DNA of 64,000 nt, from positions 14,523,312-14,587,311 of the forward strand of contig NC_092675.1 in NCBI RefSeq assembly GCF_964355755.1, written 5' to 3'. Positions 1-64,000 of this stretch are shown here, in pieces. The translations under genes were made by a program, and so were the position numbers. Every line of letters begins with the position of its first letter. The stretch's first letter is position 1. The notes under the pieces are model-generated. The model ran no database searches and was not told the DNA's origin. It saw only the letters and a list, made by a program, of their open reading frames with translations. The DNA comes from Antedon mediterranea (Eukaryota; Echinodermata; Crinoidea; Comatulida; Antedonidae).

Positions 1-1230
1 TTAAGTAGAATTCATCCTGATAGATAATAACAGCAGGATAAAGAACAGATGACTAAATGTTAAAAATCTAAAGCAGGAAAACTGTACTGTTTTCAAATTA
101 ACAATCTGTATATATATAGTAAATCAGGTACCCTGTTAAAAATAAAACAATTTACATAATATATAATACTTAATTCAATAATTCATAGAATAAATACCAA
201 CGCAATTACTAAGTATTCATTAAAACACTCTCATATTAATAAAAATATATTAATATTCACGAATATTAAAACATCTCATAACTTATTCATTGGACTGAGA
301 TCGCTAAGCTTACAAAAACAATGAATTATGATTGGTAGATTAATTCATTAGGGCTATGTTTATAAGGAATCTTATTGGTTATTTGCCGGATGACGTCACA
401 TACCCGCTAAAATCACAGGATTAGAAAAAATAACCTGTCCACGCCTCACATACTGTAAACTAATTCCATGGAAAGACAGCGGATTGATATTATGATTTTG
501 TTCTTATACAAACATAAAAAAAGCAGTAATCAAAGCTGATTAAACTTGTAGATTTTATTCATTAAACTATACATCAGACTTCTCAATGAAGGTAAGCACA
601 TTCTTTTTAATATGTATTTATATTATATATATATATTTATTTATTACCATCTTTACTGAGGGTAGCCTATCCAGTTCCAAATAGAACTGATCAGATTGAT
701 TCTATTTAATCAGACTGATTTTTAATATTTAAATACAATTTAGATATATAATACTTAATTTATTAATTCAGAGAATAAAAACCAACGCATTTACTAATTA
801 TTCATTAAAACACCCTCATATTAATAAAAAATATATTAATATTCATGAATATTAAAACATCTCATTACTTTTTCATTGGACTGAGATCGCTAAACAAATT
901 AATTTATTCATTTCTTCATAAATAATACCATTTTAATTATTAAATATTCATAAAACTACCCCCCTCATACCTAATTAATTAATTCATTTATTTATAAAAA
1001 ATACTCTTTAAAATATTAATTATTCATAAAAACTACCCTTCATAATTAATTAATTTATTCATTTATTCATAATAATCCCTTTAAAATATTAATTATTCAT
1101 AAAAACTACCCCTCATAATTAATTAATTTATTAATTTATTCATAAATAATACCCTTTAAAATATTTATTATTCATAAATAGTACTCTCATAATTAATATA
1201 TTAATATTAATTAATTAATTTATAAATTAT
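1..1230. repeat. AT-rich repeat region
   Basis: No gene is seen. A segment of about 110 bp near 195-305 recurs in direct orientation near 790-895; both copies end in the words CATTGGACTGAGATCGCTAA. From about 896 to 1200 there are four loose copies of a 73-75 bp unit centred on TTCATAAAAACTACCC and ATTAATTAATTTATTCAT. A related CATTGGACTGA word at about 1226 abuts the Academ-like coding fragment that follows, so these repeats may be the decayed flank of that element; this last point is inference. Confidence 0.6.
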
Positions 1231-1275
1231 TCATTGGACTGAACGGGGTACTATACTACTGAAACAGAACATCCA

Positions 1276-1458
1276 TCCGTTTTCTATAAGTTCAATAATG
1301 GATTTCATGTTGTTCGACGCACCAATAAATACTGGGCCGAACAGACTTTGATGCGATCTCTGAAAAGTTCAGGTGGTCTAACTAGAGGAAGTGGTATGAC
1401 AGAGCATCAAAGAGCTGTGTGGACAATGTATGCACCTATATCTGCTGCCTACAACATA
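1276..1458 (+). pseudogene. Academ-like transposase, N-terminal fragment
   Basis: One open frame reads through FNNGFHVVRRTNKYW and MRSLKSSGGLTRGSGM to about 1458 and then dissolves into AT-rich sequence. This word pattern belongs to a large, multicopy invertebrate protein family whose C-terminal part is the XPG-like nuclease plus CXC motif found at 3.2-4.5 kb on the same strand, so this is probably the upstream part of the same broken gene. Compared with the family as I remember it, several codons appear to be missing between the KYW and EQTLMRS words. It has no start codon context and no splice site that I can defend. Assignment to the Academ superfamily is from family knowledge and should be checked by a profile search. 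Confidence 0.6.
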
Positions 1459-3197
1459 GTTGCCATTTCTGGAATTATTATGCTTTTTTGGCATTATTTG
1501 GAGGCCCACGGCATCTGGCATAATGCCGCGGCATTATTTAGCCGTTTTTAGCATAATCTGGCATAATTTTGTGTTTTTTGAACAACCAAAAAAAATAATA
1601 TACTGTACCACAGAACAAAAATAAAATATTTTGTTAATACATATCACCTTACACAATATCATATCGTACAAAACAGATCTGTTCGGGTTTTCCGTACAAT
1701 AATTCTTCCATCCTTTCGTTTCGGACTTAATCGACTCTTCGGATACTGGAAGGCTGCTCGAAAACTACCGTGTGTGCGATATAGGCAGCACAACAAATCC
1801 GAAGAGGCTACCTATTGGCCAATTATGTTGTTCTATTTCAGAGACCATGCAGGTTATTGGATCCCCAGATATAGAGACAATTGAACGAAAACACATTATG
1901 AAAGGGGTTTTGTTTTTACAGTTCTTAATTATAAGCGGCCACACCCCTACCTCAACCCTTAAAATGGCAATTTCCGGTAACTAGAAGCTCTAATTTTAAA
2001 AAGAATTTCTTCTAGAGAATTTGTTTTCCATATTTCAAATTATGTTCCATTTGCATCGTCGTAGCTACCCTATATTTCCAAATGTTCTTCACCTCTCAGT
2101 GACCATGATGGGGCGAGGTCCAAGGGACTCTTATACATTTTTATTTAAAATTAAGTGCAATTTCCGGCCATCTAGCAGCTCTATTTTTCAAATTTGTTTT
2201 ACCTCAGCCCCAACCATGGTGGGGCTGAGGTCCTGGAAACACTTAATATACTGTATATTTTTATTTCCTATTTTAAATTATAATTGGCACTTTCAAAACT
2301 ATCATGGGCTAAGATCCTGGAGGTACTAATAAATGTATTTTATATTTGAAATTAAGTGGCATTTCCGGCCATTGAGAAGCTCTATTTTTTTCAAATTTTC
2401 TTACCTCAGCCCCAACCATGAGGTCCTGGAGACACAATTAATATATATTTTGATTTCCTATTTTAAATTATAATTGCCATTTTCAAACTATGGTGGGCTA
2501 AGATCATGGAGACACTAATAAATATATTTTTATTTCATATTTTAAATTAAGTGCCATTTCCGGCCATCGAGTAGCTGTATTTTTCCAAATTTTCTTATCA
2601 ACCATGGTGGGGCTGAGGTCCTGGAGACACTCAAAATAATTTTTTTTATTTCCTATTTTAAATTATAATTTCCATTTTCTAATTATGGTGGCTATAAGAT
2701 CCTTTCATTTTTTAAATTAAGTGCAAAGATCCCGGCCATCGAGCAGCTCTCCTATTTCAGCTAAAAAATTATAAATTTCCATGGCTGTAACAGGTTTTTG
2801 TTTTTTTTTTTAGGGTGGGGAGAGGGGTGGGGGTTGATGTTGGTGTCATTTGCAATTACCATTTTCGCACCCCAGATATTTAGAATTATTAGTTATTACT
2901 CACAAAACTAAAAATATAAATTTTGTACGACATGGGGATACAATTTTAGGCCCTATTTTGTGTCAGTTGGGGTTTTACAAACGTTTATTAGACATACACC
3001 CGTTGGTGGCGCTGTTTAGGGCCACATTTTGGGGCTCTGGCATTATTTTTCCCAATCTGGCATTATTTGAGACAGGATACGGCATAATTTAAATTTTATC
3101 GCTGGCAACGCTGGCCTACAATTACGCCATGCAAGACTTCAGTAACAGAGTGTACAGTACACTGTTTCAGAGGTTTCTAGTAGTATCTCAATCTTGA
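1459..3197. other. Non-coding insertion splitting the Academ-like gene
   Basis: This stretch separates two coding pieces of one family. 1480-1570 and 3030-3085 share GGCATTATTT/GGCATAAT words, so these may be the two edges of one inserted segment. The centre (1995-2760) is a tandem array listed separately. 2800-2830 is a purine-rich G run. No gene is supported here; the short open frames match nothing. Confidence 0.4.
1995..2760 (+). repeat. Tandem repeat of about 190 bp, four loose copies
   Basis: Each unit has two related halves. One half carries CATTTCCGGCCATCGAGCAG followed by TTTTCAAATTTTCTTACCTC and a near-palindromic CAGCCCCAACCATGGTGGGG stretch; the other carries TTATAATTGCCATTTTCAAA and GGTGGGCTAAGATCCTGGAG. 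Copies start near 1970, 2150, 2345 and 2550. They are diverged, so the array is old. Confidence 0.7.
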
Positions 3198-4540
3198 GAT
3201 CTCTGCTTAGAGGAGGTAATGAAGTATGAACTTTCACCTTATCCTCCATTTTTGTTTGAAGGAAAGCACATTTTGAGGAAGGCCGAGAAAGCGCAGCTTT
3301 TAAGTGCTATACGAGAACATTTTATTTCATTAGATTCTGCTGTGATTCAGTCTATTCCAAAGATAGATCACTATGTTCTTGACGGAGGTTCACTTTTACA
3401 TCGATTGAAATGGAAGGAAGTACGTACAGCTCAATTGCGAACACCTATGCATCTTTGACGTATTGTCTATATGGCAGGGCCACTGTTGTCTTCGATAGGT
3501 ACAATAAAGGCCCTAACACAAAGGACAGCACTCATCTGCGTCGTAAAACTCAGATTGTAAATAAGGTCAACATATCAGATGGAACCACATTTGTTGGTAA
3601 GAAGGATGATTTCTTATCGAATGATTTCAACAAGCAGGCTCAAATTTACCTTATTGCAAACTGCTTGCGTCAGCAAGGCTGTCAAGTCATTCATGCTGAA
3701 GGTGATGCAGATGTAGATATAGTGAGAGCAGCCATTACCATGTCATCTTACACGTCAACAACCCTTATTGGAGAAGACACAGATTTGTTGGTCTTGCTAT
3801 TACATCACGCAGTAAAAGATTGCAACGATCTTTACTTTCGTTCTGACAAAGACAAACAGAAATCTTTTGTCTACAACATCAAAGTTCTAAAAAAGAGATT
3901 TGGTGATGATGTATGCTATGATCTGCTGTTTTTCCATGCATTCTCAGGCTGTGACACTACTTCAAGAATCTTTGGGGTTGGCAAGAGATCTTTATTCCAA
4001 AAAGTACACAAAGGCGATTCTATATTACATGCTTGTGCAAACATTTTTTGTACACCAAAGATAGATCCAGTGACTATAGAAGAAACTGGGTGTAAAGCAA
4101 TGATGTCCTTGTTTAATGGGACCCAGTCGCTCGAATCTTTACGGTACAGTTATCTCTGTAAGAAGGTGGCCTCATCAAAGACTTTTGTAAAGCCCGAAAG
4201 ACAACCTCCTACAAGCTCTGCTACAAATCAACATTCTCGGAGGACCTACTTGCAAGTTATGCAGTGGATCGTCAAGGGCCACGTCATGGATCCAACTGAA
4301 TGGGGTTGGAGTGCAAAAGAGGACAGACTTGTTCCAATCATGATGGACATTAATCCGGCACCACCAGACTCACTGCTCAAGATTATTCGATGCAACTGCT
4401 CTACAGGATGCAGCACATTGAAGTGTACCTGCAGAAAAAATGCACTCGAATGCACCACCGCTTGTGGACCTTGTCAAAGTGATAACTGTGAAAACATGAA
4501 CCAAGAGCCAGTTTCAGACGATGATGAAATCGAAGATTAA
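3198..4540 (+). pseudogene. Academ-like protein: XPG-type nuclease plus CXC motif, frameshifted
   Basis: Two overlapping frames make one protein region. The first (about 3198-3415) holds YELSPYPPFLF and VLDGGSLLHR; the second (about 3410-4540) continues at GSTYSSIANTYASL, so a single-base indel lies near 3410-3416. The second part shows the acidic motifs of a PIN/XPG-like nuclease, AEGDADVDI, GEDTDLLVLL and FSGCDTTS, followed by a C-terminal cysteine-rich CXC (tesmin/TSO1-like) motif starting RCNCSTGCSTLKCTCRK and ending CGPCQSDNCEN, then an acidic tail. Academ DNA transposons are reported to encode an XPG nuclease and a cysteine-rich zinc motif, which is the basis of the name. A stop codon at 3195 and the frameshift make it non-functional as it stands. 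A host gene of the same family remains possible. Confidence 0.75.
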
Positions 4541-4719
4541 TACCATGACTTTTAACATAAATACTGTTGCAAGAATTTAAAGGTATGTTCACACATTTTT
4601 TTAAATTTTAGATTTCGACCGCAGAATTGAGTCAACGTTTGACATTGTTTCCTGGACGCTATGATACAACAATTATTGAAAAGCATGTTATTGCAAATTT
4701 GTTAAGGTTCGGTCTATTT

Positions 4720-5195
4720 GTAAAGGATGTATGAAAATGTCATGCATTAAGTGTCAAAGGTCAAAACCTCGTGTTTTCGGTTATTTCTCAACAAAATGTT
4801 CAAAAACAGTAAATATAAATATGTATGTTCTGAACATTTTGACACTAATATCAAGACTTTTTGATTTGTAGTTATACGTAGATACGAAAATGTCATGCTA
4901 TGTGTCAAAGGTCAAAAATAAGAATTTCTGGTTATTTTCCAACAAAATGTTCAAAAAGGGTAAATATAAATATGTATATTCTGAACATGTTGACACCAAT
5001 ATCAAATCTCTATGACTAGTAGTTACGTAGGTATATAAATGTCGTGCCATATATGTCAAAGGTCAATAAATGTAATTTACTCTCATTTTTCAACAAAATA
5101 TTAAAAAGAGTAAATATAAACACATATATTCTGAACAATTTGACACCAAATACAGCTCTCTACGACAAGCGGTTACTGATTTCCAAAAATATTGA
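4720..5195 (+). repeat. Tandem repeat of about 150 bp, three copies
   Basis: Copies start near 4736, 4887 and 5038. Each contains GTGTCAAAGGTCAA, CAACAAAATGTTCAAAAA, TAAATATAAATATGTAT and TCTGAACATTTTGACAC. Related but diverged sequence lies near both ends of the second Academ-like element (about 14,510-14,600 and 17,545-17,700), so the unit is probably a subterminal repeat of that transposon family. Confidence 0.75.
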
Positions 5196-5211
5196 AAGTG
5201 AAATTACTACC

Positions 5212-5325
5212 AGCACCAGAGAAACTATTAAAGTTGATTAGATGTACCTGTAAATAAGGTTGTAGTAAAATGAATTGCAGTTGCAGAAAATATGGTTTGG
5301 ACTGCTGCTCCACTATTTTTTAAGA
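5212..5325 (+). pseudogene. Relic of a second CXC motif
   Basis: In one frame this reads PAPEKLLKLIRCTCK, a stop codon, then GCSKMNCSCRKYGLDCC. It matches the end of the 3.2-4.5 kb gene (PAPPDSLLKIIRCNC..GCSTLKCTCRKNALEC) at about two thirds of positions, yet lies 0.7 kb beyond that gene's stop codon. It is therefore the tail of another copy, brought next to the first by nested insertion or tandem duplication. The TAA inside the cysteine cluster and the missing C-terminal cysteines make it dead. Confidence 0.7.
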
Positions 5326-6560
5326 ATGCCACGGCATCAGCACATGCTCAATTCCCCACCAATAGATGGAGGATGAGATACTGACAAGATGAAAGTGAAA
5401 TTACCGCATTTATTTGAATAAATGCCCTTGGTGGTTGATTTTTAAGGAGGGTAGTGGGGGCGTGTAATCGTCGTGAGGAGTTTATTCGGAGAGGCGTATA
5501 TTTTTGTGGGTGTAATGTGGTAACCTGTATAATCAAATAAATACACCCTTTAGATATGAACAAATACAACACCATCATGTCATTCAGTGAATTCTATTAC
5601 AAATAGAGATGTGTTAAAATACAATATTGTGTATAATATGCATGTGGCATTCGAGGAAATAAATTCCAAATGATGTCCGATGGGAGCGGGGGAGGGGTGC
5701 GGTGGCGTAGGTTATTCAAAATGATATCCTATGGAGGGAGAGGGGGAATTTATCGATTTTTCTAAATGTAGCGTTTATCCGAATTAAAAAAGGTAATTAA
5801 ATAGATTGTGGCGAAAGGATTTTCCCGATGAGGGGGGGGGGGATGGAGAGCGCAGCCAGCATCAATTGGCTGGGCCATCAATGGGAGCGCACCCAGAAGT
5901 TCCGACAATATTATACCGGTAAAGGGTAGTTTTACACACTTTTAAAAATGAAAATCCTTGAAACAGCACTCAGTGGGGTATTGTCTTATATTAGGAAATA
6001 TCATCATATTGTCTACATAAAAAATAGCCAATTGGGGAGAGGGGATGGGGGGACGGACAGACTCCCTCACCCTTCCCATTTGATCTCCCATCCCTATACC
6101 CCTCCCCACTGGCACCACCAATGTTGTAATATATTGTTATAACAGTACAAATGTAAATGAACTGATTTATTAATAGACACCGTAATCATATGCATTAAGC
6201 ATAGGAAGGACTGCGTTTTATATATTATAACAATAGGGATATATCTAGATACTTAAACATTTGTTTTTCGGCCATTTTCTAATTAACTGCACTTAAAATA
6301 ATGTGTTTATTGTAGGTCAGATCTTCAAAATTGTAAAGAAATATATAAACCATTGTAAAAACTGTTATAAAGTGGTAATTAGATCTATCATTTATGTTTT
6401 TTTGTCCTTTTTTAGGAATTTTCGCCATTGGCGGCCATTTTGTTTTAAAAAACCTATTTCCCCTACCTGGATTTTTCTAGACTTTTAGTATGTTCATATA
6501 GGGACCTTATAGAAATTTATTGTGGTGAAATAAATTCTGTTGCAATTTTTTCAATCATAT
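5326..6560. other. No gene recognised
   Basis: AT-rich sequence with a G-run near 5829-5840 and several purine-rich stretches (5660-5840, 6030-6060). No coding region, splice-supported exon or clear repeat unit was found. Confidence 0.5.
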
Positions 6561-8240
6561 TTCATAGTTTTCCTGTACTATGCACTCATCGGACCGAAAA
6601 CGTACACGCTACTAAAGAATTTGTGTTCACCGGAGAAACCAGCGACACTGTCTTACGCAGATTTAATTACAAAGCTCACGACACATCTACAAAAGAGAAC
6701 AGCATAGCGGGGAAAGCATTGCGGGTGTCACGAAACCTAAGACCACGAAAGCTAAGACCCCCTAAGACCTAAGATCACGAAAGCTAAGACCCAGGACCTA
6801 AGATTACAAATATTTATCTTTCGCACCTGCCTTGTATTTTAACTCCCAACATTTATTCTGAATACCACACCTTAGAATTGGCACTTTCATGAAAAAGAAT
6901 CACATAAAAAGTAACAAATACATTTTTAAATTGATGATTTTACAGACGTTTTTCTCGCACACAAAATGACTAGCCTACAGTACAGTAGGCCTACCCCATG
7001 TTCAATGTTTTTGTTTCTATGGAACGTCAAAAGAGCAAAAATTATATAGAGGGCTGAAAACTCTGTGGAGTCCATCTACAGTGTGGATGGAACAATGTAA
7101 AATTAAAATTGTAATGATAATAGTATAATCATGCAAGTACGAAGAAATAAATACTGGCAAATAAATTTTAATTTAAAAATCATGATAAGTTTTTTTGTTT
7201 CGTTTTTTTCTGTTTTTATACTTGTACTATTATTGTTGCTCTTTTGGCGCTCCATAGAAACAAAAACATTGGGCATGGGGAGCTCGAGGAGTTACATTTC
7301 AGTATACAAAGAAACACATCTGTAAAATCATCAATTTAAAGGATTTATTTATTTGTTATTATGTGTTTCTCCTTCTGAAAGTACTTATAAGTCCTAATTT
7401 TAAAGTGTGGTGTTAAGGATAAAGTTAGTCAACAAATTTGGAGTCAAAATACAAGAAAGGCAGGTGCGTAAGAAAAACATCCTCTGAACCAACACAATGG
7501 AGTAAATGTATACCAACAAACAACCCGTCAAGTTTGTTTGTTGTAAAGACAAAAAAAAAAATTACTCAACGGGCGAAAATAATGTGAGTTTATCTATGTT
7601 TTGCGGTAGTATTAAATCATATTTATGGTAATAAATGAAACCTAATGTGTTTAAAATTATGTATGGATAAACAAGTATTGTTTTTAAGCTGTAGTATATC
7701 TTAGTATTTGTAATCTTAGGTGTTGGGTCTTAGCTTTCGTGATCTTAGGTCTTAGGGGGTCTTAGCTTTCGTGGTCTTAGGTTTCGTGACACCCAAAGCA
7801 TTGCTTCATACATTGCTGAACTACGAAGGTTAGCCATTCATTGCAATTTTGGAAACACTTTGACCTCGACACTGCGAGACATTTTCGTCTGCGGGTTGAA
7901 TTGCGTCAAGAGAACATTCAGAAACGTTTAATGGCGGTTCATGACCTTAAATTAGATGATGCAATTAAAACCACTGTAGCTATGGAAACAGCAAGTCGTG
8001 ATGCTACAGAATTTCAGAAAACAAGGACACCAAATACTTCAGGTGAGAGCAATGTAAATAAATTTACTACAAAAAATTACCAATCTAAAAGACACCAAGG
8101 TCATAAACAAAGTAAAGCATCTACACACTGCATGTTACAGATGTGGTAATACAGGCCATAAAGCAGATCGCTGCAGGCACATACATACTGTTTGCAATTA
8201 CTGTTCCAAGGAAGGACATCTAGAAAAAGTATGCATGAAG
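6561..8240 (+). pseudogene. Gag of the Ty3/gypsy relic, split by a MITE
   Basis: The first part (6561-6712) reads ALIGPKTYTLLKNLCSPEKP and on to LITKLTTHLQK, a capsid-type sequence. After the MITE it resumes at 7805 with a short piece containing AELRRLAIHCNFGNTL, then shifts frame into RLMAVHDLKLDDAI (about 7925-8130), then shifts again at about 8130 into two CCHC zinc knuckles: CYRCGNTGHKADRC (8133-8174) and CNYCSKEGHLEKVC (8196-8237). Gag packages the RNA intermediate; here at least two frameshifts plus the insertion have destroyed it. Confidence 0.85.
6723..7794. mobile_element. Fold-back MITE (1,072 bp) with 10-bp target duplication
   Basis: The left end starts GGGTGTCACGAAACCTAAGA and the right end is its inverse complement; about 93 bp pair with only a few mismatches, and the arms remain recognisably inverted further in (for example the TTTTTGTTTCTATGGA region at about 7010 against 7240-7262). 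The 10-bp word AAAGCATTGC lies directly outside both ends (6713-6722 and 7795-7804), and gag coding sequence continues across the junction. Target duplications of 9-10 bp are typical of Mutator-like elements. It encodes nothing. Confidence 0.85.
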
Positions 8241-8530
8241 AAAAAAAAGACAATAATCTGTCAAAGCCTAACACTGGTAACCTTAAAAAAAATGTACAGT
8301 ATGTACAGGGAGAGGAAGTCAACTATGAACCTATGCTATATGCAAATCATATGTCAAAAGTATACTGGTTTAAGCCCGAAACAATACGAAAACGTATAAT
8401 AAATACATTTCGGTTCTTATTCGAAATCGGTATCCATTGTTTATTGCTATCTGTCTAGCACAAAATAGGTACCCACAAAACGCCGCTCAAGTTCTCAACT
8501 CTACCACAAGCCAAGAAATGTCCCATATTC

Positions 8531-11101
8531 AATGAGGGACAAGGTCGAAAAAAAGCTTGGACGACTACAAAATCAAGAGATTATTAGCCCTGTGAAATAC
8601 AGCGAATGGCCAGCTCCCATTGTACCTGTACAGAAGAAGTCAGGGCAAGTTAGAATCTGTGGTGAATTTAAAGTTACAATTAACCCTGTGATGAAAGTAG
8701 AACAGTACCCATTACCTAAAATAGAAGATATCTTTGCATCTCTAGCAGGAGGTCAGAAATTTACAAAAATTTACCTTAAACAAGCATATTTACAGATGGA
8801 AGTGGAAGACACTTCAAAGGAACTGTTAACTATTAATACGCATAAATGGTTATTTAGATATAACCGACTTCCATTTGGTGTAGCCTCAGCTCCTGCAATC
8901 TGGCAAAGAGCGATGGACCAGGTACTGCAAAATGTACCCTTTACATCTTGCATATTGGATGATATGATGGCGGAAAAACAACTGAGGAACACTTTAAAAA
9001 CTTGGACACAGCTCAGTTTTAAAGAGATTAGAGAAATACAACTTAAGAGTAAATCGTGAGAAATGTGGGTTTTTCAAAGAAGACATCACATGCTGTGGTC
9101 ATGTGATAACTGAAAAAGGGTTACAGAAATCCCCTGACAAGATCCATGCAGTTATCAATGCGCCAAAACCTGACAACAAACAGCAAATGCGATCATTCTT
9201 GGGTTTAATAAATTACTATCGTAGGTTTTTGCCAAACTTATCGTCCATAGTCGCACCCTTGAATGGACTTTTACAAAATGAAAAAAACTTGGAAATGGAC
9301 ACATTCATGTGATGAAGCTTTTAAAGCGGTCAAAGAACTTATAACTTCAGATCAAGTTCTATGCCACTATAATCCTGAACTAACAGTTAAAATAGCCTGT
9401 GATGCATCGCCATACGGCCTTGGTAGCGTTCTTTCACATATTATGCCAGACGGAAGTGAAAGACCAATTGCATTTGCTTCTCGCTTCTTAACAAAAGCTG
9501 AAAAGGGCTATGCCCAAATAGACAAGGAAGCATTAGGACTTTATTGGGGAATACAAAAGTTTCATACTTACCTGCATGGCTGACATTTTACTTTGGTTAC
9601 AGATCATAAGCCGCTAGTAAGCATCTTGCATCAACAAAAGTCAATTCCAGCAATGACTGCTGCAAGACTACAAAGATATGCCCTTTACCTATCTGGACAT
9701 ACATATGATATCGAATATCACAACACGCACGCTCATGGGAATGCTGATGGATTGAGTATAGATTGCCTATACCTACAGATGTGATTGATTACGTCGATGA
9801 GGCATCTACATTCTACACCTCCCAGATTGAAAGGTTGCCGATATCAAGTAACAGAAATACGGAAAGAAACACAGAAAGATCAGATTCTGTCACACGTATT
9901 AGATACTGTTTTAAAAGGGACTAACAAACTTCCTGACAGAACTTACTTGCCATCAAGGGTGTTTAATGTGGGGAAATCGAGTACTAATTCCAGATAGACT
10001 TCGTGCTGCTATTCTTAATGAAATACATGATGGACACATTGGGATTGTTAAGATGAAAAACTTAGCTCGCTCTTACATCTGGTGGCCTAACATTGATTGC
10101 GAAATTGAACAAGTTTGTAAATATTGTATCGGTTGCCAGCAAACAAGCAAAATGCTAAAATCCGGACCGGTAGACCCTTGGGAGTGGCCATCTGCCCCAT
10201 GGGATCGCTTACATATAGATTTTGCAGGGCCGTTCATGAACTCTATGTTTTTAATTGTTGTTGACGCCCATAGCAAATGGCCAGAAGTTTATCCAATGAG
10301 ATCTACTACAGCACAACTGACTATTGAGAAATTGCGAATTATGTTTAGCCAATATGGTATTCCCAGACAAATTGTATCGGACAACGGTGCTCAATTTAAG
10401 TCGGAGGAATTTACAGATTTCATGAAAGCAAATGGTATTTGACATACCACATCATCCCCATATCACCCCAGAACAAATGGCCTAGCAGAGAGATTTGTGC
10501 AAACGTTTAAATTGGCCATTAAGCAATCAAGAGGAAACAGTTGTCGTTCACTACACAGCAACATCTGAGTACATTTCTGTTTAAGTACAGAACAACTCAT
10601 ACACTTACCAAGGAAAGACCTGCAAAATTACTCTACGGACGCAATCTACGAACACGTTTGGATCTTTTGAAACCGGATCTAACAGCTACTGTCTTGAAAG
10701 GTCAAGATCGTATGCAGTTTGCAAAACATTGTGGAACCAGCATCCGAGAGTTTCAACCCGGACAATCAGTAATGGTCCGTGATTATCGTAACACAAACCA
10801 GAAATGGATATCAGCTCAAATACATGGAAAAACTGGTCCACTATCTTACACAGTTGACACAGGACTTGGAGGAACACTATGGAGGCGTCATGCTGATCAA
10901 CTACACCCAACTATGGTGAATGTCACTCCTACAGAAATATTCACCCCGGATGACCATGTTCCAGAAATACTAAATCCAACAGACGCTCCACAATCAGATA
11001 ACCTTACTCGAAATGTTAACACCGACACACCTGTTACAACTGGCAGCGCATCTCTTACACAAGAAACTGCACCCATACGTCGATATCCAAAAAAGAAATA
11101 A
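8531..11101 (+). pseudogene. Pol of the Ty3/gypsy relic: RT, RNase H, integrase
   Basis: Reverse transcriptase runs from 8531 to about 9300: VRICGEFKVTINPVMKVEQY, FGVASAPAIWQRAMD and the active-site region SCILDDMM, where the usual tyrosine before LDD is a different residue. Frameshifts lie near 8970, 9040 and 9290. RNase H follows (9290-9780: IACDASPYGLGSVLSH, VTDHKPLVSIL) with a TGA near 9583. Integrase (9960-10,560) keeps the HHCC zinc site (HDGHIG..CKYCIGC), two acidic residues in HIDFAGP and VSDNGAQF, a TGA near 10,441, and the third acidic residue in NGLAERFVQTFK after that stop. The C-terminal region ends with RRYPKKK at about 11,098. All catalytic modules are recognisable but no continuous product can be made. 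Confidence 0.88.
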
Positions 11102-11310
11102 TATTCGCCCACCAAAGAGACTACACTTGTAAATAGACATGAAACAAGAGGTTGATTTTAGTTGAACTTTATTATTTGTGATTTGCATTGAAAGATACTA
11201 TACAGAAAACTTTGATTGAAACATTATAATTACGAATGATTACAGAACAGTACAGAACTCTAATTACATGTTTTAGAAATCAAACTTCATAGTCTTTACT
11301 ATTCTTAAAA

Positions 11311-11322
11311 TGGTAGGGAGGA
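11311..11322 (+). promoter_or_regulatory. Polypurine tract of the gypsy relic
   Basis: TGGTAGGGAGGA lies immediately before the LTR start TGTGTTATAT. This is the expected place for the plus-strand DNA primer of an LTR retrotransposon. Confidence 0.65.
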
Positions 11323-11460
11323 TGTGTTATATATGCATGTTGTAACGACGCCTTTGGCGTGCCATAATTGTTCTCTCTCTCTCTTCTGAAAAAATGTTTA
11401 GTTGTACACGCTGTGTACCTAGAGCCCTTACTTTACATATATAATTTACTATATACAACA
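11323..11460 (+). repeat. 3' LTR, 138 bp
   Basis: The segment starts TGTGTTATATATGC, ends ATATACAACA (TG..CA), and directly follows the polypurine tract. It contains a CT microsatellite at about 11,372-11,384. The partner 5' LTR was looked for upstream of gag and not seen, so the boundaries rest on TG/CA and the polypurine tract only. LTRs this short occur in some Ty3/gypsy lineages. Confidence 0.6.
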
Positions 11461-11461
11461 G

Positions 11462-11770
11462 TTGGTATTCCTTACAATGTGCTAAATCATACAACATTGG
11501 TTGCTGGTGGTGTCTACAATATCTAAGCTAGGCTAGTTGGGGGAAGGGGGTCTCTAGTCGAACTTTAGAGGGGTCTGCCAGGGCCAAGACATGTACAGAT
11601 AGTCTGTAATAGGTAATTTAGCATTTCTTACAATGTGCTAAATCATATAACATTAGTTGATGGTGGTACAGTATCTACAATATCTAATCTAGGCCAGTTG
11701 GGGGAAGGGGAGTCTCTAGTCAAACTTTAGGGTGTCTGGCACTTGCGGTGCAGCAGACAATTAGTCTGTC
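11462..11770 (+). repeat. Tandem duplication of about 165 bp
   Basis: Two copies, starting near 11,466 and 11,626, share TTACAATGTGCTAAATCATA, ACAATATCTAA, AGTTGGGGGAAGGGG and GTCTCTAGTC. They directly follow the LTR. Confidence 0.75.
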
Positions 11771-11870
11771 GTTACCCATTTAGTATTGTATGAACACAAC
11801 TTGTTCATTTGGCATTAATTTTGAGTGGTACCTCACTCATCTATGCTATCCCCATTTTTAGGCCCTCCCT

Positions 11871-12779
11871 CGATTTTTTTTTTCGTACATAAGTTGGGGA
11901 CCCCCTCATGAAACGTCACAAAATAAACATGAATAATTCATCAGTTAAATTTTCTTGTTCCTTGTGCACCCAAGCGTATAGCAACAAGAAGTGATTACAC
12001 AACTGCGATACGATACTTTTACAGTCGGCCTAGGATTCTAAGTCAATTCACGTGATTGCCTTCGCGCACTCTTCTTCACACACACACACACCACTATGCA
12101 AAATGTGTCGAGTCGAGGCTAATCGACAGCTAGGCAAGACTTTACACTAAGTAGTAATTCATTGGACATAGCCCAAAGAAAGCTTAGACCCACAAGAATA
12201 AAGAATGTGTATAATTTGTGTACTGTATTTTTTTAATTCTGCTATTTTATTATCAAACAATATGCATGTAATCAAAGGAACTTTAAAAATGCGCGTATAT
12301 GAACACATGCGATGGGAAGGTTAGACCCACGAGAATAAAAAATGTATTTTTGTGTAATGTTTATTGTTTAATTTTGCTGACTCTAACACACACGTCACAC
12401 ACACCAACACAGCTACTACTCTAGAATAGACACGGGTTTAGAGAATAGTAATTAGGCCTAATAGTATAGTATCAATAGAAACTATAATTTTAACACGTAA
12501 TTCTTTAGTAATAAATTATATTAAACACACCATAAACTAAAGGCTGATTATTTCGACAATCCACACAAAACGCCGCTATTCTATTATGAAATCGCACGCG
12601 GCAACCACAGCGGAGATAGGCCTAGAATCGTACCGCACTGTGTAAACTACTGTTATCACTTCTTGTTGCTATACGCTTGGGTGCACACGGAACAAGAAAA
12701 TTTAACTGATGAATTATTCATGTTTATTTTGTGACGTTTCATGAGGGGGTCCCCAACTTATGTACGAAAAAAAAAATCG
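11871..12779. mobile_element. Palindromic MITE, complete copy (about 909 bp)
   Basis: Both ends carry CGATTTTTTTTTTCGTACAT in opposite orientation, and the arms stay paired for about 150 bp (TTGGGGACCCCCTCATGAAA; CACCCAAGCGTATAGCAACA). The interior is AT-rich and has no gene. A second whole copy is at 49,561-50,463, a split copy flanks the large element (27,573-27,732 and 48,182-48,425), and a worn end is near 14,185-14,265. Outer flanks gave no convincing target duplication. Confidence 0.85.
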
Positions 12780-14392
12780 CTGGCGGGCATACAGTATTGC
12801 AGCAGACAAAATGTCTGTCGTTGGTGATATTGGTATAAGGATGCCAATAGGCATCCCATGGTGGTGAAATTTGGTGGTATTTCTCTCATCTAATTGGTGC
12901 CGATTTTTTAGCACCTTTCAGGGTCCCCCGGTCTAGACGCAGCAGGGGGTTCCCGGCAGACTCCCATTTACATTGACTTCCCATTTACACACTTAAATAG
13001 TCAAATATTGGTACCTAGCTCATATCTAACCAAATGTCTCTGGACTGCCTGTTTAATACTAAAAATTTATTCAAGAACACCATAAAAAAAATACTTGTTT
13101 AAAATTGTTTTTGTTGATTATATGCCATTTTTCAATAGTTATTCACTTCAAATTGGATCGAAACTAAAATTATTTACCTGAAAAAACTTTAATTTAAAGC
13201 AAAACATTTTAGTTTATTTATTTTATTTTACAGTCTTTTTGCTTTATTCAAAATCTGATTTTATTAATCTACATTTTTAGGGGACAATACATTTTAATCC
13301 TCCTAATGTAATTACAATAGTATATTGGTTGTTGATCAATCTCAAGATGAGGGTTTCTTTTTTGCGAGTTGCAAGTCGGAAAATGCCAGTTATGAGTTGA
13401 AATATGCGAGATGCGGGTCGGAAAATGTGAGTCGGAAAATGCGAAAACTTGTTCACCGAAAACTATTTTTCAAGGATGTCGTATCATTAACAAGGCCATA
13501 TACATGGCTGCCGTCGCGTGCTCATGTTAGTGTTTACCGACCAACCGACCGACCAACATAGTGAGCTGTAGAGTAGCGTTGCACACGACTAAAAATCAAA
13601 TATATACACGCAAAAAATATAAACCAAAAAATCAGTAAATAAATTACAATTTAAATTTAGTTTTTAAAGATTTATTTTTCCATAATTAACCTGTTTAAAG
13701 ACTAGTGGTTGTTTTATTTAACATAAATGTTGTTGAAACGAACTTATACTGAATATTATAAGGGTAATGATGATTAGAAACAGACATGAGTCATTTAGTA
13801 AAACTAATTTCACTGTTTTCAGACAAACTGTCCATATATAATATAACTACAGTACTACCATCAGAAAGTCATGGAGAGAGGACCAATTAATTATCTGTTG
13901 ACATAGTGCCTCTCCATTTAAAATACATTCTGGAATCTAACCATGTTATCTATGAATATACAATTTAACATTCTGTTTGCTTTTCATAATTCTGGAAAGA
14001 AAACTGTAAAATGTCAGTCTCAAAAATTCATAAGTACTATGTTCAAGTATACGTAGTAGGCATCTATCAATTGTATTATACTAGAGGGTTCGCTCGCGCA
14101 TCCTCTAGTGGGTGTACCCGAATGGTCATCGAAAACATGACCAACGCCTCTGAAAATTGAAGCCCATGTGACACCTATGCATATGACTGATGAGTAATGT
14201 ATGTTTATTTTGTGATGTTTCATGGTGGTCCATAAATTAGGTACGCCAAAAATATCGCTTCCAGGGTAATGTAGCAAATTAGAGTTAAAAAAATGTACGA
14301 ATAGAGAACAATATAGGCTAATTATTATATTCGGTCTTCCGCCGAATGTGTGTGTGAGAGTTGAACCTGTACTGAAAATAAGTTTGGTAAGA
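12780..14392. other. No gene; scattered repeat fragments
   Basis: 13,130-13,310 resembles 46,925-47,180 (AATTATTTACCTGAAAAAAC; GGGGACAATACATTTTAA). About 13,360-13,445 has repeated GTCGGAAAATG words. About 13,535-13,595 is a worn copy of the GACC-rich dispersed module (CGACCGACCAACATAGTGAG). About 14,185-14,265 is a diverged end of the 0.9-kb MITE. No coding region is supported. Confidence 0.5.
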
Positions 14393-15834
14393 TAGTCCAG
14401 TCAATCTAATGATATACCCACCACAAATTGCAATAGTAACAAAGCTAGTATTTTTAAATTCTATATAATGTGTAGAACGACATACTAAAAGTCACCGAAA
14501 ATCCAAGCATTGGGTCAAGGGGTCAGAGGTCAATAAAGGTCATTTTAAGTCAAAATTAATATGCCCCATTAATTACATAAATTTAACCATTTAAAATACA
14601 TTATATACAAGTGGGATTTATGTCTCCGAAAGCTTATTAAATTTCCTATTCAGTGATATCAGACTTATAGTCATAACATTTTATTTAGAATGTCATTTTT
14701 GCGGAAAAACACAACATAATGTGTCAATTTTGGCTAAAAATGTTGTTTTCAATGTAAACAACAATGGTATACACACAGGAGGGATACCCTGGGGTGAACA
14801 TTTCAGTCCAACGCGATACACATGACCAGTTCAAGATGCAGATGAGTGACATCTCCGTTCCTGTTGCTTCTGGATGATCTACATTCCATTTTTTCCAGAT
14901 GGCATTTGTGTTGCCATGGTTACAGTATTTATATTGGGATGTATAACTATTTTTTAACCAGTGGAAATACAAAATGTTCAACAGCAGTTTGACAATGACC
15001 TCCATGTTGTATGACGTTCGGACCATCTAGGCTGGATTGTCAACAGACCTGGTGATTGAAAAAGTTTCTATGAGAAGCCTCAAAGAAAACCAGAGGTTTG
15101 GCAAGAGAATAGGAATGCGTACATCCAGACCAAATCTGCGCTGAAATGTATGTAATGCCTTGTAATAGTATCTCCAGCAGCGGCCAACATAAGACCTTAT
15201 GGCCACACGTCAGAAACACAATGGCAATTGAAAAATCCATTTGGTTACGACTCAGAGACTTCATACCATTGACACGGGAGTTACTGCAGGTGACTCGGAA
15301 TATTAGCAATGTGGTATTAAGCATTGAATATTTTGGCCAGAAAGTCTTGCAATGTATTCAAGATCCTGGCAATAAAGTCATATGTGTGCATCAATCCTAC
15401 AGTTCCAGAGGAGACTCGAGGTGACTTTGTTATCCACCACCACTTTTTGAAACTACCAACTTACAATACTTTCAGCTAATAAACCAACATGATGCCACGT
15501 GGAAACAACTTCTTCTGAATAGTCTAATACATCCAACTCACTGAATGATGTCCAGTAGGCCTACATTTTAGATGGTAGTGCTCTCCTGCACAGCATTCCA
15601 TGGAATAGTGTAGAGATCTGTAAAAAATATTGCTCTGCATAGTCTTTGATAATTATGAAAGCGGCTCATCCACCAAAGACGGCGCACATGGTAAGGCGGG
15701 TCAGGTGGTAGTATCCCTGTACATTTTACCAGTGACATGTGCCACAAAATAGGATCACTTTCTGTAACAAACAACAATTTATAAATCTTCGTAACTAGTA
15801 TTTGAACTTTCGGATAGTACAAAAAACCATTGAA

Positions 15835-16475
15835 TCAGCAAACAGGAAAACATCATCCGATGACACGGATCTACTAGTGCTCCTCTGCAGTCAAGCATTT
15901 AAAACATCTTGTGATATTCTTTAGACTGGAGCTGAGATGCTGGACTATCAAACTGGTTCAAACAGTACTTTTGAGAGACATCTGTGATAACCTTCTGTTT
16001 GCTCATGCGATACTGGTGACACAACATCCAAAGTTTTCGGAATTGGAAAACAAGTGGCTCTAAAAAAGCTTGTCATTGCACTTATTTCTGACATTATGCT
16101 GTAGTCTTCAGATGCAAACAAGCTACAAAGGATGACATTGTGGTTGCTAGAGAAAATGGTTTAGTGCGTCTGTACAATGGACTACCTGGACAACGTGGAA
16201 TGACTCCATCCCATCTACAAGTACAACCTCGCATATCGCCAACTTCATAATCGTACCACAACCAAGGTACTTAACATCATGTTCAAGTTCAAGTTATCTT
16301 TTAGCAATAGAGTGGGGTTGATATGTGTACCGAGGATTGGGGATGGAAGATCAGATGATGGAAACATGGTTCCTCTACACACAGACTTAAAGCCAGAACC
16401 CAAGTATCTCCTTGAAGCATTCAGGGTAACTAGAACTACATGTGGTGAATGCAATGGCATTGCACTGTACTAATA
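15835..16475 (+). pseudogene. Academ-like XPG/CXC protein, decayed second copy
   Basis: Pieces in shifting frames match the 3.2-4.5 kb gene: SSDDTDLLVLLCSQAFKTSC (compare GEDTDLLVLLLHHAV), NLLFAHAI then TGDTTSKVFGIGK (compare LLFFHAFSGCDTTSRIFGVG), LVRLYNG, EDWGWK, and VPLHTDLKPEPKYLLEAFR (compare VPIMMDINPAPPDSLLKIIR). The CXC cysteines that should follow are mostly lost, apart from TTCGECNG. There are many stops and frameshifts. The residue order and spacing agree with the other copy, so this is homology and not chance. Confidence 0.75.
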
Positions 16476-16654
16476 CCCGAACAAGAAAGTGATACTGATG
16501 ACATATAAGTTGTGAGTCCTTTTCTATTTGAAGTATTAAACAATATCATCCCACACGGAGCAATTCAAATAAAAAGGTCTGGATTAAAATGATCTTACAA
16601 AATATACAAAAATATCACAATATACAGTACAATATAACAAGAGTCAAAGTTCAA

Positions 16655-17345
16655 GAATTTAAGAGTCGGATGGCAATTGGCAAAAACGAATTTCTTTTCC
16701 AGTTTGTTCTACATGCCGGGCATTGAAAGCGACGCCCATGAGGCATGAGCTCGAAATCACTGAACAAGGCATGGTTAACAAGAATAGCTCTACTTTTTTC
16801 TAGAGTTTGCATGTCACAGAAGGAAGATAAGCTACGAAGTTGACAACCTATTAATTTAGAACTTAAGTTAACAATTCTTTGTAGTGAGTTTCTCTTTTTG
16901 ACCCTAAGACTAAAAAACCAGCATATAAAGGAAACAAGTTAAAACGTTCTCAATAAAGGAATTATGAAAAACCATGAGAATTACTTTTATCGACATTAAA
17001 ATGGTTCAGCTTCCTTAACAGATAAAGTTTCTGGTGTCCTTTCTTTACTATTGCCTCTTTATTTAATTCCCAGCTGAGAATGTCCTCAAATATAGTACCT
17101 AGGTATTTAAAGGAATGGACAATATCGCTGGTTCGTCATTTGTGGGGGATACCAGAGGGCTGCGTCCTTTCTCCTTCCTAAAATCTACAATAATCTCCTT
17201 GGTTTTGGTCACATTGAGTTCCAAGTAGGAGTTTCCACAAAATTGGATAAAACCATCTAATGCGGAACCATGACCGTCCTGTGAATTTTGAAGGAGAGAC
17301 AGCAAGACAGTGTCGTCAACAAATTTGCATAAACGCTACCCCTTA
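16655..17345 (-). pseudogene. LINE reverse transcriptase fragment (3' part only)
   Basis: Reading the minus strand from about 17,345 downward: KFVDDTVLLSLLQNSQDG, LELNVTKTKEIIVDFRKEKG, then frame-shifted YLGTIF, KKGHQKLYLLRKLNHFNV, SLQRIVNLSSKLIG and finally HGRRFQCPACRTNWKRNSF..AIRLLN. This is the end of a LINE ORF2, from the (here VDD) active-site block to the usual RCRTNR..NSF..A..LLN ending. The rest of ORF2 is absent, as in a typical 5'-truncated insertion. It lies inside the Academ-like element, so it is younger than that insertion. Several frameshifts are present. Confidence 0.85.
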
Positions 17346-17919
17346 CCCCAAAATTGTTTACATTACATTTGATCAAGAATCAATTTCAATAAGAATAGTA
17401 GCCTACATCATTACTTTTAAAATTCTTCTAGTTAACATCATGTTTCCTATTTTATATATCGATAGGTACAGATAAAACACAATTTTGATTAAATGCATAT
17501 ACAATTATGGCACAATATTACAGTTAATCCTTTTTTTTAAGGAAAAAAATGAGTTTTTGTAAAAGGTCAATAACCTTTTGACCTCTAGTTATATAAATAC
17601 ATGTTGTATTTTGTTTTTTTAAATTGCATATTAGAAAGAAATATATATTCTACACATTGATATCAAGATTATTGAGATTGGATTATAAAACCACAAGTTA
17701 TGGGCATAAATGTTACCCCCCTACCCCAAAATATTTATGGAATAAAATCACTATATAGTTGTTGAGATTACGTAAAAAATAATGTGTTCCAATGCTTCAA
17801 TTTTCGGTGACTTTTAATATGTCATTATAAACTACATTTGGAATGAAAAAATTAATGTTTCGTTACTATTGCAATTTGTGGTGGGTTTACCTCTAAATAT
17901 CACTAGATTGACTGGACTA

Positions 17920-18994
17920 AGATGCGAAATGTATACCAATTATGATTGATTACGTCCCCTGTCAGCAATGATATATGGACACTTGACAGCAATCGGTGGT
18001 TAGGAACGTAAAGGGGAAAAGTTACTCAATAGATTTATTTATTTGTAAACAAAATGTACATTAATTCTCCCTGTAAATGATGTAAAAACTTTCAACAATT
18101 GGTATTACAACAATTGGTATTAATGCAAATAATATAATTGTAAAGAACAGTATATGTATAATATAGGCTACATATTATATTATTATATATATTATCTGAA
18201 CGTTACACACAGGAGGAAACCGTTAATAGGGGTCATCAATCACTGAAACAGTCTCTAACGTGACCGTACCAAGAGACTAAAAGCATAGTTTATCAACGTG
18301 GGTGACAGTGAGCGGGGCTTTAACATTTGTATCACAATATATCATGATAACAGCATCTTGTTAATTTTGGAACAAAATGATCAAATAACAACTTTCGTAG
18401 CCTACTTATATTTCGGTCGTAGTAGACACCATTTATAATTATAAATAGAGCAAGCAACAGAAATAATCGATAAACAGTAAAGGTGTTTCCCTGGTAGGCA
18501 TGGCCTCCTATAGTAACATTGAATCGCACCTAAATTTGATAAAATTATTAATAAATAGCATAAATAATTAGTTAAATTACTAAAACAAATTGTATTTCAC
18601 GTAAAGTAAAGGACTTTATAATTGATATTTGAATATCTAAAACAAAAATTGTAGTTCATGATTCAGTTGAATCACTAAAATCACATTGTAGTTCACATAA
18701 AAGTAAAGGCCTACAATAAAAGTTAAATTACTAAAACAAATTGTAGTTCATGTAAAGTAAATGCCTTTAATCAATATAATTGATAGTTGAATATCTAAAA
18801 CAAATTAATTTCAGTAGTTCACGATACGTTGAACCACTAAAATATTTTTTTATTTAATATTGAATGGCGCCACCAACGGCCATTTTGCCGGAAGTGACGG
18901 ACCCGGAAGCCAGTTGAACAACAGCGCGAGTGTGTGAAAATAACCCTGTGATATCCACAAATTTCGATAGGTAACGCTAAATGTTGTCGTTGTA
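17920..18994. other. No gene; repeat of about 155 bp at 18,560-18,840
   Basis: Two to three loose copies contain CTAAAACAAATTGTAGTTCA, TGTAAAGTAAA and GAATATCTAAAACAAA. About 18,870-18,905 (GGCCATTTTGCCGGAAGTGA) holds YY1-like and ETS-like words, which could be promoter debris. No coding region is supported. Confidence 0.5.
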
Positions 18995-19350
18995 AAAGAA
19001 ACAAGCACGAATGTGCAATACTCGTGGTACAGCGAAAGAAGCTGTAATGACGTCATAAGACCGGATGTGTAACGTCACATACACATCAAAAATCCGGCTC
19101 TCTATAGCTTTGAGGACATGTCCTTGTAGTATATTCATGCTAAATCCGAGCTCAATACTACAACGAATAAGGGAGGAGTAGTACTTTATAAATCGCACTT
19201 TTTGCTCAATAGTGTGTGGATGGTAGAAGAAGAGGAAAAGATGAGAGAGTCCTAGACTCAGGTACCCCGAGTAATAAAACGAGATATACTCTATATCATA
19301 TTACGTATACAGTATATTTCACCATAAAGCGAAATAGGTTTCGCGTATTT
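18995..19350 (+). repeat. Fragment of the tRNA-containing repeat block
   Basis: This matches 61,540-61,930 and 62,340-62,680 (ACAAGCACGAATGTGCAATA; GAAGCTGTAATGACGTCATA; GACTCAGGTACCCCGAGTAA; CACCATAAAGCGAAATAGGT). It stops at GGTTTCGCG, where the tRNA-like sequence begins in the other copies. It contains a palindromic TGACGTCA site near 19,048. Confidence 0.8.
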
Positions 19351-19374
19351 TTAACATTAATTAATCATTATGGC

Positions 19375-19785
19375 CACTTTAAAAGTGGTGTTTACTAAAT
19401 TAATGCTAAAAATACGCATTTTAAATTGCTTTAAAATCCGTACTTGCCCGCACTGGGCCGGGGCAAGTGGCACATTTTTGGAAAGCCAGGACCATACTAC
19501 GTCAATCTATACTATTGTGAACCCGGCCCGAGGTGTCGGGGTGTGGTCATATGGCCACTTTAAAAGTGGTGCTATTAATACTTAGTAAAATAACACTAAA
19601 AATACGCATTTTAAGTTGCTTTAAAACACGTACTTGCCCGCACTGGGCCGGGGCAAGTGGCACATTTCTGGAATGTCAGGACCATTCTACGTCAATCCAT
19701 ACTATTGAGAACCCGGCCCGAGGCGTCGGGTGTGGTCATACTGCCACTTTAAAAGTGGTGCTATTAATACTTAGTAAAAACAAGG
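19375..19785 (+). repeat. Satellite of about 185 bp, two copies
   Basis: The unit contains AAATACGCATTTTAAATTGC, TACTTGCCCGCACTGGGCCG, GGAATGCCAGGACCATACTA, GAACCCGGCCCGAGGCGTCG and GCCACTTTAAAAGTGGTG. The last is a perfect short palindrome. Units begin near 19,415 and 19,605. The same satellite forms a seven-copy array at 26,216-27,480. It has open frames by chance of composition; it is not a gene. Confidence 0.9.
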
Positions 19786-19794
19786 CCAACAGCC

Positions 19795-19905
19795 ATAAAG
19801 TCGCGTGCTACAATGCATAGTGATACCGGACCGACAGACAAACAGACCGACAGACAGACAGACAGACCGACAGACAGACGGACCGACCGACATAGTGAAC
19901 TATAC
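19795..19905 (+). repeat. GACC-rich dispersed module
   Basis: Starts with AAAGTCGCGTGCTACAATGC, then GTGATACCGGACCGACAGAC followed by imperfect GACC/GACA tetranucleotides and CATAGTGAACTATA. Other copies: about 13,535-13,595, 26,105-26,215, and inverted at 37,243-37,355 and 41,353-41,440. It sits right beside both satellite arrays. Confidence 0.8.
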
Positions 19906-20337
19906 TGACCGAAATTACTGAACATGTTTAAAAATGTTGAAATGTTTAAAAACATTTATATTTTTTTAATTTACACGTGCGTAGCCTGTCACTTTTGACG
20001 TGCTCGTATAACGTAATTTCGAGTTGAAAAGTAAGTCAAGAAAACAGAAATCGGGCAAAAAGAGTGCGCAATAACATTTAACGCGCAGTGCGCGCGCAAA
20101 AATCTGCGCACTCATGGCAATTTTGTAAACGCTTAAAATTGCCTGAAACGTACTCTTATTTCATCGAAAATAAATTTTTTAAATTTTAAGCGCGCGTACG
20201 CATGCGTTACATGCGCTACGCACGTAATTGTATTGCCATATGATGATTTATGCCCTGAAATTTATGAGTACCAAATTTTATTTAATTGTGATTCATGGTT
20301 GTTAAAGTAGAAATGTCAACACCTATTTGAGTATTTG

Positions 20338-21794
20338 TACGAAAGCCCATTAATGCCATTTGAAGTATATGTTTTTCGAACGTAATCCGTTCTAACGAAT
20401 TAGTAATTCGTTTGAACGGATTAATAATCTGTTCAAACGAATTAGTAATCCGTTCAAACGAATTGCAACATATACAACAAGTGCCATTTAAAGTATATGT
20501 TGTAATTCGTTTAAACGGATTACTAATCCGTTCAAACGAATTGCTAATTTGTTTAAACGGATTACTAATTTGTTCAAACGAATTACTAATTCGTTCAAAC
20601 GAATTAATAATTTGTTTAAACGGATTACTAATTCGTTCAAACGAATTAGTAATCCGTTTAAACAAATTAGTAATTTGTTTAAACAAATTAATAATTTGTT
20701 TAAACAAATTAATAATTTGTTTAAACAAATTAATAATTTGTTTAAACGGATTACTAATCTGTTTGAACGAATTAGTAATTCGTTTGAACGAATTAGTAAT
20801 CCGTTTAAACAAATTAGTAATTTGTTTAAACAAATTAATAATTTGTTTAAACGGATTACTAATTCGTTTAAACGAATTAGTAATTCGTTTAAACAGATTA
20901 GTAATCCGTTTAAACAAATTACTAATCCGTTTGGACGGATTCCTAATTCGTTTGAACAGATTATTAATCTGTTTAAACAAATTAGTAATTCGTTTGAACG
21001 GATTAGTAATCTGTTCAAACGAATTAGTAATCCGTTCAAACCAATTGCAACATATACAACAAGTGCCATTTAAAGAATATGTTGTAATTCGTTTGAACGG
21101 ATTACTAATCTGTTCAAACGAATTACTAATTTGTTTAAACAGATTAATAATTTGTTAAAACGAATTAGGAATCCGTTCAAACGGATTAGTAATTTGTTTA
21201 AACGGATTACTAATTTGTTCAAACGAATTACTAATTCGTTCTAACGAATTAGTAATCCGTTTGAACAAATTATTAATTTGTTTAAACAAATTAATAATTT
21301 GTTTAAACGGATTACTAATTCGTTCAAACGAATTACTAATTTGTTCAAACAGATTAATAATCCGTTTAAACAAATTATTAATTTGTTTAAACAAATTACT
21401 AATTCGTTTAAACGGATTACTAATTCGTTTGAACGAATTAGTAATTCGTTTGAACGGATTACTAATCCGTTTAAACAAATTAGTAATTCGTTTGAACGAA
21501 TTAGTAATCCGTTTAAACAAATTAGTAATTCGTTTGAACGGATTAGTAATCCGTTTGAACAAATTAGTAATCCGTTTAAACAAATTAGTAATTTGTTTGA
21601 ACGGATTAGTAATCCGTTCAAACGAATTACAACATATACTTTAAATGGCACTTGTTGTATATGTTGCAATTCGTTTGAACGGATTACTAATTCGTTTGAA
21701 CAGATTATTAATCCGTTCAAACGAATTACTAATTCGTTATAACGGATTACGTTCGAAAAACATATACTTAAAATGGCATTAATGGGCTTTCGTA
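20338..21794. mobile_element. Palindromic element of 20-bp units with 6-bp target duplication
   Basis: The 1,457-bp element starts TACGAAAGCCCATTAATGCC and ends with its inverse complement. The terminal inverted repeats are nearly identical for about 180 bp. Most of the body is a 20-bp tandem unit of the type CGTTTAAACGAATTAGTAAT, itself nearly palindromic. A unit containing GCAACATATACAACAAGTGC appears near each end and once at about 21,045. TATTTG flanks both ends (20,332-20,337 and 21,795-21,800). The inverted paralogue at 61,060-61,115 has the same flanking sequence with a single TATTTG and no element, an empty site. It encodes no real protein; the long open frames in all directions come from the repeat. 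The TACG..CGTA ends, 20-bp units and 6-bp duplication match the 20-kb element at 27,733-48,181. Confidence 0.9.
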
Positions 21795-21801
21795 TATTTG
21801 T

Positions 21802-22010
21802 GATGATTGTTTAGGTATAATAAAATATATATTAGGTTTTTTGAAATTTTTTATGCAATTTTTACCGCTAAAATCGACGTTTGAAAATACGATTTAGAGC
21901 GTTTAGAGCCAACTCATTAACTTTACAGTCGTGACGTCATATCGGGTTTCGCTATCTTCCCTGAAAACGATCACGCTGGATGAGTACATGAAAAAGCCAA
22001 TCCTCGCAAA
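21802..22010 (+). promoter_or_regulatory. Probable promoter region of the P2X7-like gene copy
   Basis: This stretch is conserved in inverted orientation at 60,857-61,073, upstream of a paralogous first exon. It contains a palindromic TGACGTCA (CRE/ATF-type) site near 21,934, conserved in the paralogue near 60,930. Conservation up to the start codon together with the CRE word suggests promoter and 5' leader; no transcription start can be fixed. Confidence 0.4.
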
Positions 22011-23455
22011 ATGTATTCCGATTCCGAAGAAGAAACTTTTCCGTTAGAAATTCAGCCATACCAATATGAGCCTTTGAGAAAGGCTGGGGAATTTGAAAAT
22101 GACGATGAGGAAGAAGAAGACGATGTTGAGGCAGAAGGAAGGGAGGAAAGAGAAGGAAATTGAACATGGTATGTTTAAATAGGCTACTCGGGAGGAGCGG
22201 GCTCGGGAGGCTCTGTAGCCTATCAATTAGCTAGCATCGGCTCCGTCATAGGCGCGGCCTAGGCCTACGTTATATTTGTTAGTGTTTAAATACCGATCGT
22301 AAAACAGTCTTTAAATCTTCCTTATTTCTGTTTTTATAATAAAATCATTTTAATACTTTATTATTCGTTAGTTAGCTAAGTATGTTATGTGTAGCCTTTT
22401 CACAATTGTGATTCTACCCCGGCCCCGCCGACTGCATCATCGGACAACACAAAAAAAAAAACAAATCACGGCCATACATATGCGGCCAGCGAGGAAGGTG
22501 GTGGGAAAGACATTTTGTTTTGGATCAAATTTGTTGATTTTACTAGGCTTTTGAGTATATTTACTGTAATAAAATGTAATTATTTTTTCGTAATTATAGG
22601 CCTGCTACACTCTATAATACTAAGGCCAATACTAATAGGCTAGCCACAGTAATAGGCTTTATTCTATTTCTACTAGGCTAGCTACAGAAGCCTAGCTTTT
22701 GTTTGGGGCTTTTTTTGGTGGGATTGGGAGGACCTTGCTTATATTGATTTTCATCTATTAATTAGTATAGTAACAGCATATAGTATATATTTGAGTGCTG
22801 TAATGTTGATTCTATGCAGATGCAAGTGCTCACATTGTACAGCAACAACTGCTGTTGAGTCTGTATGTTGTTATGAGACAGAGGAGATGGTAGAGAAAAT
22901 GGGGGAGCGGTTGGATGCATAACACAGCATACTGGGTTAAAAAACAACTGTCTGGACCGCGATGTTCTTGAAGTGTCCTTCTGGCATTATGTTAAACAGG
23001 AAGGTCCATTTGACGATGATCATCCAGTGAATCAGTAAGTTTGATAAAATACTATATTTGAATTAACGCTCAAATTAATTACGAAACAGTTTGTAAGTAT
23101 AACAGTATTGTAGTGGAAATCAGATTTTTAATGACAAAACTGACAACATTAAATTAACAAATTCAATAAACCAACTACCGACCCAAAGGTCCGGCAAGTT
23201 TCCATAAAAACAATGCAACTTCTTGTCTTGTAATGAGACATTAAAGATGGTAAATTTATTTTGTTAAATAATCCCAATTTTCTTTATGTTTTCAGACTAT
23301 ATCGCCATGTTGCCTACCGGAGGTTTACAACTTGGGTATGGAAGCTACTTGGGAAGGGCAAAAGAAAAATACTTCCGTCTTGCGTAGTGTCAACTATTAG
23401 GAATGCATTTCCTGCGCAACAATATGTAGGCTTTAAATATCCCAAAATTCCATGA
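22011..23455 (+). pseudogene. P2X7 ballast-domain-like gene, three exons, broken
   Basis: Exon 1 (22,011-22,168) encodes MYSDSEEETFPLEIQPYQYE followed by an acidic stretch. Exon 2 (22,820-23,034) encodes CKCSHCTATTAVESVCCYE, then CLDRDVLEVSFWHYVKQEG. Exon 3 (23,296-23,455) encodes YRHVAYRRFTTWVWKLLGKG, then SCVVSTIRNAFP and YVGFK. Donors GTATGT and GTAAGT and acceptors ATGCAG and TTTCAG join in matching phase 2. The CxCxxC..CC cluster plus AYRxFxxWxWxxLG is the pattern of the cytoplasmic (ballast) domain of P2X7 receptors, found as a stand-alone, strongly expanded family in invertebrates; the membrane channel part is absent. An in-frame TGA in exon 1 (22,161), a TGA created across junction 1-2, and an indel near 22,912 break it. 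Whether such genes belong to a transposon is not shown here. Confidence 0.75.
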
Positions 23456-24359
23456 CTAATTAGCACATTGTACAGTCACATTGTACAGTTGCATAGATTG
23501 GAAATCGACCAGTTTCACCAAAGTTCAGTTCCTACAATTAAAACAATAAACAAAAGAGTTATTTAGTTAAGTTTATTCATGATTGAGGATAAAGAAAAAA
23601 AATTTTGAAAACTATTTTTATAAGTTTATACTGACAAGAACATGACAAGAACATATATAATTACTGTATGTTTCACCATGTGTATTGTAAGACATGCAAA
23701 TAAGGACTTTATTACCTTGATTATTAAAATGTTATTTAGTTGGAAAACGAGTACATCTTTTCTTGACCAAGTCTGCTTTGTCATACGGTTGGTATGTGGC
23801 GTTAACGGCCGGTGGTGCTTTTGCATAATTCATAAGAGCATCTTGACTGACTTCGCTCGTCTTCTTTCAAACACTTCAGTTAGCAACTTTTCAATATATT
23901 CTATTAAAAAAATATACAAGAAATGATTTACACTGGACATATTATTTTCAATAAACCACTTTAGTTCTGTAGAAGTAAAAGTAACTTGTATTACTATTAT
24001 TATGCAAATAATATCAAACATGAATAAATTAACTACTGAATGAACCGAATTAGCAATAAAAAAAAATAAACCTTCCTGAATTATTTTTTATTGTAAGTAC
24101 ATAAGCTATTTTATAAAACATATTGTTGTTTGACATATAATAAATAAAATAATAATATAGGCCTAGGCCTACTTAAAATTGTTGCATTATCTGATCAGCA
24201 CACACCATCCTCTCATTCACATCATTTATATTATAATCCAAACTGACAAGGCATTATTATTATTATTATCATTAAAATGAGAATTTGTGGAGGTTAGGCA
24301 TAGGGGGCCTGTCCTGTCGATCCAGGCAGGTAAATTCGGCGGTGGTGGTAAGCCTAGTT
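23456..24359. other. No gene recognised
   Basis: AT-rich sequence between the P2X7-like gene and the palindromic element. Short open frames on both strands (for example 23,642-23,926) match nothing I know and have no splice support. A trinucleotide ATT repeat lies near 24,255-24,270. Confidence 0.5.
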
Positions 24360-25225
24360 AGTGCAATTGTTATGCGCGATTTGAACGATTTGCGCAATTT
24401 GAAATTGCGCAAAAAAATCCTTGCGCAATTTGAAATTGCGCAAAGAATTTTTTGCGCAATTTCAAATTGCGCAATCAACTTGCGCAATTTCAAATTGCGC
24501 AAGAAAATCTTTGCGCAATTTTAAATTGCGCTGCACAATTTGTAAATTGCGCAAGAAAGTTCTTGCGCAATATGACACCTTTGCGCAATTTGAAAACAAA
24601 CTGTAAATTTTCAAATTGCGCAACAAAATTCTACCAGACAATCGGTATTATAATAATTTATTGGAAACTAAATAACTCAAAATAAAACATAATAAATGCG
24701 AAGATAACATGTGTATAATAAATACATAACATTTATTATTACAATTAAATAATATTATCACTGTAACTTGAAATAAATCAAAATAAATGTAAAAATTAAG
24801 TTTTTAATATTAGTTTAAGCTAGGCCATGTAACCTAGTCAGTATCAGTAGTCCAGACCCTAGCTAGGCTAGAGTAGTATAGCCGGCCGCCCGCGCCGCGC
24901 CCGCCTGGTGGAACACCACCGCTTCGTTTTCCTTCGTCGGTTCTTCGACGGTATGCTAACTTATAACAATATTTGCACTACTAAAATAAGGAAATGCGAT
25001 ATTTATCTTTAATTTTGAATCATTCTTAGAAATTACTATAAAAATATGGGTGTGCATGATTTCACAATCTGTCGAAAAACCTTGCGCAATTTGCAGATTA
25101 CTTGCGCAATTTAATACGTTGCTTGCGCAATTTGAAACACATGTTTCAATTCAAATTGCGCAAGGATTTTTTTTGCGCAATTTCAAATTGCGCAAATCGT
25201 TCAAATCGCGCATAACACAATAATG
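24360..25225. mobile_element. Element of repeated GCGCAATTTGAAATTGCGC hairpins
   Basis: Left end TTATGCGCGATTTGAACGAT and right end (25,150-25,220) are inverted copies for about 75 bp. Inside the left arm (24,385-24,630) the palindromic word TTGCGCAATTTGAAATTGCG and variants recurs about eight times, separated by short spacers; the right arm (25,080-25,205) has about five. The middle (24,640-25,070) is AT-rich with a GC-rich patch at 24,880-24,905. No gene is inside. A TA next to each CGCGCA end would fit a Tc1/mariner-type TA duplication, but inverted similarity continues a little beyond it, so the exact ends are uncertain. Confidence 0.7.
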
Positions 25226-25247
25226 AAAAAGTAAAAACAACACTTAC

Positions 25248-25622
25248 TTCTCTTCGCCTACGTTTTTGAAAGGCGCCTCTACTACGACTAGCAGCTGGGC
25301 CTGGGATCTTCTCGGTGGCGGTGCTTTCTGAAGGCAATGTAACCTTCGAAGGTATTGCCCCGTCTTTCAATTTCAAATTTACTTTTTCTTTGAATCCCAT
25401 TTCACGAAGATTAGGTGGGTATTTCGCAAAGTCTTCTTCCAAGAAGTGCTCCGAACATATCGTTGCGAATTTGCTAGGCTGGAAATGTTTTCGTCTGACG
25501 GCGTGGATCCATGCCTTTCTCAGACCCGAAGACTTTGGGAAGGAAAAAAATCCTATATTCCGGTCGCGATTTTATCCTCCACTTGTTGTATTGGTACAAT
25601 TAAATGCTGCACAATACGGCAT
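25248..25622 (-). pseudogene. THAP-domain exon (minus strand) with one nonsense codon
   Basis: Translation starts at 25,622: MPYCAAFNC, then after an in-frame TAA (25,574-25,572) GFFSFPKSSGLRKAW, CSEHFLEEDF and LKDGAIPSKV. This gives the C2CH zinc site (C, C, then CSEH), the tryptophan, and a GAIPS ending close to the usual AVPT box of a THAP DNA-binding domain of about 90 residues. A basic KRRRRE stretch follows and the exon ends in a good donor (GTAAGT, plus-strand 25,247-25,242). The intron then holds the GCGCAATT element only about 20 bp away. No second exon could be identified. THAP domains occur in P-element-type transposases and in host regulators. The single stop could be a true mutation or an assembly error. 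Confidence 0.75.
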
Positions 25623-26104
25623 TGTGTTTTGATTTAACACCAACAAAAGTTAACTTTAACAAAAGTGCCTCAAGAGATTGATTACTTGAACAAAAGAATG
25701 CGAAATACAATAGAGAAATACAGTGTCCAACAACTCGTGTGTGTAACTAACCAAGCGAAGCACCCGAGATGACGTCACGGAAATATTTCTGCATACGAAC
25801 CGGAAGTAATTGAATTGCTCAAGTGGCTATTTTAAATTTGCTTTTTCGTGATAACGGCGAAATCTTAAAAGTAACGCTATGGATGAGCCGTTTTTATTAG
25901 TGTATTACTTTATATGGATTTTATTAATGTTTTAGTGACATTTCTGCTTTAAGATAATGATTACAAACGTGATTTCGTTAAATCGTGCGTAGACCGCGTA
26001 ATTTTTTATTGCGCACCGTGAAAACATAACCACATCGATTCCTGGCCATAAGGAATATTCTGTGAAAAATTGACATAGCTAGAGTAAACTGATATCAAGA
26101 TAAG

Positions 26105-26215
26105 GTCATAAAGCGATAAAACGCATAGTGATACCGGACCGACAGACAGACAGACCGACAGACAAACAGACCGACCGACATAGTGAACTATAGAGTCGCT
26201 TTCACGCGACTAAAA
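26105..26215 (+). repeat. GACC-rich dispersed module
   Basis: GCATAGTGATACCGGACCGA, then GACAGACAGACAGACC-type tetranucleotides, CATAGTGAACTATAGAGTCG and a terminal hairpin AGTCGCTTTCACGCGACT. The satellite array starts directly after it. Confidence 0.85.
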
Positions 26216-27480
26216 ACACTAAATATACGCATTTTAAATTGCTTTAAAACACGTACTTGCCTGCACTGGGCCGGGGCAAGTGGCACATTTCTGGAATGCC
26301 AGGACCATACTACGTCAATCTATAGTATTGTGAACCCGGCCCGAGGCGTCGGGGTGTGGTCATATTGCCACTTTAAAAGTGGTGCTATTAATACTTAGTA
26401 AAAAAACACTGAAAATACGCATTTTAAATTACTTTAAAACACGTACTTGCCCGCACTGGGCCGGGGAAAGTGACACATTTCTGGAATGCCAGGACCATAC
26501 TACGTCATTCTATACTATTATGAACCCGGCCCGAGGCGTCGGGTGTGGTCATATTGCCACTTTAAAAGTGGTGTTTACTAAAAAAACACTAAAAATACGC
26601 ATTTTAAATTGCTTTAAAACACGTACTTGCCCGCACTGGGCCGGGGCAAGTGATACATTTCTGGAATGCCAGGACCATACTACGTCAATCTATACTATTG
26701 TGAACCCGGCCCGATGCGCCGGGGTGTGCTCATATTGCCACTTTAAAAGTGGTGCTATTAATACTTAGTAAAAAAACACAAAAAATACGCATTTTAAATT
26801 GCTTTAAAACACGTACTTGCCCGCACTGGGCCGAGGCAAGTGGCACATTTCTGGAATGCCAGGACTATTCTACGTCAATTTATACTATCGTGAACCCGGC
26901 CCGAGGCGTCGGGGCGTGGTCATGGCCATTTTAAAAGTGGTGCTATTAATACTTAGTAAAATAACATTAAAAATACGCATTTTAAATTGCTTTAAAACAC
27001 TTACTTGCCCGGACTGGGCCGGGGCAAGTCGCACATTTCTGGAATGCCAGGACCATATACTACGTCAATCTGTATTATTGTGAATCCGGACCCGAGGCGT
27101 TGAGCGTAGTCATATTGATAATTTAAATGTGGTGTTTTTACTATATTAATGCTAAAAATACGCACTTAAAATTCATTTAAAATACGTACTTGCCCGCATT
27201 GGGCCGGGGCAAGTGGAACATTTCTGGAATGCCAGGACCATACTAGGTCAATCTGTACTATTTTGAACCCGGCCCGAGGCGTCGGGTGTGGTCATATTTC
27301 CAATTGAAAAGTGGTGTTTTTTTACTAAATTAATGCTAAAAATACGCACTTTAAATTTCTTTAAAATACGTACTTGCCCGCACTGGGCCGGGGCAAGTGG
27401 CACATTTCTGGAATGCCAGGACCATACTACGTCAATCTATACTATTGTGAACCCGGCCCGATGCGTTGGTATGGTCGTAA
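26216..27480 (+). repeat. Satellite of about 185 bp, seven copies
   Basis: Same unit as at 19,375-19,785. The word TACGCATTTT (or TACGCACTT) recurs at about 26,226, 26,416, 26,596, 26,786, 26,974, 27,159 and 27,343, so the period is 180-190 bp. The last two copies are more diverged. Units keep the GGGCCGGGGCAAGTGG core and the ACTTTAAAAGT palindrome. Confidence 0.92.
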
Positions 27481-27572
27481 TATCGGAACTAAAAAATGTA
27501 AATCTGTGATAAAAGAGGTACATCTACACTAGATTGGTAGGTCTACTTTGGTACGAATTTGGGCCAGCCGGT

Positions 27573-27732
27573 CGCGATTTTTTTTTTCGTACATAAGTTG
27601 GGGACCCCATCATGAAACGTCACAAAATAAACATGAATAATTCATCAGTTAAATTTTCTTGTTCCGTGTGCACCCAAGCGTATAGCAACAAGAAGTGATT
27701 ACACAAGTGCGGTACGATTCTAGGCCTATCTC
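27573..27732 (-). mobile_element. Left part of a 0.9-kb MITE interrupted by the large element
   Basis: Matches one arm of the MITE at 11,871-12,779 from its end (CGCGATTTTTTTTTTCGTAC) to GGCCTATCTC, where the 20-kb element begins. The MITE sequence continues at 48,182 with TATCTCCGCTG. Confidence 0.9.
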
Positions 27733-28366
27733 TACGGGGCGCCGTATGGGACATTGCTAATTTTGTCGAAATATTACAATTTTGTCTACACATAATTAAT
27801 TTTGTCAATACAAAATTTATTTTGTCAACACAAAATTAATTTTGTCAATACAAAATTAATTTTGTATTGACAAAATTCATTTTGTATTGACAAAATTTAT
27901 TCTGTGTGGACAAAATTCATTTTGTCTCGACAAAATTAATTCTGTGTAAACAAAATTCATTCTGTGTAGACAAAATTAATTCTGTGTTGACAAAATTAAT
28001 TCTGTGTAGACAAAATTCATTCTGTAACGACAAAATTCATTTTGTGGCGACAAAATTCATTCTGTAACGACAAAATTAATTTTGTATAGACAAAATTAAT
28101 TCTGTGTGGACAAAATTAATTCTGTGTAGACAAAATTCATTCTGTGTGGACAGAATTCATTTTGTGGCGACAAAATGTATTCTGTGTAGACAAAATTTAT
28201 TCTGTGTAGACAAAATTCATTCTGTGTAGACAAAATTCATTCTGTGTAGACAAAATTAATTTTGTGGCAACAAAATTCATTTTGTCGCGACAAAATAAAT
28301 TTTGTTAGCCGAGCCTACTCAAGCGTGGGACAAAACGTTTTAACATTTAAATTAGAAGGCGGGGTT
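27733..28366 (+). repeat. Left terminal inverted repeat of the 20.4-kb element
   Basis: After the tip and a 60-bp unique stretch, about 25 units of 20 bp of the form CAAAATTAATTCTGTGTAGA run from about 27,800 to 28,305. The core ACAAAATTAATTTTGT is a perfect palindrome, so single strands could fold at every unit. The array ends in TTGTTAGCCGAGCCTACTCA and AAATTAGAAGGCGGGGTT, matched in inverse at 47,530-47,640. Confidence 0.9.
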
Positions 28367-30120
28367 GTTATTGGAAACTTGAAGATTGACAGTTATAGGC
28401 CTACGATCAAACAGCGCGCGAATATCATTTTACGACCTCCTCTACACCGGTGCCAACAAATTGTTAATAGGTAAGCAATTTAAATTAATTTATCCACCGT
28501 GAGTAAAAGCAAACTAATTAAGCAACAGTCTAATATGGAACTTGAATACTTTTGCGTCGAGTATAAGTACAGTTTATACTGACGTATAACAGTTGTATAC
28601 TTAAAATTAATTCCGATTCAGCAAAACGGAACACGTAGCCCTATATATGCCTACCAATTTTGGTAATAAATATTAAAGATGGTTGAAGATTTATATCGAT
28701 ACCGATAATATTGATTAAGAAAATGACAACACTATTTACGATAACATCTGATAAGTTGAGTAGTAATGAAATGATTTTAGTTAATACATTTATTTTAATA
28801 TAATAGTTAGTATAGGCCTATTTATTCTTATGAGAATGCGTCGTCTATATAGGCCTACCAAGTTTATTTGATAGGAATACTAAATTGCTAATAGGTCTAA
28901 TTCAAGGGAACAAAACTATGATATATCTCTTAAGACATATATTAATTGTCTCTAATTGGAATAATAGCGATATCTTTATTGAAAAGATATCTTGGTTAAA
29001 AATAGGGATATATCTATTGGAACCTAAGATCTATAGGCCTATTGTAAACTAATTACATCTATTAAAAACTAAGATATTTTAGTTGCCTAAATAAATGATT
29101 TGATACGCCATAGATTATGATATTGCAAATTGTCGTTAAAGAGTTAAATTTAATTTCAAATTTACGTTTAACTATAATTTTACTCTCGGTTGCATATTAT
29201 TACATATTTACACCCTCGAAAGATATAATTCAACTTTGACCGAATAGTTATATGGATGTTCACACAACTGACATATGGCGCCTCTCAAGTATCCATTCCC
29301 ATGGCAGTGTATATAACCCCTCCACCTTCTCCATCGTAAAATAAGTAGAAATGACAGTTTTTTCAACAACAGCGATCAAAGATAATTAATCACCTTAAAG
29401 GACCAGTTGCCTGGCTTACCACCCAACCATATTCTTTTTGTATATACCATATTACTTATACATCATTATTTTGGTGCAGTCTTTAATCCATTATTGTGAA
29501 ACCTACTTTCCTTCACATATCTGAATGAACTATATTCCTTCCATCAAAATGTTGTTACTGTATAAATAATTTAGACTGCACGTACCTACTTATACATTGT
29601 GACATGACACTACACTATGAATAGATTGTTGCATTTTTGGGGATGAGACAATTATTCTATAACCTAATAAATTCATGATATGTCATTTATTCCCTGTCTA
29701 TTTTATAAATTATTCGTTATATGTTGTTTTACTTGTGTTTATACTGTTTTAAAAGTGTGATAGTTGACAAAATTATTAACAGTTATTGTACAGATGACAT
29801 TCGTATTGAAAAAAAAAGTTTATCTAGCATCTAGGCATGTATATCGTCAGGGAAAATTTTCATTTAAAAATTTTGTTTAGCAATATTGCTAATCAAACTT
29901 ATTTTTAAGTCGAGAAACATAGTTTTGTATTGTATTTTTTGCTACACAATTTTCAAAATGAGTAGCAATAAGGTTGTTTTGTATAGCTTTTTGCTACGCT
30001 ACACTGGCGAAAATGTTCCCTGTATCGTACTGTACAAAGTTTCTAAAAGCAAAACATTTATTTTTATTTCAAGACAGAAATTTAATACTATAGGTTGTAT
30101 GATACTACAGTATTACAACA
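28367..30120. other. Leader region of the HECT gene; no gene recognised
   Basis: AT-rich sequence with scattered TAGGCCTA words. GGCGGGGTTGTTATTGG at about 28,357-28,373 has GC-box and CCAAT-like words and could be a promoter lying at the inner edge of the left TIR. A possible 3' splice site (TACTACAG) precedes the start codon at about 30,110, which suggests an upstream untranslated exon; this is inference. Confidence 0.35.
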
Positions 30121-33100
30121 ATGGAAGACTCAGATGACACAATTCAGATTTCTTCAAAGGTAAAGGCATAGACAAAAACCTGCATGACAGGCTCGCATTC
30201 ATTTTTTTCCATTCCCAGTGTATTTGTTATTTTGAAAGAAGTACCTTTGTAAATTGAGTAACGATTTAAAGATGTATTTCAAAATAAATAAGATTATCAT
30301 TAGTTATCATGGATCTTTAAAATAAAAATACAAGAGAAATTGTACTGTATTCATATTTACACTCAATTTACAATTTATCAGCTTTTTAAGGAATTGCTTG
30401 AAAAGTGTTTCCAGCAGATTCCCACCCAGCCAGTGTCAGCGTCAATGCCTTTGCCAAGCAGACAGCAGACTCTCACCCAGCAGACGTCGCCATCGTCCAG
30501 GCCTTTGCCAAGCAGGCAGCAGGTTCCCATCCAGCAGACGTCAGCGTCCAGGCCTTTGCCGAGCACTGCAGCTGCTGGGTCCTCGACATCATTACAATCT
30601 TCAACATCAACGTTCGTTCCGAGAAGATTAAGGAGGCCCGCATCTTCTTTATCACGGCTTCCATCGCTGATGGAGAATAAAAATGATGAGGAAGACGACT
30701 CTGGAAATGACTTTTTACCATCGCGTCCCGGGAGTTGTAGGCAATTTGTAAGTTTTAAAAATAGTTCATAAAATCAAATTTTTCTTCATTTAATTGTTTA
30801 CCGATTTACAAACATACGCTCCACTTTCCCCATGAAACATTATTTGGAATAAAAAAGTCATTGTTGCTGTACTTATTTCTACTGTGGGCATTCCTTCTCA
30901 GCCCGGTGAAGGTTTTGTCAGCCCGGTAAAATCCGTCCCCCGCCCCGCGCCTCGCTACTGAAATCTACAGTAAGTTATTTGTTTATCCCGCTCCCACTTT
31001 TAACACAAAATGTATCTATATTTTCGTATAGCCTCCTCTTCGATTTGGATCATCCCGAAAAAGGGCACATACAGTGAAAAATGAAAGCAAAAAAAAAAAG
31101 AAGGTTTCAAAGGTTATAACTAAAGAAATAGTAATGCTACCAATGGATTCGCAAAAAGACCACAATGGAGACTACGAAGTTCCCAAACCAGAAAGAAGGT
31201 GTGATTTGATCCACCGTAAATTGGTAGCGAAAATTGCGCTCCGTCGGTCAGACTCTGCTGATGAAGTTAGGGAGCAAATGGAGTCGATATTTGGAAGTAT
31301 GGCATACACATTTCTGCAGGTAATGATAACACAAAAAAAACACAAAAAAGAAAAAAACAACAAAAAAACATGTAGGCCTATAACAAGTTACGGTACTTTC
31401 ATAATAACAATTGTGTTACAATGCGTTATATTTTGTGTTATTTTTTTAAGATACTACCTGGTAACAAAAAACTGTCAAAACCTCTATTTTCGAAAAATTG
31501 CCAGTTAAACGGCGAGACCGTTCTGTCTCTTTCACCACAAGGCAGGATCTATTCTCTGGCACTAGAAGAGGTAAGTTTCCTAATATTACTTAAACATGCG
31601 GAACGATTCAAATTAAATGAGAGGGTTTGATAGTGTTTAACAACCTCGTGGACTTACAAAATTAAATAAAAATTAAAAAAACATATTCAAATTGTAATTA
31701 CAGTACGCTTTACGTACTCGGTATAGCATTACTATTTTCTAAACAGATATACTCTGAAAAATATATAGTTGTTTATTATGTATTATGATTCTATAATTAA
31801 ACTATATTTCAGACTACAAATACTAACAAAGAAGTGTACATAACCGATGACGAACCACTAGAACCAGACAGGCTTACTGACCAACCATTGGCGTCTTCGC
31901 CTCTTGCTTCGCCATCTTCAGTTACGTTTCTGGTACGATTTTAAAGTTTACAACTGAATGTAATGTGTATTATTGTGTAGATGACTTCTAGAATAATACT
32001 GATAAGAATATAACATCATAATACAACTATTAATTCATACATTTTGAATTCATTATCTTTTATAAATTTTAGGAATCTATCAGTGAACCACCAGAACCAA
32101 GGTCACCACCACCAATAGTAAGTTCCTCTTTGTTGCGATTTTAAAGTTTACAACTGAATGTAATGTGTATTATTGTGTAGATGACTTCTAGAATAATACT
32201 GATAAGAATATAACATCATAATACAACTATTAATTCATACATTTTGAATTCATTATCTTTTATAAATTTTAGGAATCTATCAGTGAACCACCAGAACCAA
32301 GGTCACCACCACCAATAGTAAGTTCCTCTTTGTTGCGACTTTGTGTTAGAATAAATCTTTAGCCAAGTTGATTTATATTTCTATCTGAGTTATTCTGAGT
32401 TGTTTTCAATACATAAACTTCTTTTAAAGCACTTTTGCCTTTTTATGTTTTGATTTTCAAATTGTTCGATATGTTTTAATACTCTATATATAGTCAAGCT
32501 GATAAATTAGACATTGTACAACAGACTTACTAAATTTGTTTTTTATATTTCACTCGTTTTTTTAGACTTTAAGATTTTCTTAAAATGGTTTTATTACCGA
32601 GCATATGTAATTCTTATTTTTCCTTACTCTCTTATATTGATAATTTCTTTAATAGTTTAATTTTGTTTAAATCCAAATTAAGAAATATTTGTAGTTGGTT
32701 TAAGGTGCTTTGTTTTGTTGATGTTCCAGTTGACTCGTATTACTATGTATTTCGTTCTGTGAGTGACAGAATTAAAAAACGATAAAAGCTATTCATTTAG
32801 GCCTATTATCATTCCAGGAGAATGTTGAACTATCTTCGGAGCCAAGGTCACCATCTCCACCACCACCAGAACTGTCGTTTTATGTAGGTTGGGCTTATTC
32901 GACTATAAGTGATATTACTAGAGCATTATACCAATTACATTGCTAGAGTGCTTTGCTGTGTAACCAATCGATTTATATACCAGTTAATTTTTTAAATGTA
33001 CAATAAAGTTATGAAGTAATCAGTGTAGATAGTGATTATGAAAGTATAATAAAGTACAGTTTAGTATAAGGTTGGGGTAATTAATTGATCACATAGGCCT

Positions 33101-36100
33101 TATTATTAAAACATTTTACCGATTAATAACACTATATCATTTTTAAAACTATTTTAGAAAGTTTTGACAGAATATTGAATTAAAAATATACCATTACTAA
33201 ATTCCTGTTAAAGGAGACAGTTTTACGTAATAACACGTTTCTTCCTTACATCATTATTTTGTTCCTCCATGCTTACACAACGTTTTGTCATTATAGGGAA
33301 CAGAACCTTGTTCGAATTGTTGTACGACATATACAGATGAATTTGGAAACTGTCTACGTTGCAGTCAAAATGACGAATTTGCAAAATGTGCCATGGAAAA
33401 TAAGTTTAAGACTGCCTATGTTAATGCCCAGGTTAGGCGTAGATTTAACTTCTTTATATCAACTAATACGGCGTATTTAATAAAACTCAAAGTGTAACAA
33501 TAAACAATAATTGTGATTCAGTAGCATTGCATCGTAGCTTTAAACGATTTAAATAAAACCTAATAACCATCAAATTTATTAATATATTTAATTTAGTCTT
33601 GTATGTAGCAGTACTTACATTAATGCACTATTTTCCATCGCGCACGGTCTTTCAGTTCTTTTTGGTTGTTCTAACACATAAGAAAGCCAAACCCTATCTG
33701 ATATTATAATATTTTACTTTCTAACAACGGCAGAAAGAAAGAGACGATTCAATCATGAAACTGCAAGCGGAAGAAGAATCCACGAGACTGGAAGAAAGAG
33801 AATCAAGACGGAGAGAGGCCCGTCTTGCAGTCATGACAGATGAGTGTGGGAAGAATATAAAATTCAGATTTAAAAATGCACAGGCAACGCACACGTTTCC
33901 AGAAAATGCATTATACAAGGTAAAACAAAACGATAAAGTAAAACAGCCAGAAAAATTAGCAGAGCTTTCGGGCAATACTAGCCCTTCATCAGTGAGAGAC
34001 TATGATATATATGTATATATAAAAGCCGAGGTCAATACTTTATAAATTCCGTTGCAGGACTTATTCAATTACATAATGGCGCAGCCAGCATCTACAGAGT
34101 TATTCTCTGTTAGTGGACACAACTTTTTTACATCAAATAGGACTGACGTGTGTCTAGAAACACCACTTCCTTTATCGGTATTTGGGACAATTCTAAATGT
34201 GCAATGGCTTGGAGATAGGAACGACGACTCTGAAGGCCTGACCACGTAAGAAATACATTGACTCTTGTTAAAAATTGTAAATATAGAAACAGTTCACAAA
34301 ATGTTCATGTAAAACACGGCAATTCGTTTTTCGAGATAGAAAATAAAGCATACCACTAGCAAGCTAAGTAAAAAAAAAATCACTAAATTTTAAATCGTTT
34401 TCAGATATATGCAAAAGTGTGACAAACCTTATCAACATTTTTTAAAAGAAGATATGGACACATCAACTGAAAATTTCGCAGATATAGACATGTGAGTTTT
34501 TTTTATTAATGATGTACAGGCATAGATAAACACTAAACCGTCCTGAAATATGGAAAATTAGCAATAAAAAAAAACAGAATTGTACCTGAAACCTTTTGCA
34601 GTATTACTGTTATACATTAGTGTGATAATAAACTGCCAGATAATAAACACAATAAAAATAAACAAATGATACAATTTTAAATGAAAACCTAACACTATCT
34701 TTTTTTGTCATAGTGATACAAGAGATCGCCTGAGAGAGCTTTTAAAAGAACTGAAAACGAAGGCTCAGAAAGGTTATTCAAAACAACCAAATTTTGTGAT
34801 GTGCCGACGCCTTTTTGTAGTCGAAGATATTATGAGTCACTTCCAATTCCATTTACAAATTGATCCTAGTGGTAAATGGCTAGAACAGCCTTACAGAGTG
34901 AAATTTATTGGTGAGTTACAACACATTTTATGTGTGTTACACTTTCATCGACTTAAAAAAAATTGTGTGGTTGGCAAGTCGTTATTTGTATGCTTTTTTG
35001 ATTTGTTAAACTTATATACTGTACACAACTACTAATATTTAATTACATTTTAAACATTTGTTTTTCGTTGTTAAGCATGACCAGTGCATATATTTATTTT
35101 TATAAATCATATACTGTATCTTTTATTTTTTAGGCGAATCTGGAATTGATCTTACTGGTCTCGGAAGGGAGATGGCCACATTATTTTTAAATGGCCTTAC
35201 CAAATCCCACTACCTAAATTGCTCGACTCTACGAAAAAGCCAAGACATAATTGAAAAGAGGGGGTACATGGTGCTTGGCAATGTGATTGCAAACATTGCA
35301 ATTAACCATGGAATTTGCCCCGGGATCTTTGGTAAGCCAGTAGTAGCCCATCTCCTAGGTCTTCAATACCGATCTACCGACCCAAATGATGTACCGTGTA
35401 TGGAGTCGAGACAGCATCTGATTAAGGTACTGTAACTTATGGTGTGAACCAACATCTTATGTAAACATGGGCCCAAAAACAATCATTAAAATGTAATGTC
35501 GAACGTAATATGCAGATCTAAAACTGTGCATATGTTTCTTTCAAGCAGCTGTGAGTGCATTATAATCACAATTTTAAAATACTGCCTTCTATCAATAAGC
35601 TTGATAATTATTGTTTACATACATCAATTTCCAAATTCGGATGTTTATTAATCTTTTATCACGCTCTTAGATGTGTGCATCTAACACGGAGGATGAGTTT
35701 ATGCAACTGTCCAACAGTCTACCACTGGATGACTGGGGCATATGCACAAGTAAAAGAAGTGTCTGTATTGAGGACTTTCCAACTATCTTGCGACAATCTG
35801 TCGAGCAACTCGCTGTCTTAAATGTTCACACTGAACTAAGACAATTTGCAGAAGGTACAGTAATTTCTAATTAGTTCCATATTTTATTTATCAAATACTG
35901 TAAGCTCTATACTGTCACTGCGAGCTATATATAAATTGTTTCTTTTAAAATATTATTTTGTTTGTTAAATTGTTTTCACACACATAGGTAGAATTTTGTT
36001 TAACCTTGTATCTTCTTTGACATTAGCCACTAATACCCAAAACAATATTTTTCAGGTTTAAATGCATTTGGGCTATTAGACCATTTAATAAAGGATAAAC

Positions 36101-36895
36101 AGGTCGGTAGAGCATTTTTCAGCCGCCCACATGCATTGGACTCCGAGTGGTTTCTAGATGAAAACAATGTAGCATTTGAATACTCGGAAAATGGCAGTAA
36201 CCAACGAACGGAGGAGGAACAGGCACACATGGCATTTGTGCATCTGACTAAAAGTTTAGAACGTATGTAGGCCTAAATTATTAATGCAGTTTACAAAGCT
36301 TTGCTTTTCCAGTGCTGTTACTATTCAATGAATGGGGAATTATCGTCTTAGAAGGCTACTGTTGGTTAGTGACGATTGTTTGGGGAGGACGTAGGAATTT
36401 ATAGTAGGGGGATCAACAAAGACGTATTTAACATTAAGGTTTTGTACTTGATATACATTTTAAATATAACTTCCTGCATCAGATCCTCCCCACTCATAGA
36501 ATTCTTGATTGTCATGCCAAGTGTTAAATTAATGCAATGGCAGACCTACCCAGTAAGTAGGAAGTATGACATGTATCATGTAAGTTTGCTCTTATATTTT
36601 AAATGGAATGGTTAAGAAACGTGACGAGGGAAAAATAGACCTAAAAGACCTTCTACAGTTCTGGGTTGCGGTTGATGCCATCCCCCCTCAAGGACTGGGA
36701 ATGGTTTTAAAGGTCTGTTTTGTAGACGGCGTGCTACCCTCTTCCAACACATGTGCAGGGCTACTTCGTATTCCAAGACGAAGCAAAGTTGGGGAGTTGG
36801 AAGAAGCATTTAGAGAAGCTGTGATATGCAGTCCGTGCTTTGACGATGACGAAGTCGAGCCGGAAAATGACTTGTCAGCTGTCGGTCCACTTTAA
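30121..36895 (+). CDS. HECT-type E3 ubiquitin ligase (G2E3-like), multi-exon
   Basis: Exons with GT..AG borders keep frame: 30121-30159, 30382-30747, 31032-31319, 31451-31570, 31813-31932, 32073-32117, 32273-32317, 32818-32883, 33297-33431, 33734-33919, 34058-34245, 34405-34491, 34714-34910, 35134-35426, 35671-35854, 36056-36262 and a last one from about 36617. The product is near 950 residues. It has a Ser/Gln/Pro-rich N part with repeated RPLPS words, a basic block, a proline-rich part, a four-cysteine zinc ribbon (CSNCC..CLRC, exon 9), a charged helix, and a UBX-like stretch (FRFKNAQATHTFP to LNVQWLG). A short HECT domain follows: N lobe VKFIGESGIDLTGLGRE, C lobe LLQFWVAVDAIPPQGLG and SSNTCAGLLRIPRR with the catalytic cysteine at 36752-36754. 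HECT ligases pass ubiquitin from E2 via this cysteine. The join between exon 16 and the last exon is unsettled; a 26-nt exon at 36554-36579 would restore phase. Confidence 0.82.
31936..32335 (+). repeat. Perfect 200-bp tandem duplication holding a 45-bp exon
   Basis: 31,936-32,135 and 32,136-32,335 are identical in my base-by-base reading, including the acceptor, the 15-codon exon (ESISEPPEPRSPPPI) and the donor. Both exon copies are in phase 0, so the gene would simply gain 15 residues. Divergence begins right after the second copy (GCGACTTTGTG against GCGATTTTAAAG). Confidence 0.92.
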
Positions 36896-39149
36896 TTTTT
36901 TCTCTTAGTAAAACGAGTCTTCTGTTACACATACCGTATTAAAAAAGAGGATATGAAAGGGTTCCAAATTTACGTAGTACATACTGTTAAATATTCCTGA
37001 CTGAAATATTAAATTTCGTAGATGACGATAAAGCATAGTAAACAGCCCTAAGAAATGAAAAAAAAACCCGCTGGTGACGTCACTAGCGGAAACTTTTGTA
37101 CAGGGAACATAGGAATTTTTTGGTTAATCGTCCACTACGCCAAAACTATTTCGATATAAACTTATCCGCTTGGCAGTTTTATTCTTAAATGAATTATACA
37201 TCATAATTCGTTGAATTGAATTTCCTACCACTTTGTTTAGTCGCGTGGACGCGACTCTATAGTTCACTATGTCGGTCGGTCGGTCTGTCTGTCTGTCGGT
37301 CCGGTATCACTATGCATTTTAGCAGGCGACTTATGGCTGTTTGCCTTGTTTTTTTATTGATTTAAAATAGATATACATTTAAGACGAGGATGAGACTAGT
37401 ATTCATATTGATGTTGTTGGTTTGGATATTCATAGCTAGGTGGAGGTAGTAAAGTAGTACTACTATGTAAATATTATTATGATGAATGATTGAAATATAC
37501 TGTGTCACACATTTTCGTCGTCGCATGTTGTGTGACACACAATGTCAAACACGATTCAATACGGCTGCCGTGGATATTACCGCGGGTATTTCAAATACAG
37601 TAACTGAGCGATCGGACGTACGTGTGTTTAGAACGTTCTTAAAAACCAATATGGCGTGCAAGTTGGTCGGCCATTTTTCGAAGATTTTTATTAAAAACTT
37701 TATTTATTTAAAGCTAATTTTTGTTGTGTTGCTTATTTACATTAGAAAGATTCATAATCAATTATTTATTCAATTTTTCAAAACCCTTTCATATCCTCTT
37801 TAACACTCAGTTCTACCAACTGTTCTTAATTTTATATGTACTAGCAGTTACCTGTGCTCCGCATGGTCTTTTCATTTCTATTTTCAATGGTTGCTATTTG
37901 ATTACACTAATCCGTATTTTTGTGGGAGCTGTGTGATTAATTATGTTCAGGAATTGTGACATGCAATTGCAATTTTTCTAAACGATAAAAACAAAATGTG
38001 TACATCAGAGGGAATGTTTCTAGATGCAAAACTGCCACCTAAATCATGCAAACGACCTCTTATTGGTCACACATTGTTTTCGTGTTTAACAAAATTTAAA
38101 ATTACTTGGATTTCGTTTCCTTTTTTTGTGTATGTTGTTGATTTTCCCAATTTATACATTTGTTTTAATGCTTTTGATATTTGCATTTTTCTAATTGGAC
38201 TCGTAATGTGTGCCTATGTATACCAATACCTAAATGTAGTTGCAATTACCAGACATTTCAGTTTGTAAGGAGTATATGCTGTACTATACTCTTATTTGTA
38301 TAACTATTGCAACTTTAACGTACTGATTTTGTTAAACTATATATATATTTTTTTCAACAAATTAACGTTTATTTCTTTTAAAATAACAATACAAAACTAG
38401 AATTTAATTCGTCACTTTGACAAATTATAGGTGATCATTTTTATAATTTTAATGACATTTAATTTTTAAAACGATGCACGTACGTTAAAATACGATCGTA
38501 AAATGTTGACGTAAGCCATCCTATGACCCGATTATGTATACTCTTACAGTTCTGAGTTGTGCCTATTATTGTATGTATGATTAGATAATGTAGCCTATAC
38601 AGTATACACTGTATATCTATATACAGTGTAGGATAGGTGAAATTAGGGGACCCACATTATGTTCTAATTTTTTTGGTATGATGACGTTATCAAAATAAAC
38701 TTGGACGTGACAAATTCTGAAGATTATGAATTGAGCAAAACGTTATAAGATTTAGAACAAAATTCAAATTACTGTTATTTTTTGCCTGGTTTTATATGAT
38801 AAATAAAAAAAATTACCAATACAACCTAATGACGTGTTTGAAACAATTAATTAGTAGTTGTGCTTTTTCACTAAATCTCTTTTACTTGATATACCCACAT
38901 TGGCAATTTTGATTTTGATAACTTTTCTAGTAAATTTAATTATTTTAAAACCGGTCTCTTTTTCAACAATAACTTGTACACAACAACTGCGGTATACAAA
39001 GACTGGTTTTCCAGTATTCATTACTTTAAAGCTATAAGCTACAAGCTACAGGCATTAATTTAAGATATCTTCATTTTAAACTCAAAATATTATTGTAATT
39101 TCAATTGTAACTCGCGACAAAATGGTTTGTTAACTGTTATTATAATGGA
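36896..39149. other. Spacer between HECT and integrase genes
   Basis: AT-rich, no supported gene. 37,243-37,355 is an inverted GACC-rich module that begins TAGTCGCGTGGACGCGACT, a perfect short hairpin, and ends near GGCTGTTTGCCTTG. The open frame at 37,486-37,803 has no recognisable motif. 38,600-38,640 contains a TATACAGTGTA inverted repeat. Confidence 0.5.
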
Positions 39150-39295
39150 GGCGGGGCGTCTGAAATCATTTAGTTGTCATTGGCTATAGTTGTACTGTAG
39201 CAAGCGCCTTGACTGAAGAGTCGAAACCACAGCATACAGGAAGATTAAATATACTAAAAAGAGTGAGGAAATATTTCTTTAGAATAAGACAAACG
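39150..39295 (+). promoter_or_regulatory. Probable promoter and non-coding exon 1 of the integrase gene
   Basis: GGAGGCGGGGCGTC (Sp1-type GC box) and TCATTGGCTATAG (inverted CCAAT) lie at 39,149-39,190, unusual in this AT-rich spacer. They are followed by about 100 bp and a consensus-like donor ACGGTAAGC at 39,294-39,302. The next acceptor, AATTTAG (to 39,536), sits two bases before the integrase start codon. The exon is therefore probably untranslated leader. Confidence 0.45.
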
Positions 39296-39538
39296 GTAAG
39301 CTTTTTAAAATTTCTATAAATTTACAACCTGTTCGTTCTTAGGACTACGAACGTTAACAATATAATATATAACAATATATATATATTAACATATATTAAC
39401 AGTATAGGCCTATATATAATATTACCGCAGGCCTACATGTTCTTTAAAATTGAATTGTCTAAAAATAAATGCTCGATGTAGGCCCAATTTTAGATTGTTT
39501 AACCATCTCTAAAATTATTAATACGGTTTAATTTAGAT

Positions 39539-40798
39539 ATGGATCCGCCCGACATTAACGCCTTGCATGGTTTACTAGATGAAAACATTCCGATAACAAG
39601 AATCGCTGGAATACACAAGGTATGTATAAAATGAACGCTAAAAAAGAAAGAACACTTGCATTTGAAAAGCACTAATAAATCATAAACACTAAAAATGGTA
39701 TAGGCCTAAAGTACAATATATATATATTATGTTTCTTTTTCTGTTTAGGTGTGCAGAAAGACAATTTATAGGTGGTTGTTAAAATACGGTCTTAATTACG
39801 AGAGGTTTACAAATATATCTGATGATGAACTTGCCAACATCATTCGACATATAAAGAAGACACACCCGAACGATGGGGAAGTACTAATGGATGGCCATTT
39901 AAAAGCTAGAATTCCCCCAATTAAGATACGAAGACAAAGACTGAGAGCGGCAATACGTTTGGTTGACCCAGAGGGAGTTAAAAGGAGAAAAAGTGTTGCC
40001 ATCAGACGTCGGCAGTACTCCGTGCCTTGTCCACATTATATGTGGCATGTTGATGGAAACCATAAGCTGATAAAATACAAAATGGTCATACACGGAGGAA
40101 TAGATGGTTTTACAAGACTTGTTGTATTCATGAACATATCACCTAATAACCGAGCAACGACAGTCGAAGCCGGGTTTTTACAGGCAACTAACGAATTTGG
40201 TTGGCCCATTCGAGTACGCACTGACAAAGGCGGAGAAAACGCAATTGTATGGGACCATATGGTGTCTAAGAGAGGTGAATCTTCTGCTTTGCTTGGGAGT
40301 TCAGTCCACAACCAACCAATTGAACAGTTATGGGGGATTATAAATGACAGAGGTACTTCCCAATTCAAAGTATTGTTTAGAGACATGGAAGTTAATGGGG
40401 AGTTGGATGTTGAAAATGAAACGGACATTCTTTGTTTACACTGGGTTTTTTTACCATTAATACAAAACACATTAACTGAACTAGCGAAGTCATTAAATAA
40501 AAGAAAATTGTCAACTGAAAAACAGCGCACGCCTTTTCAGCTGGAGGCTGAATATATTCATCTGAAAAACCAATATGAGGTAAATCCAATTGCAACACAT
40601 GGTGGTGTGGACTTTCCGTACTTGGACCCAACATCACTAGAGAGGCCACTCCAGCAGGTAACGTGTGAGCAGTTTGAAGCTTTACCTGAAGAGGTCCTAG
40701 ACAACTTGCGTAATCTTGGAGAAGCCCAGACCCTCAGTCAAGGCAGAGCCATGTACAAGGGTGCTGTTCGAGTGGTCTCGAATTACATGCTTTCATAA
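39539..40798 (+). CDS. DDE integrase-like transposase, two coding exons
   Basis: Coding exon 1 (39,539-39,619) and exon 2 (39,749-40,798) join in phase 0 to give about 376 residues with no stop. Residues 10-45 look like a helix-turn-helix: ENIPITRIAGIHK, then RKTIYRWLLKYGL. A retroviral-type integrase fold follows, with acidic residues in WHVDGNHKL (Asp about 129), VRTDKGGEN (Asp about 186) and NQPIEQLWGI (Glu about 219), plus GGIDGFTRLVVF between them. There is no HHCC zinc finger, unlike the gypsy integrase at 10 kb. The family is common as stand-alone integrase-core proteins in aquatic animals. Gene and HECT gene share strand and lie within the same pair of TIRs; the likely role is cutting and joining the ends of the element (inference). 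All three catalytic residues are kept, so it could be active. Confidence 0.85.
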
Positions 40799-42200
40799 CT
40801 GCAAGATACACGCCAAATCGAGTATCCATGACGATTGCTTTCAATTTATAGACCTAACTTTGATAGCCCCTTGTTATTACTTGCAAGTATACCTGCCCAA
40901 GGACGGGTTTCAAATGTTATTTAAAACATTCCCAGTACAATTCTGATCACTTTGATACCGATCATTACCCACATAACTTTAGTATCTCCGTAATACTCAC
41001 CCACCCCTACACTTCCTAACACCAGGGAGTTGTAATTACAACTCCCTGCACTCGGGTGACTTTTTGAAGTACAGTATATTGTTTAAAACCTTCCCAGGGT
41101 TAGGTTTGTTGATACGTATTACACGTGCACCATTTGTGTGGACGCGTGTATTAGCATTATTTTGTAAAACCCAGCAAACGCAAACTTACTAATTCTGTCT
41201 CGATTTATTTACGTGGTCTGTATTAAATTTAAAATATGTTTTGTTACAAATATGTAAATTTTGTATCTGTATATGTTTATATGATTCTATATTTAAATTA
41301 ACTGTTTTTAGTTTTTCTATCTAGTTAGGTTTTATATTTACTTTTGTTTTTAGTCGCGTGAAAGCGATTCTATAATTCACTATGTCGGTCGGTCTGTCGG
41401 TCGGTCCGGTATCACTTTGCGTTTTATCGCGTTTTCTGTACTCTTTGAACTGCACGCGACTCATTACGCGGACCAGGCTACTTTAGCGTTACGTTTGGCA
41501 TCCACTGAATCAGTGGATGACCTATCCCCTCAACATGTCAATTGTGGTATAAGTTGACAGGAATAATACTCTGTGGTGTAATAAAAATGCCAGCGTGTTT
41601 ATTTAAGACTGCAAGTGTTAAGAATAACTTGCTGTCCATTTTCAACTTCCTCTTACCAATGACCAATAGCAAACAGGCACTGCTTGTCAATCAGGTCCTC
41701 ACTGACTGGGTATTAACCAATCAATTTACTATTAGATAGGTCACTGATTTTATACAATAGTTTGCGGGAAATTTTATTTCTGACCTTATACAGGAATAAA
41801 TACTTTAGTGGTTGTTTATAATCTAATCTAAATATTTCTCAATGCTGCTTTATGCAAAGCAAAGGAATTTAACTAGAACTACAGACACATTAAATAAATA
41901 CTTTTAAACATGAACAATAGTTTTGCTAGGGAATTGGGATGGCCGTGTGATATTCAATTTATTAAATTTAATGGGAAAGTACAGTATATATCTTTCACAA
42001 AATGACTTAAAATATCTTCGTATGTCATCAGGCAGCGTTTTAAAGGCCATGGAAGCCCTTTGGTCGATTTTGGGAACAAAATGGATTGATAGGCAATCAT
42101 GAGTACTTCCGAACAGTGCTATAAATGTATCACGAAAGCATATTAGTGTTTCATGTTTTATTCACCTGTTGTTGGGTGGTGGACATCTTGTAGACAATAT
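40799..42200. other. No gene; palindrome at 41,023-41,048 and a GACC module
   Basis: 41,023-41,048 is a perfect 26-bp palindrome whose left half is CAGGGAGTTGTAA. 41,353-41,440 is an inverted GACC-rich module. About 41,468-41,498 (ATTACGCGGACCAGGCTAC) recurs inverted at about 46,168-46,197, bracketing the kinase relic and the 19-bp array. The stretch 41,735-42,065 is copied into the middle of that array. No coding region is supported. Confidence 0.55.
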
Positions 42201-42227
42201 GTACAGCAGCAACAAACATACATAATG

Positions 42228-43216
42228 GATACAAATGAACACAATTTAAATTTGATAACTCTACGCGATTTTATACGAGATAAATGCGTAGACTCGGTCA
42301 TCAATGACCGTCTACTTGATAATATAAACGACGAGCCCGTGGTTGAAATTACCTGGAAGAAAATGTACAACAGAACTATTAGAAAGAATTAATCGCAAAA
42401 GGGTTAGGCCCGGTAAGCCAGATATACCATGGAGTTCAAATATCCCCCGCCATTCCTCTTGATGGATTGAGGCGGCAGGCCTCAAAGCGATTTTAAAATT
42501 GAATGGAAGCGCATCGAAAATCAATAAAAGATCTTTCTCGGAAGATTCATTGTGGAGGAAAATCTGACTTGCATGGTAGGTAGAAATCAACAGTGCCAAT
42601 AAAAATAAAATAATTAACAAATTCTTATCAGATAGATCTACGTAAATGTGTGAAGTAGGACTAAAGAGGTCTTATTTACAGTATATCAGTAGGCCTAATA
42701 TATATTCGTATAAAATATCCTAATTTCCACAACTCAGGATTATGTCCATAATGATATCAATAGTAAGATTCTGTTATAGGCCTATGCGTAATTTTTTTTT
42801 ATTAAGCCACTAATTTTTCATTATCATACATTAAATTCAATTATACCATGATACATAATTCAGTGATTATTTTACAGTTATTTTCTCATTTTCCCAATTG
42901 TCTTTTCTCTTACAGGTAATAACGTGGTACGTGCTTCATGATTGATGGTAAAATTAATTTATACCTGTAACAATAGAGTATGGCAAGGCATTTCGGACCG
43001 GATGGAGTACTCCTTTAAAGTTGTCATCGGAGGAAAAGATTAGGTGGAAGAAATGCTTTCCATGGACTGCACCAGAAGTAATTTCTGGTGTCGAAGCACC
43101 ATCAGAGCACAGCGATATTTACGCGTTTGGATACATGTGCAGCCGCATATTTACCAAAACGAACAACATAAGAATTCGGGAAACTGCATGCGGCGGCCGT
43201 CACCTGCAGAGCTAGC
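42228..43216 (+). pseudogene. Protein-kinase-like relic
   Basis: The clear part is 42,970-43,212: EYGKAFRTGW, SEEKIRWKKCFPWTAPEVIS and SEHSDIYAFGYMCSRIF. This is kinase subdomains VII-IX: a degenerate D(F/Y)G region, an APE motif (TAPEV) and the DxYxFG motif. Just upstream (42,917-42,965) the frame breaks, with pieces resembling a catalytic-loop NNV and DGKINLYL. After CSRIF the similarity ends and a stop follows at 43,213. 42,228-42,580 looks weakly coding in two frames (LITLRDFIRDKCVDSVINDR; ELLERINRKRVRPGKPDIPW) and may be its N-terminal side. The N lobe, glycine loop and lysine were not found. It is dead, but it is further captured coding sequence inside the 20.4-kb element. Confidence 0.65.
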
Positions 43217-43599
43217 TTGGCCACCACCTTTTATGTAATAACGTTAGATCATGAATAATTAAAAGTCATACGTTTTTCAGAATAGATTTTTAAAAAAGGG
43301 GAGCAATAAATTGTAGCTTTGTTTTCTTTTATTTATTATTAGTTTATGTATACATATTTTTTTATTTTTCGTATTCGTATTTAATGTTATATTTCGGGGT
43401 GGGTAAAACTTACTGACTGGCTTATTATGACTCTCTCCCCACATGATTACTTCATTGCATTTATTATCCTGTATGTATGTTATTATATTGTGGAAATAAA
43501 ATAAAATAAATAAAATAAAATTGAAATTGAAATTATATTTATTTGCAATTATCACATATTTTGTTCTATTTTACATTGTATAAAATTGTTATAAAACGA

Positions 43600-45410
43600 T
43601 GACAACATACAATGACAGGAAAAACAGTAGCAGGATACAAAAACAGTTTCTGGGTACAAAACATTTGTAAAAAAAAATTGTTTTGTACAAAAACATTGAC
43701 TGGGTACAAAAACGGTGGTAGGGTATAAAAACAGTGGCAGGGTACAAAAACAGTGGCAGAGTACACAAACAGTGACAGGGTACAAACACGGTGGCAGGGT
43801 ACAAAGTCGATGGCAGCTGGGTAAAAAATCAGTAGCAGGGTACAAAAACAGTAGCAGGGTACAAAAACAGTGGCAGGGTACAAAAACGGTGACAGGGTAC
43901 AAAATAGATGGCAGCTGGGTACAAAAACAGTAGAAGGGTACAAAAACAGTGGCAGGGTACAAAAACGATGGCAGGGTACAAAAACGATGGCAGATGGGTA
44001 CAAAAACAGTGGCAGGGTACAAAAACGGTGGCAGGGTACAAAAACGGTGGCAGGGTACAAAAACGATGGCAGATGGGTACAAAATCAGTGGCAGGGTACA
44101 AAAATAGTGGCAGGGTACAAAAACGGTGGCAGGGTACAAAAACAATGGCAGTTGGGTACAAAAAAATGAGCAGGGCACAAAAACAGTGGAGGGTACAAAA
44201 ACGGTGGCAGGGTACAAAAACGATAGCAGCTGGGTACAAAAACAGTGGCAGGATACAAAAACAGTGGCAGGGTACAAAAACAGTGGCAGGATACAAAAAC
44301 GGTGGCAGGGTACAAAAACGATGACAGCTGGGTACAAAAACGGTGGCAGGGTACAAAAACGGTGGCAGGGTACAAAAACGGTAGCAGGGTGGTACAAAAA
44401 CAGTGTCACTGATTTTATACAATAGTTCGCGGGAAATCTGATTGCTGACCTTATACAGGAATAAATACTTAGTGGTTGTGATATTCCATTTATTAAATTT
44501 AATGGGAAAGTATATCTTTCACAAAATGATGTATGTATGTCAGGCAGTGTTTTAAAGGCTGGAAGCCCCTGGTGGAAGGGTACAAAAACGATGGCAGCTG
44601 GGTACAAAAACAGTGGCAGGGTACAAAAACGGTGGCAGGGTATATACAAAAACGATGGCAGGGTACAAAAACGATGGCAGTTGGGTACAAAAACAGTCGC
44701 AGGGTACATAAACAGTGGCAAGGTACACAACCAGTGGCAGGGTACAAAAACGGTGGTAGGGTACAAAAACAGTGGCAGGGTACAAAAACGGTGGCAGGGT
44801 ACAAAATCGATGGCAGCTGGGTACAAAAACAGTTGCAGGGTACAAAAACAGAGACAGGGTATGACAAGCAGTGGTCTAGGGTACAAAAACTTTTGTTGTA
44901 TACAAAGTGTCTGGGAAAAAAGACGATGACAGCTAGTGGTACAAAAACGGTGGCAGGGAAACAAAAACGGTGGCAGAGTACAAAAACGGTTGCAGGCTAT
45001 AAAAACAGTCGCAGGGTACAAAACAGTGGCAGGGTACAAAAATGGTGGCAGGGTATAAAAACAGTGGCAGGGTATAAAAACAGTGGCAGTGTACAAAAAC
45101 AGTGGCAGGGTACAAACACGATGGCAGCTGGGTACAAAAACTGGGGCATGGTACAAAAACAGTAGCAGGGTACAAAAATGGTGGCAGGGTACAAGAACAG
45201 TGGCAGGGAACAAAACAGTGTCAGGTACAAAAACAGAGACGGTACGACCAAGCAGTGGTCTAGGATACAAAAACTTGTGTTGTATCCAAAGTTTCTGGGA
45301 AAAAAAGAAGATTGCAGGGATACAAAAACGGTGGCAGGGATACAAAACAGTGGCAGAGTACACAAAATTGTGTTGTACTAAAACAGTGGCAGGGTAAAAA
45401 ACATACACAC
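43600..45410. repeat. 19-22 bp minisatellite inside the large element
   Basis: The basic unit is GGCAGGGTACAAAAACGGT (19 bp) with a 22-bp variant GATGGCAGCTGGGTACAAAAAC. It runs with few breaks from 43,600 to 44,400 and from 44,580 to 45,400. Between these is a copy of local sequence (44,403-44,578, matching 41,735-42,065). The unit has no stop codon in several frames on either strand, which produces open frames up to 668 codons; these are not genes. Confidence 0.92.
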
Positions 45411-46843
45411 TTATTTGTAGCATTTTACAAAAAAAGTATCGGTCCGGAGTATTCATCAACAGAGCTAAACAAATGAAGGAAAGGGTCAGAACATGTGACT
45501 CTGGCAGATAACAGATAACATTACTTTTCAAGAGTAATAAGAAAAAAGGAATTAACATATTACAGTATATTCAATTTGTTAACCTAAATATATCTTTCAT
45601 TTTTAATTTAAGATAATTATTTACATGATGATAACACTTTTTAATGTGTATTAATTTAAATTGGTTATTTAAATTAATAACATATTCATTCATATTCATA
45701 ATTGTCAATCATTTTTTTCCATTAAAACTTAAAAATTGGCTATTTGTAGTTTATTGTATTAATCTTTATGGTTTATTTTACATCATTTATATCTCAATGT
45801 ATATTGCATTATTGTTATTATCTTTGATTAAATATTAATATTATGTACTGTAGTACGTCCTATACACATTTTTAAAAATGCTCAACAAAGTCTCAAACCA
45901 CATAAAATCTAAAAGTTGAAACTGAATATTTAATGGCCCTTGAGAATTCTAGGTAGCCTGCGAAAAGGTCATCAAGGCCAAATTTAAGAGGATGACTCAA
46001 GCTCTTCCATGCGAATCATCTCAGGTTAGACCAACCTCCAGCAGTGGGCAGGACTTGTAGTTAGAACTTGTGTCTCAAATGACACTCCAGGGCAATAAAA
46101 TCACAATAACTTACAAAGCACTGACAGTAATTGCTTGTCAAAACCAAATTGCCTAACCGTAACGCTAACGTAGCCTGGTCCGCGTAATGTTACAGTGGCT
46201 GTTGGCCTTGTTTGCTAAATGCTTTTGAAAGAAAAATGGTAAAGCACTTTCTTTACCTCGACTCACGAATCAAATGATTTAAATTGAAAACAGAGTCCGA
46301 TGCTGTTGTTTGAATATAATAATGTTAAAAATGCTAGATATAAATGTTATGTTTCTATGCTTATTTTACAACTTCATGGTTGATTTTATTTATTATACAT
46401 TGCTAATTGCAAATAATTGTTTATAGGTTTACATTGTTCGTTGTACTTTTGATGTACGTATTCAGTCTTTGTTGGCTGGCTTGATAAGATTGATGTTAAA
46501 TAAAAATGCATTTTCCACTAATAAAATATGGAGTTGTATCGAGAGAGTATCGTAATTTCGGGCAGAATGGTTTTCGGTCTGGAAAGGTCATTATTACACT
46601 GTCTGGGGTGTTGATATTTATACATCGAATGTTTTATGGGCAATCAGTCCTGAACCTAGCCAACGTAGGCTACCTGGCCTACTTACTACTGTAGGTTAGA
46701 GGTTATTAGGTTTCGCAGGGTGGATGACTGTTATAATAAAACTAACGTGAACAATTTTTTGTAGTCAGTTCTTTAAATGTTTTTTTTTCTTCCAATAACG
46801 GACAGCTTTCAGCATCATTATTTCTGCAATGATTATTATTATC
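45411..46843. other. No gene recognised
   Basis: AT-rich. About 46,160-46,215 contains the inverse of sequence at about 41,468-41,500. The 62-codon open frame at 46,506-46,694 has no motif I can name. Confidence 0.5.
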
Positions 46844-47174
46844 TTAAAGATATATTGTCCCCTGAAAAAATGTTTTTTTAAATCTTTTTGTTGAATAGGC
46901 CTATGTTATTTTAATGTCACATAATAGTTATTCACTTTCACAAAAAATTGGGTCTCCAAAAAAAATTATTTACCTGAAAAAAACTGTAATTTAAAGCAAA
47001 AAATGGTCAAATTGTCTGGAAGCCAATGAGTTTTTGGGTAATTTAACTGTTTATTTTGTCTTGAAATAATTTTTTTCCCCGTTCTATTTTCTTATGGAAG
47101 TGAACAACTTCATTAAAACTGCATAATGGCCTATTCTTTATTTTTCATGATTTTGGGAGACAATACATCTTTAA
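46844..47174. mobile_element. Small MITE with TTAA ends
   Basis: The left edge reads TTAAAGATATATTGTCCCC and the right edge is its near inverse complement, GGGAGACAATACATCTTTAA. The length is 331 bp including TTAA at both sides, as expected for a piggyBac- or Kolobok-type MITE with TTAA target duplication. Parts of the same sequence occur near 13,130-13,310 and 59,290-59,410. It lies inside the 20.4-kb element, so it may be a younger insertion. Confidence 0.6.
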
Positions 47175-47529
47175 TTTTAAAATAAAGTAGATACATTTTA
47201 TAAGATTAATAAATAATATTTTAAACGACAAAATATTAAATAGCCCCATTACTACAATTTTACTTAAGTAATAAGCAGGGCTCTAATGAAAACCATTTTC
47301 CGATTTTTTTAATATAGAATACATTATAATAATAATTATTACTGACGACGTAGATATTAAATTGTCAAAGTATGAATACTGATCATATCTGGTATTTTCA
47401 GGGGTTCCCTGATATTATAAAATAGATTAATATGATAGCAATAGAGACGGAGGCATGCTCAGCCATAATAACTTAACCAATAACAAATGTCAAAGATAGC
47501 TTCACCCTGTCTTGCCCTTTTCACGTTTA

Positions 47530-48181
47530 AACTCCGCCTTCTAATTTAAATATTAAAACGGAGCCTACTCAAGCGTGGGACAAAATGTTTTAAAAAACGT
47601 TTTGTCCCACGCTTGAGTAGGCTCGGCTAACAAAATTTATTTTGTCGCGACAAAATTTATTTTGTCTCGACAAAATGAATTTTGTCTCGACAAAATGAAT
47701 TTTGTCTCGACAAAATGAATTTTGTTGCAACAAAATTCATTTTGTCTACACAGAATGAATTTTGTCTACACAGAATTAATTTTGTCCACACAGAATGAAT
47801 TTTGTCCACACAGAATGAATTTTGTCGTTACAGAATGAATTTTGTCTACACAGAATTAATTTTGTCCACACAGAATTAATTTTGTCTACACAAAATGAAT
47901 TTTGTCGTTACAGAATGAATTTTGTCTACACAGAATTAATTTTGTCAACACAGAATTAATTTTGTCTACACAGAATGAATTTTGTTTACACAGAATTAAT
48001 TTTGTCGAGACAAATGAATTTTGTCCACACAGAATAAATTTTGTCAACAAAAAATGATTTTTGTCAATACAAAATGAATTTTGTGTTGACAAAATGAATT
48101 TTGTATTGACAAAATTAATTATGTGTAGACAAAATTGTAATATTTCGACAAAATTAGCAATGTCACAAACGGCGCCCCGTA
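47530..48181 (-). repeat. Right terminal inverted repeat of the 20.4-kb element
   Basis: Inverse of 27,733-28,366, with about 24 units of 20 bp (ACAAAATGAATTTTGTC type). It contains an extra local inverted duplication at about 47,561-47,631, where GAGCCTACTCAAGCGTGGGA occurs in both orientations back to back. The terminal 90 bp differ from the left TIR at only a few positions. Confidence 0.9.
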
Positions 48182-48425
48182 TATCTCCGCTGATTTCATA
48201 ATAGAATAGCGGAGTTTTGTGTGGATTGTCGAAATAATCAGCCTTTAGTTTATGGTGTTTTTAATATAGTTTATTACTAAAGAATTACGTGTTAAAATTA
48301 TAGTTTCTATTGATACTATTAGGCCTAATTACTAGTCTCTAAACCCCTGTATATTCTAGTAGTAGTAGCTGTGTGGGTGTGTGTGACTTGTGTCTTTGGG
48401 CTATGTCCAATTACTACTTATAGTC
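48182..48425 (-). mobile_element. Right part of the interrupted 0.9-kb MITE
   Basis: Resumes with TATCTCCGCTG and follows the MITE interior (GTGGATTGTCGAAATAATCA; AAGAATTACGTGTTAAAATT) to about 48,425, with small internal deletions. The second terminal arm of this MITE copy is missing. Confidence 0.85.
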
Positions 48426-48569
48426 AATGGGATTTAGGCTTTTAACTCACACAAATTGCAAGAAAAGGTTTTTTGATGAAAAGTGTTCTTTAGACCCTAC
48501 TGAACACATTTATCAACGTTAGGACATTTTTCGACAACAGGAAGTAGCCTAATTTGCATAATTAAAGAT

Positions 48570-48960
48570 GGCCGCCATTTTTAATAACGTACTCTGTATC
48601 TTGGAAACCGCTAGTCACAGATACTTAATTATGGTGTCAAAATCGTTAGAATATATGTTTTTATATTCACTTTAATGAAAAAGTTTGTCCAAAAATGAAT
48701 GGAAGTGCTATTTCTAACATTATTGACCTTTGACCTTGATTTATCATATCTCAGCAACCACTAATCGGAGATATACAAATTAGGGCTTAAATTTAAAAAT
48801 TGTTCAGAAACTACACATTTATATCTAGTCTAATGGCATGTTTTTGCAAAAAATGGCGGATTCTAACATTATTGACCTTTGACCTTGATTTATCATATCT
48901 TAGCAACCACTAATCTGAGAGACACACAATATGGCTCAAACTGTTAAAAAACTACATATT
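48570..48960 (+). repeat. Repeat of about 150 bp with direct-repeat GGTCA motifs
   Basis: Two copies share TTCTAACATTATTGACCTTT, GACCTTGATTTATCATATCT and AGCAACCACTAATC. TTGACCTTTGACCTTG near 48,723 and 48,873 is, on the minus strand, two AGGTCA half-sites spaced by one base. Confidence 0.8.
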
Positions 48961-48969
48961 TATATTTAG

Positions 48970-49490
48970 TCTAATGACGATTGGTGTGTACTGCATGACA
49001 ATTGGTGTGTACTGCATGACCATTGGTGTGTACTGCATGACTATTGGTGTGTACTGCATGACCATTGGTGTGTACTGCATGACCATTGGTGTGTACTGCA
49101 TGACGATTGGTGTGTACTGCATGACCATTGTGAACTGAAGGCAGAGGAGGCGTTCCATAGTGTACTGCATGACGATTGGTGTGTACTGCATGACGATTGG
49201 TGTGTACTGCATGGTAAATGTGAACGACGATTGGTGTGTACTGCATGACAATTGGTGTGTACTGCATGACCATTGGTGTGTACTGCATGACGATTGGTGT
49301 GTACTGCATGACGATTGGTGTGTACTGCATGACGATTGGTGTGTACTGCATGATGTTTGGTATGTACTGCATGACGATTGGTGTGTACTGCATGACGATT
49401 GGTGTGTACTGCATGACCATTGGTGTGTACTGCATGACGATTGGTGTGTACTGCATGAAGATTGGTGTGTACTGCATGATAAATGTGAAC
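48970..49490 (+). repeat. 21-bp minisatellite
   Basis: The unit GACGATTGGTGTGTACTGCA plus T is repeated about 22 times, with variants at the third to fourth base, and is interrupted twice by pieces containing GTGAACTGAAGGCAGAGGAG. Because 21 is a multiple of three, open frames run through on both strands; they carry no codon pattern of a protein. Confidence 0.92.
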
Positions 49491-49560
49491 TGAAGGCAGA
49501 GGAGGCGTTCCATAATAGCCAGGATCGGTATATGAGTTTGTTTGCCAGGCTGGAGCGGGC

Positions 49561-50463
49561 CGCGATTTTTTTTTTCGTACATAAGTTGGGGACCCCTCAT
49601 GAAACGTCACAAAATAAACATGAATAATTCATCAGTTAAATTATCTTGTTCCGTGTGCACCCAAGCGTATAGCAACAAGAAGTGATTACACAACTGCGAT
49701 ACGATTATTTCTACAGTAGGCCTAGGATTCTAAGTCAATTCACGTGATTGCCTTCGCGCACTCTTCTTCACACACATACCACTATGCAAAATGTATCGAG
49801 TCGAGGCTAATCCGACAGCTAGGCAAGACATTACACTAAGTAGTAATTCATTGGACATAGCCCAAATAAACCTTAGACCCACAAGAATAAAGAATGTGTA
49901 TGATTTGTATACTTACTTTTTTTTAATTCTGCTATTTTATTATCAAACAATATGCATGTACTCAAAGGAACTTTAAAAATGCGCGTATATTTATATGAAC
50001 ACATGAGATGGGAAGATTAGACCCACGAGAATAAAAAATGTATTTTTGTGTAAGTTTATTGTTTAATTTTGCTGACTTATTACTCGGATTGTGTCATACC
50101 AACACACACACGTCACACATACCCACACAGCTACTACTAGAATAGACATGGGTTTAGAGACAAATAATTAGGCCTAATAGTATTAATAGAAACTATAATT
50201 TTAACACGTAATTCTTTAGTAATACATTATATTAAAAACACCATAAACTAAAGGCTGATTATTTCGACAATCCACACAAAACGCAGCTATTCTTCTATGA
50301 AATCGCACGCCGCAACAACAGCGGAGTCTGAGATAGGCCTAGAATCGTACCGCAATACGCTTGGGTGCACACGGAACAGGAAAATTTAACTGATGAATTA
50401 TTCATGTTTATTTTGTGACGTTTCATGAGGTGGTCCCCAACTTATGTACGAAAAAAAAATCGC
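49561..50463. mobile_element. Palindromic MITE, second complete copy (about 903 bp)
   Basis: Same ends and interior as 11,871-12,779 at high similarity. At the position where the 20.4-kb element entered the split copy, this copy has six extra bases (AGACTC after TATCTC, read on the minus strand). A (GCGA)n microsatellite at 50,467-50,492 follows its right end. Confidence 0.88.
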
Positions 50464-50929
50464 GGGCGGGCGAGCGAGCGAGCGAGCGAGCGAGCAAGCC
50501 AGCTTCATGTGTGCACTGATTTCTGTGACTAAGACCTGGGGCTAGATCATAGTATTTGAGGGCCCCTTATTGTCCGCATTTGCTTTTTGTTTATGGTCAC
50601 CATCTGTAAACAAAGTTTATTAAAAAATATAGGCTTAAATAGGCAATTTGGAATAAAAATAAAACCATCATAGAGTCATCATAGACATAGTAATAATACT
50701 AGGTCTAGCCTCGAGGCTGAGTCAAATAATCATAAGCGCACACATCCATGCAGCCTGGCGCCGCCGATAGGCATTCTCTCTACAGAAGCGATGTGAAAAA
50801 AATCCTTATCCTTATACGATGACGTCACAGCACCCCATTGGCTGATTATGACGTAATGCAATTTTACCGTATCTTTAGTAACCGGAAGTTAGGATACGGT
50901 ACCGTATCTTTAGCCACGGCGATAATAAT

Positions 50930-51167
50930 ATGTCATGGTTCGGTGATACTAGTACTACTAGTTCAATTTATAGTAGTACAATTGATGCTACTGATATCGA
51001 GGAAAACATCGAAGAGCCAAATTTTGCACTAGAATTTGACAAGGAACTGTTCTTGGAAGTGGTCAGAAAATATAGATGTCTCTGGGACACTCACTGTGAG
51101 GGCTATAAGAACAGGCCGATGAAACAAACTGCCTGGGTGAAAATAGGGCAAGTCTTTAACAAAGACG
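50930..51167 (+). CDS. MADF-domain protein, first exon only
   Basis: ATG at 50,930 starts MSWFGDTSTTSSIYSSTIDA, an acidic linker, then FDKELFLEVVRKYRCLWDTH and KQTAWVKIGQVF. The spacing of the aromatic residues and the YRCLWDTHCEGYKN block are those of a MADF (Myb/SANT-like) DNA-binding domain. The exon ends at a donor (GGTAAGT, after 51,167) in phase 1. No later exon was found before unrelated repeat sequence begins at 51,530. MADF and Myb-like proteins occur both as host factors and as partners of Harbinger-type transposases. ACCGGAAGTTAGG and two CCGTATCTTTAG words lie just upstream as possible promoter elements. Confidence 0.65.
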
Positions 51168-51529
51168 GTAAGTAGTACTAGGCCTAGCCTAGGCCTAGGT
51201 ATACTACTGTTCTATAATTTTAGTTTCGTAAATAAAAATATCAGTCTGTGATTAATATGAAAACGATGGTTAATCATCAGGGCCGTAGCGTGGTCAGGTT
51301 GCAAGCGCAGCGAGCACCATTGTTGGCTGGGGGCCAGGGGGCCGCCAAATCACCTAATCACCGCTAATGGCGCGAAAACTACCGAGCGAATCGAATCACG
51401 AATTGCTAGTGTAAAATAAAATATACAATCGCGCGAACTTTTTCGCGGCGAAATAATTCGCGTCGCGCGAATAAATTCGTCTAGTGTAAAATAGGCTTAA
51501 GTAACCAACTTCACGGCGCTCTCGCTGGC

Positions 51530-51885
51530 CGCATATGTATGGCCGTGATTTGTTTTTTTTTTGGTGTTGTCCGATGCAGTCGGCGGGGGTAGAATCACAA
51601 TTGTGAAAAGGCTACACATAACAGTTAGTTACTTAGCTAACTAACGAATAATAAAGTATTAAAATGATTTTATTATAAAACAGAAATAAGGAAGATTTAA
51701 AGACTGTTTTACGATCGGTATTTAAACACTAACAAATATAACGTAGGCTTAGGCCGCGCCTATGACGGAGCGAGCCGATGCTAGCTAATTGATAGGCTAC
51801 AGTAGCCTCCCGAGCCCGCTCCTCCCGAGTAGCCTATTTAAACATACCATGTTCAATTTCCTTCTCTTTCCTCCCTTCCTTCCAT
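51530..51885 (-). repeat. Inverted copy of the P2X7-like intron 1 region
   Basis: Matches 22,140-22,500 in opposite orientation (GGCCGCATATGTATGGCCGT; AGTATTAAAATGATTTTATT; ACCATGTTCAATTTCCTTCT). Past its end (51,895-51,920) it joins CTGCAGACTGTCCGCCATGC, which also occurs inverted at about 60,692-60,712, where it continues the other paralogue. Confidence 0.85.
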
Positions 51886-52659
51886 CCAATTGCATGTTGC
51901 TGCAGACTGTCCGCCATGCGGTATGTCTACTAGAGGGAGTTTGTGTCCGCCAACCGGTACCTTGTCAAATTGCCCGACGATTCCATTTTACAGTGGGTAA
52001 TTACTGTAACTAGTACAATAGCCCGGCGATTCCATTTTACAGTGGGTAATTATTGTATCTACAGTGTGGTAGAGCGTCAATTACTCGTATTGGTATTACT
52101 TATACTGGTATTTGATATACTGTGTGTAGTTTTGTGTTCTTTTTAATTAATAAATGACCTTTTACAATTGTCTATTGTGATTTAGAAAATATTGGCAACA
52201 GAGGGCGCTATTTCTACATTTATAACAGAGCCATAATGAAAGAGTAAGTAATACGACCAAAGATTTTAAAATCTCTCTGGTAGTGGTACAGTTACACTGT
52301 TCTACAATTTTAGTATCCCGTAACAGAGTAAACCCCCTATTGAATTACAACAATAATACGTTGCATGCTCCTACGAAATGTACGCATGTTTTGGGAGATA
52401 CAGAATATTTTAGCTTAGTTAACATTTTAGATATCCCGACAGTTTTGTCTAAGTACTCTCACATGCATTGATGAAGGGCTATTCATAAACTCATACTCAT
52501 ATATAACTCATTATAAGCCTATGATTATTCATTATTATTATTAAATATTGTTATTATTATTATCTTGCACCCTATATAGCTCTCCGAATTTTATCTATAA
52601 TTATAATTATTGTTTAATCTTAAGTTGTTTTAGGCCCATGTGACATTATGTTTAATTGT
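51886..52659. other. No gene; short duplication
   Basis: CGATTCCATTTTACAGTGGG occurs twice (about 51,979 and 52,027) with its flanks. The rest is AT-rich without a supported gene. Confidence 0.5.
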
Positions 52660-53903
52660 TTATTATTATTTTTACAAAGGAAAACGGACTTGGATTGGGA
52701 GGGGGGGGGGGGAGTTCATGTTTGGTCGATAATATGTTAAACGGAGGGGGTAGGAGGGGGCATGGTGTCAATGGATATGCCTACATCGTGTGTAACTGTA
52801 ACAGTGTCCGCCAGAAAGAGCTTTTAAGGGCTTCTTTACATTAATTTACATTTACATTTATATGGATCAATTACAAATTATAACAGGCAACAGGTACGTT
52901 ATGATACATAAACATCAGATAAGCCGTTGATTTCATCGCCCAAAAACGTGCCAATATTTGTTATAACGTAAAAGATATCCCAACTATCCACTAAAGAGAG
53001 AGTTTATTAAATTACAATATTCTGTCACCGAAAAAAATATGATATACATTTAATTTTTTTAATGTAATAGGCCTACTTCCAGACGGTTAAAAATTATGAG
53101 TCTTGACTATACATCGTACCGTTTTTGAATGTCCGTTTAAAAATAGCAGAGAAATGCAGTTTGTTTTAATATAGGCCTAAAGATATAGGCCTAATATGCA
53201 GTTTGTCCACCAGAGAGAGTTTTTGGACGGGCCTAAGTTCTTTTTTAACCAAATAATTTGTCTGGTTGTGATCGTGTATTTGAGCTTGGATGGGGAGGGG
53301 GCGTTAGTTTATGTTTAGTCGATATGTTGAATGGAGGGTGCGGGGGGCGGGGGTATGGTGTGAAGGGATAAGCCTACACCGTGTGTAACTGAATTGTCCG
53401 CCAGAGAGATTTAAAGGGCATCTTTACATAAATTTGTATTTAGTACATTTATATGGATCAATTATAGCAACAGGTACGTTCTATATAAATATCAGATAAG
53501 CCATTGAATTCAACACATGCCAATATTTGTTATAACGAGATAGCCCAACTGTCCACTAGAGAGAGAGTTTATTGAATTACAATATTCTGTCGAAAAATAT
53601 ATGATATACATTTAATTTTGTTAATGTAATATTTCCAGACGGTGACAAATTTTGTCTTGACTATACATCGTACCGTTTTTGAATGTCCGTTTAAAAATAG
53701 CAGAGAAATACAGTTTGTTTTAATATAGATATAGGCCTAATATGCAGTTTGTCCACCAGAGGGAGTTTTTGGACCTAAGTTCTTTTTTAACTAAATAATT
53801 TGCCTGGGTGTGATCGTGTATTTGAGCAAAGGGGGAGGGAGTTCATGTTTGGTCAATATGTTGTTGGGGGGTGATGTATGGTGTGTAGGGATAGGCCTAC
53901 ACC

Positions 53904-56900
53904 AGGAGGAGTGTTGCAGCGCCCATATGGCGGCTCTATATTGCTCTGTGCATAACAACTTCGTATCTGTTTGCAGATGGTTTTTTTCATCAAATAAGTT
54001 TTACTGGATGCTGGAATAGCAAATTGAGCACCATATATTCACAAATTTCTTATGTGGAAATAATCGTATCTTGGAGTAAATCGCAGTTGTTTTTCTTGTT
54101 GTTTCCTGAAGTTCAGCTAGGCCCTGCTTGTGCCTTTATTGTTTTAATTCAAACTCATCACTGCCCAAGAACAATGGTCTGCTAGCATCAGTGGGAAGCT
54201 AGCCCTGTACTTTCAATCTGACTGTGCATATTGTTATGTAAATGACCTTGTACACCTCATGCTTGAAGATCTGCTGTTGTCATGCTAATTAGCTATAGCT
54301 CTGAGTTTCTTCATGGTTTACAGGGCTGTGTAACCAACAACAAAAACAGTTGTGAACTTCCTGTAGAATCTTGCTTAATTATACAATCTTTTAAGTTGAA
54401 CTCCAGTAGCTGTAGTATCCACCTATTACCAAGGAGGCCAAAAAGAAAAACCAGGCGTGGTACAAGAGCTGGGCGTGACAAACACACTAAAAACAATCTA
54501 TCATTTCCGGACTTATCATCAAACTCTCTCTTATCTAAAAACAATATTAAATTTTGCAGTATTAATACAAGATCCGTTCGGAACAAAACAACAGAATTTG
54601 TGGATTTCGTTATCGAACATAATCTGGATGTTGTTGCCCTTTCGGAAACGTGGCTTAAACCAGAAGACACATCAGTTATAGGAAATATTACACCCAACGG
54701 ATACTCTCTCAAACATGCTCCCCGTGCTGGTACTAAAAGAGGTGGTGGAGTTGCACTTCTTTACAAGGAAAGCATAGCGGTTAAATGTTATGACACGGGA
54801 TTATTACCAAAATCATTTGAACTGCTAAATGTGGAAATAGTCAGCAATGCATCCTCAGTTTTCCTCGTAGCAGTATATCGTCCTCAAAGCAAATCAACGG
54901 GTTGCAGTCTAAATGTTTTCACTGAAGAATTCTCAACTTTGGTTGATCACTATGTATTGAAGCCGGCTCCCATACTATTCGTTGGAGACTTTAACATCCA
55001 TGTGGATATGCCAAATGATGCAGATGCAATTCATTTTCGGAATCTACTTGTAGCAAGCAGTCTTCAACAGCATGTGTCTACACCTACACACCGACATGGT
55101 CATACATTAGACTTGCTGATCACTCGTTCATCTGATCCTCCTGTTTTCTCAAACCTTAATGTCATTGATGGTATATCAGATCACTATGCAATCACATGTA
55201 ATCTCCTTATCAAGAAGCCACCCGTAATTACTAAATCCATCGAAACTCGTCATTGGAATGCTATAAATTTTGAGACATTATGTAAAGATATCACACAGTC
55301 TGATCTCGGAACTTCGCTCTCAAATCTTGATTTATCAAGTAAAGTACGACTATATGTCACCACTTTGAGTGAACTTCTTGACAAACACGCACCACCGAAA
55401 AAGAGAACAGTAAAGGTCCGACCAAACACTAGTTGGTATAACAGTGACATCTATGCTGAGAAAAGAACAAAGCGTAAGCTTGAAAAGAAATGGAGAATCT
55501 CTCATCTGGAAATAGATCGTCAAGCTTACATTGCACAGAAGAGGAATGTAAATTCCATGGTAAGAAAGGCAAAGGCCAACTACTACATTGGCTTGTGTGA
55601 AGAACATGCAGCAGATCAGAAAGGACTTTTTAAAATTGTTAACCAACTCCTTCATCATCGCCAGGTATCACCTCTCCCAGATAGTCTTTCTGACTTAGAT
55701 CTTGCGAACAGGTTCTGTCAGTTTTTCACAGACAAGAGCAAGATCATCAGAGACGACTTCAAGATTGATGACATGTCATTTAATGAGCCTGTGACAGCTG
55801 TTCATCAGCATCTCACAACATTTACACCAGCATCTCAAGATGAGATCCGCAACATTCTGATGAAATCACCAACAAAATCATGCAGGTTAGATCCAGTTCC
55901 TACTTCTATACTGAAGAAGTGTATAGACGCAGTCGTTCCAATAATAACGGAAATCATTAACCATTCTCTTAATACCGGCATAGTGCCAGATGAACTGAAA
56001 ATTGCTCACGTTCGTCCTTTAATAAAAAAGCAAAACTTGGATCATAACACGCTGAAAAATTACCGCCCGGTGTCGAATCTTTCTTTTCTTGGAAAGACTC
56101 TGGAGCGTGTAGTGACATCACGCATTACTCCATATCTTCAAAAGCATAATTTAAATGAGAATTACCAGTCGGCATATCGTGCATGTCATAGCACGGAGAG
56201 TTCCCTTTTAAAGGTACAGAATGATTTGTTACAAGGAATGAATGATGGGAAAATAACGCTATTGGTGTTGTTGGATTTGTCAGCAGCGTTTGATACAGTT
56301 GATCACCAAAGACTGATAACCCGTCTGAGAAATCGCATTGGCATAAATGGTGTTGCTCTTAACTGGTTCCAGTCATATCTTACAGGAAGACGTCAGCTAG
56401 TCTGTATCAATGATGCATTCTCAGATGAAGCTTGCCTGGAATATGGTGTACCACAGGGGTCAGTAATTGGGCCTGGCCAGTTTTCCATTTATACACTTCC
56501 CCTTGGTGACATTATTCGCAAACACAGTCTACATTTCCATTTCTATGCAGATGATACACAGATTTATGTGTCAGTAAATCCAGTGCAAAGGGATGTTGCT
56601 GCAGCAATCAGTAAGATGGAAGCCTGTATAGAAGATGTTCGCAATTGGATGACAACAAATTACCTAAAGTTGAATGATGGAAAGACAGAGTTTATTATCG
56701 TCGGGTCTAAATGTAACATCTCCAAAATCAACATCACACATATCAGAATCGGAAACTCTAACATCGCTCCCTCATCGGTGGTCCGGAATCTGGGAATCAT
56801 GCTGGATAGTAATCTCACTATGGAAGCACAAATAACAACTGTATCCAAAGCAGCATGCATATCGATTAGGAACCTTGGTCGTATTCGCGGTAATCTTAAC

Positions 56901-57487
56901 AAGAAAACAGCTGAATTGATTGTACACTCATTTGTCACTTCTAAAATTGACATTGGTAATGCCTTGTTGTTTGGCATACCAAAATCTCAAATACAACGTT
57001 TGCAGCGCTTGCAAAATATGGCAGCTAGAATTGTAACTTATACAAAATCAAACGCTCACATAACTCCTGTCCTGATGGATTTGCATTGGTTGCCTGTTCA
57101 ACAACGTATTAAGTACAAACTTGCGTTGTTTGTATTCAAGATCCTAAATGACAGTGCTCCTGCTTATTTATCTGACCTTGTGGATCGTTACAAATCATCC
57201 CGCAGAGGCCTACGATCATTGTCACAAAACCTTCTTCAAGAGCGTAGAGCGAAAAATCAGTGGGGTCAGAGATCTTTTTACGTTGCGGCCGCAAGTGTAT
57301 GGAACAGCTTACCAGCAACAGTTAAATGCTCAACTAGTCTAAACAGTTTCAAGACCAACCTAAAGACGTCGCTATTCGCTGATGTTCTCGCACGTTGTTA
57401 ATGCACAAAGCGCCATGAGCGCCACATGGGTGGAGGATACCGGCGCTATATAAGTTTTCATTTATTATTATTATTATTATTATTATT
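53904..57487 (+). mobile_element. Nearly complete L2/CR1-type LINE
   Basis: The edges are set by the satellite: GGCCTACACC stops at 53,903 and GTGTGTAACCG resumes at 57,488, whereas other units read through. The LINE has a 5' leader of about 380 bp, one long ORF, a short 3' UTR (GGATACCGGCGCTATATAAG) and a 3' tail of (ATT)n from about 57,461. A microsatellite tail instead of poly(A), and lack of a clear target duplication, fit L2/CR1 clades. Confidence 0.88.
54282..57401 (+). CDS. LINE ORF: AP endonuclease plus reverse transcriptase
   Basis: One uninterrupted frame of 1,039 codons. The N-terminal endonuclease has INTRSVRNK (residue 94), ALSETWL, VGDFNIHVD (about 235), a conserved LDLLIT, and SDHYAI (about 299), which are the metal and catalytic motifs. 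Reverse transcriptase: YRPVSNLSFLGKTLERV, LLDLSAAFDTVDH, YGVPQGSVIGP and YADDTQIYV (residue 755), followed by the thumb region and a WNSLPATVKCSTSLNSFK ending seen in L2-like proteins. The endonuclease nicks target DNA and the RT primes from the nick. No ORF1 precedes it, as in many L2 elements. The true start may be a later methionine. An open frame with all motifs suggests recent activity. Confidence 0.93.
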   Translation: MLISYSSEFLHGLQGCVTNNKNSCELPVESCLIIQSFKLNSSSCSIHLLPRRPKRKTRRGTRAGRDKHTKNNLSFPDLSSNSLLSKNNIKFCSINTRSVRNKTTEFVDFVIEHNLDVVALSETWLKPEDTSVIGNITPNGYSLKHAPRAGTKRGGGVALLYKESIAVKCYDTGLLPKSFELLNVEIVSNASSVFLVAVYRPQSKSTGCSLNVFTEEFSTLVDHYVLKPAPILFVGDFNIHVDMPNDADAIHFRNLLVASSLQQHVSTPTHRHGHTLDLLITRSSDPPVFSNLNVIDGISDHYAITCNLLIKKPPVITKSIETRHWNAINFETLCKDITQSDLGTSLSNLDLSSKVRLYVTTLSELLDKHAPPKKRTVKVRPNTSWYNSDIYAEKRTKRKLEKKWRISHLEIDRQAYIAQKRNVNSMVRKAKANYYIGLCEEHAADQKGLFKIVNQLLHHRQVSPLPDSLSDLDLANRFCQFFTDKSKIIRDDFKIDDMSFNEPVTAVHQHLTTFTPASQDEIRNILMKSPTKSCRLDPVPTSILKKCIDAVVPIITEIINHSLNTGIVPDELKIAHVRPLIKKQNLDHNTLKNYRPVSNLSFLGKTLERVVTSRITPYLQKHNLNENYQSAYRACHSTESSLLKVQNDLLQGMNDGKITLLVLLDLSAAFDTVDHQRLITRLRNRIGINGVALNWFQSYLTGRRQLVCINDAFSDEACLEYGVPQGSVIGPGQFSIYTLPLGDIIRKHSLHFHFYADDTQIYVSVNPVQRDVAAAISKMEACIEDVRNWMTTNYLKLNDGKTEFIIVGSKCNISKINITHIRIGNSNIAPSSVVRNLGIMLDSNLTMEAQITTVSKAACISIRNLGRIRGNLNKKTAELIVHSFVTSKIDIGNALLFGIPKSQIQRLQRLQNMAARIVTYTKSNAHITPVLMDLHWLPVQQRIKYKLALFVFKILNDSAPAYLSDLVDRYKSSRRGLRSLSQNLLQERRAKNQWGQRSFYVAAASVWNSLPATVKCSTSLNSFKTNLKTSLFADVLARC

Positions 57488-58769
57488 GTGTGTAACCGAA
57501 TTGTCCGCCAGAGAGAGTTTAAGGGCATATTTACATAAATTTGTATTTTGTACATTATTATGAATCAATTACAAATTATAGCAACAGGTACGTTCTATAT
57601 AAACATCAGATAAGCCGTTGATTTCATCTCCCAACAACGTGCCATTATTTGGAATGGATGGGGTTGGGGGAGGTATAGTGTGAAGGGATAGGCCTACATT
57701 TGGCGATATTCTGTCACCGAAAAAAATATGATATAAATTTAATTTTTAAATGTGATACTTCTAGACTGAGACAAGTCTTGACTATACACATACACATCGT
57801 ACCGTATTTGAATGTCCGTTTAAAAATAGCAGAGAAATGCAGTTTGTTTTAATATAGATATAGGCCTATGCAGTTTGTCCACCAGAGGGAGTTTTTGGAC
57901 CACCTACGTTCTTTTTTAACTCAATAATTTGTCTAGGTGTGATCGTGTATTTGAGCTTGGATGGGGAGGGGGGGGGGTTCATGTTTGGTCGATAATATGT
58001 TGAACGGAGGGGGTGGGAGGGGGTATGGTGTGTAGAGATAGGCCTACACCGTGTGTAACTGAAGTCTCCGCCAGAGAGAGTTTAAGGGCATCTTTACATT
58101 AATTTGTATTTAGTACATTTATATGGATCAATTACAAATTATAGCAACAGGTACGTTCTATATAAGCATCAGATAAGCCGTTGATTTCATCGCCCAAAAA
58201 CGTTCCAATATTTGTTATAACGGTAAAGATAGCCAAACTGTCCACTAGAGAGACAGTTTATTGAATTACGATATTCTGTCACCGAAAAAAATTTGATTTA
58301 TAACATTTAATTTTTTAAATGTGATACTTCCAGACTGAGATAAATTATCAGTCTTGACTATACATCGTACCGTTTTTTTAATGTCCGTTTAAAAATAGCA
58401 GAGAAATACAGTTTGTTTTAATATAGATATAGGCCTAATATGCAGTTTGTCTACCAGAGTGAGTTTTTGGACCTACGTTCTTAATAATTTGTCTGGGTGT
58501 GATCGTGTATTTGAGCATGGATGGGGAGGGGGAGAGAGTTGGTCAATATGTTGAACGGAGGGGGAGTGGGATGGTGTGGACGTGAAGGGATAAGCCTACA
58601 CCTTGTGTAACCGAATTGTCCGCCAAAGAGTGTTTAAGGGCATCTTTACATAAATTTTTATTTTGTACATTTATATGAATCAATTACAAATTATAGCAAC
58701 AGGTACGTTCTATATAAACATCAGATAAGCCGTTGATGTCATCGCCCAACCGTTTACGTTTATTTATCA

Positions 58770-59290
58770 ATTTAATTTAACGTTGAAATCCAGTCGAATT
58801 TGGTTAAAAGGATATGTTTTCAATGTTGAAAAAAGATTGAAAGAGGTAGTTATAAATTATGCTTTCATGTTTTAACCCCTTTACAGTATTACGTTTCTTT
58901 AGCAATCTCTTTTCAACGTTAATTTAACGTTAAAATCGAGTTGGCATTTTTGGTTAAAATGACAACATGTTTTCATCATTGAATAAAAGTTGAAATTATG
59001 TTTTCATGTTTTAACTCCATTACAGTATTACGTTTCTATATCAATCTCATTTCAACGATAATTTAACGTTATAATCGAGCTGGCTTTTGGTTAAAATGGC
59101 AACATGATTTGAATTGAACATTGTGTTACGTTTATAACACAATATAATGTTAACGTTAATTCAACGTTAAAATGCATTTGGCATTTTTGGTTAAAATGAC
59201 AACATTTTTTCAACATTGAATAAAGGTTGAAATTACATTGTGTTAACGCCATTATTACGTTTGTTTTTCAATATTATTTCAACGTTAAGA
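58770..59290 (+). repeat. Tandem repeat of about 125 bp
   Basis: Four diverged copies share TTCAACGTTAATTTAACGTT, GGTTAAAATGACAACATG and CATTGAATAAAAGTTGAAAT. They are rich in AACGTT palindromes. Confidence 0.8.
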
Positions 59291-60499
59291 TGTATTGTCC
59301 CTTTGACTAATTCAACAAAATAAATTTATTTAAAAAAATTAATATTTCGAAAAAAAGTTGGTCATTTTGAAGTATCATAATAGTTATTAACTTTCACCAA
59401 AAATTAGTCGAAAAAAGTTGATTTAAAATTAAAACAAAACAGTAGACACAAGTATGAATATTTTCATAACCCAATTTATCCATTTTTAAACTTAACCTTA
59501 TTTTTGCATGCAGATGTCATTTGTCCATTCGTCTACAAGCCTTACGTTTTACTATTACAAATGTCTTAATTAAATGCACTGTGTTGAAGGGTACAGTATG
59601 TTTGAATTTACAGTTTGTCTGTAATATTTCTGCTACAGTATTCTGTAGTATTTTGAAAGATATGCTACTTAAATTAGGGTGTATTTAAAACAATAATCAT
59701 AATGAAGGTTACATTGGTTAAACATTAAATTATTACCCGAACCTTACTTTCTTTAAAAAAAATACAAATAATAAGTCAATCTATCAATATTCATGATAGT
59801 TTGCTCCTATGGAATTTATAAATTATATCTTATGTTTAGGAAGTCTTTTTTATGTTTTACATTGTAATGTTTAATGTCTTTTGGAAACTCAGACCAAAAA
59901 TCCTTTTTTTTTAGATTCCACATATCATTTTTAACAAGGCTTTTTCTTGTAATTTGTTTTATAAAATTGTATGTACTGTGAAACAATAAAAATGATATGA
60001 AAAATTAATATGATTTTGAAATTATGAAGAATCAGATATACAGTAATTCGGTAAATAATGGCCAATGTAGTACACAGTAGTATAACAATAACAGTATAAT
60101 AATGCTGCGCAGGATATAGCTATGCTAGTTAATGATACTATAGTATTATATGCAAAGGATGGCCACCGGCGACGGTTTTCAGTCGTTCCTCTACAATACG
60201 GACAATGCAGTTATTTTTTAGGCCTACGTTGTGTGATGTCTAGCATTAATTTGTTTGTTTTAAGGTTGTTATAGTTTTGATGTTATTTTTTAATGTATTC
60301 ATCATGTGGAGATCTAAGATGGGATAAACCACCTGCAAGAAACAGGTTAGATTCACAGAATATTCTACTGATAAAAATATTGTATATAAAAACCGAACAG
60401 AAAAAAATCGATATACAAAACACCTCGGATTATGGTCTATCAAACTGCCATTTGGATATGTCGACGCAACTCGAGGAAAAGTGACGCTTTAGTAACGCA
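59291..60499. other. No gene recognised
   Basis: AT-rich. 59,288-59,410 shares ends with the TTAA MITE at 46.8 kb. Short open frames at 60,246-60,484 have no motif. Confidence 0.5.
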
Positions 60500-60700
60500 A
60501 TTTACTTACAGAAACAAAGTACATATAATTTTTCCCTCTAAAAAAATGTTATCGTCAGGAATATGTTCCCCCTGGCAGACATACCACCTTGCAGACATTA
60601 CAGAAACAAAGTACAGATATTTTCCCTTTAAAAAAAATGGTATCGTCGAGAATATGTTCCCCTGGCGGACATACCGCCTGGCAGACATACCGCATGGCGG
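60500..60700 (+). repeat. Tandem duplication of about 95 bp
   Basis: Two copies contain TTACAGAAACAAAGTACA, TTTTCCCT, AATATGTTCCCC and GGCAGACATACC. The GCGGACATACCGCCTGGCAG words continue to about 60,710. Confidence 0.8.
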
Positions 60701-60734
60701 ACAGTCTGCAGCAGGATCTCTATCCTTCCTTCTG

Positions 60735-60855
60735 ACTCAACATCGTCTTCTTCTTCCTCATCGTCATTTTCAAATTCCCCAGCCTTTCTCAAAGGCTCAT
60801 ATTGGTATGGCTGAATTTCTAACGGAAAAGTTTCTTCTTCGGAATCGGAATACAT
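60735..60855 (-). pseudogene. Paralogous first exon of the P2X7-like gene
   Basis: Start codon at 60,855 on the minus strand; MYSDSEEETFPLEIQPYQYE and the acidic stretch are almost identical to the exon at 22,011. Similarity ends after VESEGR, where unrelated repeat sequence begins, and no later exon follows. The upstream side (60,857-61,115) is also conserved but lacks the 1.46-kb palindromic element, so this is the empty-site copy. Confidence 0.85.
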
Positions 60856-61130
60856 TTTGCGAGGATTGGCTTTTTCATGTACTCATCCAGCGTGATCGTT
60901 TTCAGGGAAGATAGCGAAACCCGATATGACGTCACGACTGTAAAGTTAATGAGTTGGCTCTAAACGCTGACTGGTCGGAAAAATCGTATTTTCAAACGTC
61001 GATTTTAGCGGTAAAAATTGCATAAAACATTTCAAAAAACCTAATATATATTTTATTATACCTAAACAATCATCACAAATACTCAAATAGGTGTTGACAT
61101 TTCTGCTTTAAAGAAAAATAGGTTTCGCCA

Positions 61131-61176
61131 GGGCTCGAACAACCGGGACCTTCTGCAACCACTACACTACGAAACC
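61131..61176 (-). pseudogene. tRNA-Val-like sequence lacking the anticodon arm
   Basis: On the minus strand: acceptor GGTTTCG pairs fully with CGAAACC, a D-arm-like TAGTGTAGTGGTT is present, then the anticodon stem 5' half and loop are missing and GCAGAAGGTCCCGG follows. The T arm has two extra bases. It cannot be a working tRNA. Confidence 0.7.
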
Positions 61177-61397
61177 TCTTGCACTAAAAATGTGGGTTAC
61201 ACAAAGTTTTTTAATCCATTTACATTACAGAATAAATATGGTAATAAGCACAAAGCAAAAGAAACATGTGTAAAAGTGATAATTACCGATTACACAAAAT
61301 AGTTATTTAAAAAAATAATAAAAATAAGATATACCTGTACTGTGTATAATTATCATATTGCGTATACAGTACTTTTCACCATAAAATTTAAAAAAAA

Positions 61398-61469
61398 GGT
61401 TTCGCCCGGGCTCGAACCAGGTACCTTCTGCGTGTTAAGCAAACGTGATAACCACTACGCCAAGAAGCC
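61398..61469 (-). tRNA. tRNA-Val (AAC)-like gene or pseudogene
   Basis: 72 nt on the minus strand. The T arm CCTGG TTCGAGC CCGGG pairs, and contains a B-box GGTTCGAGCCC. The anticodon arm TTTGC TTAACAC GCAGA gives anticodon AAC. The D-arm region is GCGTAGTGGTTATCAC. The acceptor GGCTTCT against CGAAACC pairs at only five of seven positions and the D stem has a mismatch, so it is probably a tRNA-derived repeat and not a working gene. Confidence 0.6.
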
Positions 61470-61920
61470 GCATATAACTACCTTACGCTGTGTGGTGTGT
61501 CACACATTGTGGCTTCTTAATTAAACAAATTAATTAACAAACAAGCATGAAAGAAGCTGTAATGACGTCATAAGACCGGATGTAACGTCACATACACATC
61601 AATAACCGCGCTACCAAATACGGCTATACGGTACCATCTTCGAGACGTGATATGGCTGCATCCGGTTTGAAATTAAAAAATCCGGCTCTATATGCTTTGA
61701 GGACATGTCCCTGTAGTATATTCATGCTAAATCCGAGCTCAATACTACAACGAATAAGGGAGTAGTACTTTATAAATCGCACTTTTTGCTCAATAGTGTC
61801 TGGATGGTAGAAGAAGAGGAAAAGATGAGAGAGTCCTGGACTCAGGTACCCCGAGTAATAAAACGAGATATACTCTATATCATATTACGTATACAGTATA
61901 TTTCACCATAAAGCGAAATA

Positions 61921-61986
61921 GGTTTCGCCAGGGCTCGAACAACCGGGACCTTCTGCGTGTTGTTAAGCAGACTTGACTACGAAACC
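61921..61986 (-). pseudogene. tRNA-Val-like sequence lacking part of the D arm
   Basis: Acceptor GGTTTCG/CGAAACC is intact and the anticodon region TCTGCTTAACAACACGCAGA is present with three extra bases; most of the D arm is gone. This is the second-block equivalent of 61,131-61,176, with a different deletion. Confidence 0.65.
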
Positions 61987-62199
61987 TCTTGCACTAAAAA
62001 TGTGGGTTACACAAAGTTTTTTAATCCATTTACATTACAGAATAAATATGGTAATAAGCACAAAGCAAAAGAAACATGTGTAAAAGTGATAATTACCGAT
62101 TACACAAAATAGTTATTTAAAAAAATAAAAATAAGATATACTGTGTATAATTATCATATTGCGTATACAGTACTTTTCACCATAAAATAAAAAAAAAAA

Positions 62200-62273
62200 G
62201 GTTTCGCCCGGGCTCGAACCAGGTACCTTCTGCGTGTTAAGCAAACGTGATAACCACTATACGCCAAGAAGCC
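62200..62273 (-). tRNA. tRNA-Val (AAC)-like copy in the second block
   Basis: Same as 61,398-61,469 but with two extra bases after the acceptor/D junction (ACTATACGCC against ACTACGCC on the + strand). Anticodon AAC and T arm are unchanged. Probably a pseudogene. Confidence 0.5.
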
Positions 62274-62680
62274 GCATATAACTACCTTACGCTGTGTGGT
62301 GTGTCACACATTGTGGCTTCTTAATTAAACAAATTAATTAACAAACAAGCACGAATGTGCAATACTCGGGGTACAGCGAAAGAAGCTGTAATGACGTCAT
62401 ATGACCGGATGTGACGTCATATACACGTCAATAACCTACCAAATACGGCTATATGGTACCATCTTCGAGACGTCATATGGCTGCATCCGGTTTGAAATTT
62501 AAAAATCCGGCTCTATAGATTTGAGGACATGTCCCTGTAGTATATTCATGCCAAATCCCAGCTCAATACTACAACTAATAAGGGAGTAGTACTTTAAAAA
62601 TCGCACTTTTTACTCAATAGTGTCCAGATGGAGGAAGAGGAGGAGAAAATGAGTAAGTCCTAGACTCGGGTACCCCGAGT

Positions 62681-64000
62681 AAAAAGTGGAACAATAGCGT
62701 CGATGTGAAAACTAATGTTATCAAATCTAAGTTTCGCGGTACATCTGAGATAGATAAGGTAGGTATCCATGGCGGAGATTTGTACCGAAGTTTTTGCATT
62801 GTGCTCGCCTATGTCAGAATTAACCATAATCAATTCAATTCAAATAAACATTTATTTCTTTCATTCATATTTGAGTAAAAAACATTATAATTTCTGATAT
62901 TTTATAAATAAATATTTATTTTTTTTTTTTTTTGAGATTTAATACAGTAAATCATAATGTATAAAAAGATAATTCAGTTATATACAAAATGAAAGAGGCA
63001 AAAAAACCCAAGAAAGTATCGATCAATTGGAAACAAAAATCCAATTGAAACTTGTATGTTGGGAAGCCATGTAAGAAGATTATATACTTATATATATAAA
63101 TGTAAACATATAACTACACATATACATAAAGATCAACACACACACACACACACACCAACAGAAAAGGAAGCAATTTCGAAAAAGTTTCTAAAGTTAAAAA
63201 AATAATTTATATATAGATGCATTAAAGGTAACTTTAGCATAGAAATGTAGCAGAGTACAGATTTAAATACAGTACGTTGAAATCACTGGTTTGTTTTTAG
63301 AGAAAATATAACTTTAGCAAAATAATTCAAATTTACTTATTTATAGATAGAAATTGTTGAATTTAGGTGACAATAATCATTAAAATGCTGGATAAGTACT
63401 GTATATGAGAAAAGCAAAGATTCAAGTACATGTATAGTATATAGCCTGTACAGTAGAATCAAGGATTATAAATTAATTCAAAATTCCTTGCTAAATAAGA
63501 TTTACTATCTGGGCCCACAATAAGTGAAAAGATGCAGTATATTCCACTGGAGTATGTTTAATTATATGCATAGGCCTACAGTAGACTTTATGGTGTAATC
63601 ACTCTTACTACAATGCTACAATATCCCCTTCCTGTGGCAAGATACTGGTTAATTAAATGCATGATGTATTATACTGTACTAAATTTTTCTCACTCTGTTC
63701 ATAACTGTATGTTTACCACAAAATATAATACTGTATATTCTGGGTATTTTTTTTTTATTAATAGTTCACTTGGTTATAATGTAAATCAATGGCAATCACA
63801 TGGATAAAAGTACAAAATAAACTGGTCACTCTTCTGCAAACAATAATAAATCAAAATTAATAATTATAGTCCCATTCTATACGTTTTTTATATTTAATTT
63901 AAGGTCACAAAGTAGATTTAATGTTTAATGTAAAACAAATACGATAAGGTCCTATTGTAATAACTTGTTTCGTCTGTAAATGGTAAAAAATTTAAGTCGA
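62681..64000. other. No gene; simple repeats
   Basis: A T-run at 62,918-62,934 and an (AC)n run at 63,138-63,154. The rest is AT-rich without a supported gene or larger repeat. Confidence 0.55.

Follow-up and report, generated by a model that had tools for sequence, protein, structure and literature searches.

The window, i.e., the whole stretch of 64,000 nucleotides that was analysed, lies on contig C6 of a genome of 354 Mb in 18 contigs. It contains an element of 20,449 bp (about 20.4 kb) at 27733-48181, whose ends read TACGGGG..CCCCGTA and whose terminal sequences are TACGGGGCGCCGT at 27733 and ACGGCGCCCCGTA at 48181. The features of the element and of its surroundings, in window coordinates, are as follows.

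27727..27732: left target-site duplication (TSD) TATCTC, directly outside the left end
27733..28366, plus strand: left terminal inverted repeat (TIR), 634 bp (length from the earlier sequence-only reading), with the terminal TACGGGGCGCCGT, a weak outermost site, 26 sites of 16 bp that are near-palindromic and spaced by 20 bp, and an inner domain
30121..36895, plus strand: predicted HECT gene, 18 exons, 969 aa, no internal stop, 17 of 17 introns GT..AG
HECT exons 1-9: 30121-30159, 30391-30747, 31032-31319, 31451-31570, 31813-31932, 32073-32117, 32273-32317, 32818-32883, 33297-33431
HECT exons 10-18: 33734-33919, 34058-34245, 34405-34491, 34714-34910, 35134-35426, 35671-35854, 36056-36266, 36483-36552, 36617-36895
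36617..36895, plus strand: exon for the HECT C-lobe, in which the catalytic-cysteine motif GVLPSSNTC lies
39539..40798, plus strand: DDE transposase gene, exons 39539-39619 and 39749-40798, 376 aa, no stop
41462..46189: a different transposon of 4,728 bp (4.7 kb) nested in the element, with 40-bp TIRs beginning CATTACGCGGACCAGG
47522..48181, minus strand: right TIR (inner limit approximate), with a single weak site outermost, 25 sites at intervals of about 20 bp and an inner fold-back
48182..48187: right TSD TATCTC, directly outside the right end
12443..12771, minus strand: uninterrupted host-repeat copy (related empty site), identified by flank match and junction match
50159..50455, minus strand: second uninterrupted host-repeat copy, identified by flank match

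The sequence-only reading had attributed this arrangement to a single insertion event, citing the TACGGGG/CCCCGTA termini with TATCTC directly outside them and an uninterrupted form of the host repeat near 12,610, and each of these observations was confirmed. The empty site was reconstructed by joining the two 150-bp flanks by script with a single TATCTC retained (300 nt in total), and the joined flanks aligned over the full 300 nt to both 12771-12443 (89%, E 2e-127) and 50455-50159 (82%, E 1e-98). The junction GGCCTATCTCCGCTG was found once, at 12608-12622 on the minus strand of the same window (chance expectation 0.03 at up to two mismatches). The intact host repeat matching the joined flanks, together with this exact junction, therefore establishes at the sequence level that 27733-48181 is the product of one insertion.

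The TIRs had been described as array-built with a common internal order, and this description holds: arrays with a 20-bp period occupy 27778-28305 on the left and 47630-48135 on the right, the arms are 90% complementary over 421 nt, and the internal order of the two TIRs is identical when each is viewed from its own end. The right TIR has an additional small inner fold-back, which fits its being the longer one. Almost every 20-bp unit contains a near-palindrome of 16 bp, read by eye as ACAAAATTMATTYTGT. The left array has 26 such sites and the right array 25, and a single weaker site lies 39 bp to the outside of each. All 25 intervals between sites in the left array, and 23 of the 24 in the right array, measure exactly 20 bp, and 6-8 of 8 dyad positions pair in most sites, the right side including one site with 4 and one with 5. 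Dyads two helical turns apart suggest sites lined up on the same side of the double helix, suited to a dimeric helix-turn-helix (HTH) protein, and the arrays are probably transposase-binding sites, a role also stated for the tandem repeats in the TIRs of Galileo, which are said, in the part of the source available, to hold extra transposase-binding sites (PMC4079207).

The claimed length of about 20.4 kb stood, but roughly one quarter of it is a nested, different transposon that had been missed. This nested element (41462-46189) contains a kinase-like exon at 42958-43215 and a 19-bp minisatellite at 43685-45236. Copies of the large element at C8:7.57 Mb and C7:11.35 Mb read straight across the nested-insertion point, and the insert is likewise missing from a copy at C4:35.49 Mb, whose junction is about 12 bases shorter. 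The inverted-repeat ends of the nested element are also present, 5.3 kb apart, in the copy at C9:23.87 Mb. Since 41462-46189 is a different transposon, the basal element measures about 15.7 kb. The kinase-like exon was considered as cargo of the large element and rejected, as it sits inside the nested transposon.

An integrase-type enzyme had been noticed from the letters alone, and the gene at 39539-40798 bears this out. Its product matches Pfam PF24764 (rva_4) with E 8e-57, rve remaining below the cut-off, and has the catalytic triad D129-D186-E219, each residue of which is at least 90% conserved, or invariant, across 30 aligned proteins. An N-terminal HTH gave a weak Pfam match at residues 5-40, and no zinc-finger or HHCC domain was found by Pfam up to E 0.1. 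The AlphaFold model of exon 2 (pLDDT 86.5) had retroviral integrase cores as its best PDB matches in Foldseek (E about 3e-6), and the core is thus predicted from the model to adopt an integrase-like fold. A search of 5.8 billion proteins yielded 53 relatives, among them proteins from mussel, brachiopod, coral and fish, the best being 63% and 61% identical and the second of these, P0002, coming from Mytilus edulis. The spread of these relatives, like the introns in the genes, points to an animal host. In a tree of 30 of the 54 sequences, which comprises PF24764 relatives only, the transposase groups with P0001-P0003 (100/98). The literature search returned nothing on PF24764. Within the genome, the transposase query gave 96 matches. 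They comprise the query itself, a C8 copy at 96-97% that is broken by frame shifts and one TAG, families more distantly related (27-53% identity) and short pieces of 24-63 aa (76-92%). Compared with the C8 copy, the transposase has a dN/dS of 0.21, with 8 of 14 changes synonymous (p 0.004).

The second gene had been read as a HECT ligase, and its product does look like a HECT-type E3 ubiquitin ligase, as predicted from a stop-free 18-exon model and a catalytic-cysteine motif. The splice sites were picked by hand; the next GT was used as donor after exon 16, and the frame closes with the earlier choice. Pfam HECT (PF00632) matches the C-lobe only, at residues 886-946 (E 4e-9, 36.8 bits against a cut-off of 23.9). 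In a PDB comparison, LPSSNTC of this protein aligned weakly to LPTSHTC of E6AP, and a stretch of the N-lobe aligned weakly to the E6AP and SMURF2 HECT structures; the best PDB match had E 0.009, and single domains were not significant alone. In the 5.8-billion-protein set, residues 470-969 had no match at E 0.001 (the 7,997 candidates with the most words in common scored), and the last 495 residues alone had none at E 0.01 (6,879 candidates scored). In the genome, the second half of the protein matched the window itself, C9:12.05 Mb (residues 84-502 of the 502-residue query, with one base deleted from exon 14), a fragment at C4:14.60 Mb and, distantly, a place on C10 at 24% identity, and this search found no whole HECT paralogue outside the window. 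No left TIR lay beside the C9 or C4 HECT copies among the matches listed (40 of 144 candidates scored). A predicted HECT ligase is unusual as the cargo of this kind of transposon. A limited check of the open-licence literature gave no report of a HECT gene in a DNA transposon among the matches listed, the available portions of PMC4255032 (main text) and PMC12062965 contain no HECT, and the HECT in the accessible part of PMC6027436 is a mimivirus protein.

A search for further copies with these ends had been set beforehand as the refuting test, and it found many. The query was the left TIR with the six duplication bases included, and it returned at least 113 matches (40 of 144 candidates scored); DNA was fetched around the better matches, and ends could be located in 31 of 48 loci. 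Counting three C1 copies with identical flanks once, 12 independent insertions, the window's included, were readable at both ends, nine of them with an exact 6-bp duplication (TATCTC, TATATT, GTGTAG, TAGAAT, CTTTTC, AATTAG, ATCACT, TATGTG and CTCTAC). The insertion at C1:36.86 Mb has a 6-bp duplication with one mismatch, and the two at C6:28.59 and C9:23.87 Mb have no duplication at the expected place; at C9:23.87 Mb, the six bases of the left flank recur 4 bp beyond the right end. Other places showed a single readable end, and those at C4:10.28, 10.80 and 10.86 Mb and C10:9.80 Mb have a flank in common, as if a single insertion had been duplicated. The same TA..TA ends as those of the window's element were found in other copies, so the refuting outcome, in which no other copy has these ends, did not occur.

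Many of these copies are internally deleted. A deletion junction joining element positions 1602 and 18640 was found at 18 places in the fetched DNA, or 14 after merging those with common flanks. Five are simple copies of 3.3-3.6 kb (C3:37.33, C2:23.49, C2:26.01, C3:16.23 and C6:28.59 Mb), and the remaining derivatives include ones with further insertions. The short copies contain positions 1-1602 and 18640-20449 of the long element, often with a 74-bp piece of the transposase gene, and a 983-bp form is present on C10. In the usual picture, such deletion derivatives are non-autonomous copies mobilised by transposase from elsewhere. This is a genuine family of DNA transposons that was mobile in the past; its array TIRs are unusual, and its cargo is a predicted HECT ligase.

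The abundance of short family copies in the genome would also suit a composite origin, in which two short elements of the family, in inverted orientation, flanked a stretch of host DNA containing a host HECT gene, and all of it then moved together on a single occasion. This origin is very unlikely. No inner ends are seen in the window, and internal segments of the long element recur in the short copies, which marks the interior as native to the element. The genome search also gave no whole HECT paralogue outside the window, only the C9 copy with its 1-base deletion, the C4 fragment and one distant match. Further, an element copy on C8 retains part of HECT exon 3, exons 4-8 (exons 6 and 7 matching one single place), transposase exon 2 and the right end in the same gene order as in the window, although its left end was not found in the 19.8 kb fetched. 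Parts of both genes thus occur together in two copies; the window's copy is the only one found with both genes whole. The composite was rejected on the interior pieces in the short copies and the C8 gene order.

Exon 14 of the HECT gene shows purifying selection: between the window and the C4 fragment, dS is 0.47 and dN 0.07 (dN/dS 0.15), and 22 of 37 changes are synonymous vs. 23% expected (p 2e-6). The comparisons of exons 3-8 with C8 (ratio 0.33, synonymous 4 of 8, p 0.11) and of exons 14 and 18 with C9 (ratio 0.76, synonymous 2 of 7, p 0.51) were not significant; they involve few changes and a decaying copy, and give no support for selection. A gene captured passively, as a passenger without a role in transposition, would be consistent with two of three comparisons lacking significant constraint, with short derivatives having moved without the HECT gene, and with the finding of no HECT relative outside this genome among the best-scored candidates of the 5.8-billion-protein set. 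The passenger status is nevertheless doubtful, as it is opposed by eighteen stop-free exons, by the constraint on exon 14 between the window and C4, and by HECT exons in the second element copy on C8.

The sequence-only reading had also set the element beside Polinton/Maverick elements, which combine a 6-bp TSD, long TIRs, a comparable size and an integrase-type enzyme with genes for a family B polymerase, packaging ATPase, protease and capsid, and whose termini are AG..CT. The element resembles them in its 6-bp TSD, long TIRs, length of 15-20 kb and integrase-type DDE enzyme, and it could be imagined as a Polinton/Maverick or Polinton-like virus in degenerate or reduced form, left with its integrase after the loss of polymerase, ATPase and capsid. 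However, its ends are TA..TA, its PF24764 transposase lacks a zinc finger, and no PolB, ATPase, protease or capsid was found in a six-frame Pfam scan. The scan, which detected the transposase, is weak for short exons because its stop-masked frames missed the HECT exon that was found by a short-ORF scan. In addition, none of 38 pattern matches to the transposase in IMG/VR viral contigs was confirmed as a relative. A Polinton identity was rejected on the ends, the gene content and the lack of confirmed viral relatives, and such a descent is extremely improbable; the Polinton/Maverick framing is not supported.

The element is probably an IS3EU/GingerRoot-type cut-and-paste transposon, about 15.7 kb in its basal form and 20.4 kb with the nested element, whose predicted HECT ligase is kept by selection as an accessory. 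In this mechanism, the N-terminal HTH of the transposase would bind the 25-26 palindromic sites at each end, and the enzyme would cut at the TA..TA ends and join them to the target with a 6-bp stagger. The same transposase would account for the short, internally deleted copies. The predicted HECT ligase would provide an accessory function retained by selection; it would most likely ubiquitinate host proteins involved in silencing or restricting the element, or may tune the level of the transposase. A bolder reading, which we regard as rather unlikely, is that an animal lineage of IS3EU-type transposons codes for a HECT E3 ubiquitin ligase of its own, with which host silencing factors are destroyed or reprogrammed. 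Such a counter-defence cargo would have a role comparable to that of TET/JBP genes, which have been proposed to let fungal transposons evade methylation. Enzymes that are carried by transposons and modify host proteins are candidate anti-silencing weapons, and a stop-free 18-exon HECT gene within a well-delimited element makes a testable case in a genome where many derivatives have moved. The long palindromic arrays likewise offer a model for why certain transposons possess long repetitive ends.

Among known systems, IS3EU/GingerRoot fits as the nearest kind, matched by described features, the tree comprising PF24764 relatives only. According to the portions of the sources available, TA..TA ends are found in all complete IS3EU families, which usually show 6-bp TSDs and lack an HHCC motif (PMC10045372); fungal members have TAYGG..CCRTA ends and carry alpha-kinase and TET/JBP dioxygenase genes as cargo (PMC12730594); and the TIRs exceed 30 bp, with the first D 100-300 residues from the N-terminus (PMC10045372, PMC12730594). 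The element's TACGG..CCGTA fits these termini, its 6-bp TSD is exact in nine of 12 insertions (one with a single mismatch, two not matching), its DDE transposase has no HHCC finger and its first D at residue 129, its TIRs are longer than 30 bp, and it carries cargo genes, as the fungal members do. It differs in TIRs of about 640 bp that consist mostly of 20-bp palindromic units, in its HECT cargo, and in a length of about 15.7 kb without the nested element. Thus, the TA..TA ends, the 6-bp duplications and the transposase layout favour an IS3EU/GingerRoot variant over the distinct type of giant element proposed earlier; the nested transposon accounts for about a quarter of the length.

Styx of Zymoseptoria, an IS3EU-like element with extra genes and 6-bp TSDs, a copy of which still moved with a non-functional integrase, shares with the present element the type of transposase, the TSD length and the extra genes; it differs in being fungal, 7.9 kb long and equipped with other cargo, and an array TIR is unmentioned for it in the part of the source available (PMC10853768). 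Long TIRs with tandem repeats are likewise described, in the accessible portions of PMC4079207 and PMC4168063, for Tetris, Galileo and the sea-urchin foldback-type elements, and repeats with additional transposase-binding sites are stated there for Galileo of D. buzzatii. Galileo differs in its THAP transposase of the P superfamily, and the foldback-type elements differ in their longer repeat units of about 220 and 140 bp (PMC4079207, PMC4168063).

Identical near flanks are shared within two groups of element copies in the same genome, one on contig C1 (8.14, 8.39 and 8.44 Mb) and one on contigs C4 (10.28, 10.80 and 10.86 Mb) and C10 (9.80 Mb), and the element was therefore probably duplicated along with its surroundings in larger segments. 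In the window, the insertion is adjoined on its left side by a 190-bp tandem repeat of about seven copies (26212-27466) and on its right side by a 21-bp tandem repeat array (ATGACGATTGGTGTGTACTGC, 48974-49479).

Within the HECT gene, a 200-bp tandem duplication (window 31931-32342), the units of which are 99% identical, doubles exon 6 in frame; the second element copy, on contig C8, seems to hold one unit only. Exon 9 (33297-33431) encodes a short cysteine-rich stretch, CSNCC..CLRC, which could be a small metal-binding motif.

The element also contains a second transposon, whose ends are also present in the element copy at C9:23.87 Mb and in which a 19-bp unit is repeated about 78 times as a minisatellite:

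41462-46189, nested transposon with 40-bp TIRs
42958-43215, kinase-like exon in the nested transposon (PK_Tyr_Ser-Thr, E 3.5e-4, under its cut-off)

The window transposase is 43-46% identical over about 170 aa to the transposase at eight genomic loci (C3:10867847, C4:14145483, C11:14153625, C1:3069347, C8:21793428, C3:3616137, C3:15568662 and C9:13288991), where the open frames span 263-290 aa, one of the eight with a stop within the match. These loci perhaps represent another family.
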